From: Deltaproteobacteria bacterium
GTDB lineage: Bacteria > Desulfobacterota > Binatia > UBA9968 > JAJDTQ01
Length of the DNA: 64,000 nt
Direction of reading: 5' to 3'
Assembly (NCBI GenBank): GCA_028818755.1
Contig: JAPPNF010000011.1
Coordinates: 1-64,000 of the forward strand
Shown one piece after another: positions 1 to 64,000 of this stretch. Within the stretch, counting starts at the first letter, position 1, and every line of letters starts with the position of its first letter. The notes below the pieces were generated by a model that was not told the origin of the DNA, searched no databases, and worked only from the letters and a program-made list of their open reading frames with translations. Made by a program: the position numbers and the translations under genes.

Positions 1-54
1 AGAAGTGGGACATTTTCGATTGACACAAATGGGACATTTTCGGCTGACATTGAC
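1..54. repeat. Two direct ~24-nt repeats (TGGGACATTTTCGattGACA / TGGGACATTTTCGgctGACA), possible IS end
   Basis: Units start at about 6 and 30, with 13 identical leading bases and a shared TGACA. The complement (GAAAATGTCCCA) resembles repeated ends of IS21/IS481-type elements. No transposase is visible in the window. Confidence 0.4.
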
Positions 55-2127
55 ATGAGCATTCGCCCGAGTCTCGTGTTGGGCCATCGGGGCGGCGGGA
101 CATGGGTAGTCCGATTGGAGATGCCTTCCTTCCGGGGAGTGGCCGTGTTGAATACGGAAGTCCACTCCTTCCTGAGACGCACGCGGTGCCGCATTAACGG
201 CGGTGCGGACATCAAGCCTGCAGGTTGGTTGCTTGCCGGGAACAGAATGAGTCGTCTTGCATCGTGGCCGGACCCGCACACGCCTCTCGTTCAGTTGCTT
301 CAGTCTCATGAAACCATCGACCATTTCCTGCAGTCGGAATGTCGCTTGAGTCCAGGTCCAGTCTGGCTGTTCAAGATCGCGCGGGATGGAAACGCCCGCG
401 AAGTTATCAGCCGCGTGGTCCGCCCGGGGAGCGAATATCTGGTTGTGACGACGGGGGCGTTGCCCGCAACTCATCCTTTCATACGCGCCTGTAGGGTTGA
501 TTGCGCTGGTGTGGAAGCGGTTAGGCTCGCGATTCCGCTCAGCGTTTCGGCAGACGAGACAGCGTGGCTGGGTCGATTGGGCTTGCAAGTAGCGCGGACG
601 ATCCGTGTGTGGCCGGCCGGACTTCCGGGGCGCGGCTGGGATGGCGAAGGTAATGGCGAATGGTTGACGACAGAATCGCCGTGCTTTGGGATCATGCACG
701 ATCATCCTGTTGGCACCTTCGTCCTGCGGCTCAACGATGGCGCGGAGGCTGAAATCGAGGCCGGCGACCGAGAAGAGCCGGTATTCGTGCGGCTAGCGCC
801 TCTTCCCGCTGGTGTGCACAACCTGACCGTGTCCGCTGCGACACCGGTGTCGGAGGTGGACGCCACGGGCTTCATGGAACTCCACGTCCGGGAACCAGAT
901 CCATGGCACCCGGGTGCCTCGTCCCTTGCATGTCTGATCCCGACCTTGGATCCATACGATCCCGACCTGGACCTGTTCTGGCGGAATGCAGTCGACTTGT
1001 CAGTGGTCGGTCCGGCAGGTCGGACGGTGAACTGTACCGTTTCGCTAGTGGACAAGCGTGGGAACGAAATCTTGACAGAGCGAGTCGGTAGTACCATGGA
1101 ACTGCCTGTCGATCCAGCAACGTGGAGGCAACAGTTCAAGCGATTTCTTGGGAACGAACGACATGCTTGGAGTTATCTTGAGGCCGCCAGTGGTTTCTTG
1201 GAGATTGAGGAGGAGGAACTGGGCCGTTATGTGTTCATGTTCGAGCACAAAGTCCACCCCTTGCGCTGGGTGTTGCGTCGCGACCGCGGTGACATCGTAC
1301 TGAAGTTGATTGATGAGTCTGATGAAGAGGCACCTCTTCAGGTACTCTTTTTCAGTATGCAGCATCCCTTAGTAGAAATACGGCGGGAGTCGGACGAAGC
1401 TTTGCGGCGGATATCTGTTCCCGCCCCAGGTGGTCTCTTGGTGGCGCAACAGGGAATGCACTGTGTGGCAGTGGTTGTCAGTACGGGAAGTAAGGAGGCG
1501 AGGAGGGTCCGAGGGCTCAAGAGCTTCCAGGAACTCGATATTACGCCGACGTTTCTTCCCGAAGCTGGGTTGGCCGACCTGGAGAGTCTGCAACATTGTT
1601 TCCGGGTCTTCGGGTGGTGGACCAATGCCCGCCTCTATGGCCCGCTGGCCACCGTCAGGCAGAAGAAGGTTGTTCAAGGTCTGCTTGGAGAGATTTATGC
1701 CAGGGTCTGCGGCAAAGCATGGAAACTGGCAGAGGACTCGTTCATGAAGGCCCCAAGGTCCGCATCCAGTGTGAGAAAGCTGCGAAATGTGGTGGATTTG
1801 GGCGGTGACTTTTCCCTGGCCCTCTGGCGAGGAAGCTCAAAGATCGAGGATGATGAGCAAAATACGGCAGCGATGACACGATGGTATGTCGATGTAGCCC
1901 AGAGAAACAACGTGAGCGCGAGCCCGCGCCTCTGCGAGTATGCTCTCAGACTGGCGAGTCAGCCGCACCGACTTCTGGAGGTCTACGACCGTGATGAAGT
2001 TCGGAATCTTCTCGAGCAAATCAAGAACAGGCCCACGATCCTACGCGGAGCTCGGTTGCTTGCGCTTTTGAGCGCTAGCAAGGAGGGTGCACGGCCACCG
2101 CACATGCTCCCGGACTGGAAATGGTAA
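55..2127 (+). CDS. Uncharacterised protein, first gene of DUF1998-helicase operon (possible Druantia accessory protein); possibly 5'-truncated
   Basis: 690-aa ORF overlapping the next gene (ATGGTAA). Reading frame is open to the left window edge. No recognised family. Confidence 0.7.
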   Translation: MSIRPSLVLGHRGGGTWVVRLEMPSFRGVAVLNTEVHSFLRRTRCRINGGADIKPAGWLLAGNRMSRLASWPDPHTPLVQLLQSHETIDHFLQSECRLSPGPVWLFKIARDGNAREVISRVVRPGSEYLVVTTGALPATHPFIRACRVDCAGVEAVRLAIPLSVSADETAWLGRLGLQVARTIRVWPAGLPGRGWDGEGNGEWLTTESPCFGIMHDHPVGTFVLRLNDGAEAEIEAGDREEPVFVRLAPLPAGVHNLTVSAATPVSEVDATGFMELHVREPDPWHPGASSLACLIPTLDPYDPDLDLFWRNAVDLSVVGPAGRTVNCTVSLVDKRGNEILTERVGSTMELPVDPATWRQQFKRFLGNERHAWSYLEAASGFLEIEEEELGRYVFMFEHKVHPLRWVLRRDRGDIVLKLIDESDEEAPLQVLFFSMQHPLVEIRRESDEALRRISVPAPGGLLVAQQGMHCVAVVVSTGSKEARRVRGLKSFQELDITPTFLPEAGLADLESLQHCFRVFGWWTNARLYGPLATVRQKKVVQGLLGEIYARVCGKAWKLAEDSFMKAPRSASSVRKLRNVVDLGGDFSLALWRGSSKIEDDEQNTAAMTRWYVDVAQRNNVSASPRLCEYALRLASQPHRLLEVYDRDEVRNLLEQIKNRPTILRGARLLALLSASKEGARPPHMLPDWKW

Positions 2128-3206
2128 TCGACAGGATAGAAGCGGCTGATGTTCTCGCCGACTGCCGGCAGACCCTCGGCTTGTCAGAACCGTCCGAAAC
2201 GGGCCAAGAGCCTCTTGACGAGATATTACTCGCGGCCTTGGTCAGACGCAGCGCAGGAATCCATTGCCCGTGTTCCCGGGCTACTCTGCGATCGTCTCTC
2301 CTGGAAAGCTTGATGCTGCTTTCGGAGGACGAGAAGACACTAGAGGAACGCATCGACGTGGTGATCGAAGGGCTGATCGTCGGCGGGGATCTTCTCGAAC
2401 TCAACGATGTCGCCACCGACGATCCGGATGTCAAGGGAACCTGGGTATTTGCGGCGCCTCCCGGTTTTGTCAGCCGGCGAAGCGGAAGCATCTTCCTGCT
2501 GGGTGTGGTTCCCGACCACGACACGTTCCTGCCGCAGTCACTAATTTCTCGCATCCATCATGAGGGTCTCACGCGCACGATCGTGCCGGAGCGGGACGAA
2601 GATCTCGTCGGCGATTTGCGAGCCCACGGCATGCGAGAGTTATCCGAAAGGGTCTGGCTGAAGGCCCCGACGGCGGAAGAGCCCCATGCCCTGCTCGACC
2701 GGTATACGCGTGAACTAAGGTTGCAGCCGCCGAGTGGCACCATCGTCGATCTCAGAGTTCTGGACCCTGTGAGACCCGTCACCTACTACAAAGGACGATG
2801 GGCAACGGCAGAAAAGCGAACCGGCATCTTCGTCGCACGACGGCCGCAGGAATACGGCGCGGAGTTGTGGTGTCTTGCCGAACTGAAGGCCGGCGCGGTC
2901 GTTCGGATACTTGACCTCCCCCTTTGGAAGACTCGCTGGCGGGGTTGCGACGTCGCGTGGCACTTGCAGATGGCGATAGACTCCTGCCTCGGGACCCCCC
3001 AACGTTATCGGCGGCAGGGTGTGGGCAGCCGAGTGCGTCTGGACTTCTTTTCGCCGCTACCACAATGGGCGGAACGACGGTTGATGATCCTGGGACGTCG
3101 TGCCGATCCGGACCGAAGCCTGATGTCCTATCAACTGCCACGCGCCGAAATCGACAGGGAAGAGAGCTTTCTCAAGAAAGAGCTGTGGCTGGCACCCGAG
3201 GACTAG
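2121..3206 (+). CDS. Uncharacterised protein, second gene of DUF1998-helicase operon
   Basis: 361-aa ORF, 7-nt overlap with the upstream gene, 23 nt upstream of the helicase ATG. N-terminal helical region could be winged-helix-like. Confidence 0.75.
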   Translation: MVIDRIEAADVLADCRQTLGLSEPSETGQEPLDEILLAALVRRSAGIHCPCSRATLRSSLLESLMLLSEDEKTLEERIDVVIEGLIVGGDLLELNDVATDDPDVKGTWVFAAPPGFVSRRSGSIFLLGVVPDHDTFLPQSLISRIHHEGLTRTIVPERDEDLVGDLRAHGMRELSERVWLKAPTAEEPHALLDRYTRELRLQPPSGTIVDLRVLDPVRPVTYYKGRWATAEKRTGIFVARRPQEYGAELWCLAELKAGAVVRILDLPLWKTRWRGCDVAWHLQMAIDSCLGTPQRYRRQGVGSRVRLDFFSPLPQWAERRLMILGRRADPDRSLMSYQLPRAEIDREESFLKKELWLAPED

Positions 3207-3229
3207 CTGGCCCAAGGGTAGCAACGACA

Positions 3230-6200
3230 ATGCTGACAATTCAGGAAACGATCAGGCAACTTCACGATGCCCTCTCCGACTACATCGAGGCGACATATCA
3301 CATCAGTGCGCTTTCCCAGATTTCACAGAGAAAGAGTCTGCTCAACGGACTCGGGAACATTCACCAGATTCCCTACATCGAGTCCACCCCTCGTTACACC
3401 GAAGGGGCAGAGTTCGCCGCGATGAAGGGGCTGTCGCGGGCAGCGCTCGACGCGTACCGGGCCGTGGTCGAACCCGAAGGAGACCTTCCGCGGCTTATTC
3501 ATGATCCGCCGTATACGCATCAGGCCGACGCCGTTCGCAGTTGCCTCGTGGATGGAAGGAATCTTGTCATCATGACAGGGACAGGGTCGGGCAAGACAGA
3601 GGCCTTCTTGCTGCCGATACTCGGCAAGTGTGCTGACGAGGCGCGAAGGCGGCCCGATGCATTCAGTGCGCAGCCAGCCATGCGCGCTCTCATCCTCTAT
3701 CCAATCAACGCGCTCGTCAACGACCAGCTTGGACGACTGCGGTCAATGTTCGGCGATCCGCGTATCGTGAAGCTCTTCAAAGGGTGGGGCGCCCGGCCTC
3801 CACGTTTCGCCAGATACACGAGCAGAACACCGTATCCTGGCGTCCGTACAGTCGCGAAGGATCGGACAAGGCTCACGGCGTTCGGCAGATTCTATGCGGA
3901 CATTCAGCGGCGAGCACAAACGGATGACACCGCGCGAAAATTGCTCCGGAACCTCGAGGAACACGGAAAGTGGCCTGCCAAGCCGGACTTTCTTGAGTGG
4001 TTCGGCGAAGCGGGTAAGCACTGGCAGAATGCCAAAACCGGAGCGTTTCAGAGGGCCGTGACGTTGCCGGACGACTCCGAACTGCTGACACGTCACGAGG
4101 TCCAGGCGGCGCCGCCCGACCTGCTGGTGACCAACTACTCGATGCTCGAATATATGCTGATGCGGCCGATCGAACGTCCGGTGTTCGACAGCACGCGGGA
4201 GTGGCTCGAAGGCAGTCCTGACGAGAAGTTTCTGGTCGTCCTGGACGAAGCCCATCTGTACAGGGGCGCGGCCGGAGCAGAGGTCGGTCTTCTGCTGCGT
4301 CGGCTTCGCGCGCGGCTGGGTATCTCCCACGAGCGTTTTCAGGTCATCTGCGCCACCGCGAGTTTCCAGGATCATGAAAACGCACCCGAGTTCGGAGCCC
4401 AACTGTCCGGCAATCCTGTCGGGAGTTTCCGTCCCATCACAGGCTCGCTGAAGCTCAGGCCGAATGCCGCGGCCGGGACGGATGATGACGCGGCCGTTCT
4501 CGCGTCTGTAGACCTTCAGGGATACTACGAGGCAGCTACGGATCAAGAGAGGCGTGCCGCCGTCCAGCCTATTCTGGACTACCGGTGCGTGGAGGGCGAC
4601 CTTCCTACGGATGTCGCGCTGTATCGCGCGCTGGAAGAATTCGGACCGATGGGACTCCTGATCAATTCCAGTATGACGCAGGCCCTACCGCTTGCGGAAC
4701 TCGGGCCGCAACTTTTTCCTACGGCGCCGTTGGGCCAGGCTGCGGCGGCCGTAACCGCACTGACAACTTTAGGTAGCGTCGCACGAATCCAGGATGACAC
4801 ACCGGGTCTGCTCCCGTGCCGCATTCACAACTTCTTCCGAGGCCTTCCGGGGCTCTGGGTATGCATGGACCCCGATTGCAGCGAAACGGGGGAGCGGGAA
4901 GGCATCTGCGGGAAGATGTACGGCCAGCCACGCGAACGGTGCAACTGCGGCGCACGGGTACTGGAACTGTACACCTGCCGCAACTGCGGCACGGCGTATG
5001 CGAGAGCTTACACGGATGACATAGATGTTCCCTCTGTGCTCTGGGCCGAGCCCGGTCAGCGGCTACGTATAGCTTATGGCGAATCCGAGTCGCTTTTGCC
5101 CTTGGATCTGCTTCTCGAACAACCGACCTTCGACACCGCGGAACCAGCGGACTACGATCTCGAAACCGGACGCCTCAACCCTCCCGTAGTAGGTCCACGT
5201 ACCCGGACCGTGTATATCCGGAGCGAGCGTCTGTCGGACTCTACCAATGCGGACAGCGAGGCATTCATCGAAATCGAAACGCGCGGCCAGTTCGCGCCGT
5301 GTGCGGTCTGCGGGAAGCAAGCTGGATTCGGTCGATCATCTGTGCAGGATCATCAGACCAAGGGGGATCAGCCGTTTCAGGCGCTCGTCGCTCGCCAACT
5401 TCAGATTCAACCACCGGATCCTGAGAAGCAACCCAGCAGCTTCGCGCCGCTGCAAGGGCGCAAGGTGCTGACTTTCGCCGACTCAAGGCAGGTGGCCGCT
5501 CGGCTCGCCCCGAATTTGCAGATGTATTCGGTCCGCGATTCTCTCCGAGCGCTCATAGCGTGGGGTTACCGCCGGCTTCAAGGTGTGTCCACGCTCCTCC
5601 CGCTCCTGAACCTAAGCGACTTGTACTTCGCCGTCTTGCTGGCGTCGAAGATGCTCAACGTCCGACTCCGCCCGGAAACGAAGTCTGGTGAAAGCTTCAA
5701 CGCCGCGCGCCTCGTCGAAAGTGCACCGACGGACGACGACGTGAGTCTCCTCTCGCTGTTGGTGCAATTGCGCAACGAAAGGCCTCCGGAAGCCCTGCTT
5801 GAGGACATCTTCACCACGGTCCAGGATCGGTTCCTGGGATTCGAAGCACTAGGGTTGGCTTCGCTCGGAGAGCAGAGCAGGCATACAGCCGAGATCAAGC
5901 AACTCCCGGGGATCTCAGGCGTTGCTGAGACCCCTGAAGGCAAGGTGGCAATCGCACGCGCTTGGCTTCGGTGCTGGCAGACATCCGGCTTCTGGTTGGG
6001 TTCCATGCCTCCTGATTGGTGGCAGACCAAGATCAGGGGCTCTAAAGGGACATTCCGGGCGATGGATCGCCTTTTTCCGGATGTTGCCGCCCGGCAGACA
6101 TTCCGGAAGTCGTGGTTGCCAACTCTTCTTAACCTCTTCACGGAAGACATGGGGGGCGGGATCCGACGTCTCAGAGGAAGCGAGCTTTCACTCGTTTTTG

Positions 6201-8716
6201 AGGGTATCTGGGTGCACTGTGCACGGTGTAGATCCGTTCACCGCCCAGTCCCCGAACTGTCTAGGTGTCTCGATTGTGGCAGCCCGGACGGGACGGAGAT
6301 AGAGCCGGATTCAGACCCCGTGTTTCTTGCCCGCAAGGGTTTCTACCGCAATCCGGTCACTGAGGTGCTGAAGGAGCCGCCACGCCAACCCATGGCCCTG
6401 ATTGCGGCGGAACATACGGCCCAGCTGAACGCGCCGCAGAACCAGGACACCTTCTCCAAGGCCGAGGAGAACGAGTTGCTCTTTCAGGACATCGATCTGG
6501 GCGAGAACGGGGAGGCCTCGACAGCCGTGGACGTGCTTTCGAGTACGACGACCATGGAGGTCGGCATTGACATTGGAGCGCTTTCCGGCGTTGCGCTCCG
6601 GAACATGCCCCCTGCCCGGGCGAACTATCAGCAGCGCGCGGGGCGGGCGGGCCGTCGCGGCAAAGCCGTCGCGACCGTAGTGGCCTTCGGTAGTGCAGAC
6701 AGCCACGATGAGCACTACTTTTCGGAGCCGGACGGCATGATTCGCGGGTCTGTGGTCGATCCGAGGTTGACTCTCGACAATCCAGAGATTGTCCGGCGGC
6801 ACATCCGCGCTTTTCTCTTGCAGAGCTATCATCAGGATAGGATCCCGGAAGTGGATCCGGAACAACGCCACGATTTGTTTTCGGTCCTCGGAACGGTCTC
6901 CGAGTTCCGCAGCGGCACGTCGGTGTTGAACCGCAACGATTTCGCGGCATGGCTCGGTGAACGCGAAGAGTCACTGCAGAAACTTGTCCTCTCTTGGGTA
7001 CCGCGGGAGTTGGCGGAGGCTGACCGGGACACGCTCATTCGGAAAATGAAGGACGATTGCCTTGAGGCTATCGACGACGCGATCCGGCCGGACCCTGGAG
7101 AAGTCGGCGAGGACGATGAAGAAGAAAGTGAGATTCCATCCGAAGCGGAAGAGGAACGGCCTCAGCGGGCATCAAGCCCGGCTAAGCTATTGGACCGGCT
7201 TCTCTACTGCGGGAAGCTGCCGCGCTACGCCTTTCCTACGGACGTGGCGACGTTTCACGTCTTCGACACTAACAGGTCGACACGTTTCAGGCCGGTCATG
7301 CGCTTTGCCCCGACTCAGAGCCTGCCGGTGGCGCTTACGCAATACGCGCCCGGGAAACAGGTGTGGATCTCGGGCAAGTGTTACACTTCAGGTGCGATCT
7401 ATTCGGTGATGTCAGAAGACCGGTTCCGCGCTTGGGAAACAAGGCGCATCTACATGGAATGTCGCGAGTGTGGTTTCGTGGGGACCTTTCCGGTCGGTGA
7501 GGTCGCCCGTGGCGACACGCGAGACTGCGACGCGTGCGGAGGCGAGGAAACATTCGGCCCCGGGCGCTACTGGATGCGGCCGCCGGGTTTCGCCCATCCG
7601 TTGGATGTGGACGAAGTCACATCACCGGACGATATGCCGGAAACGAGCTACGCGACGCGCGCAAAACTCACCATGGGAACGCCCGGCGAGGGGGAGAACT
7701 GGATCACCGTCAACGATCGCATCCGTGTTCTGAGGGATCGCCAACATCTTCTGGTGTCGAACACAGGGCCGAGGAAAGAGGGCTATACTTACTGCACGAA
7801 GTGCGGACGCATCGAATCCAGTGCTAGCCCTGTTTCGGTACTAGCGAGTGAACATCGTAAGCCGTACCCTGACGATGATGCCAAGATGTGCGATGGCCAC
7901 GCGACCCAGCACCTTGTTCTTGGGACGGACTTCGTCACGGATATTGCGTTGTTCTCGCTACGCGTGGCTTCGCCGGTGCGGTTGAGCCCGGGCCATTCCT
8001 CGACAGCCGTCGCGCTGAGGACGGTCAGCGAAGCGCTGGGCAAGGCGGCGTGTCAGTTGTTGGAGATTGAGCCGGATGAACTCTTGGCGGAGTTCCGGCC
8101 TGCGCTGACGCAAGCCGGGAAGCGCGGTCTTGAGGCAGAGATTTTCCTCTACGATACCTTGCCTGGCGGGGCCGGTTTTTCCAGCCAAGTGGCCGGTCGC
8201 GGTCGGGATTTGATCCAGCGGGCGCTGTGGCTCATGGAGCACTGTCCAGAGGACTGTGATGCCTCGTGCTACCGGTGTCTGCGAAGCTTCAAGAACAGGT
8301 TCGAACATAGCCTACTGGATCGCCACGTGGGTGCGGCCTTGCTCCGGTATCTTCTTACGGGGGAAGACCCGCAGTTCAGTCCTGACCGACTCCAGAGAGC
8401 GACAACGCTCCTGTACAATGACCTTGTGCGTCAGGGAGACGAAGGGGTCGCCTTCGAGCGCGACGTGACAGTGGAAACCGAGTTGGGAACCCTGACGGCG
8501 CCGATCCTCGCACGGACCGTTGCCGGGCTCGTGTACATCGTTGTCCTTTCGGGTCCGCTGACTAACGATCAACCCGAAGATCCTGCCATCGCTGACTACC
8601 GTGCGGGTGGCGGCGCCCTTCCAGTGATCGTGGAAAATGAACTGATGATTCGCGGCAATCTTCCCGCCGCCACGCGTAACGTACAGAAAGCGATCGGTGC
8701 CGGCACGGTCCAGTAG
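3230..8716 (+). CDS. Large DEAD/DEAH-box helicase with DUF1998-like C-terminus (DruE/DrmA/MrfA-type superfamily)
   Basis: Walker A MTGTGSGKTEAF; DEAH in VVLDEAHLYRGAAGAE; motif VI QQRAGRAGRRG; Cys clusters (CNCGARVLELYTCRNCGTAYARAY, CRECGFVG...CDACGG, CTKCGR); C-terminal LYDTLPGGAGFSSQV...CDASCYRCLRSFKNRFEHSLLDR typical of DUF1998. Start chosen at MLTIQETIRQL, not the longer 2924 ORF. Confidence 0.9.
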   Translation: MLTIQETIRQLHDALSDYIEATYHISALSQISQRKSLLNGLGNIHQIPYIESTPRYTEGAEFAAMKGLSRAALDAYRAVVEPEGDLPRLIHDPPYTHQADAVRSCLVDGRNLVIMTGTGSGKTEAFLLPILGKCADEARRRPDAFSAQPAMRALILYPINALVNDQLGRLRSMFGDPRIVKLFKGWGARPPRFARYTSRTPYPGVRTVAKDRTRLTAFGRFYADIQRRAQTDDTARKLLRNLEEHGKWPAKPDFLEWFGEAGKHWQNAKTGAFQRAVTLPDDSELLTRHEVQAAPPDLLVTNYSMLEYMLMRPIERPVFDSTREWLEGSPDEKFLVVLDEAHLYRGAAGAEVGLLLRRLRARLGISHERFQVICATASFQDHENAPEFGAQLSGNPVGSFRPITGSLKLRPNAAAGTDDDAAVLASVDLQGYYEAATDQERRAAVQPILDYRCVEGDLPTDVALYRALEEFGPMGLLINSSMTQALPLAELGPQLFPTAPLGQAAAAVTALTTLGSVARIQDDTPGLLPCRIHNFFRGLPGLWVCMDPDCSETGEREGICGKMYGQPRERCNCGARVLELYTCRNCGTAYARAYTDDIDVPSVLWAEPGQRLRIAYGESESLLPLDLLLEQPTFDTAEPADYDLETGRLNPPVVGPRTRTVYIRSERLSDSTNADSEAFIEIETRGQFAPCAVCGKQAGFGRSSVQDHQTKGDQPFQALVARQLQIQPPDPEKQPSSFAPLQGRKVLTFADSRQVAARLAPNLQMYSVRDSLRALIAWGYRRLQGVSTLLPLLNLSDLYFAVLLASKMLNVRLRPETKSGESFNAARLVESAPTDDDVSLLSLLVQLRNERPPEALLEDIFTTVQDRFLGFEALGLASLGEQSRHTAEIKQLPGISGVAETPEGKVAIARAWLRCWQTSGFWLGSMPPDWWQTKIRGSKGTFRAMDRLFPDVAARQTFRKSWLPTLLNLFTEDMGGGIRRLRGSELSLVFEGIWVHCARCRSVHRPVPELSRCLDCGSPDGTEIEPDSDPVFLARKGFYRNPVTEVLKEPPRQPMALIAAEHTAQLNAPQNQDTFSKAEENELLFQDIDLGENGEASTAVDVLSSTTTMEVGIDIGALSGVALRNMPPARANYQQRAGRAGRRGKAVATVVAFGSADSHDEHYFSEPDGMIRGSVVDPRLTLDNPEIVRRHIRAFLLQSYHQDRIPEVDPEQRHDLFSVLGTVSEFRSGTSVLNRNDFAAWLGEREESLQKLVLSWVPRELAEADRDTLIRKMKDDCLEAIDDAIRPDPGEVGEDDEEESEIPSEAEEERPQRASSPAKLLDRLLYCGKLPRYAFPTDVATFHVFDTNRSTRFRPVMRFAPTQSLPVALTQYAPGKQVWISGKCYTSGAIYSVMSEDRFRAWETRRIYMECRECGFVGTFPVGEVARGDTRDCDACGGEETFGPGRYWMRPPGFAHPLDVDEVTSPDDMPETSYATRAKLTMGTPGEGENWITVNDRIRVLRDRQHLLVSNTGPRKEGYTYCTKCGRIESSASPVSVLASEHRKPYPDDDAKMCDGHATQHLVLGTDFVTDIALFSLRVASPVRLSPGHSSTAVALRTVSEALGKAACQLLEIEPDELLAEFRPALTQAGKRGLEAEIFLYDTLPGGAGFSSQVAGRGRDLIQRALWLMEHCPEDCDASCYRCLRSFKNRFEHSLLDRHVGAALLRYLLTGEDPQFSPDRLQRATTLLYNDLVRQGDEGVAFERDVTVETELGTLTAPILARTVAGLVYIVVLSGPLTNDQPEDPAIADYRAGGGALPVIVENELMIRGNLPAATRNVQKAIGAGTVQ

Positions 8717-8969
8717 TTAGGTCGAGGAGCCCGACGGACATGAAAGCCTGTCGAAGTGCTGGTGAGGTGCCATGTGAGCGGCCGGAGGGCTATCGACGCC
8801 GGGCCACCATAGACGGGGAGCCGCGCCATCAACAAGTCCGCCATCCGCATGAAGTCGGACCTAGTCGCTGAGCCGGCGGGCCGTAAGGAAACACCACTAA
8901 CTAGTGTGTGAGGAAAAGGGAGCGGGTCACTGGGTTTGCGGGTGCTGGCCGAGGGCACGGAGTTGCCTC
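8717..8969 (+). other. Non-coding interval with structured-RNA look (possible group II intron 5' fragment)
   Basis: Contains GTGAGGTGCCATGTGAGCGGCCGGAGGGCTATCGACGCCGGG and GTCGCTGAGCCGGCGGGCCGTAAGGAAACACCACTAACTAGTGTGTGAGG. Resembles bacterial group II intron domain I sequence from memory only. No RT ORF. Confidence 0.3.
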
Positions 8970-9839
8970 ATGCGGAATGCAGAGAAAGATAGCGTTGGAG
9001 CTGTTTTCCAGAAGGAAGAAACCGTCCGGTATGTCTCAATCTGGACCAATAAGGAAGGCGGGGAATTCTTAGTCTCATTGCGAGTGGTACCGGCAGGTCG
9101 TGAGGGTAAGACTGTATACGGACGGACTTTACGTCATGGAGAAGAAGTAGACCCGGATGAAGGAGTACTCGTAAGAGCGGGCGAGCGGTTTGTCTTCAGA
9201 GAGGGAGATCTGACAATTGACGCCCGCGCCGTCGATGAACTCTACAACCCTGAGGAGCGGGGCGGGTACAGGCCGATCTCGAACACCGTTTGGACTTGGC
9301 ACCACTTCACTTCGGAACGACGGAGTTTCTTCTTGTTCATCTTCGCGTTAGCGAAGCGACTCGATGCAACTCACACGAGTTGGGTTGCGGCGCTTGAAAT
9401 CCGAGACCGAGCGCGCGAGGAAAAGGGCATTTCACGACGACGATTACACTTGAGCGAACTGGCGGCGGCTGAGGCGACCGTCGTTCCGCTCGGGCGATGC
9501 TATTCGATGATCCGGACTCTCGTCCGACAACACTGTCCGGAATTGCACATGCCTGAAACGGTAGCGCGAACCTTTGGTGCGGTATGTGAGATGAGAAACG
9601 CGTTTGAACACATAGATGAACGAGCAGAAGGAAAGCTAAAGGTAGGGAGAAAGACGGTAATTGATCCCGACGCGTTCACGATCTTCGATCAACCGGACTT
9701 CATCGGGTCCGGTATATTGCGGTATAAGGCGTTTCAGTTGAATTTCGAATCAGACGTGCTTGCAGCCCTTATCGAGTGTCGGGGGTTGGTGTTAGCGGCG
9801 ATCAGAGCGCGGGTCCGGGCAAGAGCACGACTTGACTAG
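8970..9839 (+). CDS. HEPN-motif protein (candidate RNase/toxin)
   Basis: ~289 aa from ATG 8970. C-terminal CEMRNAFEHIDER carries RNxxxH, the canonical HEPN motif, in a helical region. Confidence 0.6.
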   Translation: MRNAEKDSVGAVFQKEETVRYVSIWTNKEGGEFLVSLRVVPAGREGKTVYGRTLRHGEEVDPDEGVLVRAGERFVFREGDLTIDARAVDELYNPEERGGYRPISNTVWTWHHFTSERRSFFLFIFALAKRLDATHTSWVAALEIRDRAREEKGISRRRLHLSELAAAEATVVPLGRCYSMIRTLVRQHCPELHMPETVARTFGAVCEMRNAFEHIDERAEGKLKVGRKTVIDPDAFTIFDQPDFIGSGILRYKAFQLNFESDVLAALIECRGLVLAAIRARVRARARLD

Positions 9840-9964
9840 ATGACGAGCAAGCCGCCTATGGGTGCTTAATTTGTGATCCGGACTGAACCTTTTGCAAGAC
9901 GTACGCTAGACGACGAAGTTTTGGGCCCGCCCACGCCGGATTCCGAAGGAACCGGCGCGAGCGT

Positions 9965-9993
9965 TTGACATCACCCACCTTCTCCATTACAAA
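9965..9993 (+). promoter_or_regulatory. Putative sigma70-type promoter for rplU
   Basis: TTGACA (9965-9970), 17-nt spacer, TACAAA (9988-9993), 11 nt before the rplU ATG. Confidence 0.5.
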
Positions 9994-10004
9994 GTCATGC
10001 AACT

Positions 10005-10328
10005 ATGGGACGTTATGCGGTCGTAAAGACGGGCGGCAAGCAATACCGGGTGGCCGAGGGCGAACTGGTCGATGTTGAGCGCCTGAGCGGGGAAGTCGGC
10101 GCCACGGTGACCCTTGGTGAGGTGTTGCTGGTGAGCGGCGGCGAGGACGAGCAGGCCCGGATCGGCACCCCCACGGTGGACCAGGCCCAGGTCACCGCCG
10201 AGATCGTCGAGCAGGGGCTCGACAAGAAGATCATCGTCTTCAAGAAGAAGCGGCGGAAGGGCTACAAGCGCAAACAGGGCCACCGCCAGCAGCAGACCAC
10301 CCTTAGAATCGTCGAAATCCAGGCGTAA
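10005..10328 (+). CDS. rplU: 50S ribosomal protein L21
   Basis: [16 protein letters not shown]...[23 protein letters not shown]; followed by rpmA and obg. Confidence 0.98.
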
Positions 10329-10341
10329 GGCGGAAGAACCG

Positions 10342-10596
10342 ATGGCGCACAAGAAATCAGGCGGAAGCTCGCGCAACGGCCGCGACAGTCACGGACAGAG
10401 GCGCGGCGTCAAGCGTTACGGCGGACAGCACGTCAAGGCGGGCAACATCCTGGTCCGCCAGTTGGGCACCAAGATCCACCCGGGCAAGAACGTCGGCATG
10501 GGGCGGGACTACACCCTGTTCGCCCTGGTCGAGGGCACGGTGGAATATCAACGCTGGGGCCGGTCGCGCAAGCGCGTCGCCATCGTTCCTGCCTGA
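10342..10596 (+). CDS. rpmA: 50S ribosomal protein L27
   Basis: [48 protein letters not shown]. Confidence 0.98.
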
Positions 10597-10634
10597 GAAC
10601 CTCCCGCGCGTGCGAACGCACGCCCGGGGAGTTC
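10597..10634 (+). terminator. Strong stem-loop after rpmA (attenuator/processing site or terminator lacking T-tract)
   Basis: GAACCTCCCGCGCGTGCG-AACG-CACGCCCGGGGAGTTC inverted repeat directly after the rpmA stop; no T-run. Confidence 0.45.
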
Positions 10635-10714
10635 GATCCTCGCGGCCCGGCCGCATCCCATCTCGTATCCCTGTCAACTTTCTCTGGTAACCGCTGTGCG
10701 GCTGATCGCGGTAG

Positions 10715-11803
<1,089 letters not shown>

Positions 11804-11817
11804 AGACACGAAACCTC

Positions 11818-12948
11818 ATGGTTGACCTGAGAGGCAAATACGTTCACGGCGCGAAACGGGTGGTTGTGAAGATCGGGAGCCGCGTCCTTTCTTCCGAGCG
11901 CGGTCTGCACTCGCGGCGTATCGGGAGGCTGGTGCGCGAGCTGGCGGCGCTCCACGATCAAGGGAAGAAGCTCGTGGTGGTCAGCTCCGGCGCTATCGCG
12001 TCGGGCATCAGCCGGCTGGGCCTTGCCAAGCGCCCCACCGACCTGCCGCAAGAGCAGGCGCTGGCGGCGGTCGGGCAGATCCGGCTGATGGCGCTGTACG
12101 AGAACTCCTTCGCCGGCTATGGGAAGCACGTGGGGCAGGTGCTGCTGACCCACGAAGACCTGGCCAACCGCAAGCGCTACCTCAACGCCAAGCACACGCT
12201 CAAGACCCTCCTGGACTGGGACATCATCCCCATCGTCAACGAAAACGATACCGTTGCGGTGGAGGAGGTGAAGTTCGGCGACAACGACCAGTTGTCCGCG
12301 CTGGTGGCCACACTCATGGAGATGGACCTGCTGGTGATTCTGAGCGACGTCGACGGGGTGTATGACCGCGATCCCAGGTCCAGCGACGAGGCTCGGCTGA
12401 TGCCCGTGGTGACCGATCTCGCCACGGCCAAGAAGGTGGCCCAGGACGCGCAACCGTCGGATCTGGGGCGGGGCGGCATGTACTCGAAGCTCTGTGCCGC
12501 GGAGCAGGCGAGCCAGGCCGGCATTCCCACCGTCATCGCCAGCGGCCGGGAGCGGGAGGTCCTGAACGGCTTGTTCGAAAGCGGCCGCGAGTCGGGTACC
12601 CTGGTGTTGCCCGAGGAGAACCGCCTCACCAGCCGCAAGCACTGGATCCTCTACAATCTCAAGCCCTCCGGTGCGGTGATGGTGGACAACGGCGCCTGCG
12701 CTGCGGTGACAGCCAGGGGCAAGAGCCTGCTGCCGTCGGGAGTGCGGGAGATCCGCGGCTCCTTCGGGGCCGGCGAGTGCGTGAGTTGCGTCGACGACAG
12801 CGGCCGCGAGTTCGCCCGCGGCCTGGTGAACTACAGCTCGCAGGAGCTGCACAAGATAAAGGGATCGCACTCGGGCAAGATCGAGGCCATCCTGGGGTAC
12901 AAGGCCTACGACGAGATCATCCACCGGGACGATCTCGTGCTGGTATAG
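11818..12948 (+). CDS. proB: Glutamate 5-kinase (with PUA domain)
   Basis: VVKIGSRVLSSE, SSGAIASGI, NENDTVAVEEVKFGDNDQLSALVA, GRGGMYSKL; C-terminal PUA-like region. Confidence 0.97.
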   Translation: MVDLRGKYVHGAKRVVVKIGSRVLSSERGLHSRRIGRLVRELAALHDQGKKLVVVSSGAIASGISRLGLAKRPTDLPQEQALAAVGQIRLMALYENSFAGYGKHVGQVLLTHEDLANRKRYLNAKHTLKTLLDWDIIPIVNENDTVAVEEVKFGDNDQLSALVATLMEMDLLVILSDVDGVYDRDPRSSDEARLMPVVTDLATAKKVAQDAQPSDLGRGGMYSKLCAAEQASQAGIPTVIASGREREVLNGLFESGRESGTLVLPEENRLTSRKHWILYNLKPSGAVMVDNGACAAVTARGKSLLPSGVREIRGSFGAGECVSCVDDSGREFARGLVNYSSQELHKIKGSHSGKIEAILGYKAYDEIIHRDDLVLV

Positions 12949-13050
12949 TTCAGCGTATGTGGTCCAAGAGAATTTCCGCAGATCGACTGCTCAAGGCCTG
13001 CGAAAAGGCCAACTTGGGTAGTGTTCTCGGGAGATAAGAAGAGGAAGCCG

Positions 13051-14025
13051 ATGCAGGAACGTGCTCCCAGGAACCGGACTCTGTCGTGCACCGACGAGGA
13101 AGTGATGGCGTTGTCGCGTGACATTATGCACGTGAAATCGACCATTGCCCTGTCGGACATCGAAGGGCGGCTCTTGTCAGGAGACATCTTTGAGTTGGCG
13201 AGATATCTCCCGTCTGCGTTTGTCGATCTCCTCATTCTGGATCCACCGTACAACCTTTCCAAGAACTACGACGGCAACCTGTTCAAACGGAAAGAACAAG
13301 ACGAATATCAGTCTTGGTTTGACGGTGTTGTCGACTTGTTGGATCCGATGCTGAAGCCGGATTCGACGATTTACGTGTGCGCCGATTGGAAGACGTCTAC
13401 ACTCGTGTTGCCGATCCTGGAATCCAGATTCCACGTCCGTAACAGGATTACCTGGGAACGGGAGAAGGGGCGCGGCGCCAAAATGAATTGGAAGAACAAC
13501 ACAGAGGATATCTGGTTTTGTACAAAATCGGATCGGTATTATTTTGATGTTGACGCGGTCAAGCTGAAACGTCGGGTCCTCGCGCCATACAGGGTCGATG
13601 GACGGCCGAAGGATTGGGTTCAAGAAGAAGATGGCAACTACCGCCTTACCTATCCCTCCAATATCTGGACTGATGTGACGGTCCCGTTCTGGTCCATGTC
13701 GGAGAACACAGATCACCCTACTCAGAAACCGGAGAAGTTGATGGCGAAACTGATCCTTGCCAGTTCGAAAAAGGGAGGTTTCGTGTTCGACCCCTTCCTC
13801 GGCAGCGGAACGAGTGTGGTCGTAGCGGCGAAGCTGCAAAGACGCTGGTGTGGAGTGGACATCAATACTCGTTACTTGTGCTTGGCGCACAAGCGCGTGA
13901 CCGCTGCGAAAGAGGACTCGACTATCCAGGGCTATGAGAAGGGCGTGTTCTGGGAGAGAAACTCGACGGCCGGCCAGCGCACCCAGAACAAGTTGAACGA
14001 ACGTCAGGAAACCCTGTTCTCATGA
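13051..14025 (+). CDS. DNA methyltransferase (N6-adenine/N4-cytosine, beta-type order), Type II R-M
   Basis: LLILDPPYNLSKNYDG (motif IV) precedes FDPFLGSGTSVVVAAKLQRRWCGVDIN (motif I). ORF is open from 13021; ATG 13051 is likelier. Confidence 0.9.
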   Translation: MQERAPRNRTLSCTDEEVMALSRDIMHVKSTIALSDIEGRLLSGDIFELARYLPSAFVDLLILDPPYNLSKNYDGNLFKRKEQDEYQSWFDGVVDLLDPMLKPDSTIYVCADWKTSTLVLPILESRFHVRNRITWEREKGRGAKMNWKNNTEDIWFCTKSDRYYFDVDAVKLKRRVLAPYRVDGRPKDWVQEEDGNYRLTYPSNIWTDVTVPFWSMSENTDHPTQKPEKLMAKLILASSKKGGFVFDPFLGSGTSVVVAAKLQRRWCGVDINTRYLCLAHKRVTAAKEDSTIQGYEKGVFWERNSTAGQRTQNKLNERQETLFS

Positions 14026-14690
14026 GGTCCCGTTTTTACTACGAGGGGCACCATCAAGCGGTGGCATCGGCAGTCAGAGACTACGTCAATTCATCTCAGG
14101 ACTTTCTCTCGCCGCACACCGCCGGAAGCCCGAGAGCGGCGGGCGACGCGATCGAAGCGCTTGTTGCAGAGAAGTTTGGCGGTTTTCTGGGCGATTGGTG
14201 CACCGAGTATTCGAGAGAGTTCGCTCGTCGCGCCATGGCGGACATGGCCTTCACCGACAAGGAGGGCATCTACTCTGTAGTGGATGTCAAGACACACAGA
14301 GAAGACGCCCGATTCAGCATGCCCAACCTCACGTCTGTGGATCGGCTGGCCCGATTCTACGAGTCAGATGCCAATGTCTTCTCACTTCTGATGATCAAGT
14401 ATGCGATTGAAGACACCAGTGTCACGGTGTCGGAGGTGGTGTTCTGTCCCATTGAATTCTTGGATTGGTCGTGTCTGACTGTCGGCGCGCTTGGTTGGGG
14501 CCAGATCCAGATAGCGAACTCCAACAACATTCGCGTGATCGAGCGATATTCGAGGAAGGAATGGATGTTGCAGTTATGTGATGCATTGCTGACGTTCTAT
14601 CCGAAGGAAATTGGCAAGATACAAGACAGGATCGAGCGTTTTAGTGATGTGCGGAAGTACTGGGAAGCGAAGGAAGACTTATGGCGCTGA
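14022..14690 (+). CDS. Putative Type II restriction endonuclease (PD-(D/E)XK-like)
   Basis: ATGA overlap with the methyltransferase stop. DMAFTDKEGIYSVVDVKTH fits a D-x(n)-DxK nuclease core. Confidence 0.75.
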   Translation: MRSRFYYEGHHQAVASAVRDYVNSSQDFLSPHTAGSPRAAGDAIEALVAEKFGGFLGDWCTEYSREFARRAMADMAFTDKEGIYSVVDVKTHREDARFSMPNLTSVDRLARFYESDANVFSLLMIKYAIEDTSVTVSEVVFCPIEFLDWSCLTVGALGWGQIQIANSNNIRVIERYSRKEWMLQLCDALLTFYPKEIGKIQDRIERFSDVRKYWEAKEDLWR

Positions 14691-14700
14691 CGACGTCAGG

Positions 14701-15969
14701 ATGGGAGTCGCCATGGCAGTAGCCGAGGAAGCAATCGCCATCGGGCAAAGGGCCAGGGACGCGGCCGGGGCGCTGGCCAATCTTTCCACGGACCTCAAGA
14801 ACGAGGCCCTTGTGGCCATGGCGGACGGCATCGAGGCGCGGCAGGACTTCCTGCTCGCCGAGAACGCGAAGGACGTCGCCGGAGCGAAAAAAAAGGGCAT
14901 TTCCAAGGCGGTGATCGACCGCCTCACACTGAATCCCCAACGGGTGGCGGCCATGGCCGCGGCCATTCGGGACATCGTCGGCCTGCCCGACCCCGTGCGG
15001 CAGGTGACCCGGCAGTGGCAGCGCCCTAACGGCCTCGAGGTGGGTAAGATGCGCATCCCGCTGGGGGTCATCACGATCATCTACGAGGCCCGGCCGAACG
15101 TCACCGCGGACGCCGCGTCGCTGTGCATCAAGTCGGGCAACGCCGTCATCCTCAGGGGCAGCAGCGATGCAAAGCATTCCAATCAGGCCATCGGCGACGT
15201 ATTGCGGGAGGCGTGCGCCGAGGCCGGCGCGCCTGAAGACGCCGTGCAGGTGGTAGCGTCCACCGACCGGGCGATGATCAACGAGCTGCTCAAGCTCGAG
15301 GAGTACGTGGACCTGGTCATCCCGCGCGGCGGCGAGGAACTGATCCGTTTCGTCGCGGCCAACTCCCTGGTGCCGGTGGTCAAGCACTACAAGGGCGTGT
15401 GCCACGTCTACGTCGACAGCGACGCCGACCTGGACATGGCGGAACGGATTTCCCTCAACGCCAAGGTCCAGCGACCGTCGGTGTGCAATGCCATGGAGAC
15501 GCTGCTGGTGCACGAGGCGGTGGCGCCGCGGTTCCTGCCCGATGTGATCGGCAAGCTCAGGGAGAGCGGCGTGGAGGTGCGCGGTTGCGACAAGACCCGG
15601 GCGCTGGTCGGCGGAATCCCGGCGGCCAGCGAGGCGGACTGGCACGAGGAATACCTGGACCTGGTGCTGGCGGTGCGGGTGGTGGCGGACATGGACGAAG
15701 CCATCGAGCACATCCGGCAATACGGTTCGGATCACACCGAGACCATCGTGACCGCCGACCGCGGCAAGGCCGAGGAGTTCATCGCGCGGGTCAACTCGTC
15801 GGCGGTGCTGGTCAACGCCTCCACGCGCTTCAACGACGGCGGCGAGCTCGGCCTCGGCGCCGAGATCGGCATCAGCACCAGCAAGATCCACGCCTTCGGC
15901 CCCATGGGGCTGGAAGAGCTCACGAGCACCAAGTTCTTCGTCTACGGCGATGGACAGGTCCGCACCTAG
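14701..15969 (+). CDS. proA: Glutamate-5-semialdehyde dehydrogenase
   Basis: PLGVITIIYEARPNVTADAASLCIKSGNAVILRG, LVPVVKHYKGVCHVYVD, GAEIGISTSKIHAFGPMGLEELTSTKF. Confidence 0.97.
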   Translation: MGVAMAVAEEAIAIGQRARDAAGALANLSTDLKNEALVAMADGIEARQDFLLAENAKDVAGAKKKGISKAVIDRLTLNPQRVAAMAAAIRDIVGLPDPVRQVTRQWQRPNGLEVGKMRIPLGVITIIYEARPNVTADAASLCIKSGNAVILRGSSDAKHSNQAIGDVLREACAEAGAPEDAVQVVASTDRAMINELLKLEEYVDLVIPRGGEELIRFVAANSLVPVVKHYKGVCHVYVDSDADLDMAERISLNAKVQRPSVCNAMETLLVHEAVAPRFLPDVIGKLRESGVEVRGCDKTRALVGGIPAASEADWHEEYLDLVLAVRVVADMDEAIEHIRQYGSDHTETIVTADRGKAEEFIARVNSSAVLVNASTRFNDGGELGLGAEIGISTSKIHAFGPMGLEELTSTKFFVYGDGQVRT

Positions 15970-15979
15970 TCGTGTTTTG

Positions 15980-16012
15980 CCCTCTCCCTCTGGGAGAGGG
16001 TCAGGGTGAGGG
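15980..16012 (+). repeat. CCCTCTCCCTCTGGGAGAGGG-TCAGGGTGAGGG intergenic repeat
   Basis: Self-complementary core; same motif at 29666-29752 and 49522-49555. Confidence 0.8.
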
Positions 16013-16019
16013 CTTCCCC

Positions 16020-16697
16020 ATGAGACTCGGCCTGTTCGGCGGCACATTCGACCCGGTCCACCTCGGCCACCTGAGGAGCGCCGAGGAGGTGAAAGAGGAG
16101 TACGCGCTGGACGAGGTCAGCTTCGTGCCGTGCGGCGTGCCGCCGCACCGGAGCGGCAGGCCGGGAGCGGCGCCGCAGCACCGGCTGGAGATGGTGCGGC
16201 TTGCGGTGGCGGACAGGCCGGGACTCGGCGTTTCCGATATCGAGGTCGCCCGCCCGGGCGCCTCCTATTCCATCGACACCGTGCGCCATTTCCTGACCAC
16301 GCTCGGGCCGGGCGACGACCTGTTCCTGATCCTGGGCCTCGACGCCTTCCTGCTCATCGGTTCCTGGAAGGATTGGCGCGAGCTGTTGTCCCTCGCGCAC
16401 GTCATCGTGACCTCGCGGCCGGGCTTCGGGGACGAGCTGCCTTACGAGAAAATTCCCGTTGTCGTGCGGGAGGCGTTTTGTTATCATGCGTTTCGCTTCG
16501 AAGGGCCGGTCCGGTCCGGCTTCCGGAACGAGCTCGGCAAGGAGATCCTGTTCAAGCGCTTGACGGATGTCTCCGTGTCCGCCTCGGCCATCCGGGAACT
16601 CCTTGGAAAGGGGAAATCGATTCGCGGCTTGGTTCCCTCGGAAGTGCAACGCTACGTGGAAGATCAAAACCTCTACAACGAGCCGCCGGAGTCCTAG
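16020..16697 (+). CDS. nadD: Nicotinate-nucleotide adenylyltransferase
   Basis: MRLGLFGGTFDPVHLGHLRSAEEV; C-terminal SASAIRELLGKGKSIRGLVPSEVQRYV. Confidence 0.96.
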   Translation: MRLGLFGGTFDPVHLGHLRSAEEVKEEYALDEVSFVPCGVPPHRSGRPGAAPQHRLEMVRLAVADRPGLGVSDIEVARPGASYSIDTVRHFLTTLGPGDDLFLILGLDAFLLIGSWKDWRELLSLAHVIVTSRPGFGDELPYEKIPVVVREAFCYHAFRFEGPVRSGFRNELGKEILFKRLTDVSVSASAIRELLGKGKSIRGLVPSEVQRYVEDQNLYNEPPES

Positions 16698-17167
16698 TGT
16701 CTGAAACGCCGGCGCTCGACGCCAAGGAGAAGGCGCTGCTGCTCTGCGGCTTCGCCCTTGAGAAGAAGGCCCAGGATCTCGCCCTCCTGGAGGTCGGCGA
16801 GCTTACCACCATCGCCGACTATTTCATCATCTGCTCCGGTCGTTCCGACCGGCACGTCCAAAGCATCGCGGAAGGGATCAAGGAGGACGGCCGCCCACGC
16901 GGCCTGCGCCCGCTGTCCAGCGAGGGCATCGCCCGGGGCCAATGGGTGCTCATGGACTTCTCCGACGTCCTGATCCACATCTTCTACGAACCCGTGCGCC
17001 GCTTCTACGACCTCGACGGCCTCTGGGCCGGCGCCGCCACGGTGGAGTTGCCGGAGCCGTACGCGAGCGTCGCCAAGCAGTTCACCGGTGATGACGCGCC
17101 CCAGGAGCTCTGGCCGGCGGCGGAAGGCGGTTTCGATTCCCGCTACATCGGAAAGCCGGGGTGTTGA
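16697..17167 (+). CDS. rsfS: Ribosomal silencing factor RsfS
   Basis: GTG start overlapping the nadD stop; ADYFIICSGRSDRHVQSIAEGI, WVLMDFSDVLIHIFYEPVRRFYDLDGLW. Confidence 0.95.
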   Translation: MSETPALDAKEKALLLCGFALEKKAQDLALLEVGELTTIADYFIICSGRSDRHVQSIAEGIKEDGRPRGLRPLSSEGIARGQWVLMDFSDVLIHIFYEPVRRFYDLDGLWAGAATVELPEPYASVAKQFTGDDAPQELWPAAEGGFDSRYIGKPGC

Positions 17168-17250
17168 AGACAGTAAGAATTTCGCGGATCGAGGCACTGG
17201 GCGAAAAGGCAATTGACACCGAGCATTCCATAAGGTAGGGTTCCACCAGC

Positions 17251-17445
17251 ATGGAATTTATCGAACTCGCCAAGCTCGCTGGTGCCGTCGCCGTTCCGGT
17301 GGTCGCCGTAGCCGGGCTTTTCTACCAGATGATGGCGCACGCCTTGAAGCCGTTCCGCGACGACATCGCCGAACTTCGCAAGGAAGTTCACCAGATCGAC
17401 GTTCGACTTGCCAGGGTCGAAGAGGCCGTGAAAAACCCCGCCTAG
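17251..17445 (+). CDS. Small membrane/coiled-coil protein
   Basis: 64 aa, hydrophobic AGAVAVPVVAVAGLFY then charged helix DDIAELRKEVHQIDVRLARVEEAV. Confidence 0.5.
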   Translation: MEFIELAKLAGAVAVPVVAVAGLFYQMMAHALKPFRDDIAELRKEVHQIDVRLARVEEAVKNPA

Positions 17446-17465
17446 TGATGCACAAGAAGTTAGGG

Positions 17466-17540
17466 TGGTGATCCCAACGGGACTCGAACCCGTGTTTCTG
17501 GCGTGAGAGGCCAGCGTCCTAACCGCTAGACGATGGGACC
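17466..17540 (-). tRNA. tRNA-Glu (CTC)
   Basis: Reverse complement GGTCCCATCGTCTAGCGGTTAGGACGCTGGCCTCTCACGCCAG...GGTTCGAGTCCCGTTGGGATCACCA folds as a cloverleaf; anticodon loop CTCTCAC. Confidence 0.96.
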
Positions 17541-17541
17541 G

Positions 17542-17617
17542 TGGCTGAGGAGGTAGGACTCGAACCTACAATCGCCTGATCCAGAGTCAGGTGGCTTACC
17601 AATTAGCCGACTCCTCA
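17542..17617 (-). tRNA. tRNA-Gln (CTG)
   Basis: Reverse complement TGAGGAGTCGGCTAATTGGTAAGCCACCTGACTCTGGATCAGG...GGTTCGAGTCCTACCTCCTCAGCCA; anticodon loop CTCTGGA. Confidence 0.96.
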
Positions 17618-17698
17618 ATGTAATTTCCAAGGATAAATCAATCGGTCCTGGGCGTCAAGGTGGGAATCGGTGACGCTCCGTGTCAGGCTAGTCCGGGC

Positions 17699-18673
17699 AT
17701 GGCCACCCACCACGAGACGCGCCATGACGTTCGCGGGCCCATGGACCAGCGCATGCTGGGGATCGCCTGCGTCGTCAGCGCGGTGACCCTCTTTATCCTC
17801 CAGGATGCCACAATCAAGTGGCTGAGCGGGACCTATCCGCTGCATGAGGTCATCCTGGTGCGGGCGAGCAGCGCGGTGGCGGTTACGTTGTTCGCCATGC
17901 GTCTCGAAGGCGGTTTCCGGCTGTGGCGCACCCGCCGGGTCGGTCTGATTCTGGCCCGTTCCACCCTGCTGGTCATCGCCAACAGCACGTTTTTCCTCGG
18001 TCTGGCCTCCATGAGCATCGCCGAGGCCACGTCGATCTTCTTCATCGCGCCGGTGCTGATCACCGCGCTGACGGCGCTGGTGCTGCGGGAGCCCGTGGGC
18101 TTCCGCCGCTGGGCCGCGGTGTGCGTCGGCCTCGCGGGCGTCATTGTGATACTTCGTCCCGGTGAAGGCGCCGTGCGGCTGGTGGCACTGTTCCCCCTGT
18201 CCGCGGCCTGCTGCTATGCGGCCATGCAGATCATGACCCGCCGCCTCGGGACCACCGATCGCGCCTCCACCATCTCCTTCTACTCCCAGGTGGCATTCAT
18301 CATCGCCAGCGTCACCATGGGAGTGGTGGCGGGAGACGGGCGGTTCGCCCCCGACGACAGCGCGGTCCTCGTGTTTCTGCTGCGGGCGTGGACGGTCCCG
18401 TCGCTCGCGGACGGCGCGCTGTTCCTCGGCATCGGCGCTCTCAACGGAGTCGCCGCCTACCTCATGTCCCAAGGATACCGCGTCTCGGTGCCCGCGGCGC
18501 TGGCGCCGTTCGAGTACGTGGCGTTGCCCATGTCGGTGTTCTGGGGTGTGCTGTTCTTCGGCCACTGGCCGGACGCGGTGACCTACGCCGGGATGGCTTT
18601 GGTCTGCGGCGGCGGCCTCTACGTGCTGAACCACGAGCGGGTCCTGCGGTCCGGCGCCAGATCAAATTCGTGA
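17699..18673 (+). CDS. EamA/DMT-family transporter
   Basis: Repeated hydrophobic segments; MLGIACVVSAVTLFILQDATIKWLSG, YPLHEVILVRA, LRPGEGAV, PFEYVALPMSVFWGVLFFGHWPD. Confidence 0.9.
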   Translation: MATHHETRHDVRGPMDQRMLGIACVVSAVTLFILQDATIKWLSGTYPLHEVILVRASSAVAVTLFAMRLEGGFRLWRTRRVGLILARSTLLVIANSTFFLGLASMSIAEATSIFFIAPVLITALTALVLREPVGFRRWAAVCVGLAGVIVILRPGEGAVRLVALFPLSAACCYAAMQIMTRRLGTTDRASTISFYSQVAFIIASVTMGVVAGDGRFAPDDSAVLVFLLRAWTVPSLADGALFLGIGALNGVAAYLMSQGYRVSVPAALAPFEYVALPMSVFWGVLFFGHWPDAVTYAGMALVCGGGLYVLNHERVLRSGARSNS

Positions 18674-18725
18674 CCGTGCTCGAGTAGGTCAAGGACAAGG
18701 CCCGGGCTTTCCCCGGAAGTGTCAC

Positions 18726-20159
18726 TCAGTTTTCAGTTGACAGGCGGGCGTCGATGTAGCGGACTCCCGCCGCCAACCGCGCCAGGGTCACGTCCCTGCC
18801 GAGCACGTCGATGACCTCGTAGATGCCGGGGCTCACGGTCGACCCGGTCAAAGCCACGCGCACGGGCTGAGCCACCCTGCCCAGCTTGATGTCCCGGTCC
18901 GCCACGATGTCGCCGAACACCTGCTCAATGCCGGCCTGGTTGAAGTCGGCCAGGTTCCCGAGCTTGACGGAAACCTCCTGGAGAAGACTCTTTGCCTCGG
19001 GAACGAGGTGCTTGCCGCCGGCCTTCTCGTCGATCTCGACCGTCTCCGTGAGGAAGTAGTGTGCCATGTCCGCCACCTCCACCAGGGACTTGGCCCGTTC
19101 TCTCAGAGTCTCGACCATCTTCTCCAGCCACGCGCGGTCGCCGGGCACGGTATAACCCTTGGCCGCAAGGTAAGGGGCCACGTCTTCGGCCAGTTGGGAC
19201 GCCGGGCGGTTCTTGAGGTAGTGGGCGTTGAGCCAGAGCAGCTTCTCGGGATTGAACACAGCCGAGGACGCGCCGACGGCGTCGATGTCGAACTTCTCCA
19301 CCAACTCCCCGCCGTCGAAGATCTCCTGGTCGCCATGTGACCAGCCCAGCCGCACTAGGTAGTTGTTCAGCGCCTCGGGGTAGTAGCCCATGTCCCGGTA
19401 GGCCGTGACCGAGGTAGCGCCGTGGCGCTTGCTGAGCCGCTTCTTGTCTTCACCCAGGATCAGCGGCACGTGGGCGAACACCGGCGGCTCGGACCCCAGG
19501 GCCTGGTAGAGTTGCATCTGCCGCGGTGTGTTGGACAGGTGGTCGTCGCCCCGGATGATGTGGGTGATGCCCATGTCGATGTCGTCGCAGACCACGCAGA
19601 AGTTGTAGGTGGGGCTCCCGTCCGAGCGGGCGAGGATGAGGTCGTCCAGCTCGGTGTTGTCGAACTCGACTGGCCCCTTCACCTTGTCATCCACCACCGT
19701 GGCGCCGCTCTCGGGCGAGCGAAAGCGGATGGTGTACGGAACCCCTTCCGGCAGCGGCACCGGCGCCCGTTCCGCAGGCCGGCAGGTGCCGTCATACATG
19801 GGCTTGCGCTTCTCGGCGAGCGCGGCCTCGCGCTTGGCGTTCAGGGTCTCCGGTGTGCACACGCAGGGGTAGGCGTCCCCCGCGTCCAGGAGGGTGCGGA
19901 TGCGATCCTTGTACAGATCCATCCGCTCGGTCTGATAGAACGGCCCCTCGTCCCACTCCAGCTTCAGCCATTCCATGCTCTCGAGAATGGCGTCGATGGC
20001 CTCCGGCGTAGAGCGCTGGCGGTCCGTGTCCTCGATACGCAGGACGAACTTGCCGTCGCAGTGGCACGCGTAGAGGTAGTTGAACAGCGCGGTGCGCGCG
20101 CCGCCGATATGAAGGTAGCCGGTGGGGCTGGGGGCGAAACGGGTTCGGACTTCAGGCAT
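18726..20159 (-). CDS. gltX: Glutamyl-tRNA synthetase
   Basis: MPEVRTRFAPSPTGYLHIGGARTALFNYLYA, HIIRGDDHLSNTPRQ, KKRLSKRHGATSV. Start at MPEVRTR, not the longer 20216 start. Confidence 0.97.
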   Translation of the reverse strand: MPEVRTRFAPSPTGYLHIGGARTALFNYLYACHCDGKFVLRIEDTDRQRSTPEAIDAILESMEWLKLEWDEGPFYQTERMDLYKDRIRTLLDAGDAYPCVCTPETLNAKREAALAEKRKPMYDGTCRPAERAPVPLPEGVPYTIRFRSPESGATVVDDKVKGPVEFDNTELDDLILARSDGSPTYNFCVVCDDIDMGITHIIRGDDHLSNTPRQMQLYQALGSEPPVFAHVPLILGEDKKRLSKRHGATSVTAYRDMGYYPEALNNYLVRLGWSHGDQEIFDGGELVEKFDIDAVGASSAVFNPEKLLWLNAHYLKNRPASQLAEDVAPYLAAKGYTVPGDRAWLEKMVETLRERAKSLVEVADMAHYFLTETVEIDEKAGGKHLVPEAKSLLQEVSVKLGNLADFNQAGIEQVFGDIVADRDIKLGRVAQPVRVALTGSTVSPGIYEVIDVLGRDVTLARLAAGVRYIDARLSTEN

Positions 20160-20323
20160 TGTATTCCAGTTTTTCGAGAGCGGACCGCCAGGGTCGGGTG
20201 CGTCCGACCGTCTCATGGCTGTGTGATCTGTGAGTGTATTTGTTACGGGCGCGCTCCGGCCTTGTCAAATTGACCGGCTTGCCACCCCGTCGATGTGGGC
20301 GGTTATTCGCGCGAACCGAAAAT

Positions 20324-20352
20324 TTGACCCGGTCCTCCCGGTGTGCCATATT
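20324..20352 (+). promoter_or_regulatory. Putative sigma70-like promoter for tRNA-Ser
   Basis: TTGACC (20324-20329), 17-nt spacer, CATATT (20347-20352), ~20 nt before the tRNA 5' end. Confidence 0.4.
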
Positions 20353-20372
20353 TCCGGTTCGTCAGCTGCCTC

Positions 20373-20463
20373 GGAGAGATGGCCGAGCGGTCGAAGGCGC
20401 ACGCCTGCTAAGCGTGTGTACCCCAAAAGGGTACCGAGGGTTCGAATCCCTCTCTCTCCGCCA
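20373..20463 (+). tRNA. tRNA-Ser (GCT)
   Basis: GGAGAGATGGCCGAGCGGTCGAAGGCGCACGCCTGCTAAGCGTG with long variable arm and ...GGTTCGAATCCCTCTCTCTCCGCCA; anticodon GCT. Confidence 0.96.
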
Positions 20464-20500
20464 CCCTTCCTTCAACAGCTTTTCTAGACAGTTTACGAGG

Positions 20501-20701
20501 TTAGCAGAGATGCCGCACCCTGGCGGCGATGCCGACCACGATGCCGAATATGCGCCATTCCCGGCTGGCCGCACGCCGTTCCGATTCGCTCATGTCCCGC
20601 ACCAGACGGCTTTCGAGGGCGCCGATTCGCTCCACAACGCGGGTTCCCAGTTGCGCCAGGTCTTCACGTGTTGCGTAGTGGTTCATTTCGAGCGCTGCCA
20701 A
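20501..20701 (-). CDS. Small coiled-coil protein, paralog of 20735-20917
   Basis: NHYATREDLAQLGTRVVERIGALESRL matches HYATREDLAKLETRLVERIAGVETRL. Confidence 0.5.
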   Translation of the reverse strand: MAALEMNHYATREDLAQLGTRVVERIGALESRLVRDMSESERRAASREWRIFGIVVGIAARVRHLC

Positions 20702-20734
20702 GAGTAATTCGTCGTGGTGCGTGTGGGCTGAACG

Positions 20735-20917
20735 CTACAGATACTTGACGAAGGCAACGGCGACCGCTGCAACGGCTGTCAACAAGCCGAGCAGGCGCCA
20801 TGTGAGGTGAGAGATCTGTGCCGTCAGACGGGTTTCAACGCCGGCTATCCGTTCCACCAACCGGGTTTCGAGTTTGGCCAAATCCTCGCGGGTTGCATAG
20901 TGCTGTGCTGTTTCCAT
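20735..20917 (-). CDS. Small coiled-coil protein with C-terminal TM segment
   Basis: METAQHYATREDLAKLETRLVERIAGVETRLTAQISHLTWRLLGLLTAVAAVAVAFVKYL. Confidence 0.6.
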   Translation of the reverse strand: METAQHYATREDLAKLETRLVERIAGVETRLTAQISHLTWRLLGLLTAVAAVAVAFVKYL

Positions 20918-21161
20918 ACCCGATCCCTTACGGCCGAACCGGTCAACGCTACGTCTCCGGAGGACTGGTCCGCAGTCTTCCGCAAACTCACGATTCGACC
21001 GTGTGCCATTCCGTGGTGGGTCTTGTCTCCCCGATACTGGACTGTATGGTATCCTAAGGGCGAAGCCGATTCAACAGGAAGGGCTGCATCGCGATGACCG
21101 CTGAGGCGTTGCGGTTTCCCGGTCGGTATGGTTAATTGCTCAGTACTCCCCCCAGACACTT

Positions 21162-21238
21162 GCGCCCGTAGCTCAACTGGATAGAGCGCCAGACTACGGA
21201 TCTGGAGGTTAGGGGTTCGACTCCCTTCGGGCGCGCCA
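21162..21238 (+). tRNA. tRNA-Arg (ACG)
   Basis: GCGCCCGTAGCTCAACTGGATAGAGCGCCAGACTACGGATCTGGAGGTTAGGGGTTCGACTCCCTTCGGGCGCGCCA; anticodon ACG. Confidence 0.96.
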
Positions 21239-21374
21239 CCTTGCATCTTGTAGTTTCCTCAACAGGTTTGAAGCAGAGAGGCTTCCGCAACGTATTCGCA
21301 TTCGCCGGATTCTCGGGGCAAAAACCAAGAGTGATGGTTGATGTACGTAACCCGGACTGCTTGAGGACACGAAC

Positions 21375-21974
21375 ATGCAAGACCACATCGACGAAAGAAA
21401 GGCGCGCTACACGCGCATGGACGAGGGCACGGTGGAGGACTACGCGCTACTGAAGGAGCTTCGGAAGCCGTTCGAGGGCGCCGCCGTCGAGCGTGCGCTG
21501 GCGCACCTGGAGCTCTTGCGCGACAGCTACCCGGGCAATCACATCGACCGCTACCAACACTCGCTTCAGACCGCGACCCGCGCCGAGAACGCCGGTGAAT
21601 GCGACGAGATTGTCGTGGCGGGGCTGCTGCACGACATCGGCGATACCATCTCCCTTTACAACCATGAGGAGATCGGCGCCCAGGTGCTGCGCCCATACGT
21701 GAGCCAGTACACCTACTGGATGCTCCGGCAACACGGCATCTTCCAGGGCTACTACTATTTCGACAAGATCGGACGGAACAAGGACGAGCGCGAGCAGTTT
21801 CGGGGTCATCCCGCCTTCGAGATGACCGAGCGCTTCTGCCGCGACTATGACCAGGTGTCCTTCGATCCGGACTACGAGACCCGGCCCGTCGAGCACTTCA
21901 TGCCCAGGATGCGGACGATCTTCGGCCGCGAGCCCTGGGGGCCGTATACGCGGGAGCTCTGGCCGGTTGCCTGA
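21375..21974 (+). CDS. HD-domain protein (phosphohydrolase/diiron-oxygenase type)
   Basis: YQHSLQTATRA...VVAGLLHDIGD with downstream His/Asp residues. Confidence 0.75.
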   Translation: MQDHIDERKARYTRMDEGTVEDYALLKELRKPFEGAAVERALAHLELLRDSYPGNHIDRYQHSLQTATRAENAGECDEIVVAGLLHDIGDTISLYNHEEIGAQVLRPYVSQYTYWMLRQHGIFQGYYYFDKIGRNKDEREQFRGHPAFEMTERFCRDYDQVSFDPDYETRPVEHFMPRMRTIFGREPWGPYTRELWPVA

Positions 21975-21992
21975 AGGGTACGGTGCCCCTCT

Positions 21993-22625
21993 TCATCCCT
22001 CCGCCAGCACCTCCACCCGTAACGGCCGGCTCTGCCATTCCGGAAAGCGGTTGCCGCGCCCGGGGCAGGACGACACGGCCACCAGGCAGTCCTTCTCCGC
22101 CCTGAGTTCAAGGTAGTCGCCGGCGGTCGACTCGGCCGGCTCCTCGAACAGGCGGTCGTCCTTGCCGATGCCGGTCTTCATGAAGATGTTGAAGGCGTCA
22201 TGGACGTTGTGCGCGGTGAGCCCGTAGGATTCGATGGCTCGCACGAGGTTGTCCTGGCAGTTGGGGGCGTTGTCGACGCCACGGAGCTTCCACAGTCCCG
22301 AGCTGCAGCGCGCGTAGATGAGATCGTGGGAGATGCCGCCGAGTGGCGAGTCGACGCGTTTCACGGTGTCGTCGGTGATGGTGAACAGCACCTCCATGTT
22401 GGGCGAGGAAAACAGGCGGTTGCCGGTGGAGAGGTGCGCTCCCTCCACGATCCGGGTGCGCCCGGACCAGAACTGCTCCTTGTAGTCGGGCAGCGTCCAG
22501 GCGTTGAAGTCGGCCACCTGACCGCCTTCGACGTCGACGACCCGTACGTACTGGCCGGTCTGCACCGTGCAGGCGGCGCCTCCGCCGGCGGGAACATCAA
22601 CGGAGCTGATTTCGCGAAGTGCCAC
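21993..22625 (-). CDS. Urea carboxylase-associated (DUF1989) family protein
   Basis: GQYVRVVDVEGGQVADFNAW, APNCQDNLVRAIESYGL, DAFNIFMKT, SCPGRGNRFP. Confidence 0.8.
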   Translation of the reverse strand: MALREISSVDVPAGGGAACTVQTGQYVRVVDVEGGQVADFNAWTLPDYKEQFWSGRTRIVEGAHLSTGNRLFSSPNMEVLFTITDDTVKRVDSPLGGISHDLIYARCSSGLWKLRGVDNAPNCQDNLVRAIESYGLTAHNVHDAFNIFMKTGIGKDDRLFEEPAESTAGDYLELRAEKDCLVAVSSCPGRGNRFPEWQSRPLRVEVLAEG

Positions 22626-22687
22626 GGCTTCCCTCCCTTTCGACTATGTCGATCCGGTGATTGTCCTGATCATTGCTTCGCTGCGCC

Positions 22688-23593
22688 TTACTTGCCGGGT
22701 GCGGTCCGCGCCCCTTCTCGCAGTCGCGCCAGCGCATCCTCGTAGTAGTGTTCGTAGTACCAGTCCGAGATCTCCTCGGCGGTGGCGGCCCACACGCCGT
22801 CGTGCCCGAGGATGTATTGCAGGCCCTTGTCGATCCACTTGGCGCGGTGCGCCTGGCCGCCGATGAAGGGGTGCAGGCAAAGGCCCAGGATGCGGCCCGT
22901 CTCCGCGCCTTCGGCGTGCAGCACGTCGAACTGGTCGCACATCATCCGATAGAAGCTTTCGCCGTCCATGCCGGCGCCCACGAAGGCGTAGATGTCGTTG
23001 ACCTCCATGCAGTAGGGCACGCCGATGAGCCGGCCGCTGCTCACTTCGATGGGGTAGGGCTGGTCGTCGTTGCACCAGTCGGAGACGTACTCGATGCCGG
23101 CCTCGGCCAGGATCTCCAGGGTGTTGAAGGTCTCCACGAGCCCGGGGCCGAGCCATCCCTTGGTGGGGCGCCCGGCGGCCGCGCTCAGCTTCGCCACGCT
23201 GGCTTGGATCACGGCGCGCTCGTCTTCGGGCGAGAGGCCGCCCAAGGTGTGCGAGTTGTTGAACCCGTGGCCCATGAGCTCCCACTCGCGCCGCACCGCC
23301 TCGCGGATGATCTCGGGATAATAGTCGCACACCTGGTCGTTGGTGGGGGCCGAGGCGCGAAGGCGGTAGCGGTCCAGCATCTCCATGAGCCGCCAGATAC
23401 CGACCCGCGCGCCGTAGTCGCGCCAGCCGGCGTTCTTGGGGTCGGGGATGGGGCCGGGCGAGCGGCTCGGCGGCAGGCTCATGCCCGGGGCGTCGATCTC
23501 GAAGTGCTCCAGGTTCATCTGCACCCACAGCGCCACCCGGGCTTCGTCCGGCCAGCGCAGGGGAGGGCGCTCGATCAGGGCCGAATACCCGAT
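22688..23593 (-). CDS. Polysaccharide deacetylase/allantoinase (PuuE-like) family protein
   Basis: DYGARVGIWRLMEMLDRYRLRASAPTND, WELMGHGFNNSHTL, LCLHPFIGGQAHRAKW. Exact start uncertain. Confidence 0.8.
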   Translation of the reverse strand: MGYSALIERPPLRWPDEARVALWVQMNLEHFEIDAPGMSLPPSRSPGPIPDPKNAGWRDYGARVGIWRLMEMLDRYRLRASAPTNDQVCDYYPEIIREAVRREWELMGHGFNNSHTLGGLSPEDERAVIQASVAKLSAAAGRPTKGWLGPGLVETFNTLEILAEAGIEYVSDWCNDDQPYPIEVSSGRLIGVPYCMEVNDIYAFVGAGMDGESFYRMMCDQFDVLHAEGAETGRILGLCLHPFIGGQAHRAKWIDKGLQYILGHDGVWAATAEEISDWYYEHYYEDALARLREGARTAPGK

Positions 23594-23639
23594 GAGAGGT
23601 TCCATGCTCCGTTCCTCCGGCATCGCTGTCCCCTGTCCG

Positions 23640-24938
23640 CTACGACGTCGGGCCGCACAGTTCCAGGGCGGCCAGGGCGTATACGCCGGCGGCCTTGACC
23701 AGGTGCTCTATCTTCAGCACCTCGCTGTGTCTATGGGCCGGGTCGTAGTTGGCGAACTGGCCGCCGGTGGAGATGCCGCCGGGGCCGTAGGTCAGGCCCC
23801 GGATGCCGTACTCGAACATCGGTCCGGCGTCGCTGGAGACGGCATAGCGGTTGGGCGCGGCATAGGGGACGGGCTCGCCGTAGACGTTCTGATGGGCCCG
23901 CTCCATGGCCTTCACCAGGGGCTCGTCGCGCTCGAGCTCGAAGCCGTTCCCCGTCAGGTACAACTCGACGTCGGTTTGCAACTCCGGGTCATCGGCCTTC
24001 AGTTCGTTCAGTACCGCCTCGATTTCCTTTTTCACCTCCATGAAGCTCTGTCCCGGCACCACGCGCACGTCCACGTACAGGTTGCAGAAGGGCGCCGGGC
24101 ACTTGGAGGGCTTGTAGGGGTGTCCGCCCTGGATGGCGCCGATGCCGATGCGGCCTTCCATGAAGGGATGCGGATGGCGTTCCCGGAACACGGGCTCCCA
24201 CGCCTGCAGCGCGGTGAAGACGCGCATCATCTTCTCGATGGGGTCGATGCCGTGCTCCTTGGACCAGGTGTGCTGGGACCGGCCGTAGACCGTCACCTTG
24301 ACGAAGCAGTAGCCGGTCTCGCCGATCTGCAGGCGCATGCCGGTGGGCTCGCCGATGACGGCGTAGTCGGCGGTGACGCCATGGGTCACCAGGAAACGCG
24401 AACCCACCTTGCCGCCGCGGAATTCCGCCCCCTGGTACTGGTCCACCGGCGCCTTCTCGGTCTCGCCCACCACGCCGGTTATGAGGAGATCGCCGGCCAG
24501 CTCCACGCCGGCCCGCTGGAGCGCCCGCACCGCGCCCCAGTAGGCGGCGAAGGCGCCCTTCATGTTGCTGGCGCCGAGCCCGTGGATCCACCCGTCGGCG
24601 GTGGTGGCCTGGGGCACGCCGCCGCCGACGATGTCGGCCGTATACCCGCTGCCCAACACCTCGGCCTCGCGTCCGGTGGTGCTGGTGTCGAAGTGTCCGC
24701 TGAAGAGCAGCGTGGGCGAGCCCTTGCTGCCGGGCAGCCGGCCCACCACGTTGTTGCGGCCCGGCTCCACCTCCTGGAGCTGCACGCGCATGCCCAGCTC
24801 CGCCAGCCGTCCGGCGAGATAGTCGCCGGCCGGCGCCTCCGCGCCCGGCGGGCTGGAAATGCTCACCAGGTCCATGGCCATGGTCACCAGCTCGTCCTCG
24901 CGGATCCCGGCCAGCACCTGCTTCTGAAGGTCATCCAT
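23640..24938 (-). CDS. M20-family metallopeptidase (ArgE/DapE-like)
   Basis: LLFSGHFDTSTTG, GLGASNMKGAFAAYWGAVRAL, VGETEKAP, dimerisation-domain-like middle. Confidence 0.88.
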   Translation of the reverse strand: MDDLQKQVLAGIREDELVTMAMDLVSISSPPGAEAPAGDYLAGRLAELGMRVQLQEVEPGRNNVVGRLPGSKGSPTLLFSGHFDTSTTGREAEVLGSGYTADIVGGGVPQATTADGWIHGLGASNMKGAFAAYWGAVRALQRAGVELAGDLLITGVVGETEKAPVDQYQGAEFRGGKVGSRFLVTHGVTADYAVIGEPTGMRLQIGETGYCFVKVTVYGRSQHTWSKEHGIDPIEKMMRVFTALQAWEPVFRERHPHPFMEGRIGIGAIQGGHPYKPSKCPAPFCNLYVDVRVVPGQSFMEVKKEIEAVLNELKADDPELQTDVELYLTGNGFELERDEPLVKAMERAHQNVYGEPVPYAAPNRYAVSSDAGPMFEYGIRGLTYGPGGISTGGQFANYDPAHRHSEVLKIEHLVKAAGVYALAALELCGPTS

Positions 24939-24967
24939 GGTGTGTCCTCAGTTATAGTGCGGTGTTC

Positions 24968-26629
24968 CTACCCGGCCTCGTGCACGACCTTGCCGTCCAC
25001 CACGGTCATGTCCACGTTGATGTGCCGGATCTCCTCCGCCGGCGCCGTCAGGATGTCCCGGGAGAGCACGGCCAGGTCGGCCAGCTTGCCTTCTTCGATG
25101 GAGCCTTTTGCGGTTTCCTCGAAGTGCGCGTAGGCGCCGTTGTAGGTGTAGATCCGCAGCGCCTCCATGACCGTCAGGCGCTCATCGGGGTTCAGCACGG
25201 TGCTCCCCGGGCTCGGGTCCAGGCGCCGGTTCACCAGGCAGTCGATGCCGACCATGGGATTCGCGGTGACGATGGGCATGTCGGAGCCGCCTGACGAGAT
25301 CACCCTGCGGTCCAGCAGCGACTTCATAGGGAAGGCGTACCGCGAGCGCTCCTCGCCCCAGGGCTCCAGGGTGCAGGCCTCGCCCAGCACCTCCAGGATC
25401 GGCGGCTGGGCGTTGTAGACGACGCCGAGGCTGGCGGCCCGGTCGAGCAGCTCGGCGTTCCACAGGTAGGCGTGCTCCAGGCGGTGCCGCGCGTCCGGGC
25501 GCGGGTAGGCGCGCTGGGCCTTCTCGATGGCGTCGAGGGTGACGGTGATGCCGTGGTCGCCGTGGGGGATGGCGGCGATCTGGAAGCCTGCCTTGTGGGC
25601 CTCGAGGCAGAACTCGTCCGCCATTTCCTGGGAGCAGCGGAAGCTGCCGCGAAACTTGCCCTCGGGGTCGTTGGAGTAGGGCTCGAAGAGCGCAGCGGTC
25701 TGCCCCTGCACGCCGCCGTCGATGCCGATGACCGCGGGCCCGAGGCGGACCCAGTCGTCGCCGAAGCCGGTTCGCATGCCCGAGCGGAAGATCCTGTAGG
25801 CGGCCGTCTCCACGTCCCACTTGGTGCCGTAGACCGGATAGATGTTGAGGTAGACGCGCGCGGTAAGGCCGCCCCGGCTGCGCAGGAGCTGCCACGCGTG
25901 GGATTCCTGCTCGTTGCGGATGGAGGCCTCGTCCACGCTGGTGATCCCCAGCCGGTTGAGGTACCGGCACGCCCACCCGTAGCCGTCGGCGAGTTCTTCC
26001 AGCGTCGGCGGCGTGATGGCGGGGAAGATGTACACCACCCGGCAGTTGTCCCACATGGGCCCCAACGGCGCCCCTTGATCGTCCCGGAGCATGGGTCCGC
26101 CGGGAGGGTCCGGGGTGTCGTCCTCGATACCCATGCGCCGCAGGGCCGCGGTGTTGGCGGTCCAGCTCATGGACTCCCGCTGGCGCAGCAGCACCGGATG
26201 GTCGGGAGATACCGGATCGAGGTCGCGGCGCGTGGGGTAGCGCCGCTCCCGCAGCCGGTGGTGGTCGAAGCCCCATCCCACGATCAGTTCGCCGGCGGGG
26301 GTCTCGTCCACCCGCTTCTTGACTGCGGCGGCGATCTCGTCGATGGAGGAGGCGACCTCGGGAGTGACGTCGATCCACTTCCGGTCCTCCACCGCGTTGA
26401 TGATGTGCATGTGGTTTTCGACGAACCCGGGAGTCAGTGCGCGCCCCGCCAGGTTCACGACCCGGGTCTCGTTGCCGACCAGTGCCTCGACGGATTCGTT
26501 GGAGCCAACCCGGACGATGCGGTTGCCCGACACGGCCACCGCCTCGGCTACGTCGTCCCCTTGATTCACCGTGATCACGCGTCCGTTGACGAACGCCAGG
26601 TCCGCGTCGCGCCGCGTGGCGTTTGCCAT
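24968..26629 (-). CDS. Amidohydrolase family protein (YtcJ-like), copy 1
   Basis: GRALTPGFVENHMHI, IGIDGGVQGQTAALFEPY, PHGDHGITVTLDAIE, RHRLEHAYLWN, SGGSDMPIVTANPM. Confidence 0.88.
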   Translation of the reverse strand: MANATRRDADLAFVNGRVITVNQGDDVAEAVAVSGNRIVRVGSNESVEALVGNETRVVNLAGRALTPGFVENHMHIINAVEDRKWIDVTPEVASSIDEIAAAVKKRVDETPAGELIVGWGFDHHRLRERRYPTRRDLDPVSPDHPVLLRQRESMSWTANTAALRRMGIEDDTPDPPGGPMLRDDQGAPLGPMWDNCRVVYIFPAITPPTLEELADGYGWACRYLNRLGITSVDEASIRNEQESHAWQLLRSRGGLTARVYLNIYPVYGTKWDVETAAYRIFRSGMRTGFGDDWVRLGPAVIGIDGGVQGQTAALFEPYSNDPEGKFRGSFRCSQEMADEFCLEAHKAGFQIAAIPHGDHGITVTLDAIEKAQRAYPRPDARHRLEHAYLWNAELLDRAASLGVVYNAQPPILEVLGEACTLEPWGEERSRYAFPMKSLLDRRVISSGGSDMPIVTANPMVGIDCLVNRRLDPSPGSTVLNPDERLTVMEALRIYTYNGAYAHFEETAKGSIEEGKLADLAVLSRDILTAPAEEIRHINVDMTVVDGKVVHEAG

Positions 26630-26670
26630 GAGTCTCCTCCCTTTAAGCCCGCGCCGTGGACGATCCGGGT

Positions 26671-26703
26671 GTAGGGGCGGGTTTCAAACCCGCCCGCGTC
26701 CGC
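26671..26703. repeat. Palindromic repeat GTAGGGGCGGGTTTCAAACCCGCCCGCGTCCGC (copy 1)
   Basis: Hyphenated palindrome GGGCGGGTTT-C-AAACCCGCCC. Confidence 0.85.
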
Positions 26704-26995
26704 ATGGCGCCATCGGTCGATTCACGCTAGTAGCCCGGTGTCGCGAGTACTGGCGAGCGTATCGCCCCCATGACGACGTCGACACCGGAATATCCTTCGC
26801 CCATACAATTTTTCGCGAGTCCCGTGCAACCTTGACACCCCCGGAGAGCGTGTGCGAGTATCGCGCCCGAAACAGGACTGAGGGAGTGACGGTCGGTTCG
26901 ATACAGTGCCGTAGCGCGGCGCCGGCGTAACGGGCGGTGTTTCCACCCTGTGCCCCGCGATTTCGGATGGGGGCCCCGCCGAGGAGGAAACCAAG

Positions 26996-28564
26996 ATGAA
27001 ACGCACGAACCTCATGAGAAGGTTGGGCCGTTCTGATTCTTCGCCGAGGCGGTGGTCTCGGGTGCTTGCCATCGCCGTGGTCCTTGCCGTTGTCTGCGTC
27101 TCCGCGGCGCAGGCCGCCAAGTCCGGCGGCATCCTGCGCATCGGCGGGGAGCGGGACGTGAGCGATCTCGACCCCCATACCACGCGCATAGGTTGGGACA
27201 TCAACATCATGCAGAACGTCTACTCGGGGCTGGTCCGGGCCGGGACCGACATCCAGCCGCGGCCGGATCTGGCAACGAGTTGGGAGTTCAAGACGACGAC
27301 CCGGCTGGAGTTCACGCTGCGCCAGGGCGTGAAGTTTCATAACGGCCGTGAGTTCACGTCGGCGGACGCCAAGTACTCGCTGGAGCGGATTCTCGACCCC
27401 AACGTCCCGGCAGGTTACGCGAGCACCATCAAGTCCATCGCCTCCATCGAGACGCCTTCCAAGTACAAGCTCGTCCTGAACCTGAGCCGGCCTGATGCCG
27501 CCATCGTCACCAACCTGTCGCTGCCGGCCATGGCCATGGTGGCCAAGGAAACGGTGAAGCCGATGCCCGTGGGTCTGAAGGACGGGATGACGGGAACCGG
27601 CCCCTACATGTTCAAGGAGCACATCAAGGGCCGGCGGCTGGTGCTGGTCAAGAACCCCGACTACTACGACAAGTCGGTGCCGCTTCTGGACGAGCTGCAC
27701 TTCATTCCGCTCATCGACCAGACCGCGCGCACCAACGCGCTCCGGGCCGGGCAGGTAGACTACATCGAGCCGGTGCCGCCCAAGGACGTCAACGCCCTCA
27801 AGCGCGACAAGAGGATCAACGTGGCCGGGGGGCCGAACATAAGCTTCGTCAACATCTCGCTCAACGTGGCCAAGAAGCCCTTCGACGACGTCAGGGTGCG
27901 GCAGGCGGTGGCCTACGCCATCGACCGCAAGGAAATGGTGGAAAAGGGCTTCGACGGCTTCGCCCAGCCGCTCTGGGGGCCGCCGCTGATTCCGCCGTAC
28001 TGGGCGGGAAACGACGACAAGTATTACAACCTGGACCGGGAGAAGGCCAAGAAGCTCTTGGCGGAGGCCGGCTACCCCGACGGGGTCGACGTGGCCATAC
28101 GGATCGGCACCACTTCCTACCATGCGCCGTTCGCCGCGGTAGTCCAGTCCGAGCTCAAGAAGGTCGGCATCCGGGTCGAGATCAAGGCGACGGACAGCGC
28201 CAGCTCCTCACGCGACTGGCGCACGGGCAACTTCCAGATGTATCCGATCCGTTGGTGGGGCTCGGACTTCGTTGACCCGGACGGCGCGCTGACGCCGCTC
28301 TTCACCTGCGAGGGCAGCTACAACAACAGCAAGTTCTGCGACCCGGAGTTCGACAAGCTGCTTGCCAAGGGGGTGGTGGCCACCACCATCGCCGATCGCA
28401 AGGCCGCGTACCGGGTTGCCATGAAGCGCCTGGCCGAACAGCAGCCCTGGGTGTTCCTGGTGGCGTTCGACCGTTTCCAGGCCATGCGTACCCATGTCAA
28501 GGGTTATACTCCCTTCCCGAACGCCAGCCAGTATTCGCTTCGCGAAGTCTGGCTCGACAAGTAG
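26996..28564 (+). CDS. ABC transporter substrate-binding protein, peptide/nickel type (SBP_bac_5)
   Basis: Signal peptide; RDVSDLDPHTTRIGWD..., LEFTLRQGVKFHNGREFTSADAKYSLERI, VRQAVAYAIDRKEMVEKGF. Confidence 0.93.
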   Translation: MKRTNLMRRLGRSDSSPRRWSRVLAIAVVLAVVCVSAAQAAKSGGILRIGGERDVSDLDPHTTRIGWDINIMQNVYSGLVRAGTDIQPRPDLATSWEFKTTTRLEFTLRQGVKFHNGREFTSADAKYSLERILDPNVPAGYASTIKSIASIETPSKYKLVLNLSRPDAAIVTNLSLPAMAMVAKETVKPMPVGLKDGMTGTGPYMFKEHIKGRRLVLVKNPDYYDKSVPLLDELHFIPLIDQTARTNALRAGQVDYIEPVPPKDVNALKRDKRINVAGGPNISFVNISLNVAKKPFDDVRVRQAVAYAIDRKEMVEKGFDGFAQPLWGPPLIPPYWAGNDDKYYNLDREKAKKLLAEAGYPDGVDVAIRIGTTSYHAPFAAVVQSELKKVGIRVEIKATDSASSSRDWRTGNFQMYPIRWWGSDFVDPDGALTPLFTCEGSYNNSKFCDPEFDKLLAKGVVATTIADRKAAYRVAMKRLAEQQPWVFLVAFDRFQAMRTHVKGYTPFPNASQYSLREVWLDK

Positions 28565-28650
28565 GGTAGGGCACGTGCCGGCGGCTGATTTCCGATGCAG
28601 GGGCTCGTCGGAGATCGGCCGTCCGGCGTTCGAGCAGACGACCGTCGTCG

Positions 28651-28677
28651 CGCGGGCGGCTTTGAAACCCGCCCGCG
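28651..28677. repeat. Palindromic repeat (copy 2, GGGCGGCTTTGAAACCCGCCC core)
   Basis: CGCGGGCGGCTTTGAAACCCGCCCGCG in a CDS gap. Confidence 0.8.
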
Positions 28678-28719
28678 CAAGTCATCGCGTTTCCTCCTTG
28701 GAAACCTGACGGGGTCTCT

Positions 28720-29664
28720 GTGAACCGTTACATCGTCCAGAAACTGATTTCCCTGCTGCTGGTGCAGTTCGGCATCTCGGTGGTGGTCTTCTACATGATC
28801 CGCCTGGTGCCGGGCGACGCCGTGGACTACATCTATGGACTGTACATGAGCTCCGGGCGCATCGAAGAAATCCGCGCGCTCTGGGGACTCGACCGCCCGC
28901 TCGTGGTCCAGTACGTCGAATGGATCGGCCGCGTGCTGCAACTCGACTTCGGGCGTTCCCTGATTTCCGGCTATCCCATCGCCGACGAGATCTTCTCGCG
29001 CCTGCCCGTGACGCTGCACCTGTCGTTCATGGCGGGGACGTGGAGCGTCATCTTCGGAGTGACCCTGGGTGTCATCGCCTCGCGGTACCCCAACGGCAAG
29101 ATCGACGGGATCGTCACGACCACCGGGATCCTCGGGCTGGCGATGCCGCATTTCTGGCTGGCCACGCTGCTGGTGCTGGTCTTTGCGGTCTACCTCAACA
29201 TCCTTCCCTCCGTCGGCTACGTGTCCCTGTTCGAAGATCCCGTCGAGAGCACGCTTTCCCTGATGCTGCCGTCCCTCGCCCTGGGCACGACCATGGCGGC
29301 GGCGGTGATGCGGATGGCGCGTTCGGCCATGCTGGACGTGCTCGGCCATGAGTACATCCGGACGGCGCGTGCGAAAGGAGTGCGCGAGCGCCGCGTGTTT
29401 TCCAGACATGCTCTGAGGAACGCCTTCATCCCCGTGCTGACGCTGATCGGCACCGAAACCGGCAAGCTGCTTGGCGGCTCGCTCATCATCGAGCAGATCT
29501 TCGCCATCCCCGGCATCGGCCAGTATGCGGTGGAAGCCGTGCTGAGCCGGGACTACCCGGTGCTTCAGGCCACCATGATCGTCATCGCCGGCAGTTACGT
29601 GATCATCAACACGCTGGCGGACATCGGCTACGGGTTGCTGGATCCACGGGTGCGGTATGACTAG
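28720..29664 (+). CDS. ABC transporter permease (DppB-like)
   Basis: MNRYIVQKLISLLLVQFGISVVVFYMIRLVPGDAV, EYIRTARAKGVRERRVFSRHALRNAFIPVLTLIG. Confidence 0.94.
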   Translation: MNRYIVQKLISLLLVQFGISVVVFYMIRLVPGDAVDYIYGLYMSSGRIEEIRALWGLDRPLVVQYVEWIGRVLQLDFGRSLISGYPIADEIFSRLPVTLHLSFMAGTWSVIFGVTLGVIASRYPNGKIDGIVTTTGILGLAMPHFWLATLLVLVFAVYLNILPSVGYVSLFEDPVESTLSLMLPSLALGTTMAAAVMRMARSAMLDVLGHEYIRTARAKGVRERRVFSRHALRNAFIPVLTLIGTETGKLLGGSLIIEQIFAIPGIGQYAVEAVLSRDYPVLQATMIVIAGSYVIINTLADIGYGLLDPRVRYD

Positions 29665-29665
29665 G

Positions 29666-29752
29666 CCCTCACCCGGCCTTCGGCCACCCTCTCCCAGAGG
29701 GAGAGGGGGTAATTTGACTCCCTCTCCCTCTGGGAGAGGGTAGGGGTGAGGG
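29666..29752. repeat. Head-to-head inverted pair of the CCCTCTCCC...GGGTGAGGG repeat
   Basis: CCCTCACCC...CCCTCTCCCAGAGGGAGAGGG...CCCTCTCCCTCTGGGAGAGGG...GGGGTGAGGG. Confidence 0.85.
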
Positions 29753-29816
29753 TCCCCTGGGAGCGCCATGACCACGCGCGCGAATATCAACCCGGTTGGG
29801 GGAGGGAGCTGACCCC

Positions 29817-30719
29817 GTGGCGGACGGCGCAAACACCACTGGTATTCGGCAGCAGCCGGCGACGCGCCGCCGCGAAGGCCCCGGGCGGGCGTGGCGCCGC
29901 TTCGTGCGCCACCGTCCGGCCGTGGTGGGCCTGGCGGTCATAGTGGTGTATCTCCTGGCCGCGCTCTTGGCTGACGTGTTGGCGCCCTATGATCCGCTCG
30001 ACATGGGCGCCGGGCCGCGGCTCGAAGGGCCGGACGCCGCCCACTGGTTCGGCACCGACGAGTTCGGACGGGACGTGCTCAGCAGGGTGATCTACGGCGC
30101 CCGCATCGCCTTCGTCGTGGGGGTGCTCTCGGCCACGGGCGCCGCGGTGGTGGGCATGTTCATCGGCGTGCTCGGGGGCTATTACGGCGGCTTGCTGGAC
30201 CGCGGGGTCACCATGCTCATCGACCTCGTCTTCGCGTTTCCCACGATCCTCCTTGCCATTGCGGTAGCGGCGTTTCTCACCGGCGGGGGCATGCCGCCCT
30301 CGGTGCCGGTCATCATCGCCCTCTGCGTGGTGCAGGCGCCGCACTTCGCCCGGGTCGCGCGCGGGGCTACCCTCGCGATCAAGGCCCAGCCGTTCGTGGA
30401 GGCCGCCCAGGTGCTGGGGGGCTCCCATCCGCGCATCATCCGCAGCCACATCGCCCCCAACGTGGTCGCGCCGTTGCTGGTGCAGTTCGCCCTGTCCTTC
30501 TCCTACGCCATCCTCGCGGAATCGTCCCTGAGCTTCCTCGGCGTAGGGCACCCGCCGCCGGCGCCCTCCTGGGGCGCCATGCTGACCGGAGCCTACGGTT
30601 ACGTGGAGAGGGCTCCATGGGCCGCGTTTTTCCCTGGAATGGCCATTACGCTGCTCATTCTGGGATTCAACATACTGGGTGATGGGCTGAGAGATTATTT
30701 CGATCCTACAAGGCGTTAG
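29817..30719 (+). CDS. ABC transporter permease (DppC-like)
   Basis: HWFGTDEFGRDVLSRVIYGARIAFVVG, VEAAQVLGGSHPRIIRSHIAPNVVAPLLVQ. GTG start at 29817 inferred. Confidence 0.93.
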   Translation: MADGANTTGIRQQPATRRREGPGRAWRRFVRHRPAVVGLAVIVVYLLAALLADVLAPYDPLDMGAGPRLEGPDAAHWFGTDEFGRDVLSRVIYGARIAFVVGVLSATGAAVVGMFIGVLGGYYGGLLDRGVTMLIDLVFAFPTILLAIAVAAFLTGGGMPPSVPVIIALCVVQAPHFARVARGATLAIKAQPFVEAAQVLGGSHPRIIRSHIAPNVVAPLLVQFALSFSYAILAESSLSFLGVGHPPPAPSWGAMLTGAYGYVERAPWAAFFPGMAITLLILGFNILGDGLRDYFDPTRR

Positions 30720-30749
30720 GCGCCAATTCTCACTCAATGTGTCAACCAT

Positions 30750-30849
30750 GTCATTGCCGCGAAAGCGGGAATCCAGGAGGGGTGAGGCGGGGAATCAGGT
30801 CCGTTTCCGCCCTTCTCCACCCCTGGATTCCCGCTTCCGCGAGAATGAC
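30750..30849. repeat. MITE-like inverted repeat (GTCATTGCCGCGAAAGCGGGAATCCAGG ... CCTGGATTCCCGCTTCCGCGAGAATGAC)
   Basis: ~28-bp near-complementary arms enclosing a further imperfectly complementary interior. Confidence 0.8.
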
Positions 30850-30952
30850 GGGTTCCGCTTCCTGGAGGCAAGCTTGCGCATCCACCGGGGAGCCGTTATT
30901 GTCCATCAAGGCCAATTGAAGGCGCTTTTCACGCCCTTCCAGGAGGTGTCCA

Positions 30953-32620
30953 ATGCCAGAATCGAGCGTGTCGACACCGACTCCCACCGCCGACGTCGTC
31001 TTTGTCGGCGGCCCCATCGTAACCGTCAATGCCCGCGACGAGGTGGCCGAGGCGCTGGCGATCCGCGGCCGGAACATCCTTCGGGTGGGCAGCCGGGCCT
31101 ACGTCGAGCAGACCATCGGCCGGGAGACGGAGGTGGTGAACCTCGACGGACGCGCGGTGACCCCTGGGTTCATCGACAACCACATCCACATGACCAACGG
31201 TCAGCAGCGCCACTGGGTGGACTGCACCTACGCCGCCTGTCCGTCCATCGCGGACATCGTCGCCAGCGTCAAGGAGCGCGTCGCGCAGGTCAAGCCCGGC
31301 GAGTGGATCTGGGGCCGGGGCTTCCAGGCGACGCGCCTCACCGACCGGCGCAACCCCAACCGCTTCGACCTCGATCCGGTGTCGCCCGACAACCCGGTGG
31401 CCATCTCCAACCGCGAGTCCATGGGCTGGACCTTCAACACCGCGGGGTTGCGGCGCATGGGGGTCCAGGACGATACGCCCGACCCTCCCGGCGGCCCCAT
31501 GGAACGGGACGACCAGGACCGTCCGCTGGGTCCCATGTGGGACAACACCCGAACCGTGTTCATCATGCCGGTCTTGCCCAAGTGGGACGTGGACGAGATG
31601 ATGGACGGTTTTCAATGGATGGCGGAGGAGTTGAATCGCTACGGCGTCACCACGGCGTTCGAGGCCGCCATCCGCTACCGCAGGGACACGGCGGCCTTGC
31701 AGCGGTTGCACCGCCAGGCGGCGCCGAGCCTGCGCGTGGTCATGGGCCCGTACCCGGTGCACGGGACGGGTTGGGATCTCGAGGGCGCCGCCGGGAAGAT
31801 CTGGGAAACCGGTTTGGCGACCAACTACGGCACCGAGTGGCTCAAGCTCGGCGCGCTCCAGATCGGCATCGACGGCGGCGTGATCGGCCAGACCGCGGCC
31901 CTGTTCGAGCCCTACAGCAACGACCCGGAGGGGAAAAAGCTCGGGAGCTTCCGGCTCACCCAGGAGGTGGCCAACGACTTCATGGCGCAGGTCCAGGCCA
32001 ACGACTGGCAGGCCGGGCTCATCTGCCACGGCGACCACGGCATCCACCGGTCGCTGGAGGCCATCGCCCACGGCCGCGAGAAGGTGGCGGCGCACGACCT
32101 GCGCCACCGGCTGGAGCACGCCTACCTCTGGAACCCGCAAGTCATGGACCGCATGGCGGAGCTTGGCGTCATCTGGAACACGCAGCCACCGATCCTGGAG
32201 AGCATCGGCAGCGAAGGAGTCCACGGCCAGTGGGGCGAGCGGGCGCGCTACGCGTTCCCGTTCAAGTCGCTGACCGACCGCGGCGTCATCATCTCCGGCG
32301 GCTCCGACTGGCCCGTGGGCCTGTACAATCCGCTGCAGGGCATCGACATCCTGGTGAACCACCGCTTCGGACCGGAGGAGGGCGGCGAGGTGCTCAACGC
32401 GGACGAGGGCGTGAGCGTGCTGCAGGCCATCCGGATCTATACCTACAACTGCGCCTATACGTCCTTTGACGAAGATCGGACGGGTTCGCTGGAGGAGGGG
32501 AAGGCGGCGGATCTGGCGCTCCTTTCGGAGGACATTCTCAGCGTGGAGCCAACCGCGATACGGGACATCAAGGTCGACCGCACCTACGTGGACGGCCGCC
32601 TCGTGTTCGAACGGTCGTAG
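30953..32620 (+). CDS. Amidohydrolase family protein (YtcJ-like), copy 2
   Basis: GRAVTPGFIDNHIHMTNGQQRHWVDCTYA, IGIDGGVIGQTAALFEPYSNDPEGK, CHGDHGIHRSLEAI, RHRLEHAYLWN, ISGGSDWPVGLYNPLQGID. Confidence 0.9.
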   Translation: MPESSVSTPTPTADVVFVGGPIVTVNARDEVAEALAIRGRNILRVGSRAYVEQTIGRETEVVNLDGRAVTPGFIDNHIHMTNGQQRHWVDCTYAACPSIADIVASVKERVAQVKPGEWIWGRGFQATRLTDRRNPNRFDLDPVSPDNPVAISNRESMGWTFNTAGLRRMGVQDDTPDPPGGPMERDDQDRPLGPMWDNTRTVFIMPVLPKWDVDEMMDGFQWMAEELNRYGVTTAFEAAIRYRRDTAALQRLHRQAAPSLRVVMGPYPVHGTGWDLEGAAGKIWETGLATNYGTEWLKLGALQIGIDGGVIGQTAALFEPYSNDPEGKKLGSFRLTQEVANDFMAQVQANDWQAGLICHGDHGIHRSLEAIAHGREKVAAHDLRHRLEHAYLWNPQVMDRMAELGVIWNTQPPILESIGSEGVHGQWGERARYAFPFKSLTDRGVIISGGSDWPVGLYNPLQGIDILVNHRFGPEEGGEVLNADEGVSVLQAIRIYTYNCAYTSFDEDRTGSLEEGKAADLALLSEDILSVEPTAIRDIKVDRTYVDGRLVFERS

Positions 32621-32663
32621 TCCACGGCCGGCGGCGAACAGGAGGCCCGGCAGCCTACGCCGC

Positions 32664-32698
32664 AGGGGGCGGGTTTCAAACCCGCCCGGGTGTGCGCC
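32664..32698. repeat. Palindromic repeat (copy 3)
   Basis: AGGGGGCGGGTTTCAAACCCGCCCGGGTGTGCGC. Confidence 0.8.
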
Positions 32699-32772
32699 GC
32701 GCTAGCGGCGATACGGGCATTCGGGGAGGCGTCTCCGCGGTTGCCGCCGGGCAGTGAAGACAGGAGGGAAGC

Positions 32773-33921
32773 ATGGCGTTGGCACTCATGGGCGCCCGCA
32801 TCATGACGGCGTCCGACGGGGTGATCGAGGAAGGCACGCTCGTGATCGAGGGGCGGACCATCGAAGCCGTCGGCGCCGATGTCCGGCCGCCCAAGGACGC
32901 CGAGGTCCAGGACCTGCGCGGCAAGGTGCTCATCCCCGGGATGATCGACGCCCACACCCACCTGGGCCTGTGCCAGGACGGCGTGGGGGCCAGCCAGAGC
33001 GACGAGGACGAAGTGGGCGATCCGGTGGTCCCGCACCTGCGGGCGCTGGACGCCATCAACCCCGAGGACATCGCCTTCCAGGACGCCCTGAAGGGCGGGG
33101 TCACCACCGTGGGCGTCATGCCCGGCAGCTTCAACGTCATCTGCGGCCAGCCCGCCGCGGTCAAGGTGGTGGGGCGTACGTTGGAAGAGATGCTGGTGCG
33201 CGCCCCGGTGGGCATGAAGATCGCCTTCGGGGAACGTCCCAAGCAGGTGTACGGCGGCATGAAGAAGAGCCCGATGACGCGCATGGGCATTGCCGCCATC
33301 CTGCGGGAAGGGCTGGCCCGTGCCCAGCTCTACGCGGCCGACGGCAACGGGCGGCGGGACCTGCGGCAGGAGGCCATGGTGCCGGTGGTCCGCAAGCAGA
33401 TCCCGCTGCGCGCCCACGCGCACCGGGCCGACGACATCATGACCGCCATCCGCATCGCGCGGGAGTTTGACCTCGATTTGATCATCGAGCACGGCACCGA
33501 CGGGTACAAGGTGGCCGGAGAGCTGGCGGAAGCCGGGGTCGGGGTGGTTCACGGCCCGTGGCTCAAGACCCGCGGCAACCTCGAGCAGTCGGGGCGCAGC
33601 CCGGACTCGCCCCGGATCTTGGTGGAGAACGGCGTGCTCACCGCCTTCTCCACCGATCACCCGGTGATCCCCATCCAGAACCACAGGATGCAGGGAATGA
33701 CGGCGGTGGAGCACGGCGTCAGCCCGGAGGAGGCACTCAAGGCGCTGACGCTCAATTCTGCCCGGCTCATGGGCATCGACGAGCGGGTGGGAAGCCTGGA
33801 GAAGGGCAAGGACGCGGACGTCGTGGTACTGTCGGGTCCGCCGTTCGACGCGGCGACGCAGGTGGAAGGCGTCATCGTGAACGGAACCGTTGGCTGGACA
33901 AGCGAGCCGGCGAGGATTTGA
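32773..33921 (+). CDS. Amidohydrolase family protein (imidazolonepropionase-like)
   Basis: LRGKVLIPGMIDAHTHLGLCQDG, LRAHAHRADDIMTAIRIAREF, IIEHGTDGYKV, AFSTDHPVIPI. Confidence 0.9.
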   Translation: MALALMGARIMTASDGVIEEGTLVIEGRTIEAVGADVRPPKDAEVQDLRGKVLIPGMIDAHTHLGLCQDGVGASQSDEDEVGDPVVPHLRALDAINPEDIAFQDALKGGVTTVGVMPGSFNVICGQPAAVKVVGRTLEEMLVRAPVGMKIAFGERPKQVYGGMKKSPMTRMGIAAILREGLARAQLYAADGNGRRDLRQEAMVPVVRKQIPLRAHAHRADDIMTAIRIAREFDLDLIIEHGTDGYKVAGELAEAGVGVVHGPWLKTRGNLEQSGRSPDSPRILVENGVLTAFSTDHPVIPIQNHRMQGMTAVEHGVSPEEALKALTLNSARLMGIDERVGSLEKGKDADVVVLSGPPFDAATQVEGVIVNGTVGWTSEPARI

Positions 33922-34017
33922 ACGCCGGATAGGACATGAGGGAAACTTCTCGGGTTACAGCGACTTCACGAAACTCGCGGGCCCGGGTTCTCCGCCCGCT
34001 GCAAGGGAGAAGAGACA

Positions 34018-34790
34018 TGAAACTTCAGAAAGCGTTCATCTGCACGGCATCCGTCGTTTTCGCCATCCTCTTCGCGGCCGCCGCCGTCCACGCGCAGGCC
34101 ATGAAGATCACCACCGCGGACGTGGCCTACGACGCGGACAACGCCAAGGTCAAGGGCTATCTGGCCAAGCCCGCGGACAAGAAGGCGCGTCCCGGGCTGA
34201 TCCTGATCCACGAGTGGTGGGGGCTCAACGACAACATCCGGGAGAACGCGCGCGCGTTCGCCGAGTTGGGTTACGTGGCCCTGGCGGTGGACCTTTACGA
34301 CGGCGAGATGGCGACGACGCCGGACGGTGCCCGCAAGCTGGCGGGAAGCGTGCGCAAGAACACGGACGCGGCGTTCGCCAACCTGAAGCAGGCCGTGAGC
34401 TACCTGAGCGGCCTCAAGGGGGAGGTGGACCCGGCGCGCATCGCCTCGGTGGGCTGGTGCTTCGGCGGCGGCTGGTCCTACCAGATGGCCAAGAACGACC
34501 TCGGCGTGAAGGCGTCGGTCATCTACTACGGCCGCTTCAACCCCGCCGACGACCTGAGCCGCATGCGCGCCACGATCCTCGGACACTTCGGCGAGACGGA
34601 CAGGGGCATCAAGGTGGACAACGTCCGCGAGTTCCAGGCGAAGCTCAAGACCCTCAAGGGCGACCACATGGTCTTCATCTATCCCAACGCGGGGCATGCC
34701 TTCGCCAATGCCGACAGCCGTAACTACGACAAGGCCGCGGCGGAGACCGCCTGGAAGCGGACCATGGAGTTCTTCCAGAAACACCTCTAG
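34018..34790 (+). CDS. Dienelactone hydrolase family protein (with signal peptide)
   Basis: LILIHEWWGLNDNIRENARAFAELGYVALAVDLYDG, GWCFGGGWSYQMA, HAFAN. Confidence 0.9.
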
Positions 34791-34825
34791 GAACAGAGAG
34801 GACACGGAACAGAGAGGACGCCGAC

Positions 34826-35194
34826 ATGGCACGCATTCGTCACATCGCCATACTCACGGACGACAAGGAGAAGCTGGTGGAGTATTACACCAGCGTGTTC
34901 GGGCTCAAGATTGTCAAGGGCGTGGGCACCGCCACCTACCTTTCCGACGGGCACGTGAACCTCGCCATCATCCCCAAGGGTCCGGAGGAGCAGGTGGAGG
35001 GGCATGCACTGGAGAGCGGCCTCAACCACATCGGTTTCGAGGTGGACGACGTGCAGGCCTTGAAACCGATGTCGGACCGGATGGGCGGCGCCGACGACGT
35101 CAGGAAACGGCCGCCCAACCGCGAGTCGGAGTATCGGGTGCAGGACCCGGACGGCAACCTTATCGACCTGTCGCAGCACGGCTGGCCGGTGTGA
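34826..35194 (+). CDS. VOC (glyoxalase/bleomycin-resistance) family protein
   Basis: RIRHIAILTDDKEKLVEYYTSVFGLKIVKG...HIGFEVDDV...VQDPDGNLIDL. Confidence 0.88.
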   Translation: MARIRHIAILTDDKEKLVEYYTSVFGLKIVKGVGTATYLSDGHVNLAIIPKGPEEQVEGHALESGLNHIGFEVDDVQALKPMSDRMGGADDVRKRPPNRESEYRVQDPDGNLIDLSQHGWPV

Positions 35195-35202
35195 CGGTAG
35201 TA

Positions 35203-35355
35203 GGCGTCCTTCGACTTCGTTCCGCTAGCGCTTCACTACGCTCAGGACGAACGGTGGTGGAACTGTCCTTTGTACGGGAGAAACGGTGGAGCAACGACCC
35301 TCACCGTTCGTCCTGAGCGTAGCCGCGCGCCAGCGCGGCGAAGTCGAAGGACGCC
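35203..35355. repeat. Long inverted repeat (53-bp arms), GGCGTCCTTCGACTTCG...CTACGCTCAGGACGAACGGT family
   Basis: Left arm 35203-35255 and right arm 35303-35355 are imperfect reverse complements around a ~47-bp loop. Confidence 0.85.
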
Positions 35356-35370
35356 GATCGGAGACTATGC

Positions 35371-37953
35371 ATGGCTGAACGGGAACGGGTGCTCTTGCCC
35401 GACGACGTATCTCCCAAGCGTTATGACCTGACCCTGAAACCCGACCTCGAGCGCTTTGCCTTCAGCGGCAGCGAGGCCGTGGAGATCGAGATAAAGGCGC
35501 CCACCCGTCGGGTGGTGCTGCACGCGACCGAGCTGGAGATCCACTCGGCGGCGCTGGAGCGGGACGGGGCCACCCTCGAGCCCGTGAGCATCGAGGCCAA
35601 CGAGGAGGAGGAGACCGTTGCGTTCGTCTTCGGCGAAACGCTGGACCCGGGTCCGGCGCGTCTTGCCATCGAGTTCACCGGGCTACTGAACGACAAGATG
35701 CACGGCTTCTACCGCGGCGTCTACCATCAGGACGGCGAGAAGCGCACCATGGCCGTGACCCAGTTCGAGGCCACCGACGCCCGGCGCGCCTTCCCGTGCT
35801 GGGACGAGCCCGCGCAAAAGGCCGTGTTCGCGGTGACCCTGGTGGTGCCGGAGGACCGGGTGGCGGTCTCCAACATGCCGCCCACCGATGTCGAGACCGG
35901 GGACGACGGGCTCAAGACCGTGCGCTTCGCCGATACCCCGGTGATGTCCACCTATCTCCTGGCTTTCGTCGTGGGCGAGTTCGACTACGTCGAGACCGAG
36001 ACGACGGAAGGCGTAACGGTGCGCGTCTACACGCCGGTGGGCAGACGCGAACAGGGGCGGTTCGCCCTGGACGTGGCCGCCCGCACGCTGTCTTTTTTCG
36101 ACGAGTACTTCGGCATCGCCTATCCGCTGCCCAAGATGGATCTCCTGGCGATCCCGGACTTCGCCGCCGGCGCCATGGAGAACTGGGGGGCGGTGACCTA
36201 CCGCGAGACCGCGATACTGGTGGATCCGGAGGAGTCGTCCGCGGGGACGCGGCAGCGGGTGGCCATCATCGTCGCCCACGAGCTGGCGCACCAGTGGTTC
36301 GGCAACCTCGTCACCATGGAGTGGTGGACGCACCTGTGGCTCAACGAGGGGTTCGCCTCGTGGATCGAGTTCCTGGCGGTGGACCACATGTTCCCGGAAT
36401 GGGACATGTGGACGCAGTTCGTCTACAGCGACTTCGGCCGCGCCCTGTCGCTGGACGGACTCAAGAGCTCCCACCCCATCGAGATAGAGGTGCGGGATCC
36501 CAAGCAGATCAGCGAGATCTTCGACGGCATCAGCTACAGCAAGGGCGCCTCGGTGATCCGGATGCTGGCCGCCTACCTGGGCGCGGACACGTTCCGCAGC
36601 GGGTTGCGGCGCTACCTCGAACGGCACCAGTACGCCAACGCCACCACCGAGGACCTCTGGCAGGCGCTGGCGGAAGAGTCCGGGAAGCCGGTGAAGCAGA
36701 TCATGGACACCTGGACCAAGCAGACCGGTTATCCGCTGCTGTCCGTGAACATGAAGCAGGGAGAGGTCGAACTTCACCAGACCCGGTTTTTCCTGAGCGG
36801 CGTCCCGGATCGGGACGACACCAGCCGGTGGTCGGTTCCCCTGGGCATCCGGACGGAGGGGGGACAGGACACGTTTCGGGTATTCGAGGAGGAGAGGACC
36901 ACCGTCGATTCGGGTAGCGGCAGGAGAGAATGGCTGAAGGTCAACCCCGATCAGACCGGCTTCTATCGGAGCAACTACAGCGCCGAGCTTTGGGACAGGC
37001 TGGCGGCCGCGGTAGGGGCTGGGGAGCTTCCCTCCGCCACCGACCGGCTGGGTCTCCAGAACGACGCCTTCGCCCTGGCGCGGGCCGGCTACCTCGATCC
37101 GGGCCGGCCCCTGGCGCTGGCGTCTTCCTATCGCAACGAGACCGACTACACGGTGTGGGCCGACCTGTCGGAGAACCTCCGGGCCTACGACATCCTCCTG
37201 TCGCACCGGTCCTGCCATGAGTCGTTTCGCGCCTACGCTCGGAGCCTGTACCAGACCATTCACACCAGCCTGGGTTGGGACGCCCGGCCCGGGGAAAGCC
37301 ACCTCACCAAGCTGCTCCGGCCCATGGTCATCGGGCTCCTGGGACGCTACGGCGATCCACAAGTGAACGCCGAAGCCTTGCGCCGGTTCGATGAGGGGAT
37401 CCGGGACGCGACACCGGTGGCGCCCGATCTCCGGATGGCGGTCTACGGTCAGGTCGTGGAGAGCCGCGGGCTGGAGGGATACGAGGCCGTGCTGCGGGTC
37501 TACCGCGAGGCCGAGCTTCACGAGGAGAAGAACCGTTGTCTGCGGGCCCTGGGGTGCAGCACGGATCTGGATCTGCTGCGGCGGACGCTGGACTTCTCGC
37601 TGTCCGACGAGGTCCGCGGGCAAGACACGCCGCTGGCGGTGGCCGGCGTCGCCATGAACCCGTTGGGACGGGATCTGGCCTGGAATTTCCTGCGCGAGAA
37701 ATGGGCCGAGTTCGATGACCGTTACGGGCAGGGCGGGTTCATCATCGCCCGGATCGTGTCCATCACCACCGAGGACTTCACCACCCTGGAGAAGGCCGCG
37801 GAGGTGGAGTCCTTTTTCGAATCGCATCCCGCGCCCGCGGCGACGCGCACGGTACGGCAGTCCCTGGAACGTATCCGCTCCAACGCGCTGTGGCTCGAGC
37901 GGGACGGCGACGCCATCGCCGGGTGGCTCGACGCTTATGAGCCGGCACCGTAG
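35371..37953 (+). CDS. M1-family aminopeptidase
   Basis: GAMENWG, VAHELAHQWFGNLVTMEWWTHLWLNEGFASWIE (HEXXH-x18-E). Confidence 0.95.
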   Translation: MAERERVLLPDDVSPKRYDLTLKPDLERFAFSGSEAVEIEIKAPTRRVVLHATELEIHSAALERDGATLEPVSIEANEEEETVAFVFGETLDPGPARLAIEFTGLLNDKMHGFYRGVYHQDGEKRTMAVTQFEATDARRAFPCWDEPAQKAVFAVTLVVPEDRVAVSNMPPTDVETGDDGLKTVRFADTPVMSTYLLAFVVGEFDYVETETTEGVTVRVYTPVGRREQGRFALDVAARTLSFFDEYFGIAYPLPKMDLLAIPDFAAGAMENWGAVTYRETAILVDPEESSAGTRQRVAIIVAHELAHQWFGNLVTMEWWTHLWLNEGFASWIEFLAVDHMFPEWDMWTQFVYSDFGRALSLDGLKSSHPIEIEVRDPKQISEIFDGISYSKGASVIRMLAAYLGADTFRSGLRRYLERHQYANATTEDLWQALAEESGKPVKQIMDTWTKQTGYPLLSVNMKQGEVELHQTRFFLSGVPDRDDTSRWSVPLGIRTEGGQDTFRVFEEERTTVDSGSGRREWLKVNPDQTGFYRSNYSAELWDRLAAAVGAGELPSATDRLGLQNDAFALARAGYLDPGRPLALASSYRNETDYTVWADLSENLRAYDILLSHRSCHESFRAYARSLYQTIHTSLGWDARPGESHLTKLLRPMVIGLLGRYGDPQVNAEALRRFDEGIRDATPVAPDLRMAVYGQVVESRGLEGYEAVLRVYREAELHEEKNRCLRALGCSTDLDLLRRTLDFSLSDEVRGQDTPLAVAGVAMNPLGRDLAWNFLREKWAEFDDRYGQGGFIIARIVSITTEDFTTLEKAAEVESFFESHPAPAATRTVRQSLERIRSNALWLERDGDAIAGWLDAYEPAP

Positions 37954-37983
37954 GGGCGGGTTTCAAACCCGCCCGTGCCCGCA
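37950..37983. repeat. Palindromic repeat (copy 4)
   Basis: GTAGGGGCGGGTTTCAAACCCGCCCGTGCCCGC; overlaps the 35371-37953 stop codon region. Confidence 0.85.
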
Positions 37984-38027
37984 CCATTGCCCGGCACGGA
38001 CAACATAACGAGAAAGGGAGATACTTC

Positions 38028-38870
38028 ATGGCGGGAAATGCCGAGTTGCTGTCCTTCGTGACCTCGGACCAGGAGACGCTGCACGGCGCGCTGTTTCGCG
38101 CCGAAGATTCGCCTCACCCCGACCTGGCGCTGGTGCTGATTCACGGGGTGGCGATGAGCTTCTACACCGGCCCGCTGCCGGCGTTCGCCGAGGCCCTGGC
38201 CGGACGCGGCCACCACGGCTTCTCCATCAACACGCGCGGACATGACTGGATCTCCCGGGGCGGCGACCTCACCGCTTTCCGGGGCGCCACCTACGAGAAC
38301 TTCGAGGAGTGCCTGCTGGACGTGGACGCCGCCATCGAGCGGTTGCAGCAGGAAGGCTACGCCCGCTTCGTGCTCGTCGGGCACAGTCTCGGCTCGGTCA
38401 AGTCCCTCTACTACCAGGGCACGCGGCAACGCGACGACGTGGTGGGTGTAATTTCATGCTCCGCTCCCAAGCAGTTCTACGCCGCCCGCTGCGCGGAGGA
38501 TCCGGAGTTCGAGGCGCGCATGGCGGAAGCAGAGGGGCGCGTGGCCGGAGGGGAAGGGGAGGAATACCTGTGGGCGCCGGCAAGCGGCGCCACCGGCCTG
38601 TTCACCTACAGGACCTACGTCAGCAAGTACGGCCGCCACGAGACAAACGACGTCCGTCCCCACGCCGCCAAGCTGGGCTGCCCCCTGCTGGTCACCGCCG
38701 GCGAGATCGAAGCCGCCTATTTCCGCGAGTATGCCCATGAACTGGACGAGGCGGCCGGACCCGACAACTGCACCTGCATCATCGTCCCCGGCGCCAACCA
38801 CTTCTACGCCGGCTGCGAGGACTTCATGATCGACGCCCTCGACGGCTGGCTCAAGGAGAAACTCGCGTAG
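38028..38870 (+). CDS. Alpha/beta hydrolase
   Basis: LALVLIHGVAMSFYTGPLPAFAEALAGRGHHGFSINTRGHDW, FVLVGHSLGSVKSLYY, VPGANHFY. Confidence 0.85.
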   Translation: MAGNAELLSFVTSDQETLHGALFRAEDSPHPDLALVLIHGVAMSFYTGPLPAFAEALAGRGHHGFSINTRGHDWISRGGDLTAFRGATYENFEECLLDVDAAIERLQQEGYARFVLVGHSLGSVKSLYYQGTRQRDDVVGVISCSAPKQFYAARCAEDPEFEARMAEAEGRVAGGEGEEYLWAPASGATGLFTYRTYVSKYGRHETNDVRPHAAKLGCPLLVTAGEIEAAYFREYAHELDEAAGPDNCTCIIVPGANHFYAGCEDFMIDALDGWLKEKLA

Positions 38871-39235
38871 GAGGCCCTGCCGCACCAAACTGGAATCGTG
38901 GGCCGCTCCTGACCGCGAGGACGGTCCCGTTTGACCTGGAAATAGCACCCTCCGAACGACTCTCAAGACGAGGCGCTATCCAAATTTTCGCGCCGTCGGA
39001 CCATCATTCGGTGGTCCACCTGTTCTTCCCGTTTCCACGACAGGCCGTGAAGTAACGGCATCTTGTCCCGTCTCCTCCCACCTAAGCCCGACACGCTGTG
39101 GAGGTCTTGTTCGATCTTGGATTTGACATAGATAAATATTTTATCCAGAAACATATTCGTTTCATCAAATTACATAGGGGAGAGAATTTCTGGCACAGTG
39201 GGCAGGTGCTGCGGGCCGCCTGTGTGAATCATTCC

Positions 39236-41077
39236 ATGGCGATCATTATCCCAAATCTTGGACTGGGCAACGCGAAAGCTACCCCCGGCGAAAAGCGCTT
39301 CGCGCATCGCTTGGAGTCTCTGCTCGACGACGAGTGGTTGTGTTTCTACGACATACCCGTGGGAAAGCGGCGGCGTTATCCGGATTTCATCCTGGTGCAT
39401 CCCCGGTGCGGCTTGCTGTTCCTGGAAGTCAAGGACTGGAAGCTGAGTTCGATCAACCGCATCGACCACGACAGAGTTGAACTGGAGACCGCCAGTGGCT
39501 TGAAAGCCACGGTCAATCCGGTCAAACAAGCGCGCGAAGGAGCCTTGCAGACCATAGACATGCTCCAATGCGATCCGCATTTGAAGGAGAAACAAGGCCA
39601 GTACAAGGGGAATCTGATCTGCCCTTACGGCCATGGCGTGGTATTGACGAACATCACCCGCAAGCAGATCCAGTCTGTGGCGCCGGATGACGTATCCGAA
39701 CGGGTGCTGCCAAGTCGCCTGCTGATCTGCAAGGACGAAATGCTGGAGGACACCGACCCGGAGACATTTCAGGAGCGTCTTTGGGACATGTTCGAGTATC
39801 GATTCAAGAAGTCGCTGACCCTGCCCGATCTGAACCGCATCCGCTGGCACCTGTACCCGGAAATCCGCATCGACAACCTGGAGCTTTTCCCGCAGGAGAA
39901 GGTGCCCCGACAGGGTTCCGTCCCGGATGTAGTCAAGGTGATGGACATCCATCAGGAACAACTGGCCCGCGGCCTTGGCGACGGGCATCGCGTCATTCAC
40001 GGCGTGGCGGGTTCCGGCAAAACCCTGATTCTGGAATTCCGCGCCGAGGTTCTGGCGGAGTTGCTCAAAAAGCCGATTCTCGTCCTATGTTTCAACATCA
40101 CCCTGGCGGCGAAGCTCAGGAGTCACATGCGCAGCAAGGGCATCGCCGACAAGGTGCACGTCTACCACTTTCACGACTGGTGCGGAGAGCAGCTAAGAAC
40201 CCATCAAGTGGACGTTGCTAAAGGCGATAAGCCGGTTTGGGAACGACAGGTGGACAGCGTGATCGCCGGCGTCGAGAAGGGACAGATCTCACCCGGGCGA
40301 TACGGCGCGTTATTGATCGACGAGGGCCACGATTTCGAAGAAAGCTGGCTACGACTCGTCGTCCGGATGGTCGACCGGAATACAAACTCGCTGTTGCTGT
40401 TGTACGACGACGCCCAGTCCATCTACCGTCGAAGCGACTTGGGGTTCTCCTTGTCGAGCGTGGGCGTGCAGGCGCGCGGCCGCACGAAGATTCTCAAGCT
40501 CAACTACCGCAACACGAGCCAAATCCTGAACTTCGCCTACGAGTTCGCCAAGGAGGTGCTTCAGGAGAAGAGTTCCGGCGACGACCACGTGCCGTTGATC
40601 AAGCCACAAGCCGCGGGGGTGGACGGCCCCTTGCCGATATTCAAGCAATTGGGTTCGTTCGAAGGAGAAGCCAGTTTCGCCGCCGACTGCGTCAAAAAGT
40701 GGCACGAGGACGGTGTGCCGTGGCGGGAGGTGGCGATCATTTACGACGCGCACTGGATGGGCAAAGCCGTGGCGGAGAGGTTCGGAGAACGAGGTATTCC
40801 CTTCCAGTTACTTCACACGTCCGCAACGAGGAAGCGCTACAATCCACAGGCCGATCAAGTGGTGCTTCTGACACAACAGAGCAGCAAGGGGTTGGAGTTT
40901 TCGCGCGTGGTTCTTGTTGGCTTGGGAAAACTACGGACCGAACGAGACGACATCGCCGAGGAAACACGCGAGCTATATGTCGCGATGACACGTGCCCGCG
41001 AATGCTTGTTAATGACGGCAAGTGAGACCAACGTCTACACGCGGAAGATTCAATCCATTACGGCTGCGAAAACCTGA
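39236..41077 (+). CDS. NERD-nuclease domain fused to UvrD/Rep-like helicase
   Basis: N-terminal YPDFILVHPRCGLLFLEVKDWK (PD-(D/E)XK, NERD-like); GVAGSGKTLIL; LLIDEGHDFEESWL; LYVAMTRARECLLM. ATG 39236 preferred over 39098. Confidence 0.85.
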   Translation: MAIIIPNLGLGNAKATPGEKRFAHRLESLLDDEWLCFYDIPVGKRRRYPDFILVHPRCGLLFLEVKDWKLSSINRIDHDRVELETASGLKATVNPVKQAREGALQTIDMLQCDPHLKEKQGQYKGNLICPYGHGVVLTNITRKQIQSVAPDDVSERVLPSRLLICKDEMLEDTDPETFQERLWDMFEYRFKKSLTLPDLNRIRWHLYPEIRIDNLELFPQEKVPRQGSVPDVVKVMDIHQEQLARGLGDGHRVIHGVAGSGKTLILEFRAEVLAELLKKPILVLCFNITLAAKLRSHMRSKGIADKVHVYHFHDWCGEQLRTHQVDVAKGDKPVWERQVDSVIAGVEKGQISPGRYGALLIDEGHDFEESWLRLVVRMVDRNTNSLLLLYDDAQSIYRRSDLGFSLSSVGVQARGRTKILKLNYRNTSQILNFAYEFAKEVLQEKSSGDDHVPLIKPQAAGVDGPLPIFKQLGSFEGEASFAADCVKKWHEDGVPWREVAIIYDAHWMGKAVAERFGERGIPFQLLHTSATRKRYNPQADQVVLLTQQSSKGLEFSRVVLVGLGKLRTERDDIAEETRELYVAMTRARECLLMTASETNVYTRKIQSITAAKT

Positions 41078-41153
41078 GTAGGCGCCCAGCTAACCCGCTA
41101 GCCAGTTCTCGACGTCAGATCGTTGATAGGCCGATTCCTGCGTTGGGCTCGAA

Positions 41154-41861
41154 TCAAAGCTGAGTCAGAAGCTCGCCGTACCCCTCCACCGGCTGGTTCA
41201 GCTCCATTGCCTTGAGCGCCGTCCAGATCCACGCTTGGGTGTTGGTGACCACGGGCTTGCCGAACTCCTGTTCGAGCTGTTCGATGATGGGCGTGATCCG
41301 CCACTTGTTGCAGGGCATGTAGAGGCCGTCGATATCAGAGTGTTCCCGAAGCAACGGGCGCGCCACCTCCAGCCCCGACTCCGCGGGCAGAGCCCATATC
41401 TCCCGGGAGTTCGCGCAAGCGAGGCCCCGGAAGGCCTCGACATGGATGTCGTCGTGCTCCAGGAAACGGATCAACCGGGCGTCCTGGTCTTCCGGAAAGG
41501 GTGTCGCCATCACCACGCGCTTCATCCCGAGCGCACGGCAGGCGTCCGTTACGGAGGTCAGCACCGTTGATGCCGGCACCGGGGTGACTTCGCCCACGGC
41601 CTGGAGCAACTGGCGGTCCGAGCCGGGTCCCTTGTAGGACAGGAACAGCTCGCCGGTGACCATGAGGAAGTCGAGGGAGTACTCGGTCAGCTCCCGGACC
41701 AGGCCGAAGAACTCGCTCTCGGCGCGGGCGAACTCCTGGTCCGTGAACTCGCGCACCCGGAGGCCGCGGCCTTCCACCGTAATGTCCGGCGGCAGGATCG
41801 TGTAGACGTCGGTGAGGAACTCCTCACTGATGTTGGGTGATATCAGGCCGATGCGTTTCAT
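41154..41861 (-). CDS. Asp/Glu racemase-superfamily (maleate isomerase/AMDase-like) protein
   Basis: MKRIGLISPNISEEF...VTGELFLSYKG...STVLTSVTDACRALGMKRVVMATPF...LYMPCNKWR. Confidence 0.78.
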   Translation of the reverse strand: MKRIGLISPNISEEFLTDVYTILPPDITVEGRGLRVREFTDQEFARAESEFFGLVRELTEYSLDFLMVTGELFLSYKGPGSDRQLLQAVGEVTPVPASTVLTSVTDACRALGMKRVVMATPFPEDQDARLIRFLEHDDIHVEAFRGLACANSREIWALPAESGLEVARPLLREHSDIDGLYMPCNKWRITPIIEQLEQEFGKPVVTNTQAWIWTALKAMELNQPVEGYGELLTQL

Positions 41862-41907
41862 GTTCCACCACGCGAAGTGTCGGTCGCCTGTCCGGGAAGG
41901 GAGCGGG

Positions 41908-42225
41908 TCACACGTTCCCCAGCGACAGGAGCGACAGCGACGTCACCTCGAAGTCCTTGACCCAGTACTCGCCGGTGTACATGCCTTCGGCGCCCTTGGC
42001 GATGTTGGCCCGGGCCGGACTGGTGACGTAGTTCTGCATGTCTTCCTTGGTTTCCCAGAAGGTGAGGGATATCCCTTCGTCCGGATTCTCGGAACTCCGG
42101 AGCAGTTGGCGGCCGCGAAAGCCCGGCATGTTCGCGGTGGCGGGCACCACCACCTCGTTGTAGTACCGCTCGTATTCCGTCCATTTCCCGAGTCGAAGCT
42201 TGCCCCAGAAAATTCTGCAGACCAT
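41908..42225 (-). CDS. Antibiotic biosynthesis monooxygenase-like (ABM/EthD-type) small protein
   Basis: 105 aa; WGKLRLGKWTEYERYYNEVVVPATANMPGFRGRQLLRSSENPDEGISLTFWETKEDMQNYV. Confidence 0.7.
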   Translation of the reverse strand: MVCRIFWGKLRLGKWTEYERYYNEVVVPATANMPGFRGRQLLRSSENPDEGISLTFWETKEDMQNYVTSPARANIAKGAEGMYTGEYWVKDFEVTSLSLLSLGNV

Positions 42226-42338
42226 GGTTTCCTCCTGACTGAGCGATTTGAGAACCGCGGGGTCGAAGCCGTGTCCTCGCGGACGTGTTCACTGCCTGTA
42301 TTGTAGACGCGAAACCGCGCGGGTCGCAATCGGCGGTT

Positions 42339-42863
42339 TCACAGAGGCGGAATGATGCCGCCGCCGAGAATGCCGGGCACGATCTCGGCGATGCTCCCGG
42401 TCCACAGGTCCACTCCCAGGAGCGCCATGCCAGCGTAGAGACACGTCGAGGCCATGAGGCTCGCGAGCAGCGCGGCGACGAGCCGCATGCGTGCTTCCGT
42501 CACCAGGTAGGCCACGATGAAGAGCGGCGGGACCGCGAACAGCCCGAGCAGGAAGACGGCCGCGAAGAAGCCGATGGCCCAGGCCATCATGCGCAGGACC
42601 GGTCCCCAGGGGCTTGCCGGCTGGGTTACGGCGGGATCGGACGTTTCCTGCCGGCCGCCCCAGAGTTCGTCCAACGCCGAGTCGAGCCACTGCATGACGG
42701 GGGGATGGAACTCGCCCACCAGCAGCACGACGGTCAACGCAAGGGTAGGGAGGCCCACCACCAGGGGCAGCACCTGGACTTCCGGAGGATAGCCGAGCCC
42801 GGTCCACAGGAGGAGGGTGATGAAGCCGCCGACCACCGCGGTGAAGAGCAGGGAGCCTCTCAT
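42339..42863 (-). CDS. TTT small membrane subunit (TctB-like)
   Basis: Hydrophobic ~174 aa, ATGA overlap with the upstream tctA-like gene. Confidence 0.8.
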   Translation of the reverse strand: MRGSLLFTAVVGGFITLLLWTGLGYPPEVQVLPLVVGLPTLALTVVLLVGEFHPPVMQWLDSALDELWGGRQETSDPAVTQPASPWGPVLRMMAWAIGFFAAVFLLGLFAVPPLFIVAYLVTEARMRLVAALLASLMASTCLYAGMALLGVDLWTGSIAEIVPGILGGGIIPPL

Positions 42864-44377
42864 ACGCCTCCGGCCCCTTTCCCCGCCACCCACCGGCGCA
42901 GCGACTTGACGAAAGGCAGCGTGACAGTGGCGAGCGTGAGGATCATGAGGACGATCACGATGGGCTGCGTGTAGAAAATGTCATAACGGCCGTCGGAAAT
43001 CATGAGCGATTGCAGGAATGCCTGTTCCGCCAGCGGCCCCAGGATGAAACCGATCACCACGGTGATGAGCGGGAAACCGTAGCGGCGCATGCAGTAGCCG
43101 AAAACCCCGGCCGCCACCGCCAGCCCCACGTCGAAGATGCTGGTCCGCAGCATGTACATGCCGACGAACACCAGCACGAGAACGAACGGTGCGATAGCCC
43201 GCGAGGGGAGCGTGCTGAGCCGGGCCAGCCAGGGCACCGCCATGAGGCCCAGGCCGCTGGTGAGGACCTGGCTGAAGACGATCCCCAGGAGCAGCGCGTA
43301 GACGAGGTCCATGTGGTCCCGGAGCAGCAGCGGCCCGGGCTGCAACCCGTGCAGCACGAAGGCCCCGAGCAGCAGGGCCATGTCCGCGCTGCCCGGGATG
43401 CCGAAGGCCACCGTCGGCAGCAGGGAGCCGCCGTCTTTGGCGTCGTTGGCGGTCTCGCTGGCGATGATCCCTTCGAGATTCCCTGTGCCGAAGGTCTCCG
43501 GCTTGTCCGAGCCCTGGATGGCGACGACATAGGAAAGGAAAGAGGCGACACCAGCTCCTACCCCGGGGATCACGCCGATGCCGGCGCCGATGGCGGTGGC
43601 GCGCGCCACGGCGAGGGGTCTGGAGAAGGTATCGCGGATTCCCTGGAGGGTTTGGCGCCGCCAGTCGGCGCCGGTGGCGCCGGCCGCGGCGCTCGCCGTC
43701 ACGCCGCCGCTCGCCGAGTAGCTGATGAGCTCGCTCACGGCCAGCATCCCCACCACGAAGGGAACCATGGGCAGGCCGTCCCACAGGTATTCGCTGTCCA
43801 TGGTGTAGCGGTAGACGCCGTACATCTCGGTGTACCCGATGAGCGACAGCAGGATGCCGAGGCCTCCGCCCACCAGCCCCTTCACCATGTTGCCCTTGGC
43901 CGCGAACGCGATGGTGACGAGGCCGAACACCACGAGCCAGAAGAACTCCGGAGGGCCGAACGCATAGACGATCGGCTTGACCGCGGGGAGGAGGGCGAGG
44001 AGGATCACCGCGCCGCCCAGGGAGCCCACGAAGCAGGCCGTGGCGGACACGGCGAGCGCTCGGGCGCCTTCGCCCCTGCGGGTCATGGGATAGCCGTCGA
44101 GGCAGGTGGCGGCGTTGGGAGGGGTGCCGGGGGTGTTGAGGAGGATGGCAGGCACGGAGCCGCCGAAGGTGCCGCTGCTGATGATGCCCGAATACATGAA
44201 CATGGCCAGCATGGGGTCCATGCCGAAGGTAAACGGGAGCACCACCGCCAGGGCCGTGATGGTTCCGAGCCCGGGAAGCGCCCCGAAGATGACGCCCAGG
44301 GTCGTCCCCATGAACAGCATGAGGACGGCGGCCGGGTCGGTCACCCTCAGGGCGGCTTCTGCGAGTGCCGTCTGCAT
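42860..44377 (-). CDS. TTT large membrane subunit (TctA)
   Basis: GALPGLGTITALAVVLPFTFGMDP, GTFGGSVPAILLNTPGTPPNAATCLDGYPM, ETANDAKDGGSLLPTVAFGIPGSADMALLLGAFVLHGLQPGP. Confidence 0.95.
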   Translation of the reverse strand: MQTALAEAALRVTDPAAVLMLFMGTTLGVIFGALPGLGTITALAVVLPFTFGMDPMLAMFMYSGIISSGTFGGSVPAILLNTPGTPPNAATCLDGYPMTRRGEGARALAVSATACFVGSLGGAVILLALLPAVKPIVYAFGPPEFFWLVVFGLVTIAFAAKGNMVKGLVGGGLGILLSLIGYTEMYGVYRYTMDSEYLWDGLPMVPFVVGMLAVSELISYSASGGVTASAAAGATGADWRRQTLQGIRDTFSRPLAVARATAIGAGIGVIPGVGAGVASFLSYVVAIQGSDKPETFGTGNLEGIIASETANDAKDGGSLLPTVAFGIPGSADMALLLGAFVLHGLQPGPLLLRDHMDLVYALLLGIVFSQVLTSGLGLMAVPWLARLSTLPSRAIAPFVLVLVFVGMYMLRTSIFDVGLAVAAGVFGYCMRRYGFPLITVVIGFILGPLAEQAFLQSLMISDGRYDIFYTQPIVIVLMILTLATVTLPFVKSLRRWVAGKGAGGV

Positions 44378-44412
44378 CGCGTCCGTGGAGACGCTTGCTT
44401 ATCCGGGAGTTA

Positions 44413-45372
44413 CTACTTTTTCTTCAACAAAGGCTTGAGCCCATGCATGATCTCGGCGTTGGCCTTCAACACCTTCCAGGTTGCGTCGGGGCCCTCGGGG
44501 TTGAGGAAGAAACCGCCTTTCAAGGCCCACTCCTTGAAGGCGGCGTCAGCCATGATCTCCCCCATCGCCTTGCGTATGACCTGCAGCCTGTCGTCCGGTG
44601 TTCCCGGCGGCGCGCCCATGATGCGCGGGACTCCCAGGACCGAGAGTTGCGAGTACCCCAGCTCCGTAGTGGTGGGGACGTCCGGCAGGTTGGGATCCTT
44701 CTTGTCGGAGATGAAGGCGAGCATCCGGAGGTCGTTCAGCACGTTGCGGACGTGGACGTATCCGCCCGCCCCCGCCTCGGCGTCGCCCCGGGCCACCGCG
44801 AGGGCGGCTTTCGGCAGGTTCTTGTAACCCGTGACGAACTTCACCGGGAAGCCCAGCGTGGCTCCCAGCGCGTTGGCCTCCACCCAGGTCACGGCACCGA
44901 CCCCGGTGGTGGCGAACTTGATGGGGCGGCCGGCTTTCTTGAGATCCGCGAGGCTCTTGATGGGCGACTTCTTGTTGACGTAGACGAACTGCTTCGCGTC
45001 CGAAATCTTCGTGATGATCTTGAACTGGTTGTAGTCGATGGACGCCTTCTTCCCGCGCAGGATCTCGTTGGACTGGAACGATATGAAGTGGACGAAGCCG
45101 ATGGTGTAGCCGTCGGGTTTCGACTTGAACAGGACCACCGCGCCCTTGCGTCCGCCCGCGCCCGGGTTGTTCTTGACCACCACGGGGACGCCGAGCTTCT
45201 TCTCGAGGTCCGCGCCCATCTTGCGTCCCAGGCGCCCGTAGGCGCCGCCGGCGCCGAACGGCACGATGATGGTGATGGGCTTGTCCGGGTAGGCAGCGGG
45301 CGTTTCCGGAGCGTTCGCCAGTACCAACGCCCCTGAAACCAGGCCGATTGCCAACAGTTTCACTAAACGCAT
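44413..45372 (-). CDS. TTT substrate-binding protein (TctC/Bug family)
   Basis: Signal peptide; YPDKPITIIVPFGAGGAYGRLGRKMGADLEKKLGVPVVVKNNPGAGGRKGAVVLF. Confidence 0.92.
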   Translation of the reverse strand: MRLVKLLAIGLVSGALVLANAPETPAAYPDKPITIIVPFGAGGAYGRLGRKMGADLEKKLGVPVVVKNNPGAGGRKGAVVLFKSKPDGYTIGFVHFISFQSNEILRGKKASIDYNQFKIITKISDAKQFVYVNKKSPIKSLADLKKAGRPIKFATTGVGAVTWVEANALGATLGFPVKFVTGYKNLPKAALAVARGDAEAGAGGYVHVRNVLNDLRMLAFISDKKDPNLPDVPTTTELGYSQLSVLGVPRIMGAPPGTPDDRLQVIRKAMGEIMADAAFKEWALKGGFFLNPEGPDATWKVLKANAEIMHGLKPLLKKK

Positions 45373-45420
45373 GATCCCTCCTTGAAACAGTAGTTTGCCG
45401 GCAGGCGTGTGAGGTACGGC

Positions 45421-47175
45421 TCAGCCGGCGGGGTTACGGCATATCACATTCAGCAGCGCCTGCCGCCCTTCCTTCTTGACGGCCTTGAGGCCGCGTTGCA
45501 GGGCGGCGGGCAGGTCCGCCGGGTCGTCCACGCGCTCCGCGTAGGCGCCGCAGGCCTGGGCGGTCAGCTCGAACTGCGGCGACGGCGACAGGTCCGTGCC
45601 CGGAAAGTTGCTGGTCTGGTGGGCCACCCCGTCGGGGTACAACTCGCGCACGGTGCTCAGCGTCGCGTTCCAGGCCTGGTTGTTGTAGATGACCGTCAGG
45701 AACGGCACCTGGTACTTCTGCGCTGTGAAGTGGCAGGCGGTGGGGACGCAGAACATGTAGGAGCCGTCCCCCTCGCAGGCGATGACTGTGTGGTCCGGCG
45801 CGGCCAGCTTGGCGCCGATGGCCGCTCCCATCCCCCAGCCGAGATGGCCGGCCGGCGCTTGGTCGAAGAACGATCCGGGCCGCTCCAAACCCAGCACCGG
45901 TCCCAGGGGCGAGGTCACGGCCTCTCCCATCACGATGGTCTTCTCGTCCACGACGTCGGCGATGCACCGGGAAACCCACAAAGGATGGATGGGGCGCTCG
46001 TCCTTGACCTTCTCGATCCGCGCCGCCAGTTCTGCCCGGGTTTCGTCGTGGGCGGCCTTGATGCGGCCCCGCCGCGCTTCCACGCTTTTCCGTAGCGTGT
46101 CCGACCTGTCCAGCCTCTGCCGGACGAGGCCGTTCAGCACCGGTAGCGTCACGTCGGACGAACCGGTCATGGCGTGGTCCACGGGGAAGCCCCACACCGG
46201 AATGGACGAGAACAGCGGGTCTACCTCCAGTTGCAGCACCGTGGCCTCGCGCCGGAGAATGTCCCGGGTGGCGGGCGTCCAGGGTACGTCGATGTCGACG
46301 AGAAAGACCACGTCGGCCGTCTTCACGTGGTCGGCAATGTCGTGGCCGGCGTGGCACGGGTGGCTCGACGGGAAGTTCATGTACGGGGACTGCGGATGCT
46401 GCACCACCGGAATCGCCAGCAGGTCCGCCAGCTCCACCAGCGGCGCCACCGCCGCGGGGGTCTTGCCGACGTAGCGCGTCACGATCACCGGGTCGGACGC
46501 GCCCATGAGGATCTCCGCCGCCCGCTCAAGGTCCCCCACGGGGGTCTGGATCTTGCTCGGCGGCTCGAACACCTCCGCGGACACACGAGTCGTCTCCATG
46601 GACTCGTACAGCCACTCGCGCGGCAGCGACAGGTACACCGGTCCGCGCGGCTCGGCCATGGCGATCTTGAAGGCGCGCGGGACGATGGCGCCGAGCTGCT
46701 CGTTGGCGCGGTTCTCGAAATCCCACTTCACGAACTCGCGCACGATGCTGCCCTGGTCCCGGGATTCCTGGCGCCAGTGGATGTGGCGGCTCTTGCCGCC
46801 CGCCACCTCGCCCTCGGTCACCGGGGTGCGTCCGGCCACGAACAGCATCGGCACTTGGCATGCCTTGGCGTTCATGAGCCCGCCCAGGCCGTTGGCGGTG
46901 CCGGGCAGGGTGTGCACCAGCACCACCTGCGGCTTGCCCGACGCGCAGTAGTAGCCGTGGGCCATGGACACCGCGGCCTGCTCGTGGGGCACGACCACGA
47001 TCTCCGCTCCCTTGGACTCGCTGCGGTGCATCTTGGCCAGCGCCTCCAGGATCGGGCCGTGGTCCGTCCCGGTATTGGCGAAGATGTAGTCGACGTCGGG
47101 ATTGGCGTTAAGCTGCGCCAGAAAGGCTTCGGCCCCGTTGGCCACGGTCACGTCTTCGAATTGAGGTCCCGGCAT
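45421..47175 (-). CDS. Thiamine-diphosphate-dependent enzyme (acetolactate synthase-like)
   Basis: PHEQAAVSMAHGYYCASGKPQVVLVHTLPGTANGLGGLMNA; C-terminal EGDGSYMFCVPTACHFTAQKYQVPFLTVIYNNQAWN. Confidence 0.9.
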   Translation of the reverse strand: MPGPQFEDVTVANGAEAFLAQLNANPDVDYIFANTGTDHGPILEALAKMHRSESKGAEIVVVPHEQAAVSMAHGYYCASGKPQVVLVHTLPGTANGLGGLMNAKACQVPMLFVAGRTPVTEGEVAGGKSRHIHWRQESRDQGSIVREFVKWDFENRANEQLGAIVPRAFKIAMAEPRGPVYLSLPREWLYESMETTRVSAEVFEPPSKIQTPVGDLERAAEILMGASDPVIVTRYVGKTPAAVAPLVELADLLAIPVVQHPQSPYMNFPSSHPCHAGHDIADHVKTADVVFLVDIDVPWTPATRDILRREATVLQLEVDPLFSSIPVWGFPVDHAMTGSSDVTLPVLNGLVRQRLDRSDTLRKSVEARRGRIKAAHDETRAELAARIEKVKDERPIHPLWVSRCIADVVDEKTIVMGEAVTSPLGPVLGLERPGSFFDQAPAGHLGWGMGAAIGAKLAAPDHTVIACEGDGSYMFCVPTACHFTAQKYQVPFLTVIYNNQAWNATLSTVRELYPDGVAHQTSNFPGTDLSPSPQFELTAQACGAYAERVDDPADLPAALQRGLKAVKKEGRQALLNVICRNPAG

Positions 47176-47346
47176 GTTCGCATTCTCCGTGTGTTGTGGG
47201 GGTCACCAAGAGGGCGCAAGTCCGCAGACTTAACAACCGTCTCGTCGGCATGTCAAGTCAACGTTCGAACGAAGCAATGCTCCAACGGTCGAACCCAGGA
47301 AGCGGAGTTGACCGGCCACACGAAGCATTTTAAGCTCGGTGTTCAC

Positions 47347-47745
47347 ATGGGCGAAACAGACTGTTTCGGGGAGGACGCGGCCATGAGCGAGTCTCGGGAG
47401 GATTCGGCGAAGATCGAGGGCACCTACGTGTTCGACGGAGCTCAGTCGCGCAAGGGCTACCGTCTCAACAAGTTCTTCTTCTCCCTCAACGAGGCCGAGA
47501 ACCGTGCGGCCTACAAGGAGGATGCCGAGGCGCTCATGGACCGCTTCGGCCTGTCCGAGTGGGAGAAGGAGAAGTTGCGGGAGAAGGACTGGCTGGCGCT
47601 GGCGCGCGAGGGCGGCGCCAACATCTACTTCATGTACAAGATGGGCTCGGTGACGGGCGACAGCCTCCAGCATATCGGCGCGGCGTTCCGCGGCGAGACG
47701 CTGGAGGAGTTCCTCAGCACGCGAAAGGTCCAGGGGGCCAGGTAA
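47347..47745 (+). CDS. LigA-type alpha subunit of extradiol (protocatechuate 4,5-) dioxygenase
   Basis: SRKGYRLNKFFFSLNEAENRAAYKEDAEALMDRFGLSEWEKEKLREKDWLALAREGGANIYFMYKMGSVTGDSLQHIGAAFRGETLEEFL. Confidence 0.88.
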   Translation: MGETDCFGEDAAMSESREDSAKIEGTYVFDGAQSRKGYRLNKFFFSLNEAENRAAYKEDAEALMDRFGLSEWEKEKLREKDWLALAREGGANIYFMYKMGSVTGDSLQHIGAAFRGETLEEFLSTRKVQGAR

Positions 47746-47746
47746 C

Positions 47747-48595
47747 ATGGGCAAGATCGTCGCAGGAATCGGGTCGTCGCACGTCCCCGCCGCGGGGGCG
47801 GCGTTCGACCAGGGCAAGCAGGACGCTCCCGAGTGGAAGCCGCTGTTCGACGGCTACCGGCCGGCCATGGAGTGGCTCCGGGAAGCCCGCATCGACGTCG
47901 CCATCTTCATCTACAACGACCACGGTTCGGGCTTCTTCTTCGACAAGTACCCCACCTTCGCCATGGGCGTGGCGGACAGCTACCCGCCGGCGGACGAGGG
48001 CTGGGGCCCGCGCCCGCTGGAGCCGGTTCCCGGCGATCCGGAGTTCTCATGGCACGTGGCCGAGTCGCTGATCCGCGAGAGCGAGTTCGACATGACCGTG
48101 TGCCAGGAACTGACGGTGGACCACGGGTTGCTGACGCCGTTGCCCATGCTCTGGGCACACCAGCCCCGGTGGGACATCAAGGTGGTGCCGGTGGCGGTCA
48201 ACGTGGTGCAGCATCCGCTGCCCACGGCGCGCCGCCTGTGGAAACTGGGGCAGGCCCTGCGCCTGGCCGTGGAGAGCTACCCCGAGGACATCCGCGTGGC
48301 CGTCCTCGGCACCGGCGGGCTGTCGCACCAGCTCCACGGCGAGCGCTTCGGCTTCCGCAACGAGGAGTGGGACCGGCGCTTCATGGAGCGCATCGTGAAT
48401 GGGCCCGAGGAACTGGTGGAGCTTTCGCACCACGACTACATGGTGCAGGGCGGCGCCGAAGCGGTGGAGATGATCATGTGGCTGGGCATGCGCGGCGCCA
48501 TGTCCCCCGAGGTGAGGCTGGTGCACCAGAACTACTACGCGCCGATGCTGACCGGCATGGGCCTGCTGCTCCTGGAAGACACCGCGACGTCGTGA
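47747..48595 (+). CDS. LigB-type catalytic subunit of extradiol (protocatechuate 4,5-) dioxygenase
   Basis: GIGSSHVPAAGAAFDQGKQD, DVAIFIYNDHGSGFFFDKYPTFAMGVADSYPPADEGWG, DHGLLTPLPMLW, GTGGLSHQLHGERFGF. Confidence 0.92.
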   Translation: MGKIVAGIGSSHVPAAGAAFDQGKQDAPEWKPLFDGYRPAMEWLREARIDVAIFIYNDHGSGFFFDKYPTFAMGVADSYPPADEGWGPRPLEPVPGDPEFSWHVAESLIRESEFDMTVCQELTVDHGLLTPLPMLWAHQPRWDIKVVPVAVNVVQHPLPTARRLWKLGQALRLAVESYPEDIRVAVLGTGGLSHQLHGERFGFRNEEWDRRFMERIVNGPEELVELSHHDYMVQGGAEAVEMIMWLGMRGAMSPEVRLVHQNYYAPMLTGMGLLLLEDTATS

Positions 48596-48597
48596 AC

Positions 48598-49479
48598 ATG
48601 GAGCGCGCGCACGAAGGAACGGACGCGCTCCGGGTGACGCTCCTGGGCACGGGACGGCCCAAGCCCCAGCCGGGGCGCACGGGCCCGGCGGCCATGGTGG
48701 AGGCGGCCGGAAAGTACTTCGTCTTTGACTGCGGCCGCTGCACCTTGCAGCGCCTGGAGGAAGCCGGGGTCCCCATGGGAGAGCTCCGGTACCTGTTCCT
48801 CACCCACCTCCACTCCGACCACATCGTCGGCATCCCCGATTTCTGGCTGACCCCGTGGATCTTCGGGCGCGGGGACCGGCCGTTGCACGTCTGGGGACCG
48901 GACGGGACCAGCCGGATGATGTCCAAGCTGGCGGAGGCCTTCGAGTACGACATCCACCTGCGCCGCGACGTGGACGAGCGGCTCGACCCGGGCGGCGTCG
49001 AGGTCATCGCCAAGGACGTGGAGCAGGGCTTCGTCTACGAGGACGACGGCCTCAAGATCACCGTCTTCGACGTGGACCACGCGCCCGTCAAGCCCGCCTT
49101 TGGCTACCGCATCGACTACAAGGGACGTTCCGCGGTCCTTTCCGGAGATACCCGGTACAGCGAAAACCTCATCGAGTTCTCACGCGGCGTGGACCTGCTG
49201 GTGCATGAGGTCGCGGCCGCCCCGGCGGCGGAATTGCAGCGGTCCGAGCGGCTGGCCCACGTCATCGGCCACCACACCTCGCCCGAGGAAGCCGCATCGG
49301 TCTTCTCCCAGGTGAAGCCCAAGGTCGCCGCCTTCACCCACGTGGTCACGTACGGCGTCGAGCGCAGCGAGATCGTGGAACGCACCAACGCAGGCTACTC
49401 GGGCGAGCTGGTCATGGGCGAGGACCTGATGCGCTTCGAGATCGCCGACGACGTCAAGGTGGTCCCGCCGAAGACCTGA
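48598..49479 (+). CDS. MBL-fold metallo-hydrolase (RNase Z/ElaC-like)
   Basis: LRYLFLTHLHSDHIVGIPDFW, SGDTRYSENLIEFSRGVDLLVHEV, HHTSPEEAASVFSQVKPK. Confidence 0.9.
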   Translation: MERAHEGTDALRVTLLGTGRPKPQPGRTGPAAMVEAAGKYFVFDCGRCTLQRLEEAGVPMGELRYLFLTHLHSDHIVGIPDFWLTPWIFGRGDRPLHVWGPDGTSRMMSKLAEAFEYDIHLRRDVDERLDPGGVEVIAKDVEQGFVYEDDGLKITVFDVDHAPVKPAFGYRIDYKGRSAVLSGDTRYSENLIEFSRGVDLLVHEVAAAPAAELQRSERLAHVIGHHTSPEEAASVFSQVKPKVAAFTHVVTYGVERSEIVERTNAGYSGELVMGEDLMRFEIADDVKVVPPKT

Positions 49480-49521
49480 CCGTCGTTGCTCCGACCCCTG
49501 GGCGGGTCACCACTTCCGGCG

Positions 49522-49555
49522 CCCTCTCCCTCTGGGAGCGGGTTGGGGTGAGAGG
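49522..49555. repeat. CCCTCTCCCTCTGGGAGCGGGTTGGGGTGAGAGG repeat
   Basis: Same family as 15980-16012 and 29666-29752. Confidence 0.75.
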
Positions 49556-49567
49556 CCTCGTGCGGCT

Positions 49568-50341
49568 CTACTCCTCGGCCGGCAGCCCCACCGTGTCCGC
49601 CACCCGTTGCGCGTAGTGGTTCCAGGTCCACTCGTAGACTTTCGATACCGCGGCCTGAAGGCCCTGTTCCACCACGAACGAGAACGCGTCGATGTCCGCC
49701 TGGGGAAGCGGCTCCAAGGGGCGGCCGCCGGTGGCGCGGGCGGCGTCCAGGGTGATCTTCGCCAGCATCTCCAGGCGAAGCGTCAACAGGGTGACGGCTT
49801 CCACGGTGGGTCCGATGACGGTGAGGCCATGTCCGCGCATGAGGCAGCAGTCCCGGTCGCCCATGGCCGCGATGAACTCCGCCGCCAGCTCCGGGGTATC
49901 GATGAGCACCGAGCGCGGATAGAGAGGAATCCCCTGGATGGCTCTACTCAGGCTCAGGGGATCGTAGGAGCCGTAGATAGGCTTGAGCTCGATGCCGGCG
50001 ATGGTGGCGATCAGACAGTGGTAGGGATGGGCGTGAAGAACGACCTCGGCCTCCTGGCGCGCTTTGTACAACTCGCCGTGGATCGGCAGTTCCAGCGGCA
50101 CCCGGTACCCGTCCACCTGCTCCACGGTGCGGTCGAAGCCCAGCCGGCGCACGTGGCGCACGTCGCTGTAGAGAAGCCCCTTCTCCTCGTCCCCGAGCAG
50201 CCGCATGAACATCTCGTCCGTGCCCGGAATGCGCGCCGACAGGTGCCCCAGTATGTCGCCCAGGCACCCCTGGTTTGCGAGGATACGGGTGCCCAACGCG
50301 ATCTTGCGGCGGAGGGTTTGCAACGATTCGTCCATGGTCAT
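49568..50341 (-). CDS. Class II aldolase/adducin family protein
   Basis: GTRILANQGCLGDILGHLSARIPG, VVLHAHPYHCLIATIAG, CCLMRGHGLTVIGPTVEAV. Confidence 0.92.
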   Translation of the reverse strand: MTMDESLQTLRRKIALGTRILANQGCLGDILGHLSARIPGTDEMFMRLLGDEEKGLLYSDVRHVRRLGFDRTVEQVDGYRVPLELPIHGELYKARQEAEVVLHAHPYHCLIATIAGIELKPIYGSYDPLSLSRAIQGIPLYPRSVLIDTPELAAEFIAAMGDRDCCLMRGHGLTVIGPTVEAVTLLTLRLEMLAKITLDAARATGGRPLEPLPQADIDAFSFVVEQGLQAAVSKVYEWTWNHYAQRVADTVGLPAEE

Positions 50342-50447
50342 CCTTTCATACTAGCCGTCAATGCGAATGTGTAAACCGCCTACGCGGCACGGTGTCAACG
50401 GTCGCAATTGAAACGGCCGCAACCCTGATCTATGGTCAAGCGGGCTC

Positions 50448-52019
50448 ATGAGCACGTACACGACCTTGGAGGAGCTGTTGTCGCATCAGGCCGCGGAGCG
50501 CCCGGACCGTCCCTGCCTGATCCACGAGGACAGGAGCTGGAGCTACGCCGAGTTCGCTGCGGAGGTCGGGCGTGTGGCGCGCGCCTTTGCGGCCCTCGGG
50601 CTTCGGCCCGGGGAAAAGGTGGCGCTGCTGCTGCCCAACTGTCCGGAGTTCCTTTGGACGGTGTTCGCCATGGCCCGCACCGGCGGTGTTTTCGTTCCGC
50701 TGAACACGGCGCAGACGGCGGACGAGCTCCAGTACCTTCTGGCCCACTCCGAAGCGCGTTACCTGTTGACCACACACGCGTTCATGCCCGTGATCGATTC
50801 GATCCGCCGCGACTGTCTCGACCTGGAGTACGTCATCACGCTCGATGGCAGAGGCGGCGACGCGGTGATGGGATGGGATGCGTTCATCGGATCGGCCCGC
50901 CGTGGGTCGGAGCTCGCCGACGTGTCGCCGGACGACCTCGCCTCCATCATCTACACCTCCGGCACCACCGACCGCCCCAAGGGCGTCATGCTGAAGCACT
51001 ACGCCTTCGCCTTCGCCCCCAGCCACAGGGCCCGGGCGCTGGGATGGACCGAGGACGACCGGGTGATGGTGGTTATGCCGCTGTTCCACGTGAACGCGCT
51101 CTGCCACATGACCATCGCGATGATGTCGGTTGGTGGGGTGGCGGTCCTGAAGGAGCGCTTCAGCGCCTCCCGTTTCTGGGCCGACGTCAGGAAGCACGGT
51201 GTCACCACCTCGAGCATCATGCAGACGATTCCGCGGATCCTCCTGAATCTGCCGCCGGATCCCGCGGACGCGGACACGCCGTTGAGGCAGGTGATGGCGT
51301 TGCTGCCGCCGGACGTGCACCTGGAGTTCGAGCGGCGTTTCGGCGTCACGGCGGTGCCGTCGTACAGCCTCACCGAGGACCTGCTGAGCGTCATCGGTCC
51401 GCTGGAGGACTCGGTGCGCAAGCTCGGCAGTTGCGGCGTGGCCATCGCTCCCGAGGTGCACCGGCTGGGCATTCGCGATGACGAAGGGGAGAGTTGCGGA
51501 CCCGGCGATCTCGGCGAGATCGTCAAGCAGAGCCCGGCGGTGATGATGGGCTATTACAAGAACCCGGAGGCGACGGCCGCCGCTTTCAGGGACGGATGGC
51601 TCCACACCGGCGATCTCGGCCACCTGGACGAGGACGGCTTTCTCTACTTCGTCGACCGCAAGAAGGACATGATCAAGCGCAGCGGGGAGAACATCGCGTC
51701 GGCGGAGGTGGAACGGGTCCTGAGCTCCCATCCGCTCGTCGCCGAGTGCGCGGTGGTGGCCGTGGCCGATCCTATCCGCCAGGAAGAGGTCAAGGCGTGC
51801 ATCGTGCTGGCGGAGGGGGCTTTGCCGGAGGACCTTCCGGCCGGGCAACTCTGGGAGTTCTGCGCCCAGCACTTGGCGCCGTTCAAGATCCCCCGCTTCC
51901 TCGACTACCGAGCCGCGCTCCCCAAGACGCCCAGTTCCAAGGTGCAGAAGAACCTGCTGCGGGAAGAAGGGCTGGGACCGGGGGTGGTCGATCGGGAGGC
52001 GCTGAAGAAGGTGGGTTGA
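50448..52019 (+). CDS. AMP-binding acyl-CoA synthetase (CaiC-like)
   Basis: SIIYTSGTTDRPKGVMLKHYAF, GWLHTGDLGHLDEDGFLYFVDRKKDMIKRSGENIASAEVERVLSSHPLVAE. Confidence 0.94.
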   Translation: MSTYTTLEELLSHQAAERPDRPCLIHEDRSWSYAEFAAEVGRVARAFAALGLRPGEKVALLLPNCPEFLWTVFAMARTGGVFVPLNTAQTADELQYLLAHSEARYLLTTHAFMPVIDSIRRDCLDLEYVITLDGRGGDAVMGWDAFIGSARRGSELADVSPDDLASIIYTSGTTDRPKGVMLKHYAFAFAPSHRARALGWTEDDRVMVVMPLFHVNALCHMTIAMMSVGGVAVLKERFSASRFWADVRKHGVTTSSIMQTIPRILLNLPPDPADADTPLRQVMALLPPDVHLEFERRFGVTAVPSYSLTEDLLSVIGPLEDSVRKLGSCGVAIAPEVHRLGIRDDEGESCGPGDLGEIVKQSPAVMMGYYKNPEATAAAFRDGWLHTGDLGHLDEDGFLYFVDRKKDMIKRSGENIASAEVERVLSSHPLVAECAVVAVADPIRQEEVKACIVLAEGALPEDLPAGQLWEFCAQHLAPFKIPRFLDYRAALPKTPSSKVQKNLLREEGLGPGVVDREALKKVG

Positions 52020-52106
52020 CGGGCTCGGCCGGCGCGCCTTGACAAGGTCGCGGCCGAGAAACGATGATGACCGCAGACACTAACGACACGTAAGGGGGAA
52101 CAAACA

Positions 52107-53930
52107 GTGGCAAAACGCAGCAACAGCACGGCACTCAAGCATCGACCCGCGGATCTGGGGACTCCGAAAATGCGTTGGGGCAGCGACGTGGTGGCGGCGG
52201 TGGCCCGCACGCTGGACCTCAAATACATCGCTTTGGTCCCGGGGGCGAGCTACCGCGGGTTTCACGACAGCCTGGTGAACTACCTCGGCAACGAGAACCC
52301 GCAGATGGTCACGTGTCTCCACGAGGAGCACTCGGTCTCCATCGCCGACGGATACGCCAAGGCCACCGATGAGCCCATGGCGGTGGCGCTTCACTCCAAC
52401 GTCGGCCTGATGCACGCCACCATGACCATCTTCAACGCCTGGTGCGACCGCACTCCGATGGTGATCTTCGGCGCCACCGGGCCGGTGGACGCCCACAAGC
52501 GGCGTCCGTGGATCGATTGGATACACACCGCCGCGGACCAGGGCGCGATCATCCGGAACTACACCAAGTGGGACGACCAGCCGGCGTCGCCGCAGGCGGC
52601 GGTGGAATCGGTGCTGCGGGCCAACCAGATGGCCCGTACCGCCCCGTGCGGCCCGACCTACGTCTGCCTCGACGTGGGCCTCCAGGAGGAGGCGCTGACC
52701 GAGGACGTGCTGATCCCGGACGCCTCCCGCTACGCTCCGGCTGACCCACCGTGCGCGCCGGCGGCTACGGTGAAGCGCGTCCGGGCCCTGCTCAAGAAGG
52801 CCAAGTTCCCCGTGATCCTCATGGGGCGCGTCTCCCGGAGCAAGGCGGACTGGGACCGCCGCGTGAAGCTGGCCGAGGCGCTGAACGCGCCGGTGCTGAC
52901 GAGCTCCAACGATCCGTCGTCCTTCCCCACCACGCACGCGCTGCACCTGGCGCCGCCGGGACTGCGGCCGTCGAAACAGGCGACGGCGTTGGTCAAGAAG
53001 GCCGACGTCATCCTGAGCCTCGACTGGCTGGACCTGGCGGGCTTCCTGCGCGGCTGCCTGGGGTCGTCGCAGACCCAGTCACCGCCCGACAAGACCATCA
53101 TCCACTGCTCCATGGACAGCTACCGCACCAACGGCTGGAGCATGGACCACCAGGCGCTCCCGGCGGTGGACATCCCGGTGGCGTCGACCTCGGACACTTT
53201 CGTCGAGCAACTGCTGGACGGCTTCGGTCGCAAACGCGCCGCGGCAGGCTTGAAGAGCATCACCCACTGGACGCGCACGCCTACCGGCAAGGCGCGGCCC
53301 AGGCAGGGCACTCCGATGACACTCATGGACATGGCGCTGACCGTGCGTGACTTCGCCCGCACGAGGCCCGTCAGCTTCGCGCGCCTCCCCATCGGCTGGC
53401 CCGGAGAGGGGGCGGAGCACAGTGGCCCGCTGTCGTTCATGGGCAACGACGGCGGCGGCGGCGTGGGCAGCGGACCGGGACACGCGGTAGGGACGTCGCT
53501 GGCCCTCAAGGGCAAAGGCCGGCTGCCGGCGGCCGTCCTGGGCGACGGCGACTACCTGATGGGCTGCAATGCGCTCTGGACCGCCACGCACATGGATCTG
53601 CCCCTGCTGGTGATCATCGCCGACAACCGTTCCTACTACAACGACGAGATGCACCAGGAGCGAGTGGCGCAGATCCGCAAGAGGCCGGTAAAGAACCGCT
53701 GGATCGGCCAGCGGCTCGACGATCCGCCCGTGGACCTCATCGCCATGGGTCGCGCGCAGGGCTTCGACGGCGAGGCCCCGGTGTCCACGTCCGAGGACCT
53801 GGCGGCCGCTCTGGAACGCGGCGCCAAGGTCGTGGCCCGAGGCGGCCGCTACGTCATCGATGCGCTGGTGGAGCCGGGCTACGCCGAGACCGGCGTGGAC
53901 CAGCGGGTGGGGATGACGAAGAAGGGATAG
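52107..53930 (+). CDS. Thiamine-diphosphate-dependent enzyme (acetolactate synthase-like), second copy
   Basis: CLHEEHSVSIADGYAKATDEPMAVALHSNVGLMHATMTIFNAW; LGDGDYLMGCNALWTATHMDLPLLVIIADNRSYYND. Confidence 0.9.
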   Translation: MAKRSNSTALKHRPADLGTPKMRWGSDVVAAVARTLDLKYIALVPGASYRGFHDSLVNYLGNENPQMVTCLHEEHSVSIADGYAKATDEPMAVALHSNVGLMHATMTIFNAWCDRTPMVIFGATGPVDAHKRRPWIDWIHTAADQGAIIRNYTKWDDQPASPQAAVESVLRANQMARTAPCGPTYVCLDVGLQEEALTEDVLIPDASRYAPADPPCAPAATVKRVRALLKKAKFPVILMGRVSRSKADWDRRVKLAEALNAPVLTSSNDPSSFPTTHALHLAPPGLRPSKQATALVKKADVILSLDWLDLAGFLRGCLGSSQTQSPPDKTIIHCSMDSYRTNGWSMDHQALPAVDIPVASTSDTFVEQLLDGFGRKRAAAGLKSITHWTRTPTGKARPRQGTPMTLMDMALTVRDFARTRPVSFARLPIGWPGEGAEHSGPLSFMGNDGGGGVGSGPGHAVGTSLALKGKGRLPAAVLGDGDYLMGCNALWTATHMDLPLLVIIADNRSYYNDEMHQERVAQIRKRPVKNRWIGQRLDDPPVDLIAMGRAQGFDGEAPVSTSEDLAAALERGAKVVARGGRYVIDALVEPGYAETGVDQRVGMTKKG

Positions 53931-53991
53931 TTGGGATAGTTTTCCAGAGGTTCAGTTTTCCGGAAGTTGACCGTTCGCCAGTTGGGGACAT

Positions 53992-54231
53992 TTACGCCAC
54001 GGACTGTAGTTTGTTGACAAAGTCACGGCCACACGTCGGGTTGGGGAGAGGTTTGCCGTCTTCCAGGTAAATCTGTATCGCCTCGTCTACGATTCGGCAA
54101 AGCTCTTCAAAGACTGCTTTCTCGTCGTCGCCGTGGCAACCCCCCCAAATCAACCCAGGCGCACTTCCGATGAAGCATCGGTCTTCTTCGGACCATTCGA
54201 CGATCTTCACGTATCTGGCGCTGTCTTTCAT
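53992..54231 (-). CDS. hicB: HicB-like antitoxin
   Basis: MKDSARYVKIVEWSEEDRCFIGSAPGLIWGGCHGDDEKAVFEELCRIVDEAIQIYLEDGKPLP; 79 aa; overlaps hicA by 4 nt. Confidence 0.8.
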   Translation of the reverse strand: MKDSARYVKIVEWSEEDRCFIGSAPGLIWGGCHGDDEKAVFEELCRIVDEAIQIYLEDGKPLPNPTCGRDFVNKLQSVA

Positions 54232-54425
54232 GACAGAGACTCCTCTACAGCGCGCTGGACAGCCCGAACTTGATACTGCTTGGCGTCGTCGTTCAAGCGG
54301 CCCGACACGGTGATGGGTCTGGATACGTTTGGGTGAACGTAATTGCGGTGACTTCCTTTCCCACCTCGGTCCACGAAGCCTGCCTTCCTCAGCATCACGA
54401 TCAAGTCTCGGACTTTCGGCGGCAT
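54228..54425 (-). CDS. hicA: HicA-like mRNA interferase toxin
   Basis: MPPKVRDLIVMLRKAGFVDRGGKGSHRNYVHPNVSRPITVSGRLNDDAKQYQVRAVQRAVEE with GSHxxYxHP. Confidence 0.85.
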   Translation of the reverse strand: MPPKVRDLIVMLRKAGFVDRGGKGSHRNYVHPNVSRPITVSGRLNDDAKQYQVRAVQRAVEESLS

Positions 54426-54454
54426 GATTCAAGCTCCCCGGGTGGAGAGGTCTG

Positions 54455-55039
54455 TCAAAGGTCGAAAAACACCGTCTCACGGGAACCCTGCAGGTGAATG
54501 TCGAACTCGTAGACGGGAGGCCCGCCTCCGCCTTCCCGCCTGACGGCCAGCAGTGTGTCGCGTCGACCGGACTCCTTGATGGACAGCAGCATTGGATCCT
54601 GCTCGTTGGCCGCGGCCTCGTCCGCGAAATAGACTCGCGTCACCAGTTGCTTTAACAGTCCGCGGGCGAAAACCAACAGGCAGATGTGGGGCGCCTGCAC
54701 GGTGTCGCCGGGCCCGGGGACGCAGCCCGGCTTCACCGTGACGATAGTGAAGCGGCCGTGGCCGTCGGCGATGGCCCGGCCGAAGCCGTCGAATCCTTCA
54801 ACCAGCGGCACCTCGCGGGTGTCCTCGGCATGAGCGTAGCGGCCGTGGACGTTGGCCTGCCAGACCTCCACGACCGAGTCGTCCACGGGCTGTCCCGCGC
54901 CGTCCAGGATGCGCCCCTCGATGCGGATGGCGTGGGGATCGTCCGGCGGCACCAACTCGGCGCCTCCTTCCCACGGCACCATTATGCGATGGAACGGTCC
55001 GACGGTCTGGGAGGGTGTGGTTCCGCGCCGTGCCGACAT
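54455..55039 (-). CDS. pcaG: Protocatechuate 3,4-dioxygenase alpha subunit
   Basis: TPSQTVGPFHRIM, VEVWQANVHGRYAHAED, FTIVTVKPGCVPGPGDTVQAPHICLLVFARGLLKQLVTRVYF. Confidence 0.92.
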   Translation of the reverse strand: MSARRGTTPSQTVGPFHRIMVPWEGGAELVPPDDPHAIRIEGRILDGAGQPVDDSVVEVWQANVHGRYAHAEDTREVPLVEGFDGFGRAIADGHGRFTIVTVKPGCVPGPGDTVQAPHICLLVFARGLLKQLVTRVYFADEAAANEQDPMLLSIKESGRRDTLLAVRREGGGGPPVYEFDIHLQGSRETVFFDL

Positions 55040-55043
55040 TCCC

Positions 55044-55748
55044 TCAACCCTCCATCGGGGTCGCTTCCCGTCCCCGCAGCACGATGTCGAACTCGTAGGC
55101 CAGCGCCCATTCCGGCTCCGTGTGCTCCAGGTCGAGCCTGCACACCAGCCGATCCCTTGCTCCCGCGTCGGGAACGGAGTTGAAGATCGCGTCGCACGCT
55201 AGCAGCGGATCTCCCGGGAAGTACATCTGCGTGATCAACCGGGTGGCGAAGGCCGTGCCGAAGAGCGAGAAGTGGATGTGTGCCGGTCGCCAGGCGTTGG
55301 CATCGTTGCCCCAGGGATAGGCGGCGGGCTTGACCGTGATAAAGCGGTAGCGGCCGTCGGCGTCGGTGACGCACCGGCCGCCGCCGCTGAAGTTGGGATC
55401 GAGCGGGGCCGGGTGGTTGTCAGCGTCGTGGCGGTAGCGTCCCGCCGAGTTGGCCTGCCAGATCTCCATGAGCGCGTCCGGCAGCGGCCTGCCGTCCGAG
55501 TCCACGACCCGGCCCAGCACGATGATCCGCTCGCCTAGCGGCTCCCCGTCATGCTGGCGGGTGAGGTCGTGGTCCAGCGGCCCCACCTTCTCGTGCCCGT
55601 ACACCGGCCCCGTGATCTCCGACAGCGTGTGGGGCAACGGCACCAGCGGCCGCTTGGGCGCCCGCAGGGCTGTGGAGCGGTATTCGGGATGCAGATAAGG
55701 CGGCTGCTCCTCTGTTTCGTCGCGTTTGTACCCGGTTGGTTGGTCCAT
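55044..55748 (-). CDS. pcaH: Protocatechuate 3,4-dioxygenase beta subunit
   Basis: MEIWQANSAGRYRHDADNHPAPLDPNFSGGGRCVTDADGRYRFITVKPAAYPWGNDANAWRPAHIHFSLFGTAFATRLITQMYFPGDPL; Fe-ligand Tyr/Tyr/HxH pattern present. Confidence 0.95.
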   Translation of the reverse strand: MDQPTGYKRDETEEQPPYLHPEYRSTALRAPKRPLVPLPHTLSEITGPVYGHEKVGPLDHDLTRQHDGEPLGERIIVLGRVVDSDGRPLPDALMEIWQANSAGRYRHDADNHPAPLDPNFSGGGRCVTDADGRYRFITVKPAAYPWGNDANAWRPAHIHFSLFGTAFATRLITQMYFPGDPLLACDAIFNSVPDAGARDRLVCRLDLEHTEPEWALAYEFDIVLRGREATPMEG

Positions 55749-55773
55749 GTTCACCTCTCTTCCGCAAAGAGGA

Positions 55774-56960
55774 TTACGCCGTATGCCGGGCCGTGTAAAG
55801 ACGCGCCAGAAATGCCCCTGCAAGCGTGAAGACGCCGACCCAGACGAAGCCCATGTCGAAGGCGCCCAGGTCGCCGCACAGGCCCAGGAACCAGGGGGTG
55901 GCGCCGCCGCCGATGACGAACGCCATGGGGACCACAAGGGACACGGCGGTGCCGCGGGTCTGCATGTCGCCCAGGGTGGACAGGGCGGTAAAGCCCGCCG
56001 GGAAGAAGCCCACCGCGACCATGGGTTGGATGACCACCGCCAACGTCAGCCAGGAATCCGGGACCAGCCCCACGAGGGCGACGGTGACGCCGCTCAGGGT
56101 CAGCGTTGTCGACAGGGTGCGGCGGGCGCCGAAGCGGTCCGCCGCCCAGCCCGCCACCAGGGCCAGGACCGGACAGGCGCCCCGGGAAAGCCCAACCAGC
56201 GTGTTGGCCCAGGCTTCTCCCAGGCCGCGTTCCGATACCAGGTAGAGGGGGAGCATGGTGAAGACGCCCAGGGTGATGGCGACTCCCAGTATGAAGAGCG
56301 CGAGGACGATCCACAGCATGGGGTCCTTCAGAAACCGCCAGACCACCGCCGGGACGGGAGGCTCGCCTGCGAACCTGCCGCCGCGGCCGAAGACGGCGTA
56401 GAGCCCGCTGGCCAGGAAGTTGACGAGTCCGAAGTAGAACAGGATGGCCCGCCAGGAGAGACTTCTGAGCAGCAGCTCCCCGAGCAACGGCACGATGATG
56501 AAGCTCGTGTTGGGCGCCAGTTCGTGGATGGAGATGGCCTTGCCCCAGTGCGGCCGGGTGACCAGGGAGGTGATGGTGGCGATGGCCGACGGCAGGTACA
56601 GGCCGGCGCCCAGGCCCATGGCGAAAAGCCCGAACCGTATGCCCGTCAACGTGGAGGCTTGCGCCACCACCAGTGTCGACAGCCCCAGGAGCGCGAAGGA
56701 CAGCACGATGGTGCGGTGGTGCATCAAACGGGCGGATACGTAACCGGCCCCGGACATGGCGGTCAGGTACCCGGCGGAGATGAACAGGAAGAACATGCCG
56801 GCCTGGGCGTGGGAGATGCCCAGGTCCTCCTCCACGGTGGGCAGCAGGGGCGCCAGGATCACGCGTCCGGTGAAGTTGAGCAGGAAGATCGCCGCCATCA
56901 GCAAGACGGCGGGGGCCTGCTTCCGGAAGGCGTCTTCGATGGCAGGGTGGGGGAGGCCTA
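55774..56960 (-). CDS. MFS transporter
   Basis: AVLLMAAIFLLNFTGRVILAPLLPTVEEDLGISHAQAGMFFLFISAGYLTAMSGAGYVSARLMHHR; start uncertain because the ORF extends antisense/out of frame into the next gene. Confidence 0.85.
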
Positions 56961-57626
56961 TTGCTCGCCTCCGTCCTTGAGCATGGACTCGTAGCTCAGG
57001 CCCATGACCTCGCTGACGGCGCGGCCCTTGCGGATCTCCGCGGCCATCAGGCTCTCCCGGTGCGCGATCTTCTCGGCCTCCGCCAGCACTTCCGCTTCCT
57101 TCTGGCGGGGAATGAAGACGATGCCGCTGCCGTCGGCGATGACGAGGTCTCCGGGATGCACCTGGACGCCGGAGAACTGGATTTCCTCGTTGCAGGACTG
57201 TTCCAGGATACGGCCGCGGGCGGTCATGGGCGCGGCGCTCCTGGCGTACACGGGAAACCCCAGCTCCCGGCTCTCGTCCACGTCGCGGCAGGCGCCGTCC
57301 ACGAGGACGCCGGCGACGCCCTTTTGCTTGGCCGCGAGGGACAGCAGGCCACCCCACGCGGAGATCGCGCGCCCGGCGTTGTCGATGACGATGATGTCGC
57401 CCGCCTCCGCGGCTTCGATGGCGCGGGTGCCGAGGTGCTGTTTCGACTGGTCCAGTCCGGCGGGCTTGAGCTTCATGGTCACGGCGCGGCCGCAGATTCT
57501 CGGGCACGGCCAGAGCGGGCCGACGCCGGCGGTGGCCCCGCGCAGGCCCAGACGGTCCAGGGCGTCGGATACGGCGCAGGTGTCCAGCCGCGAAAGGCGT
57601 TCAACGATGTTGTTTTCGCCAGCCAT
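56958..57626 (-). CDS. RraA family protein (4-hydroxy-4-methyl-2-oxoglutarate aldolase-like)
   Basis: CAVSDALDRLGLRG, GRAVTMKLKPAG, GDIIVIDNAGRAISAWGGLLSLAAKQKGVAGVLVDGACRDVDESRELGFPVYARSAAP. Confidence 0.9.
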   Translation of the reverse strand: MAGENNIVERLSRLDTCAVSDALDRLGLRGATAGVGPLWPCPRICGRAVTMKLKPAGLDQSKQHLGTRAIEAAEAGDIIVIDNAGRAISAWGGLLSLAAKQKGVAGVLVDGACRDVDESRELGFPVYARSAAPMTARGRILEQSCNEEIQFSGVQVHPGDLVIADGSGIVFIPRQKEAEVLAEAEKIAHRESLMAAEIRKGRAVSEVMGLSYESMLKDGGEQ

Positions 57627-57678
57627 GTGTCCTTCCCGCGGGATGCGAGGCCGGAGACCGCGCCGCGGATCACATGTT

Positions 57679-57711
57679 GTAGGGGTGGGTTTCCAACCCG
57701 CCCGCGTCCGC
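57679..57711. repeat. Palindromic repeat (copy 5)
   Basis: GTAGGGGTGGGTTTCCAACCCGCCCGCGTCCGC. Confidence 0.8.
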
Positions 57712-57737
57712 GCGATGCTGCCGGTCGATACGGTTTC

Positions 57738-58679
57738 CTACCCCCAGTAGGCGAAGCCCATCCCGCAGCCCGTCCCCGCGGGCGACCGGTATCCCGGAAC
57801 GTAGTCCACCAGCGTCATCTCCATGGACTCCACCGCTCCCCCCAGGGCTACCCAGTTGAGGATCTCCGAGGTGCCGCTCCGGAGCTTCTCCCGCGGCAGC
57901 GAACGGAGTCCGTCCACGTCCTTCTCCGCCAGCGCCTTTAAGGTGGCCCGGTCGATTTCTTCGTCCACCACGAAATGGCTCAGGCCGCCGGAGGCCATCA
58001 CCGCCACCCGGAGATCGGAATCCCACGACTCGATGGCCTCGCGGATACACCGTCCCAAGGCATAGCAGCGCCCCGGCGTGGGTTGGTTCGGAGGATAGTA
58101 GGTGTTGACCATCACCGGCACCATCGGGAGCGTGCCGCCGGGCAGGATGCGCCGGTAGAGAAAGCTGAAAGCGTGGCCGATTCCCTCCCGCAGCCGGTTG
58201 GTGCGCGCGATGTCGAACTCGTGGTCCGAGAGCCACGCGATAAGGTGCTCGGCCAACTCCGTATGGTTGGAATACACCGGCGCGGTCTCCGCCCAGCCCC
58301 GCTGCTCCGCCTGCTTCCATTCGGGCATCGCGCCGGTGCGCGGAGGAACCGGCAGATCCGCCCCGTGGTACACGGCAAAGGTGGGCATGTTGTCGTCCAG
58401 GAACTGCTCGTGCTGGTCGTCGCCCAGGGTCACGACGACGTCCGCTTCAGCCTCCGTCAGCTTCTCCCCAAGGACCTTCAGCGCGCGCTGGCAGGCCTCG
58501 AAGCGTTCGCGGAACTTCTCGGCCTGCGTCTCCCGCCCGATGTCCGCTCGCGCGGCGGCTGCCAGTCCGAGATAGTCAAGCCGGGGGTCGGTCTCGTCCT
58601 TGACCTGCAGCAGGCGCCAGTCGGCGATGCTCAACTGAGGCGTGTGGGAAGTCGCCAGCGCCAGAACGATCTCAGCCAT
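57738..58679 (-). CDS. Stand-alone LigB-type extradiol dioxygenase-like protein
   Basis: ALATSHTPQLSI, DVVVTLGDDQHEQFLDDNMPTFAVYHGADL, VMASGGLSHFVVDEEIDR. Confidence 0.85.
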   Translation of the reverse strand: MAEIVLALATSHTPQLSIADWRLLQVKDETDPRLDYLGLAAAARADIGRETQAEKFRERFEACQRALKVLGEKLTEAEADVVVTLGDDQHEQFLDDNMPTFAVYHGADLPVPPRTGAMPEWKQAEQRGWAETAPVYSNHTELAEHLIAWLSDHEFDIARTNRLREGIGHAFSFLYRRILPGGTLPMVPVMVNTYYPPNQPTPGRCYALGRCIREAIESWDSDLRVAVMASGGLSHFVVDEEIDRATLKALAEKDVDGLRSLPREKLRSGTSEILNWVALGGAVESMEMTLVDYVPGYRSPAGTGCGMGFAYWG

Positions 58680-58883
58680 GTTCGTCTCTTCTCGGAATGG
58701 ACGTCCGCGGGCTCCGCGAAGTCATTGTCGTCATATCACATGCCCGTGGGGGTATCGAGCGGAGGCCGCGGGGAGCCGCGTCGCTTCCGAAAAAGAGGGA
58801 TGCGCGCCCATCGGGTTGACACTCCGTGAGATACGTGAAAAAAGTCTCCCGGTGCGAGAGATCAACCCTATCAGGAGGTACAG

Positions 58884-59903
58884 ATGAGACTATTCATGGC
58901 CATGGCGGCCCTGTTTCTGGCCGTCATGATATCGAGTCCGCTCCATGGCGCGGATTTCTACAAGGGCAAGAAGATACGCCTGATCGTGTCGTCGTCTCCC
59001 GGCGGCGGTAACGATACCTACTCCCGGCTGATCGCCCGACACATCTCCCGGCACATTCCGGGCAATCCTTCCATCATCGTGCAGAACATGCCCGGCGCCG
59101 GCGGTGTGATGGCGGCGGATTACCTTTACCGCAAGGCCAAGCGGGACGGCACGGTGATGGAGCAGATCAACTGGGGCGTGTGGTTCCACCAGGTGGTCGG
59201 CGACAAGCGCGCGCGGTTCGACTTCAACAAGATAAACGCCCTCGGCGTCGCCGCCATCGAAAGCGCCATCCTGTTCACGCGCAAGAGCGAGTTCCCCACC
59301 TGGGAGTCGGTGATGGCCTCCAAGAAGCTCATCACCAGCGGCAACAGCGGGCGCCAGTCGCTGGGCCACACCATGGGCAAGGTGATGGAGAAGCTCGTCG
59401 GCAAGAAGATCTTCGACTACATCTTCGGGTATCCCGGCGCGCGCCAGTACAGTCTCGCGTTCCGGCAGGGTGAGGTGCAGTCCTCCGGCAACACCCCCGG
59501 CTCGTTCAGGGACCAGCTCGGCGACATGTGGGACGACGGCAAAATTGCCATGCTGGTGCAGGCGCCCACGCCCGAGGGAGGCAGGACCAAGGAGTTCCCG
59601 AACACGCCGACCTTGCTGGACTTCGCCAAGACTGACGAGCACCGGCAACTCATCAAGGTGACCTTCGGACTCACGCACTACGGCCGTCCGTACGCGATGC
59701 CGCCGGGCACGCCCAAGGACCGTGTCGAGCTCATGCGCAAGGCCTTCACCGCCACCATGAACGACCCCAAGTTCCTGGCGGAGGCCAAGCGGCTTAAGCG
59801 CGACATCATCCCGTCCACGGGGGCCGAGCTCCAGCAGCTCTGGAAGGACGTCCTCAGCGCGCCGGCCGAGAACGTGGCCATCATCAAGGACATCTGGCTG
59901 TAG
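58884..59903 (+). CDS. TctC/Bug-like substrate-binding protein, tandem copy 1
   Basis: ADFYKGKKIRLIVSSSPGGGNDTYSRLIARHISRHIPGNPSIIVQNMPGAGGVMAADYLY. Confidence 0.88.
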   Translation: MRLFMAMAALFLAVMISSPLHGADFYKGKKIRLIVSSSPGGGNDTYSRLIARHISRHIPGNPSIIVQNMPGAGGVMAADYLYRKAKRDGTVMEQINWGVWFHQVVGDKRARFDFNKINALGVAAIESAILFTRKSEFPTWESVMASKKLITSGNSGRQSLGHTMGKVMEKLVGKKIFDYIFGYPGARQYSLAFRQGEVQSSGNTPGSFRDQLGDMWDDGKIAMLVQAPTPEGGRTKEFPNTPTLLDFAKTDEHRQLIKVTFGLTHYGRPYAMPPGTPKDRVELMRKAFTATMNDPKFLAEAKRLKRDIIPSTGAELQQLWKDVLSAPAENVAIIKDIWL

Positions 59904-59939
59904 GGTACCGCGACCTCATTTCGACGGTACTGCAAGGAG

Positions 59940-59965
59940 GCGCCGGGAGCGAAAGTTCCCGGCGC
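59940..59965 (+). terminator. Hairpin after tandem copy 1
   Basis: GCGCCGGGA-GCGAAAGT-TCCCGGCGC followed by TTTCTCG. Confidence 0.6.
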
Positions 59966-59993
59966 TTTCTCGTTGCGGCATCCGGCGTTGTTG

Positions 59994-60023
59994 TTGACAG
60001 GCTCGCGGGCGGCTCCTTATAAT
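59994..60023 (+). promoter_or_regulatory. Consensus sigma70-type promoter upstream of tandem copy 2
   Basis: TTGACA (59994-59999), 18-nt spacer, TATAAT (60018-60023). Confidence 0.75.
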
Positions 60024-60101
60024 GCCCGGTTCGTAACGATTCGGGCGGGGGCTCTCGTTTGCGGAGGGCCCCGGACATCGGCAAAAACCTGGGAGGTAAC
60101 A

Positions 60102-61142
60102 ATGAAGGCAGTATTGGGTCTCGCGACGCTCGCGTTGTTTCTGTTCGGAGCTGGAAACGCGGGGGCGGCGGACTTCTACAAGGGCAAGAAGATCCGGCTG
60201 ATCGTTTCGTCCTCGCCCGGGGGCGGCAACGACACCTACTCGCGGTTGCTGGCGCGGCACATCGGCAGGCACATACCGGGGAACCCTTCCATCATCGTGC
60301 AGAACATGCCGGGAGCGGGCGGCGTGCGGGCGGCGAGCTACCTTTACAACAAGGCGAAGCGCGACGGCACCGTCATGGAACAAATCAACTGGGGCGTGTG
60401 GAACTGGCAGGTGGTGGGTGACAAGGCTCGTGGCAGCCAGTTCGACTTCAACAAAATGCAGGCCATCGGCGTCATCATCATCGAGAACGGCCTGATCTAC
60501 AGCCGCAAGGATCGCTTCAAATCGCTGGACGACATCAAGAAGTCGGGCAAGCTGGCCAGGGTGGGTATCAGCGGCAACCAGTCCAGCGGGTTCGTGATCG
60601 GAAACATTCTGGAGAAGCTGCGCGGCGAAACGCTGTTCGAGTACGTCTTCGGCTATCCCGGCGCGCGCCAGTACAGCCTCGCGTTCCGGCAGGGCGAGGT
60701 GGACGTCTCGGGCAACGTGACCTCTTCGTTCATGGATCAGCTCGGGGACATGTGGAAGGCGGGGGACATCGTCATGCTCGCCCAGACCGGCACGGTGAAG
60801 GGCGAGAAGGCCCCGGAGTTCCCGAATGCTCCGTTGCTCGAGGACCTGGCCAAGACCGAGAAGCAGAAGAACCTGGTGCGGGCGACTTTCCTGCTTTCTC
60901 GCTACGGCCGTCCGTACTCCTTTCCGCCGGGAGTCCCGGCGGACCGGGTCGCGCTCGTGCGCAAGGCGTTTGACGCCACCATGAAGGACCCGAAGTTCAT
61001 CGCGGAAGGCAAGAAGCTCGGCCGCGACGTGGACCCCACCAGCGGTGCGGACCTGCAAAAGATGTGGAAGGACTCGCTGGGCGCCTCGCCGGAGGACAAG
61101 GCCATCGTGTCGCAGATCTTCAACCCCAAGGGCAAGAAGTAG
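60102..61142 (+). CDS. TctC/Bug-like substrate-binding protein, tandem copy 2
   Basis: ADFYKGKKIRLIVSSSPGGGNDTYSRLLARHIGRHIPGNPSIIVQNMPGAGGVRAASYLYNKAKRDGTVMEQINWGVWNWQVVGDKARGSQFDF. Confidence 0.9.
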   Translation: MKAVLGLATLALFLFGAGNAGAADFYKGKKIRLIVSSSPGGGNDTYSRLLARHIGRHIPGNPSIIVQNMPGAGGVRAASYLYNKAKRDGTVMEQINWGVWNWQVVGDKARGSQFDFNKMQAIGVIIIENGLIYSRKDRFKSLDDIKKSGKLARVGISGNQSSGFVIGNILEKLRGETLFEYVFGYPGARQYSLAFRQGEVDVSGNVTSSFMDQLGDMWKAGDIVMLAQTGTVKGEKAPEFPNAPLLEDLAKTEKQKNLVRATFLLSRYGRPYSFPPGVPADRVALVRKAFDATMKDPKFIAEGKKLGRDVDPTSGADLQKMWKDSLGASPEDKAIVSQIFNPKGKK

Positions 61143-61177
61143 CGCTGACCCGGCTGCAGGGTGTTGCGTTATAGCCA

Positions 61178-61209
61178 GGGGCGCCGGGGACATCGAGTTC
61201 CCGGCGCCC
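61178..61209 (+). terminator. Hairpin after tandem copy 2
   Basis: GGGCGCCGGGGA-CATCGAG-TTCCCGGCGCCC; weak T content downstream. Confidence 0.5.
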
Positions 61210-61291
61210 TTCGCGTTTGGCGGCAGGTTCGCCGTGTTGTCTTTTTCGGGTGCTTGATGCAGGATTCCGAAAAATGTCCTGGGAGGTGACA

Positions 61292-62332
61292 ATGAAGGCA
61301 GTAATGAGTCTCGTGGTGCTCGCGCTGTTCCTGTTCGGCGCGGGCTCGGCAGGGGCGGCGGACTTCTACGAGGGCAAGAAGATCCGCCTGATCGTCTCGT
61401 CTTCACCCGGCGGCGGCAACGACACCTACTCGCGGCTGTTGGCGCGGCATATCGGCAGGAACATTCCCGGGAACCCGACGGTCATCGTGCAGAACATGCC
61501 GGGAGCGGGCGGCGTCCGGGCGGCAAGCTATCTCTACAACAAGGCGCGGCGCGACGGCACCGTCATGGAGCAGATCAACTGGGGCGTGTGGAACTGGCAG
61601 GTGGTTGGTGACAAGGCCCGTGGCGGCCAGTTCGACTTCAACAAGATGCAGGCTATCGGCGTCATCGTCATCGAGAACGGCCTGTTCTACACGCGAAAGG
61701 ACCGGTTCAAGTCGCTGGACGAAATCAAGGAGTCAGGCAAGCTGGCCAGGGTCGGCATCAGCGGAAACCAGTCGGGCGGCTTCGTCATGGGGAACATCCT
61801 GGAGAAGCTGCGGGGCGAGAAGCTGTTCGAGTACGTCTTCGGCTATCCCGGCGCGCGCCAGTACAGCCTGGCGCTCAGGCAGGGCGAGGTGGACGCCTCG
61901 GGCAACGTGACCTCGTCGTTCCTGGATCAGCTCGGAGACATGTGGCACGGAGGGAAGCTCGTCATGCTCGCCCAGACCGGCACGGTGGAGGGAAAGAAGG
62001 CTCCCGAGTTCCCCGACGCTCCGTTGCTCGAGGAGCTGGCCAAGACCGAGAAGCAGAAGAACCTGGTGCGGGCCACCTTCCTGCTTTCGCGCTACGGGCG
62101 TCCGTACACCTTTCCGCCGGGAGTCCCCGCGGAACGCGTGGCGCTGGTGCGCAAGGCCTTCGACGACACCATGAAGGACCCGAAGTTCCTGGCGGAGGCC
62201 AAGAAGCTCAAGCGGCCAGTCAACCCCACGAAAGGCGCGGATCTCCAGAGGATGTGGAAGGATTCGATCGCCGCCTCGCCGGAAGACAAGGCCATCGTGT
62301 CGCAGATATTCAATCCCAAGGGCGGGAAGTAG
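61292..62332 (+). CDS. TctC/Bug-like substrate-binding protein, tandem copy 3
   Basis: ADFYEGKKIRLIVSSSPGGGNDTYSRLLARHIGRNIPGNPTVIVQNMPGAGGVRAASYLYNKARRDG; nearly identical to copy 2 over most of its length. Confidence 0.9.
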   Translation: MKAVMSLVVLALFLFGAGSAGAADFYEGKKIRLIVSSSPGGGNDTYSRLLARHIGRNIPGNPTVIVQNMPGAGGVRAASYLYNKARRDGTVMEQINWGVWNWQVVGDKARGGQFDFNKMQAIGVIVIENGLFYTRKDRFKSLDEIKESGKLARVGISGNQSGGFVMGNILEKLRGEKLFEYVFGYPGARQYSLALRQGEVDASGNVTSSFLDQLGDMWHGGKLVMLAQTGTVEGKKAPEFPDAPLLEELAKTEKQKNLVRATFLLSRYGRPYTFPPGVPAERVALVRKAFDDTMKDPKFLAEAKKLKRPVNPTKGADLQRMWKDSIAASPEDKAIVSQIFNPKGGK

Positions 62333-62364
62333 CACCCATCAAGAACAATCGGAGTCACAAGGAA

Positions 62365-62395
62365 GGGCGTCGGGGCCATGCAGTCCCCGGCGCCC
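62365..62395 (+). terminator. Hairpin after tandem copy 3
   Basis: GGGCGTCGGGG-CCATGCAGT-CCCCGGCGCCC followed by TTTCGT. Confidence 0.6.
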
Positions 62396-62408
62396 TTTCG
62401 TATTCCAG

Positions 62409-62924
62409 TCACCCCAGCCAGGGCATGAGCACCCTGAGGAAATTCTCGGGCCCGGAAATGACCGGCTCAAGCCAGTGGATGTGCAGGATCTGGTCGAACA
62501 CGCCGACGAAGAACACGAGCATGATGGCGGTCAGCGACAGGGTCAGCGTCCAGCCTTCTTTGGCCTGGTACCTGAGATACAGCAGGGTGAATACCGGCAC
62601 TGTGATGAAGAAGCCGATCAGCAGGATGCCGAAGAACATGCCCAGGAGCCACCCGGCGAAGGCGAGGCCCCGGGCCGCCACCTCGGCGGCCGACATGGTC
62701 CAGTCCACCTGGAGGTCGCCGGTCTCCCGTTCCTGTCCGCCGGCCGGCTTCATGGAGCGGTAGGCGTCCATGACCAATTGAATCAGCGCCATCACCAGGA
62801 CCGGGACGCCGACGGAAAGGGGAAACAGGCCGGTGCCCATCGGCCAGTCCCGGGCGGTGTAGACCATGGCGGCGGCCACCACGGCGACGAACAGCGTGAA
62901 CAGGAGCGACGGTGTAGCGCGCAT
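62409..62924 (-). CDS. TTT small membrane subunit (TctB-like), second system
   Basis: 171 aa hydrophobic protein immediately downstream of the tctA-like gene; four apparent TM segments. Confidence 0.82.
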   Translation of the reverse strand: MRATPSLLFTLFVAVVAAAMVYTARDWPMGTGLFPLSVGVPVLVMALIQLVMDAYRSMKPAGGQERETGDLQVDWTMSAAEVAARGLAFAGWLLGMFFGILLIGFFITVPVFTLLYLRYQAKEGWTLTLSLTAIMLVFFVGVFDQILHIHWLEPVISGPENFLRVLMPWLG

Positions 62925-62926
62925 GG

Positions 62927-64000
62927 CTACTCTCCCTCCCGCGTGTCGCCGGTGAGCTGCCGGACCTTACGTTCCTGCTTGACGCTGTAGTAGATGGTCG
63001 CGATGGTGACCGCGAGAACCACCAGGACCAGCGGCTGGATGAGGAAGGAGGCGCCGTAGGCGCGGACGGAGATGAACAGATACCGCTCGATGAGCCCGCC
63101 CAGCAGGAACCCCAGGAGGAGCGGCGGCCGGGGCCATCCGCACCGTTTCATGACCCATCCCAGCAGCCCGAAGAGCAGCACCGTCACCAGGTCGAAGATG
63201 CTGGCGGTGGCCTGGTAAGCGGCCAGGAACACCACCACCGTCACCAGCGGCGCGAGGATGTTGATCCGTACCGAAGAGATCTTGGCGAGCTGGTTGGTGA
63301 AGCACAGCGCGATGACCGTGGCCATGATGTTGGCGATGGCCGTGCTCCAGACGATGGCGAAGGTGATGTCCAGGTGCTGCTCCAGCATGGCCGGGCCCGG
63401 TTGCAGGCCGTGGATCATGAAGGCGCCGATGAGCAGCGCCATGGAGGCGCTGCCGGGAATGCCGAAGGCCAGCGTCGGCACCAGCGCGCCGCCCTGCTTG
63501 GCGTTGTTGGCGCTCTCCGGCGCGATCACGCCGCGCACGTCGCCCGTGCCGAAGGTCAGGGCCGCGTCCTTGCAGGTGGACTTGGCGTGCCCGTAGGCAA
63601 GCCAGTCCACCACCGCCGAGCCCAGGCCCGGAATGATGCCCACCCAGGTTCCCAGGAAGGCGCAGCGGAGCATCAGCCACCAGTTGGTGAACACGTCACG
63701 GATGCCGTGCCCCACGCCCTTCATGGCCTGCTTGGGCACGCTGCTGATCTGCTTGCCCTCGATGACCATGTCCGCCAACTCGGGCAGCGCGAAGATCCCC
63801 AGGCTGATGACGATGATGTTCAGGCCGTCGAACAGGTAGAGTGAATCGAAGGTCCAGCGCAGCAGCCCTTCCTGCTTGTCGATGCCGATCATCGACAAGA
63901 GCAGTCCCATGCCGCCGGCGACGATGCCCTTGAGCGGCACCCGGCCGCTCAGGATGGCCACCATGGAGATGCCCATGATGCCCAGGGAGAACAGCTCGGG
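62927..64000 (-). CDS. TTT large membrane subunit (TctA), second system; 5' end outside window
   Basis: ESANNAKQGGALVPTLAFGIPGSASMALLIGAFMIHGLQPGPAM, IIPGLGSAVVDWLAYGHAKST; frame runs off the right edge. Confidence 0.93.
   Translation of the reverse strand, partial: PELFSLGIMGISMVAILSGRVPLKGIVAGGMGLLLSMIGIDKQEGLLRWTFDSLYLFDGLNIIVISLGIFALPELADMVIEGKQISSVPKQAMKGVGHGIRDVFTNWWLMLRCAFLGTWVGIIPGLGSAVVDWLAYGHAKSTCKDAALTFGTGDVRGVIAPESANNAKQGGALVPTLAFGIPGSASMALLIGAFMIHGLQPGPAMLEQHLDITFAIVWSTAIANIMATVIALCFTNQLAKISSVRINILAPLVTVVVFLAAYQATASIFDLVTVLLFGLLGWVMKRCGWPRPPLLLGFLLGGLIERYLFISVRAYGASFLIQPLVLVVLAVTIATIYYSVKQERKVRQLTGDTREGE

What the first reader, a model, noticed from the sequence alone, without database searches (positions are those of the whole stretch)
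55..8716. Three-gene DUF1998 large-helicase operon, candidate Druantia-like defense system with unrecognised partners
Two tightly coupled uncharacterised genes (690 aa, 361 aa; ATGGTAA overlap) precede a ~1,828-aa helicase with DEAH, QQRAGRAGRRG, several Cys clusters and a DUF1998-like C-terminus. Very large DUF1998 helicases are the hallmark of Druantia (DruE); DUF1998 helicases also occur in DISARM (DrmA) and Dpd systems. No DISARM methylase or PLD gene is adjacent, and I cannot recognise either partner. It could be a known Druantia subtype with divergent partners or a new subtype.
Basis: partly seen in the sequence, partly recalled or inferred. Interest (0 to 1): 0.78.

Follow-up and report, generated by a model that had tools for sequence, protein, structure and literature searches.

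The report
IS-broken Druantia type I variant operon
This is the back half of a four-gene anti-phage operon (Druantia type I, with an undescribed large protein in place of two usual parts) that a mobile element has cut in two in this genome; the undescribed protein matters because its relatives also sit beside the helicases of a second defence system, DISARM.

Summary
Gene 3 (3230-8716) is full-length DruE1 (1994 bits) and gene 2 (2121-3206) is DruD1 (2e-132). Gene 1 is not a 690-aa gene: the window starts at a contig end, bases 1-55 are the end of a mobile element, and the apparent ATG straddles that junction. The rest of gene 1 and an intact druA lie at the end of contig C16, cut by the element's other end. 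Counting a 4-bp target duplication (TGAG) once restores a 960-aa frame. The operon was therefore druA-G1-druD-druE. G1 has no PADLOC, Pfam or NCBIfam match and no detectable similarity to DruB, DruC or DruH, yet it sits between DruA and DruD-DruE in 29 of 29 related loci with room to see it. Its model (helical, Ig-like beta, helical) has the layout published for DruH, the Druantia III sensor. G1 relatives also occur beside DrmA/DrmB in a rhizobial DISARM-like locus. DruA is about as similar to E. coli's (59-73% in most loci) as within this group, while DruE is only 33%, so DruA appears to have been swapped between two cores. Verdict: new variant of Druantia type I, probably inactivated here.

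The parts
1..55 (.). Right end of a mobile element (repeated GGGACATTTTCG motifs, terminus TGACA), at the contig start; interrupts gene 1. IS21-like by appearance only.
   Evidence: Identical 55 bases at C10:1-55; opposite end closes contigs C16 and C51; target repeats TGAG for C16|C164 and CCGAT for C51|C10, none for other pairings
56..2127 (+). 3' part of G1 (codons 271 onward of a 960-codon gene): end of hinge, Ig-like beta domains and C-terminal helical domain. The 5' part is at C16:57177 to about 57991, outside the window.
   Evidence: Joined flanks give one 960-aa frame that aligns end to end with relatives; profile match on both contigs; no family match
2121..3206 (+). druD (361 aa), overlapping G1 by ATGGTAA
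   Evidence: PADLOC DruD1 2e-132 over the whole length; AlphaFold model pLDDT 90
3230..8716 (+). druE (1828 aa), YprA-family SF2 helicase of Druantia type I
   Evidence: PADLOC DruE1 1993.5 bits over residues 2-1822
3575..3598 (+). DruE Walker A (TGTGSGKT, residues 116-123; K122)
   Evidence: Invariant in 28 aligned DruE proteins including E. coli
4244..4255 (+). DruE DEAH motif (residues 339-342)
   Evidence: Invariant
6629..6661 (+). DruE motif VI QQRAGRAGRRG (residues 1134-1144)
   Evidence: Conserved across the alignment
8027..8281 (+). DruE MrfA-type Zn-binding domain (MZB, formerly DUF1998)
   Evidence: Pfam PF09369, 9.7e-13, residues 1600-1684

Best explanation
This is the distal part of a Druantia type I-class anti-phage operon, druA-G1-druD-druE, in which one 960-aa protein (G1) takes the place of DruB and DruC. 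Most likely mechanism: G1, built of a helical N-domain, a disordered hinge, a chain of Ig-like beta domains and a helical C-domain, senses infection and acts as scaffold. It licenses DruE, a YprA-type SF2 helicase, to translocate on and process phage replication DNA; DruA and DruD assist on DNA. Shown here: gene identities, order, conservation, the split by an insertion, the absence of detectable DruB/DruC similarity, and the layout of the G1 model. Inferred: defence activity, G1 as sensor, DruE as DNA-processing effector, and any cleavage being done by partners in trans (relatives carry a Cas4-like nuclease or a helicase gene downstream). In this genome the operon is probably inactive, because a mobile element interrupts G1 at its hinge and separates druA from druD-druE.
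For: DruE1 and DruD1 full-length matches; DruA and the G1 N-terminus on C16; flanks with a TGAG repeat rejoin to a 960-aa frame; DruA-G1-DruD-DruE order in 29 of 29 loci with room; helicase motifs invariant; G1 model layout and Ig-like fold hits resemble the published DruH sensor (PMC13192584); downstream nuclease or helicase genes in relatives.
Against: No activity was measured for this operon or any four-gene relative. G1 shows no sequence similarity to DruH, Ig-like folds are common, and the model's domain arrangement is unsure (pTM 0.42). The element's body is not in the assembly, so the split rests on contig ends, terminal repeats and target duplications.
Confidence: 0.6

Rival explanations
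1. The operon is intact in the living population; the split is an assembly break at a repeat and G1 is not interrupted in most cells.
For: The element's body is not in the assembly, and contigs end at 55-base overlaps, as assemblers leave them. The genome is fragmented (187 contigs) and may mix strains.
Against: Two sites (C16|C164, C51|C10) carry the same two termini with their own short target duplications, and no other pairing does. Such termini inside a gene mean an element was inserted there in the assembled strain.
Confidence: 0.1
2. G1 is simply a fused, highly diverged DruB-DruC, so this is ordinary Druantia type I.
For: G1 occupies the DruB-DruC position between DruA and DruD, and DruD itself is only faintly related to E. 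coli DruD, so the core diverges fast.
Against: No signal to DruB or DruC by BLAST, HMM or hhalign or by PADLOC models, whereas DruE keeps 33% and DruA 59-73%. DruC draws coiled-coil matches; G1 is largely Ig-like beta.
Confidence: 0.2
3. The helicase is a housekeeping MrfA/YprA repair helicase with chance neighbours.
For: It shares the DUF1998/MZB domain and YprA-family architecture.
Against: DruE1 1994 bits, TIGR03817 only 115 bits against a cut-off of 874, partners conserved, patchy presence in its class.
Confidence: 0.01

Closest known systems
Druantia type I (E. coli druABCDE, L039)
   Same: DruA 59% identical to this genome's; DruE 34% over full length, motifs shared; DruD in the same place; same order druA...druD-druE
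   Different: DruB (548 aa) and DruC (627 aa) absent; one unrelated 960-aa protein G1 instead; DruD barely detectable as related
Four-gene locus of Nitrosococcus watsonii pNWAT01 (L005) and Consotaella salsifontis (L007)
   Same: Same four genes in the same order; DruE 66-71%, DruD 50-61%, G1 about 44-49%
   Different: Intact; only G1 is not annotated beyond 'hypothetical protein' in L005; L007 has a helicase gene downstream
Druantia type III (DruH-DruE)
   Same: YprA-type DruE; a large partner with terminal helical regions around Ig-like domains (PMC13192584)
   Different: No sequence similarity between G1 and DruH; type III has no DruA or DruD; its DruE has a predicted active PLD nuclease
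DISARM-like loci of Rhizobium pTA1_2 (L073) and Azospirillum (L072)
   Same: Carry a G1-family protein (HMM E about 2e-35) beside a YprA-type helicase
   Different: In L073 the helicase is DrmA with a separate DrmB; an SNF2 helicase follows G1 and UvrD and NERD genes are present; no DruA or DruD annotated

Membership tests
Druantia type I | DruE of subtype 1 | tested here: met
   PDLC00013 1993.5 bits, residues 2-1822
Druantia type I | DruD | tested here: met
   PADLOC DruD1 2e-132; only a faint profile link to E. coli DruD
Druantia type I | DruA (DUF4338) | tested here: met
   Intact on contig C16, Pfam DruA 7.1e-82; 59% to E. coli DruA
Druantia type I | DruB | tested here: not met
   No match of G1 to DruB by BLAST, HMM, hhalign or PADLOC; no other gene in the operon
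Druantia type I | DruC | tested here: not met
   Same tests; DruC profile finds nothing in this genome
Druantia type I | Protects against phages | not testable with these tools
   Needs cloning and phage challenge
Druantia type III | DruH beside DruE | tested here: not met
   G1 has no PADLOC DruH match and no profile similarity to a DruH; DruE3 models score well below DruE1
Druantia type II / IV | DruF, DruG, DruM or DruL beside DruE | tested here: not met
   No such match for genes 1 and 2
DISARM | Separate DrmA and DrmB with methylase and PLD nuclease | tested here: not met
   DrmA 46 bits and DrmB 19 bits only, as parts of DruE; no methylase or PLD gene in the operon
MrfA/YprA housekeeping helicase | Best match to MrfA/YprA, no conserved defence partners | tested here: not met
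   TIGR03817 115 bits against a cut-off of 874; solved YprA 68 bits; conserved partners

The most novel reading that the evidence does not exclude
G1 is an undescribed sensor/scaffold family shared by two defence classes (a Druantia type I variant and DISARM-like DrmA/DrmB loci). It is a functional counterpart of DruH, and Druantia type I is a mosaic in which DruA and the sensor are exchangeable modules on YprA-type helicase cores.
Probability: 0.4. Interest if true: 0.68.

Novelty: new variant of a known kind. Interest (0 to 1): 0.45.

Why it matters
Druantia type I is annotated by five parts, two of which (DruB, DruC) are missing in this group. A 960-aa partner that no library searched here recognises is as constant in these loci as the helicase. 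Tools that look for DruB and DruC may call such systems partial. If G1 is the infection sensor, then Druantia I, Druantia III and some DISARM-like loci would share one design (exchangeable Ig-like sensor, common YprA-type helicase), and that can be tested by gene deletion and module swaps in a laboratory strain.

Tried and rejected
G1 as a DruB-DruC fusion: HMM, hhalign and BLAST all negative. G1 as a DruH homolog: sequence negative. DruC family search over 395 genomes gave only what look like coiled-coil chance matches. PDB profile searches with G1 and DruD: nothing. DruD fold search: nothing significant; one low-ranked PadR-like winged-helix match over 80 columns. Identifying the element by its 55-base end in plasmids: no match. 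Viral contigs for E. coli DruD and DruC: none. 16S rRNA of the genome: not found. Tree topology alone does not prove the DruA exchange (AU p 0.06-0.16), although in the DruE tree grouping E. coli and P. putida with N. watsonii is rejected (p 0.0135); that grouping was named after seeing the DruA tree. The identity contrast is the stronger argument. PADLOC model PDLC00008, tried by guess, is another DruD model and found nothing. Published supplementary tables could not be read, so whether this variant is listed there is unknown; PADLOC's DruD1 models that fit this DruD so well suggest that loci of this kind were already counted as type I when the models were built.

Full report
Observation. The start of gene 1 is wrong. 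The window is C164:1-64000, a contig start, and bases 1-55 recur at C10:1-55. The opposite terminus (TGTAGCGGAAAATTG...CCCACATTG) ends contigs C16 and C51. Only C16|C164 (TGAG) and C51|C10 (CCGAT) share short direct repeats at the junction. These are two insertions of one mobile element whose body was not assembled. Its repeated terminal motifs resemble IS21-family ends (own knowledge, not verified). The last C16 genes are recJ, then druA, then the first 271 codons of gene 1; druA and gene 1 overlap by ATGA. Joining the flanks and counting TGAG once gives a single 960-aa frame that aligns end to end with relatives. The ATG at 55 is made by the junction.

Identity. Gene 3 is DruE1 over its whole length (1993.5 bits). 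Gene 2 is DruD1 (2e-132). Gene 1 (here G1) matches nothing in PADLOC, Pfam or NCBIfam, and full-length relatives match nothing in PADLOC or Pfam (one E=3 chance hit). Of 32 related loci found through DruD, every one with room has G1 (29 of 29), DruA (29 of 29) and DruE (31 of 31), from Pseudomonadota to Acidobacteriota, Armatimonadota, Gemmatimonadota, Myxococcota and Planctomycetota. In Nitrosococcus pNWAT01 the order is DruA, G1 (955 aa), DruD, DruE.

Comparison with the type system. E. coli type I is druA (404 aa), druB (548), druC (627), druD (347), druE (1836). G1 is not detectably related to DruB or DruC: BLAST, HMM and hhalign are all negative, while PADLOC's own DruB1 and DruC1 models find the E. 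coli proteins easily. DruD is only faintly related to E. coli DruD (hhalign P about 1e-3, colinear over 232 columns). DruE is 33-34% identical between the groups. DruA, by contrast, is mostly 57-73% identical between the groups (42-55% for the divergent DruAs of L028, L029, L033 and L036; about 25% for the long-DruA loci), as much as within the group. In the DruA tree the canonical pair (E. coli, P. putida) sits next to N. watsonii (97/97). In the DruE tree that grouping is rejected (AU 0.0135) and the canonical pair lies outside. Topology tests on DruA alone are not decisive (p 0.06-0.16). I read this as DruA having moved between two helicase cores. Five loci point the same way: the same G1-DruD-DruE core is headed by an unlike, longer DruA (about 680-740 aa), preceded by a GHKL-type ATPase gene (cut at the contig edge in L038).

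Modules around the core. Behind DruE, six loci (L037 cut short) carry a Cas4-like PD-(D/E)XK nuclease (weak PADLOC DruK match). Fourteen mostly alphaproteobacterial loci carry a UvrD-like helicase whose N-terminus has an IEVKS motif that I read as nuclease-like. The window has neither in the 12 kb that follow. Type I DruE is reported to end in an inactivated Vsr domain (PMC12458937), so any cutting may come from such partners.

G1 beyond this core. In a Leisingera and a Paracoccus plasmid, ATPase, long DruA, DruE, a NERD-type helicase gene (typed in Leisingera) and a DruD-like gene face an SNF2 helicase plus a G1 relative (HMM 1.5e-37 and 5.7e-20). In a Rhizobium plasmid a G1 relative plus an SNF2 helicase stand beside DrmA (682 bits), DrmB (282 bits), UvrD and NERD genes, and an Azospirillum plasmid has a similar set of annotated genes. 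So G1 is a recurrent partner of YprA-family helicases in both Druantia and DISARM-like loci. I found no account of it in the papers I could read; their supplementary tables were not available.

How it probably works. The G1 model (of the L007 relative; pLDDT 78, pTM 0.42: domains good, their arrangement unsure) is helical 5-243, disordered 242-273, beta 279-757, helical 764-941. Fold hits are Ig-like and macroglobulin-type sandwiches and phage tail proteins, with low TM-scores. DruH of Druantia III has terminal helical regions around Ig-like domains and is the likely sensor, with DruE acting on ssDNA-containing replication DNA (PMC13192584). By analogy G1 is the likely infection sensor or scaffold and DruE the DNA-processing motor. 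This step is inferred. The insertion falls at codon 271, in the hinge, so it cuts G1 between domains and separates druA from druD-druE. The host's defence is therefore probably off unless the element supplies a promoter and the pieces suffice. Among 148 genomes of its class only this one has G1, and a same-genus genome keeps just a 72% DruE fragment at a contig end, as expected for a laterally moving, often decaying system.

Verdict. New variant of a known kind: Druantia type I class with DruB and DruC replaced by G1, split by a mobile element here. It is not filed as a canonical type I member, because two defining parts were tested and not met. The general point worth follow-up is G1, an unmodelled component of two helicase-based defence classes.

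Noticed in passing
window 13021-14025: N6/N4 DNA methyltransferase gene (Pfam N6_N4_Mtase, PADLOC type II MTase, 9e-59) 4 kb past druE, separated from it by housekeeping genes (obgE, proB); possible restriction-modification locus.
   Followed up: partly
window 8904-9839: 311-aa ORF directly behind druE with no Pfam or PADLOC match; it may be cargo of the same insertion.
   Followed up: partly
G000:C51 end (L065) and C10 start (L066): Second copy of the same mobile element, with a 5-bp target repeat CCGAT, inserted in what looks like another transposase gene.
   Followed up: partly
window 17466-17617: Adjacent tRNA-Glu and tRNA-Gln genes on the minus strand, with tRNA-Ser at 20373 and tRNA-Arg at 21162.
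   Followed up: no
L006 (Sinorhizobium medicae pMl4) 8380-18740: Another decayed four-gene-type locus: G1 in two frames, no DruA, and DruE broken by an IS3 element.
   Followed up: partly
L042 5910-18688: A contig catalogued as viral (IMG/VR) carries the whole druA-G1-druD-druE operon plus the downstream helicase gene; not checked whether it is really viral.
   Followed up: partly
L073 (Rhizobium pTA1_2) 6838-25356: DISARM-like DrmA/DrmB locus without an annotated PLD nuclease, with UvrD, NERD-UvrD, a G1 relative and an SNF2 helicase, next to a dcm/vsr/MvaI-type restriction system.
   Followed up: partly

Follow-up and report, generated by a model that had tools for sequence, protein, structure and literature searches.

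A Type II restriction-modification cassette between proB and proA in a sponge-type Binatia bacterium

A two-gene insert is located between proB and proA of a sponge-type member of Binatia, and its features support a Type II restriction-modification (R-M) system, namely a methyltransferase gene, a separate gene for a nuclease with a restriction endonuclease fold and an intact predicted active site, and stable linkage of the two. The earlier note on this DNA had read the insert as a Type II R-M module, and the family matches of both genes and their linkage across genomes agree with that reading. The two genes lie on the same strand between functionally linked neighbours, and relatives carry the corresponding empty site. 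With a probability of about 0.75, we regard the insert as a self-contained cassette that was acquired horizontally from a pool of sponge symbionts, was inserted in an ancestor of the genus, was kept in some species and is transcribed from the pro operon.

The locus and the two inserted genes

The host genome (G000) consists of 4.9 Mb in 187 contigs, and the stretch analysed, called the window here, covers the initial 64 kb of its contig C164. The contamination of this metagenome-assembled genome (MAG) is 5.6%; the insert itself is anchored by the flanking proB and proA. The gene order in the window is rplU-rpmA-obg-proB-insert-proA-nadD-rsfS, where proB and proA were assigned by NCBIfam, and rplU, rpmA, obg, nadD and rsfS by reading the translations. 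The left flank, proB (11818-12948, + strand; TIGR01027, E = 1.6e-135), encodes glutamate 5-kinase with AA_kinase and PUA domains. The right flank, proA (14713-15969, + strand; NF001221, E = 8.8e-184), encodes glutamate-5-semialdehyde dehydrogenase. Both genes are present as single copies in G000 (one match for proB). Two + strand ORFs lie between these profile-identified flanks, and the pair is placed exactly between proB and proA, as had been claimed. No convincing target-site duplications or att-like repeats were found at the junctions of the insert.

Other genes of the window were also noted. A Druantia type-I-like defence system composed of DruD (PADLOC, E = 2e-132) and DruE (1994 bits) is located at 2121-8716 (+ strand), at the left contig end and about 1.3 kb upstream of rplU. 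The preceding ORF (55-2127, 690 aa) shows no family match. Between DruE and rplU, a gene of low GC content (about 54%) at 8904-9839 (+ strand, 311 aa) has no Pfam or PADLOC match. The product of 39098-41077 (+ strand, 659 aa) has a NERD nuclease-related domain fused to a UvrD-type helicase.

The upstream gene of the insert encodes a beta-type N6/N4 DNA methyltransferase of the adenine type (324 aa; 13051-14025, + strand). It matches PF01555 N6_N4_Mtase (E = 3e-43), which confirms the beta-order methyltransferase named previously, and PADLOC MTase_II (E = 9e-59). The motifs are arranged in the beta order, with DPPY on the N-terminal side and FxGxG on the C-terminal side. The closest solved relative is also of the beta type (PDB 8urk, E = 2e-38); we take 8urk and 9c3s to be M.BceJIV, an orphan regulatory methyltransferase for GTWWAC, whereas the methyltransferase in the window has a nuclease partner. 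Starts at 12949 and at 13021 (GTG, ORF caller) were considered and set aside. The start is probably better placed at ATG 13051, since the sequence M-x-x-R-A-P-R-N-R-T is conserved at this position in the aligned relatives. The segment between the proB stop and this ATG (12949-13050, + strand) is a module leader of 102 nt with 52% GC.

The downstream gene (14022-14690, + strand; 222 aa) overlaps the methyltransferase gene by ATGA, and we place its product in the blunt-cutting PD-(D/E)XK group of HincII, SwaI and EcoRV according to profile searches and a predicted structure. The single sequence matches no Pfam family, including PF09226, and phmmer with it against the PDB detected no relative. 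A profile built from 71 sequences (70 collected relatives and the window protein) was required, and its best solved-structure matches are all HincII (best E = 0.0074), aligned through the D-V-K active-site motif. Furthermore, 37 of the 71 family members match PF09226 Endonuc-HincII with E values no higher than 1, the best being 1.2e-4. AlphaFold gave a confident model (pLDDT 91.3), and its top solved folds found by Foldseek are SwaI (E = 6e-9, TM 0.73-0.77), HincII (E = 2.5e-8) and EcoRV. The likely catalytic residues are Asp74, Asp88 and Lys90, the latter two within D88-V-K90; among the 71 relatives, Asp74 and Asp88 are invariant and Lys90 is at least 90% conserved. The ATGA overlap, the profile and the fold thus uphold the previous description of a coupled PD-(D/E)XK-like nuclease.

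R.HincII recognises GTYRAC and R.SwaI recognises ATTTAAAT; HincII, SwaI and EcoRV all cut blunt at the middle of their palindromes, and blunt cutting is therefore expected for the nuclease in the window. The protein shares with R.HincII (PDB 1kc6; PF09226) the PD-(D/E)XK fold, the D...D-V-K active site, the profile matches and a P-N-[IL]-x-S-x-x-[KR]-L-A segment after the active site, but the identity in the structural alignment is about 16-18%, and the window protein is shorter (222 versus 257 aa). R.SwaI (PDB 5tgx) is the best structural match, with TM 0.77 over nearly the whole chain; the identity is 10-11%, however, and a sequence-family match was found in one relative only (E = 0.057). 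The lack of a Pfam match for the window protein alone might suggest that the nuclease-like gene has another role, for example in repair or regulation. Such a role is extremely improbable in view of the tight linkage with a Type II methyltransferase in nearly all loci, the HincII profile matches, the conserved active site and the SwaI/HincII fold. The earlier reading would have been refuted by an ORF without restriction endonuclease similarity, and such similarity is present.

The pair behaves as a unit. Among 80 fetched loci, M is located directly upstream of R in nearly all, usually overlapping it or at most 25 nt apart, and at least 70 genomes from many phyla harbour the two genes. The copies closest to that in the window typically overlap by ATGA, which indicates that the coupling is a property of the module and not of the locus. 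In the maximum-likelihood tree of R, the window copy is sister to the copy of a second species of the genus, G002 (100/98), and both fall in a clade (18 rows, 99/95) in which at least six phyla are intermingled, namely Binatota, Pseudomonadota, Cyanobacteriota, Bacteroidota, Rhodothermota and Latescibacterota. Since these closest copies, mostly from sponge symbionts, interleave phyla, the pair moves horizontally. Most members of the clade are sponge-associated MAGs, as judged from record titles and sponge papers and not source by source. G002 is Candidatus Binatia bacterium isolate jk18x7bins.45 (contig JAJEAI010000051.1), a MAG from an Ircinia sponge; the jk18x7 MAGs were obtained from Ircinia cf. 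reteplana, a Caribbean sponge (PMC9531527). R-M systems are reported to be enriched in sponge symbionts (PMC8163846; PMC9531527).

Insertion history and age

The proB gene was located in eight of the nine genomes of the genus. The comparison of relatives proposed in the earlier note revealed the empty site in five of the seven congeners with a readable site (G001, G004, G005, G007 and G008), in which 22-29 nt separate the proB stop from the proA ATG. G002 carries the same module at the same position. In G003, a different insert without the module occupies the junction. This spacer in G003 (C61; L105 2106-2288) is about 180 nt long and rich in palindromes, and resembles a dispersed repeat. The module is thus present in two of the eight species with a readable site (G000 and G002), which contradicts an ancestral pair shared across the whole clade. 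In the class, the nuclease was found in only 5 of 151 genomes.

According to the tree of proB and proA, G000 and G002 belong to two different clades of the genus, each supported at 100/100, and the presence of the module is therefore patchy. We favour a single, old insertion close to the root of the genus, after which most species lost or replaced the module. In this sequence of events, the cassette (M, then the overlapping HincII/SwaI-type R) would have been acquired from a pool common to sponge symbionts, and would have entered the short gap that separates the proB stop from the ribosome-binding site of proA in an ancestor of this Binatia genus. The remaining species would have lost it, or replaced it by recombination with empty alleles. 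A point against this reading is that a single insertion needs several such precise losses or replacements. Two independent insertions of related modules into the same spacer, as a preferred target, would account for carriers in different clades with the nearest relatives of each being empty, for the synonymous divergence of the module exceeding that of the flanks (pS 0.49-0.59 versus 0.34-0.42), and for another insert in the same spacer of G003. We nevertheless consider two insertions somewhat unlikely. The leaders of G000 and G002 (102 and 107 nt) are homologous to each other (score 55.5 against 11.2 ± 7.1 for shuffles) but show no homology to those of eleven other module copies tested, the ten bases that follow the nuclease stop resemble each other, and the two copies are mutually closest in the R tree. 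Moreover, none of the other fetched relatives carries the module at a proB-proA junction.

The low GC content of the insert had previously been taken as a sign of recent acquisition. The composition itself was confirmed, at 52-54% for the insert and 65-67% for proB and proA. In 25 of 26 loci, however, the module is lower in GC than its flanks; a GC content below that of the host characterises the module family and gives no sign of recency. The copies of G000 and G002 (53-54%) reach the highest module GC of all measured loci, as would be expected of a module that has long resided in a high-GC host. Between these two genomes, pS is 0.59 for M and 0.49 for R, and 0.34-0.42 for obg, proB, proA and rsfS, while dN is similar (0.09-0.11 in the module and 0.06-0.14 in the flanks). 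Codon bias is higher in the flanks (GC3 about 0.9 versus 0.67 in the module), and this may partly explain their lower pS. As the divergence of the two copies at this site equals or exceeds that of the flanks, recency is unsupported, and a recent transfer of the module between the species of G000 and G002 is excluded. Recent acquisition by the G000 species from an unrelated donor would fit the contrast in GC (53% against 66% in proB and proA) and the patchy presence, but the family-wide composition and the diverged copy at the same place in a sister species make it very unlikely, and the single early insertion described above is preferred.

Expression of proA and activity of the module

The nuclease stop is followed by a spacer (14691-14712, + strand; GTCAGGATGGGAGTCGCC) with the retained ribosome-binding region of proA, and the corresponding segment of the congener G008 reads GTCAGGACGGGAGTCATC. 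The conserved proA start in the relatives corresponds to ATG 14713 (ATGGCAGTAGCC), 22 nt after the nuclease stop. In G008 this start is preceded by GTCAGGACGGGAGTC, and the window keeps GTCAGGATGGGAGTC. Thus, proA in G000 has its own ribosome-binding site, with the ancestral Shine-Dalgarno sequence kept. The earlier note had given a proA ATG 10 nt from the nuclease stop; an ATG is indeed present at 14701, but it lies inside the old ribosome-binding region of proA and is not the conserved start. The dependence of proA translation on read-through of the R-M genes, also proposed there, finds no support in G000 because the native start and Shine-Dalgarno sequence are retained.

The junction is different in G002 (L002 4660-4690). 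The segment is shortened, the native Shine-Dalgarno sequence and ATG of proA are gone, and the old ATG reads ACG. The first in-frame ATG (ATGGCACTGA) overlaps the nuclease stop, with AAGGAAG upstream. Translational coupling is therefore plausible in G002 and not in G000. It is quite unlikely that proA of the G002 type would be translated only through coupling to the restriction endonuclease gene, which would make a biosynthetic step dependent on a mobile module. At the R/proA junction, RNA structure is no better than chance (z = -0.37).

No promoter- or terminator-like site was detected on the + strand of 11750-14800 by a consensus scan limited to sigma-70-type promoters, which could miss a promoter of the module. 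With none seen there, proA is probably transcribed through the module, and co-transcription of the R-M and pro genes is plausible. The module would most likely be transcribed from the obg-proB-proA operon, as it has no promoter or terminator of its own that could be recognised on the coding strand. M would be synthesised before R, which would be translated by coupling, and proA would use its own retained start. A stronger link may also be imagined, in which proline synthesis is coupled to R-M addiction, so that loss of the R-M genes, or a failure to translate them, would lower proA expression and the operon and the module would protect each other. The position of proA, the sole genomic copy, directly downstream with no terminator, the altered proA start in G002 and the maintenance effect suggested for PabI R-M systems (PMC4615327) are in line with such a coupling. 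It is unlikely on the whole, since the ancestral start and Shine-Dalgarno sequence are intact in G000, and most congeners lack the module, so that its absence is tolerated.

The enzymes would methylate a short palindrome and cleave it to blunt ends. The dN/dS values between the copies of G000 and G002 are about 0.08 for M and about 0.13 for R, which indicates that both proteins are under selection and have retained their function. Samples of about 400 kb each from two carriers and two non-carriers showed no carrier-specific depletion of any 6-base palindrome (64 palindromes and five degenerate GT..AC patterns; largest |z| 2.8 in 69 tests). The activity of the R-M system is therefore not visible in genome composition. 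GTYRAC, GTWWAC and GTNNAC likewise showed no carrier-specific depletion, which speaks neither for nor against recognition of GTYRAC, and the whole-genome counts of GTTAAC contain nothing carrier-specific. Independently of the module, CAGCTG is strongly depleted throughout the genus (G000-G008), with 66-233 sites per genome versus 1048-2185 for the reversed control word GTCGAC, and its observed/expected ratio in the samples is 0.01-0.30.

Precedent and significance

Insertion of R-M genes into amino-acid operons is already published. PabI R-M pairs are inserted on the same strand in the glutamate synthase and histidine operons, and it was suggested that they impose maintenance of the operon (PMC4615327). 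The pair described here is likewise co-oriented with the metabolic operon that contains it and was recognised as an insertion by comparing relatives, but its nuclease belongs to another superfamily (PabI being a DNA glycosylase) and the operon is a different one. What the present case adds is a well-resolved insertion history. The empty sites, together with the copy at the same position in a second clade, make it a clean example of a defence cassette inside a housekeeping operon. It also draws attention to a restriction family resembling HincII and SwaI, which Pfam scarcely covers and which circulates among sponge symbionts from many phyla. If coupling does occur in G002, this would illustrate how a mobile module for defence can make its own loss difficult.
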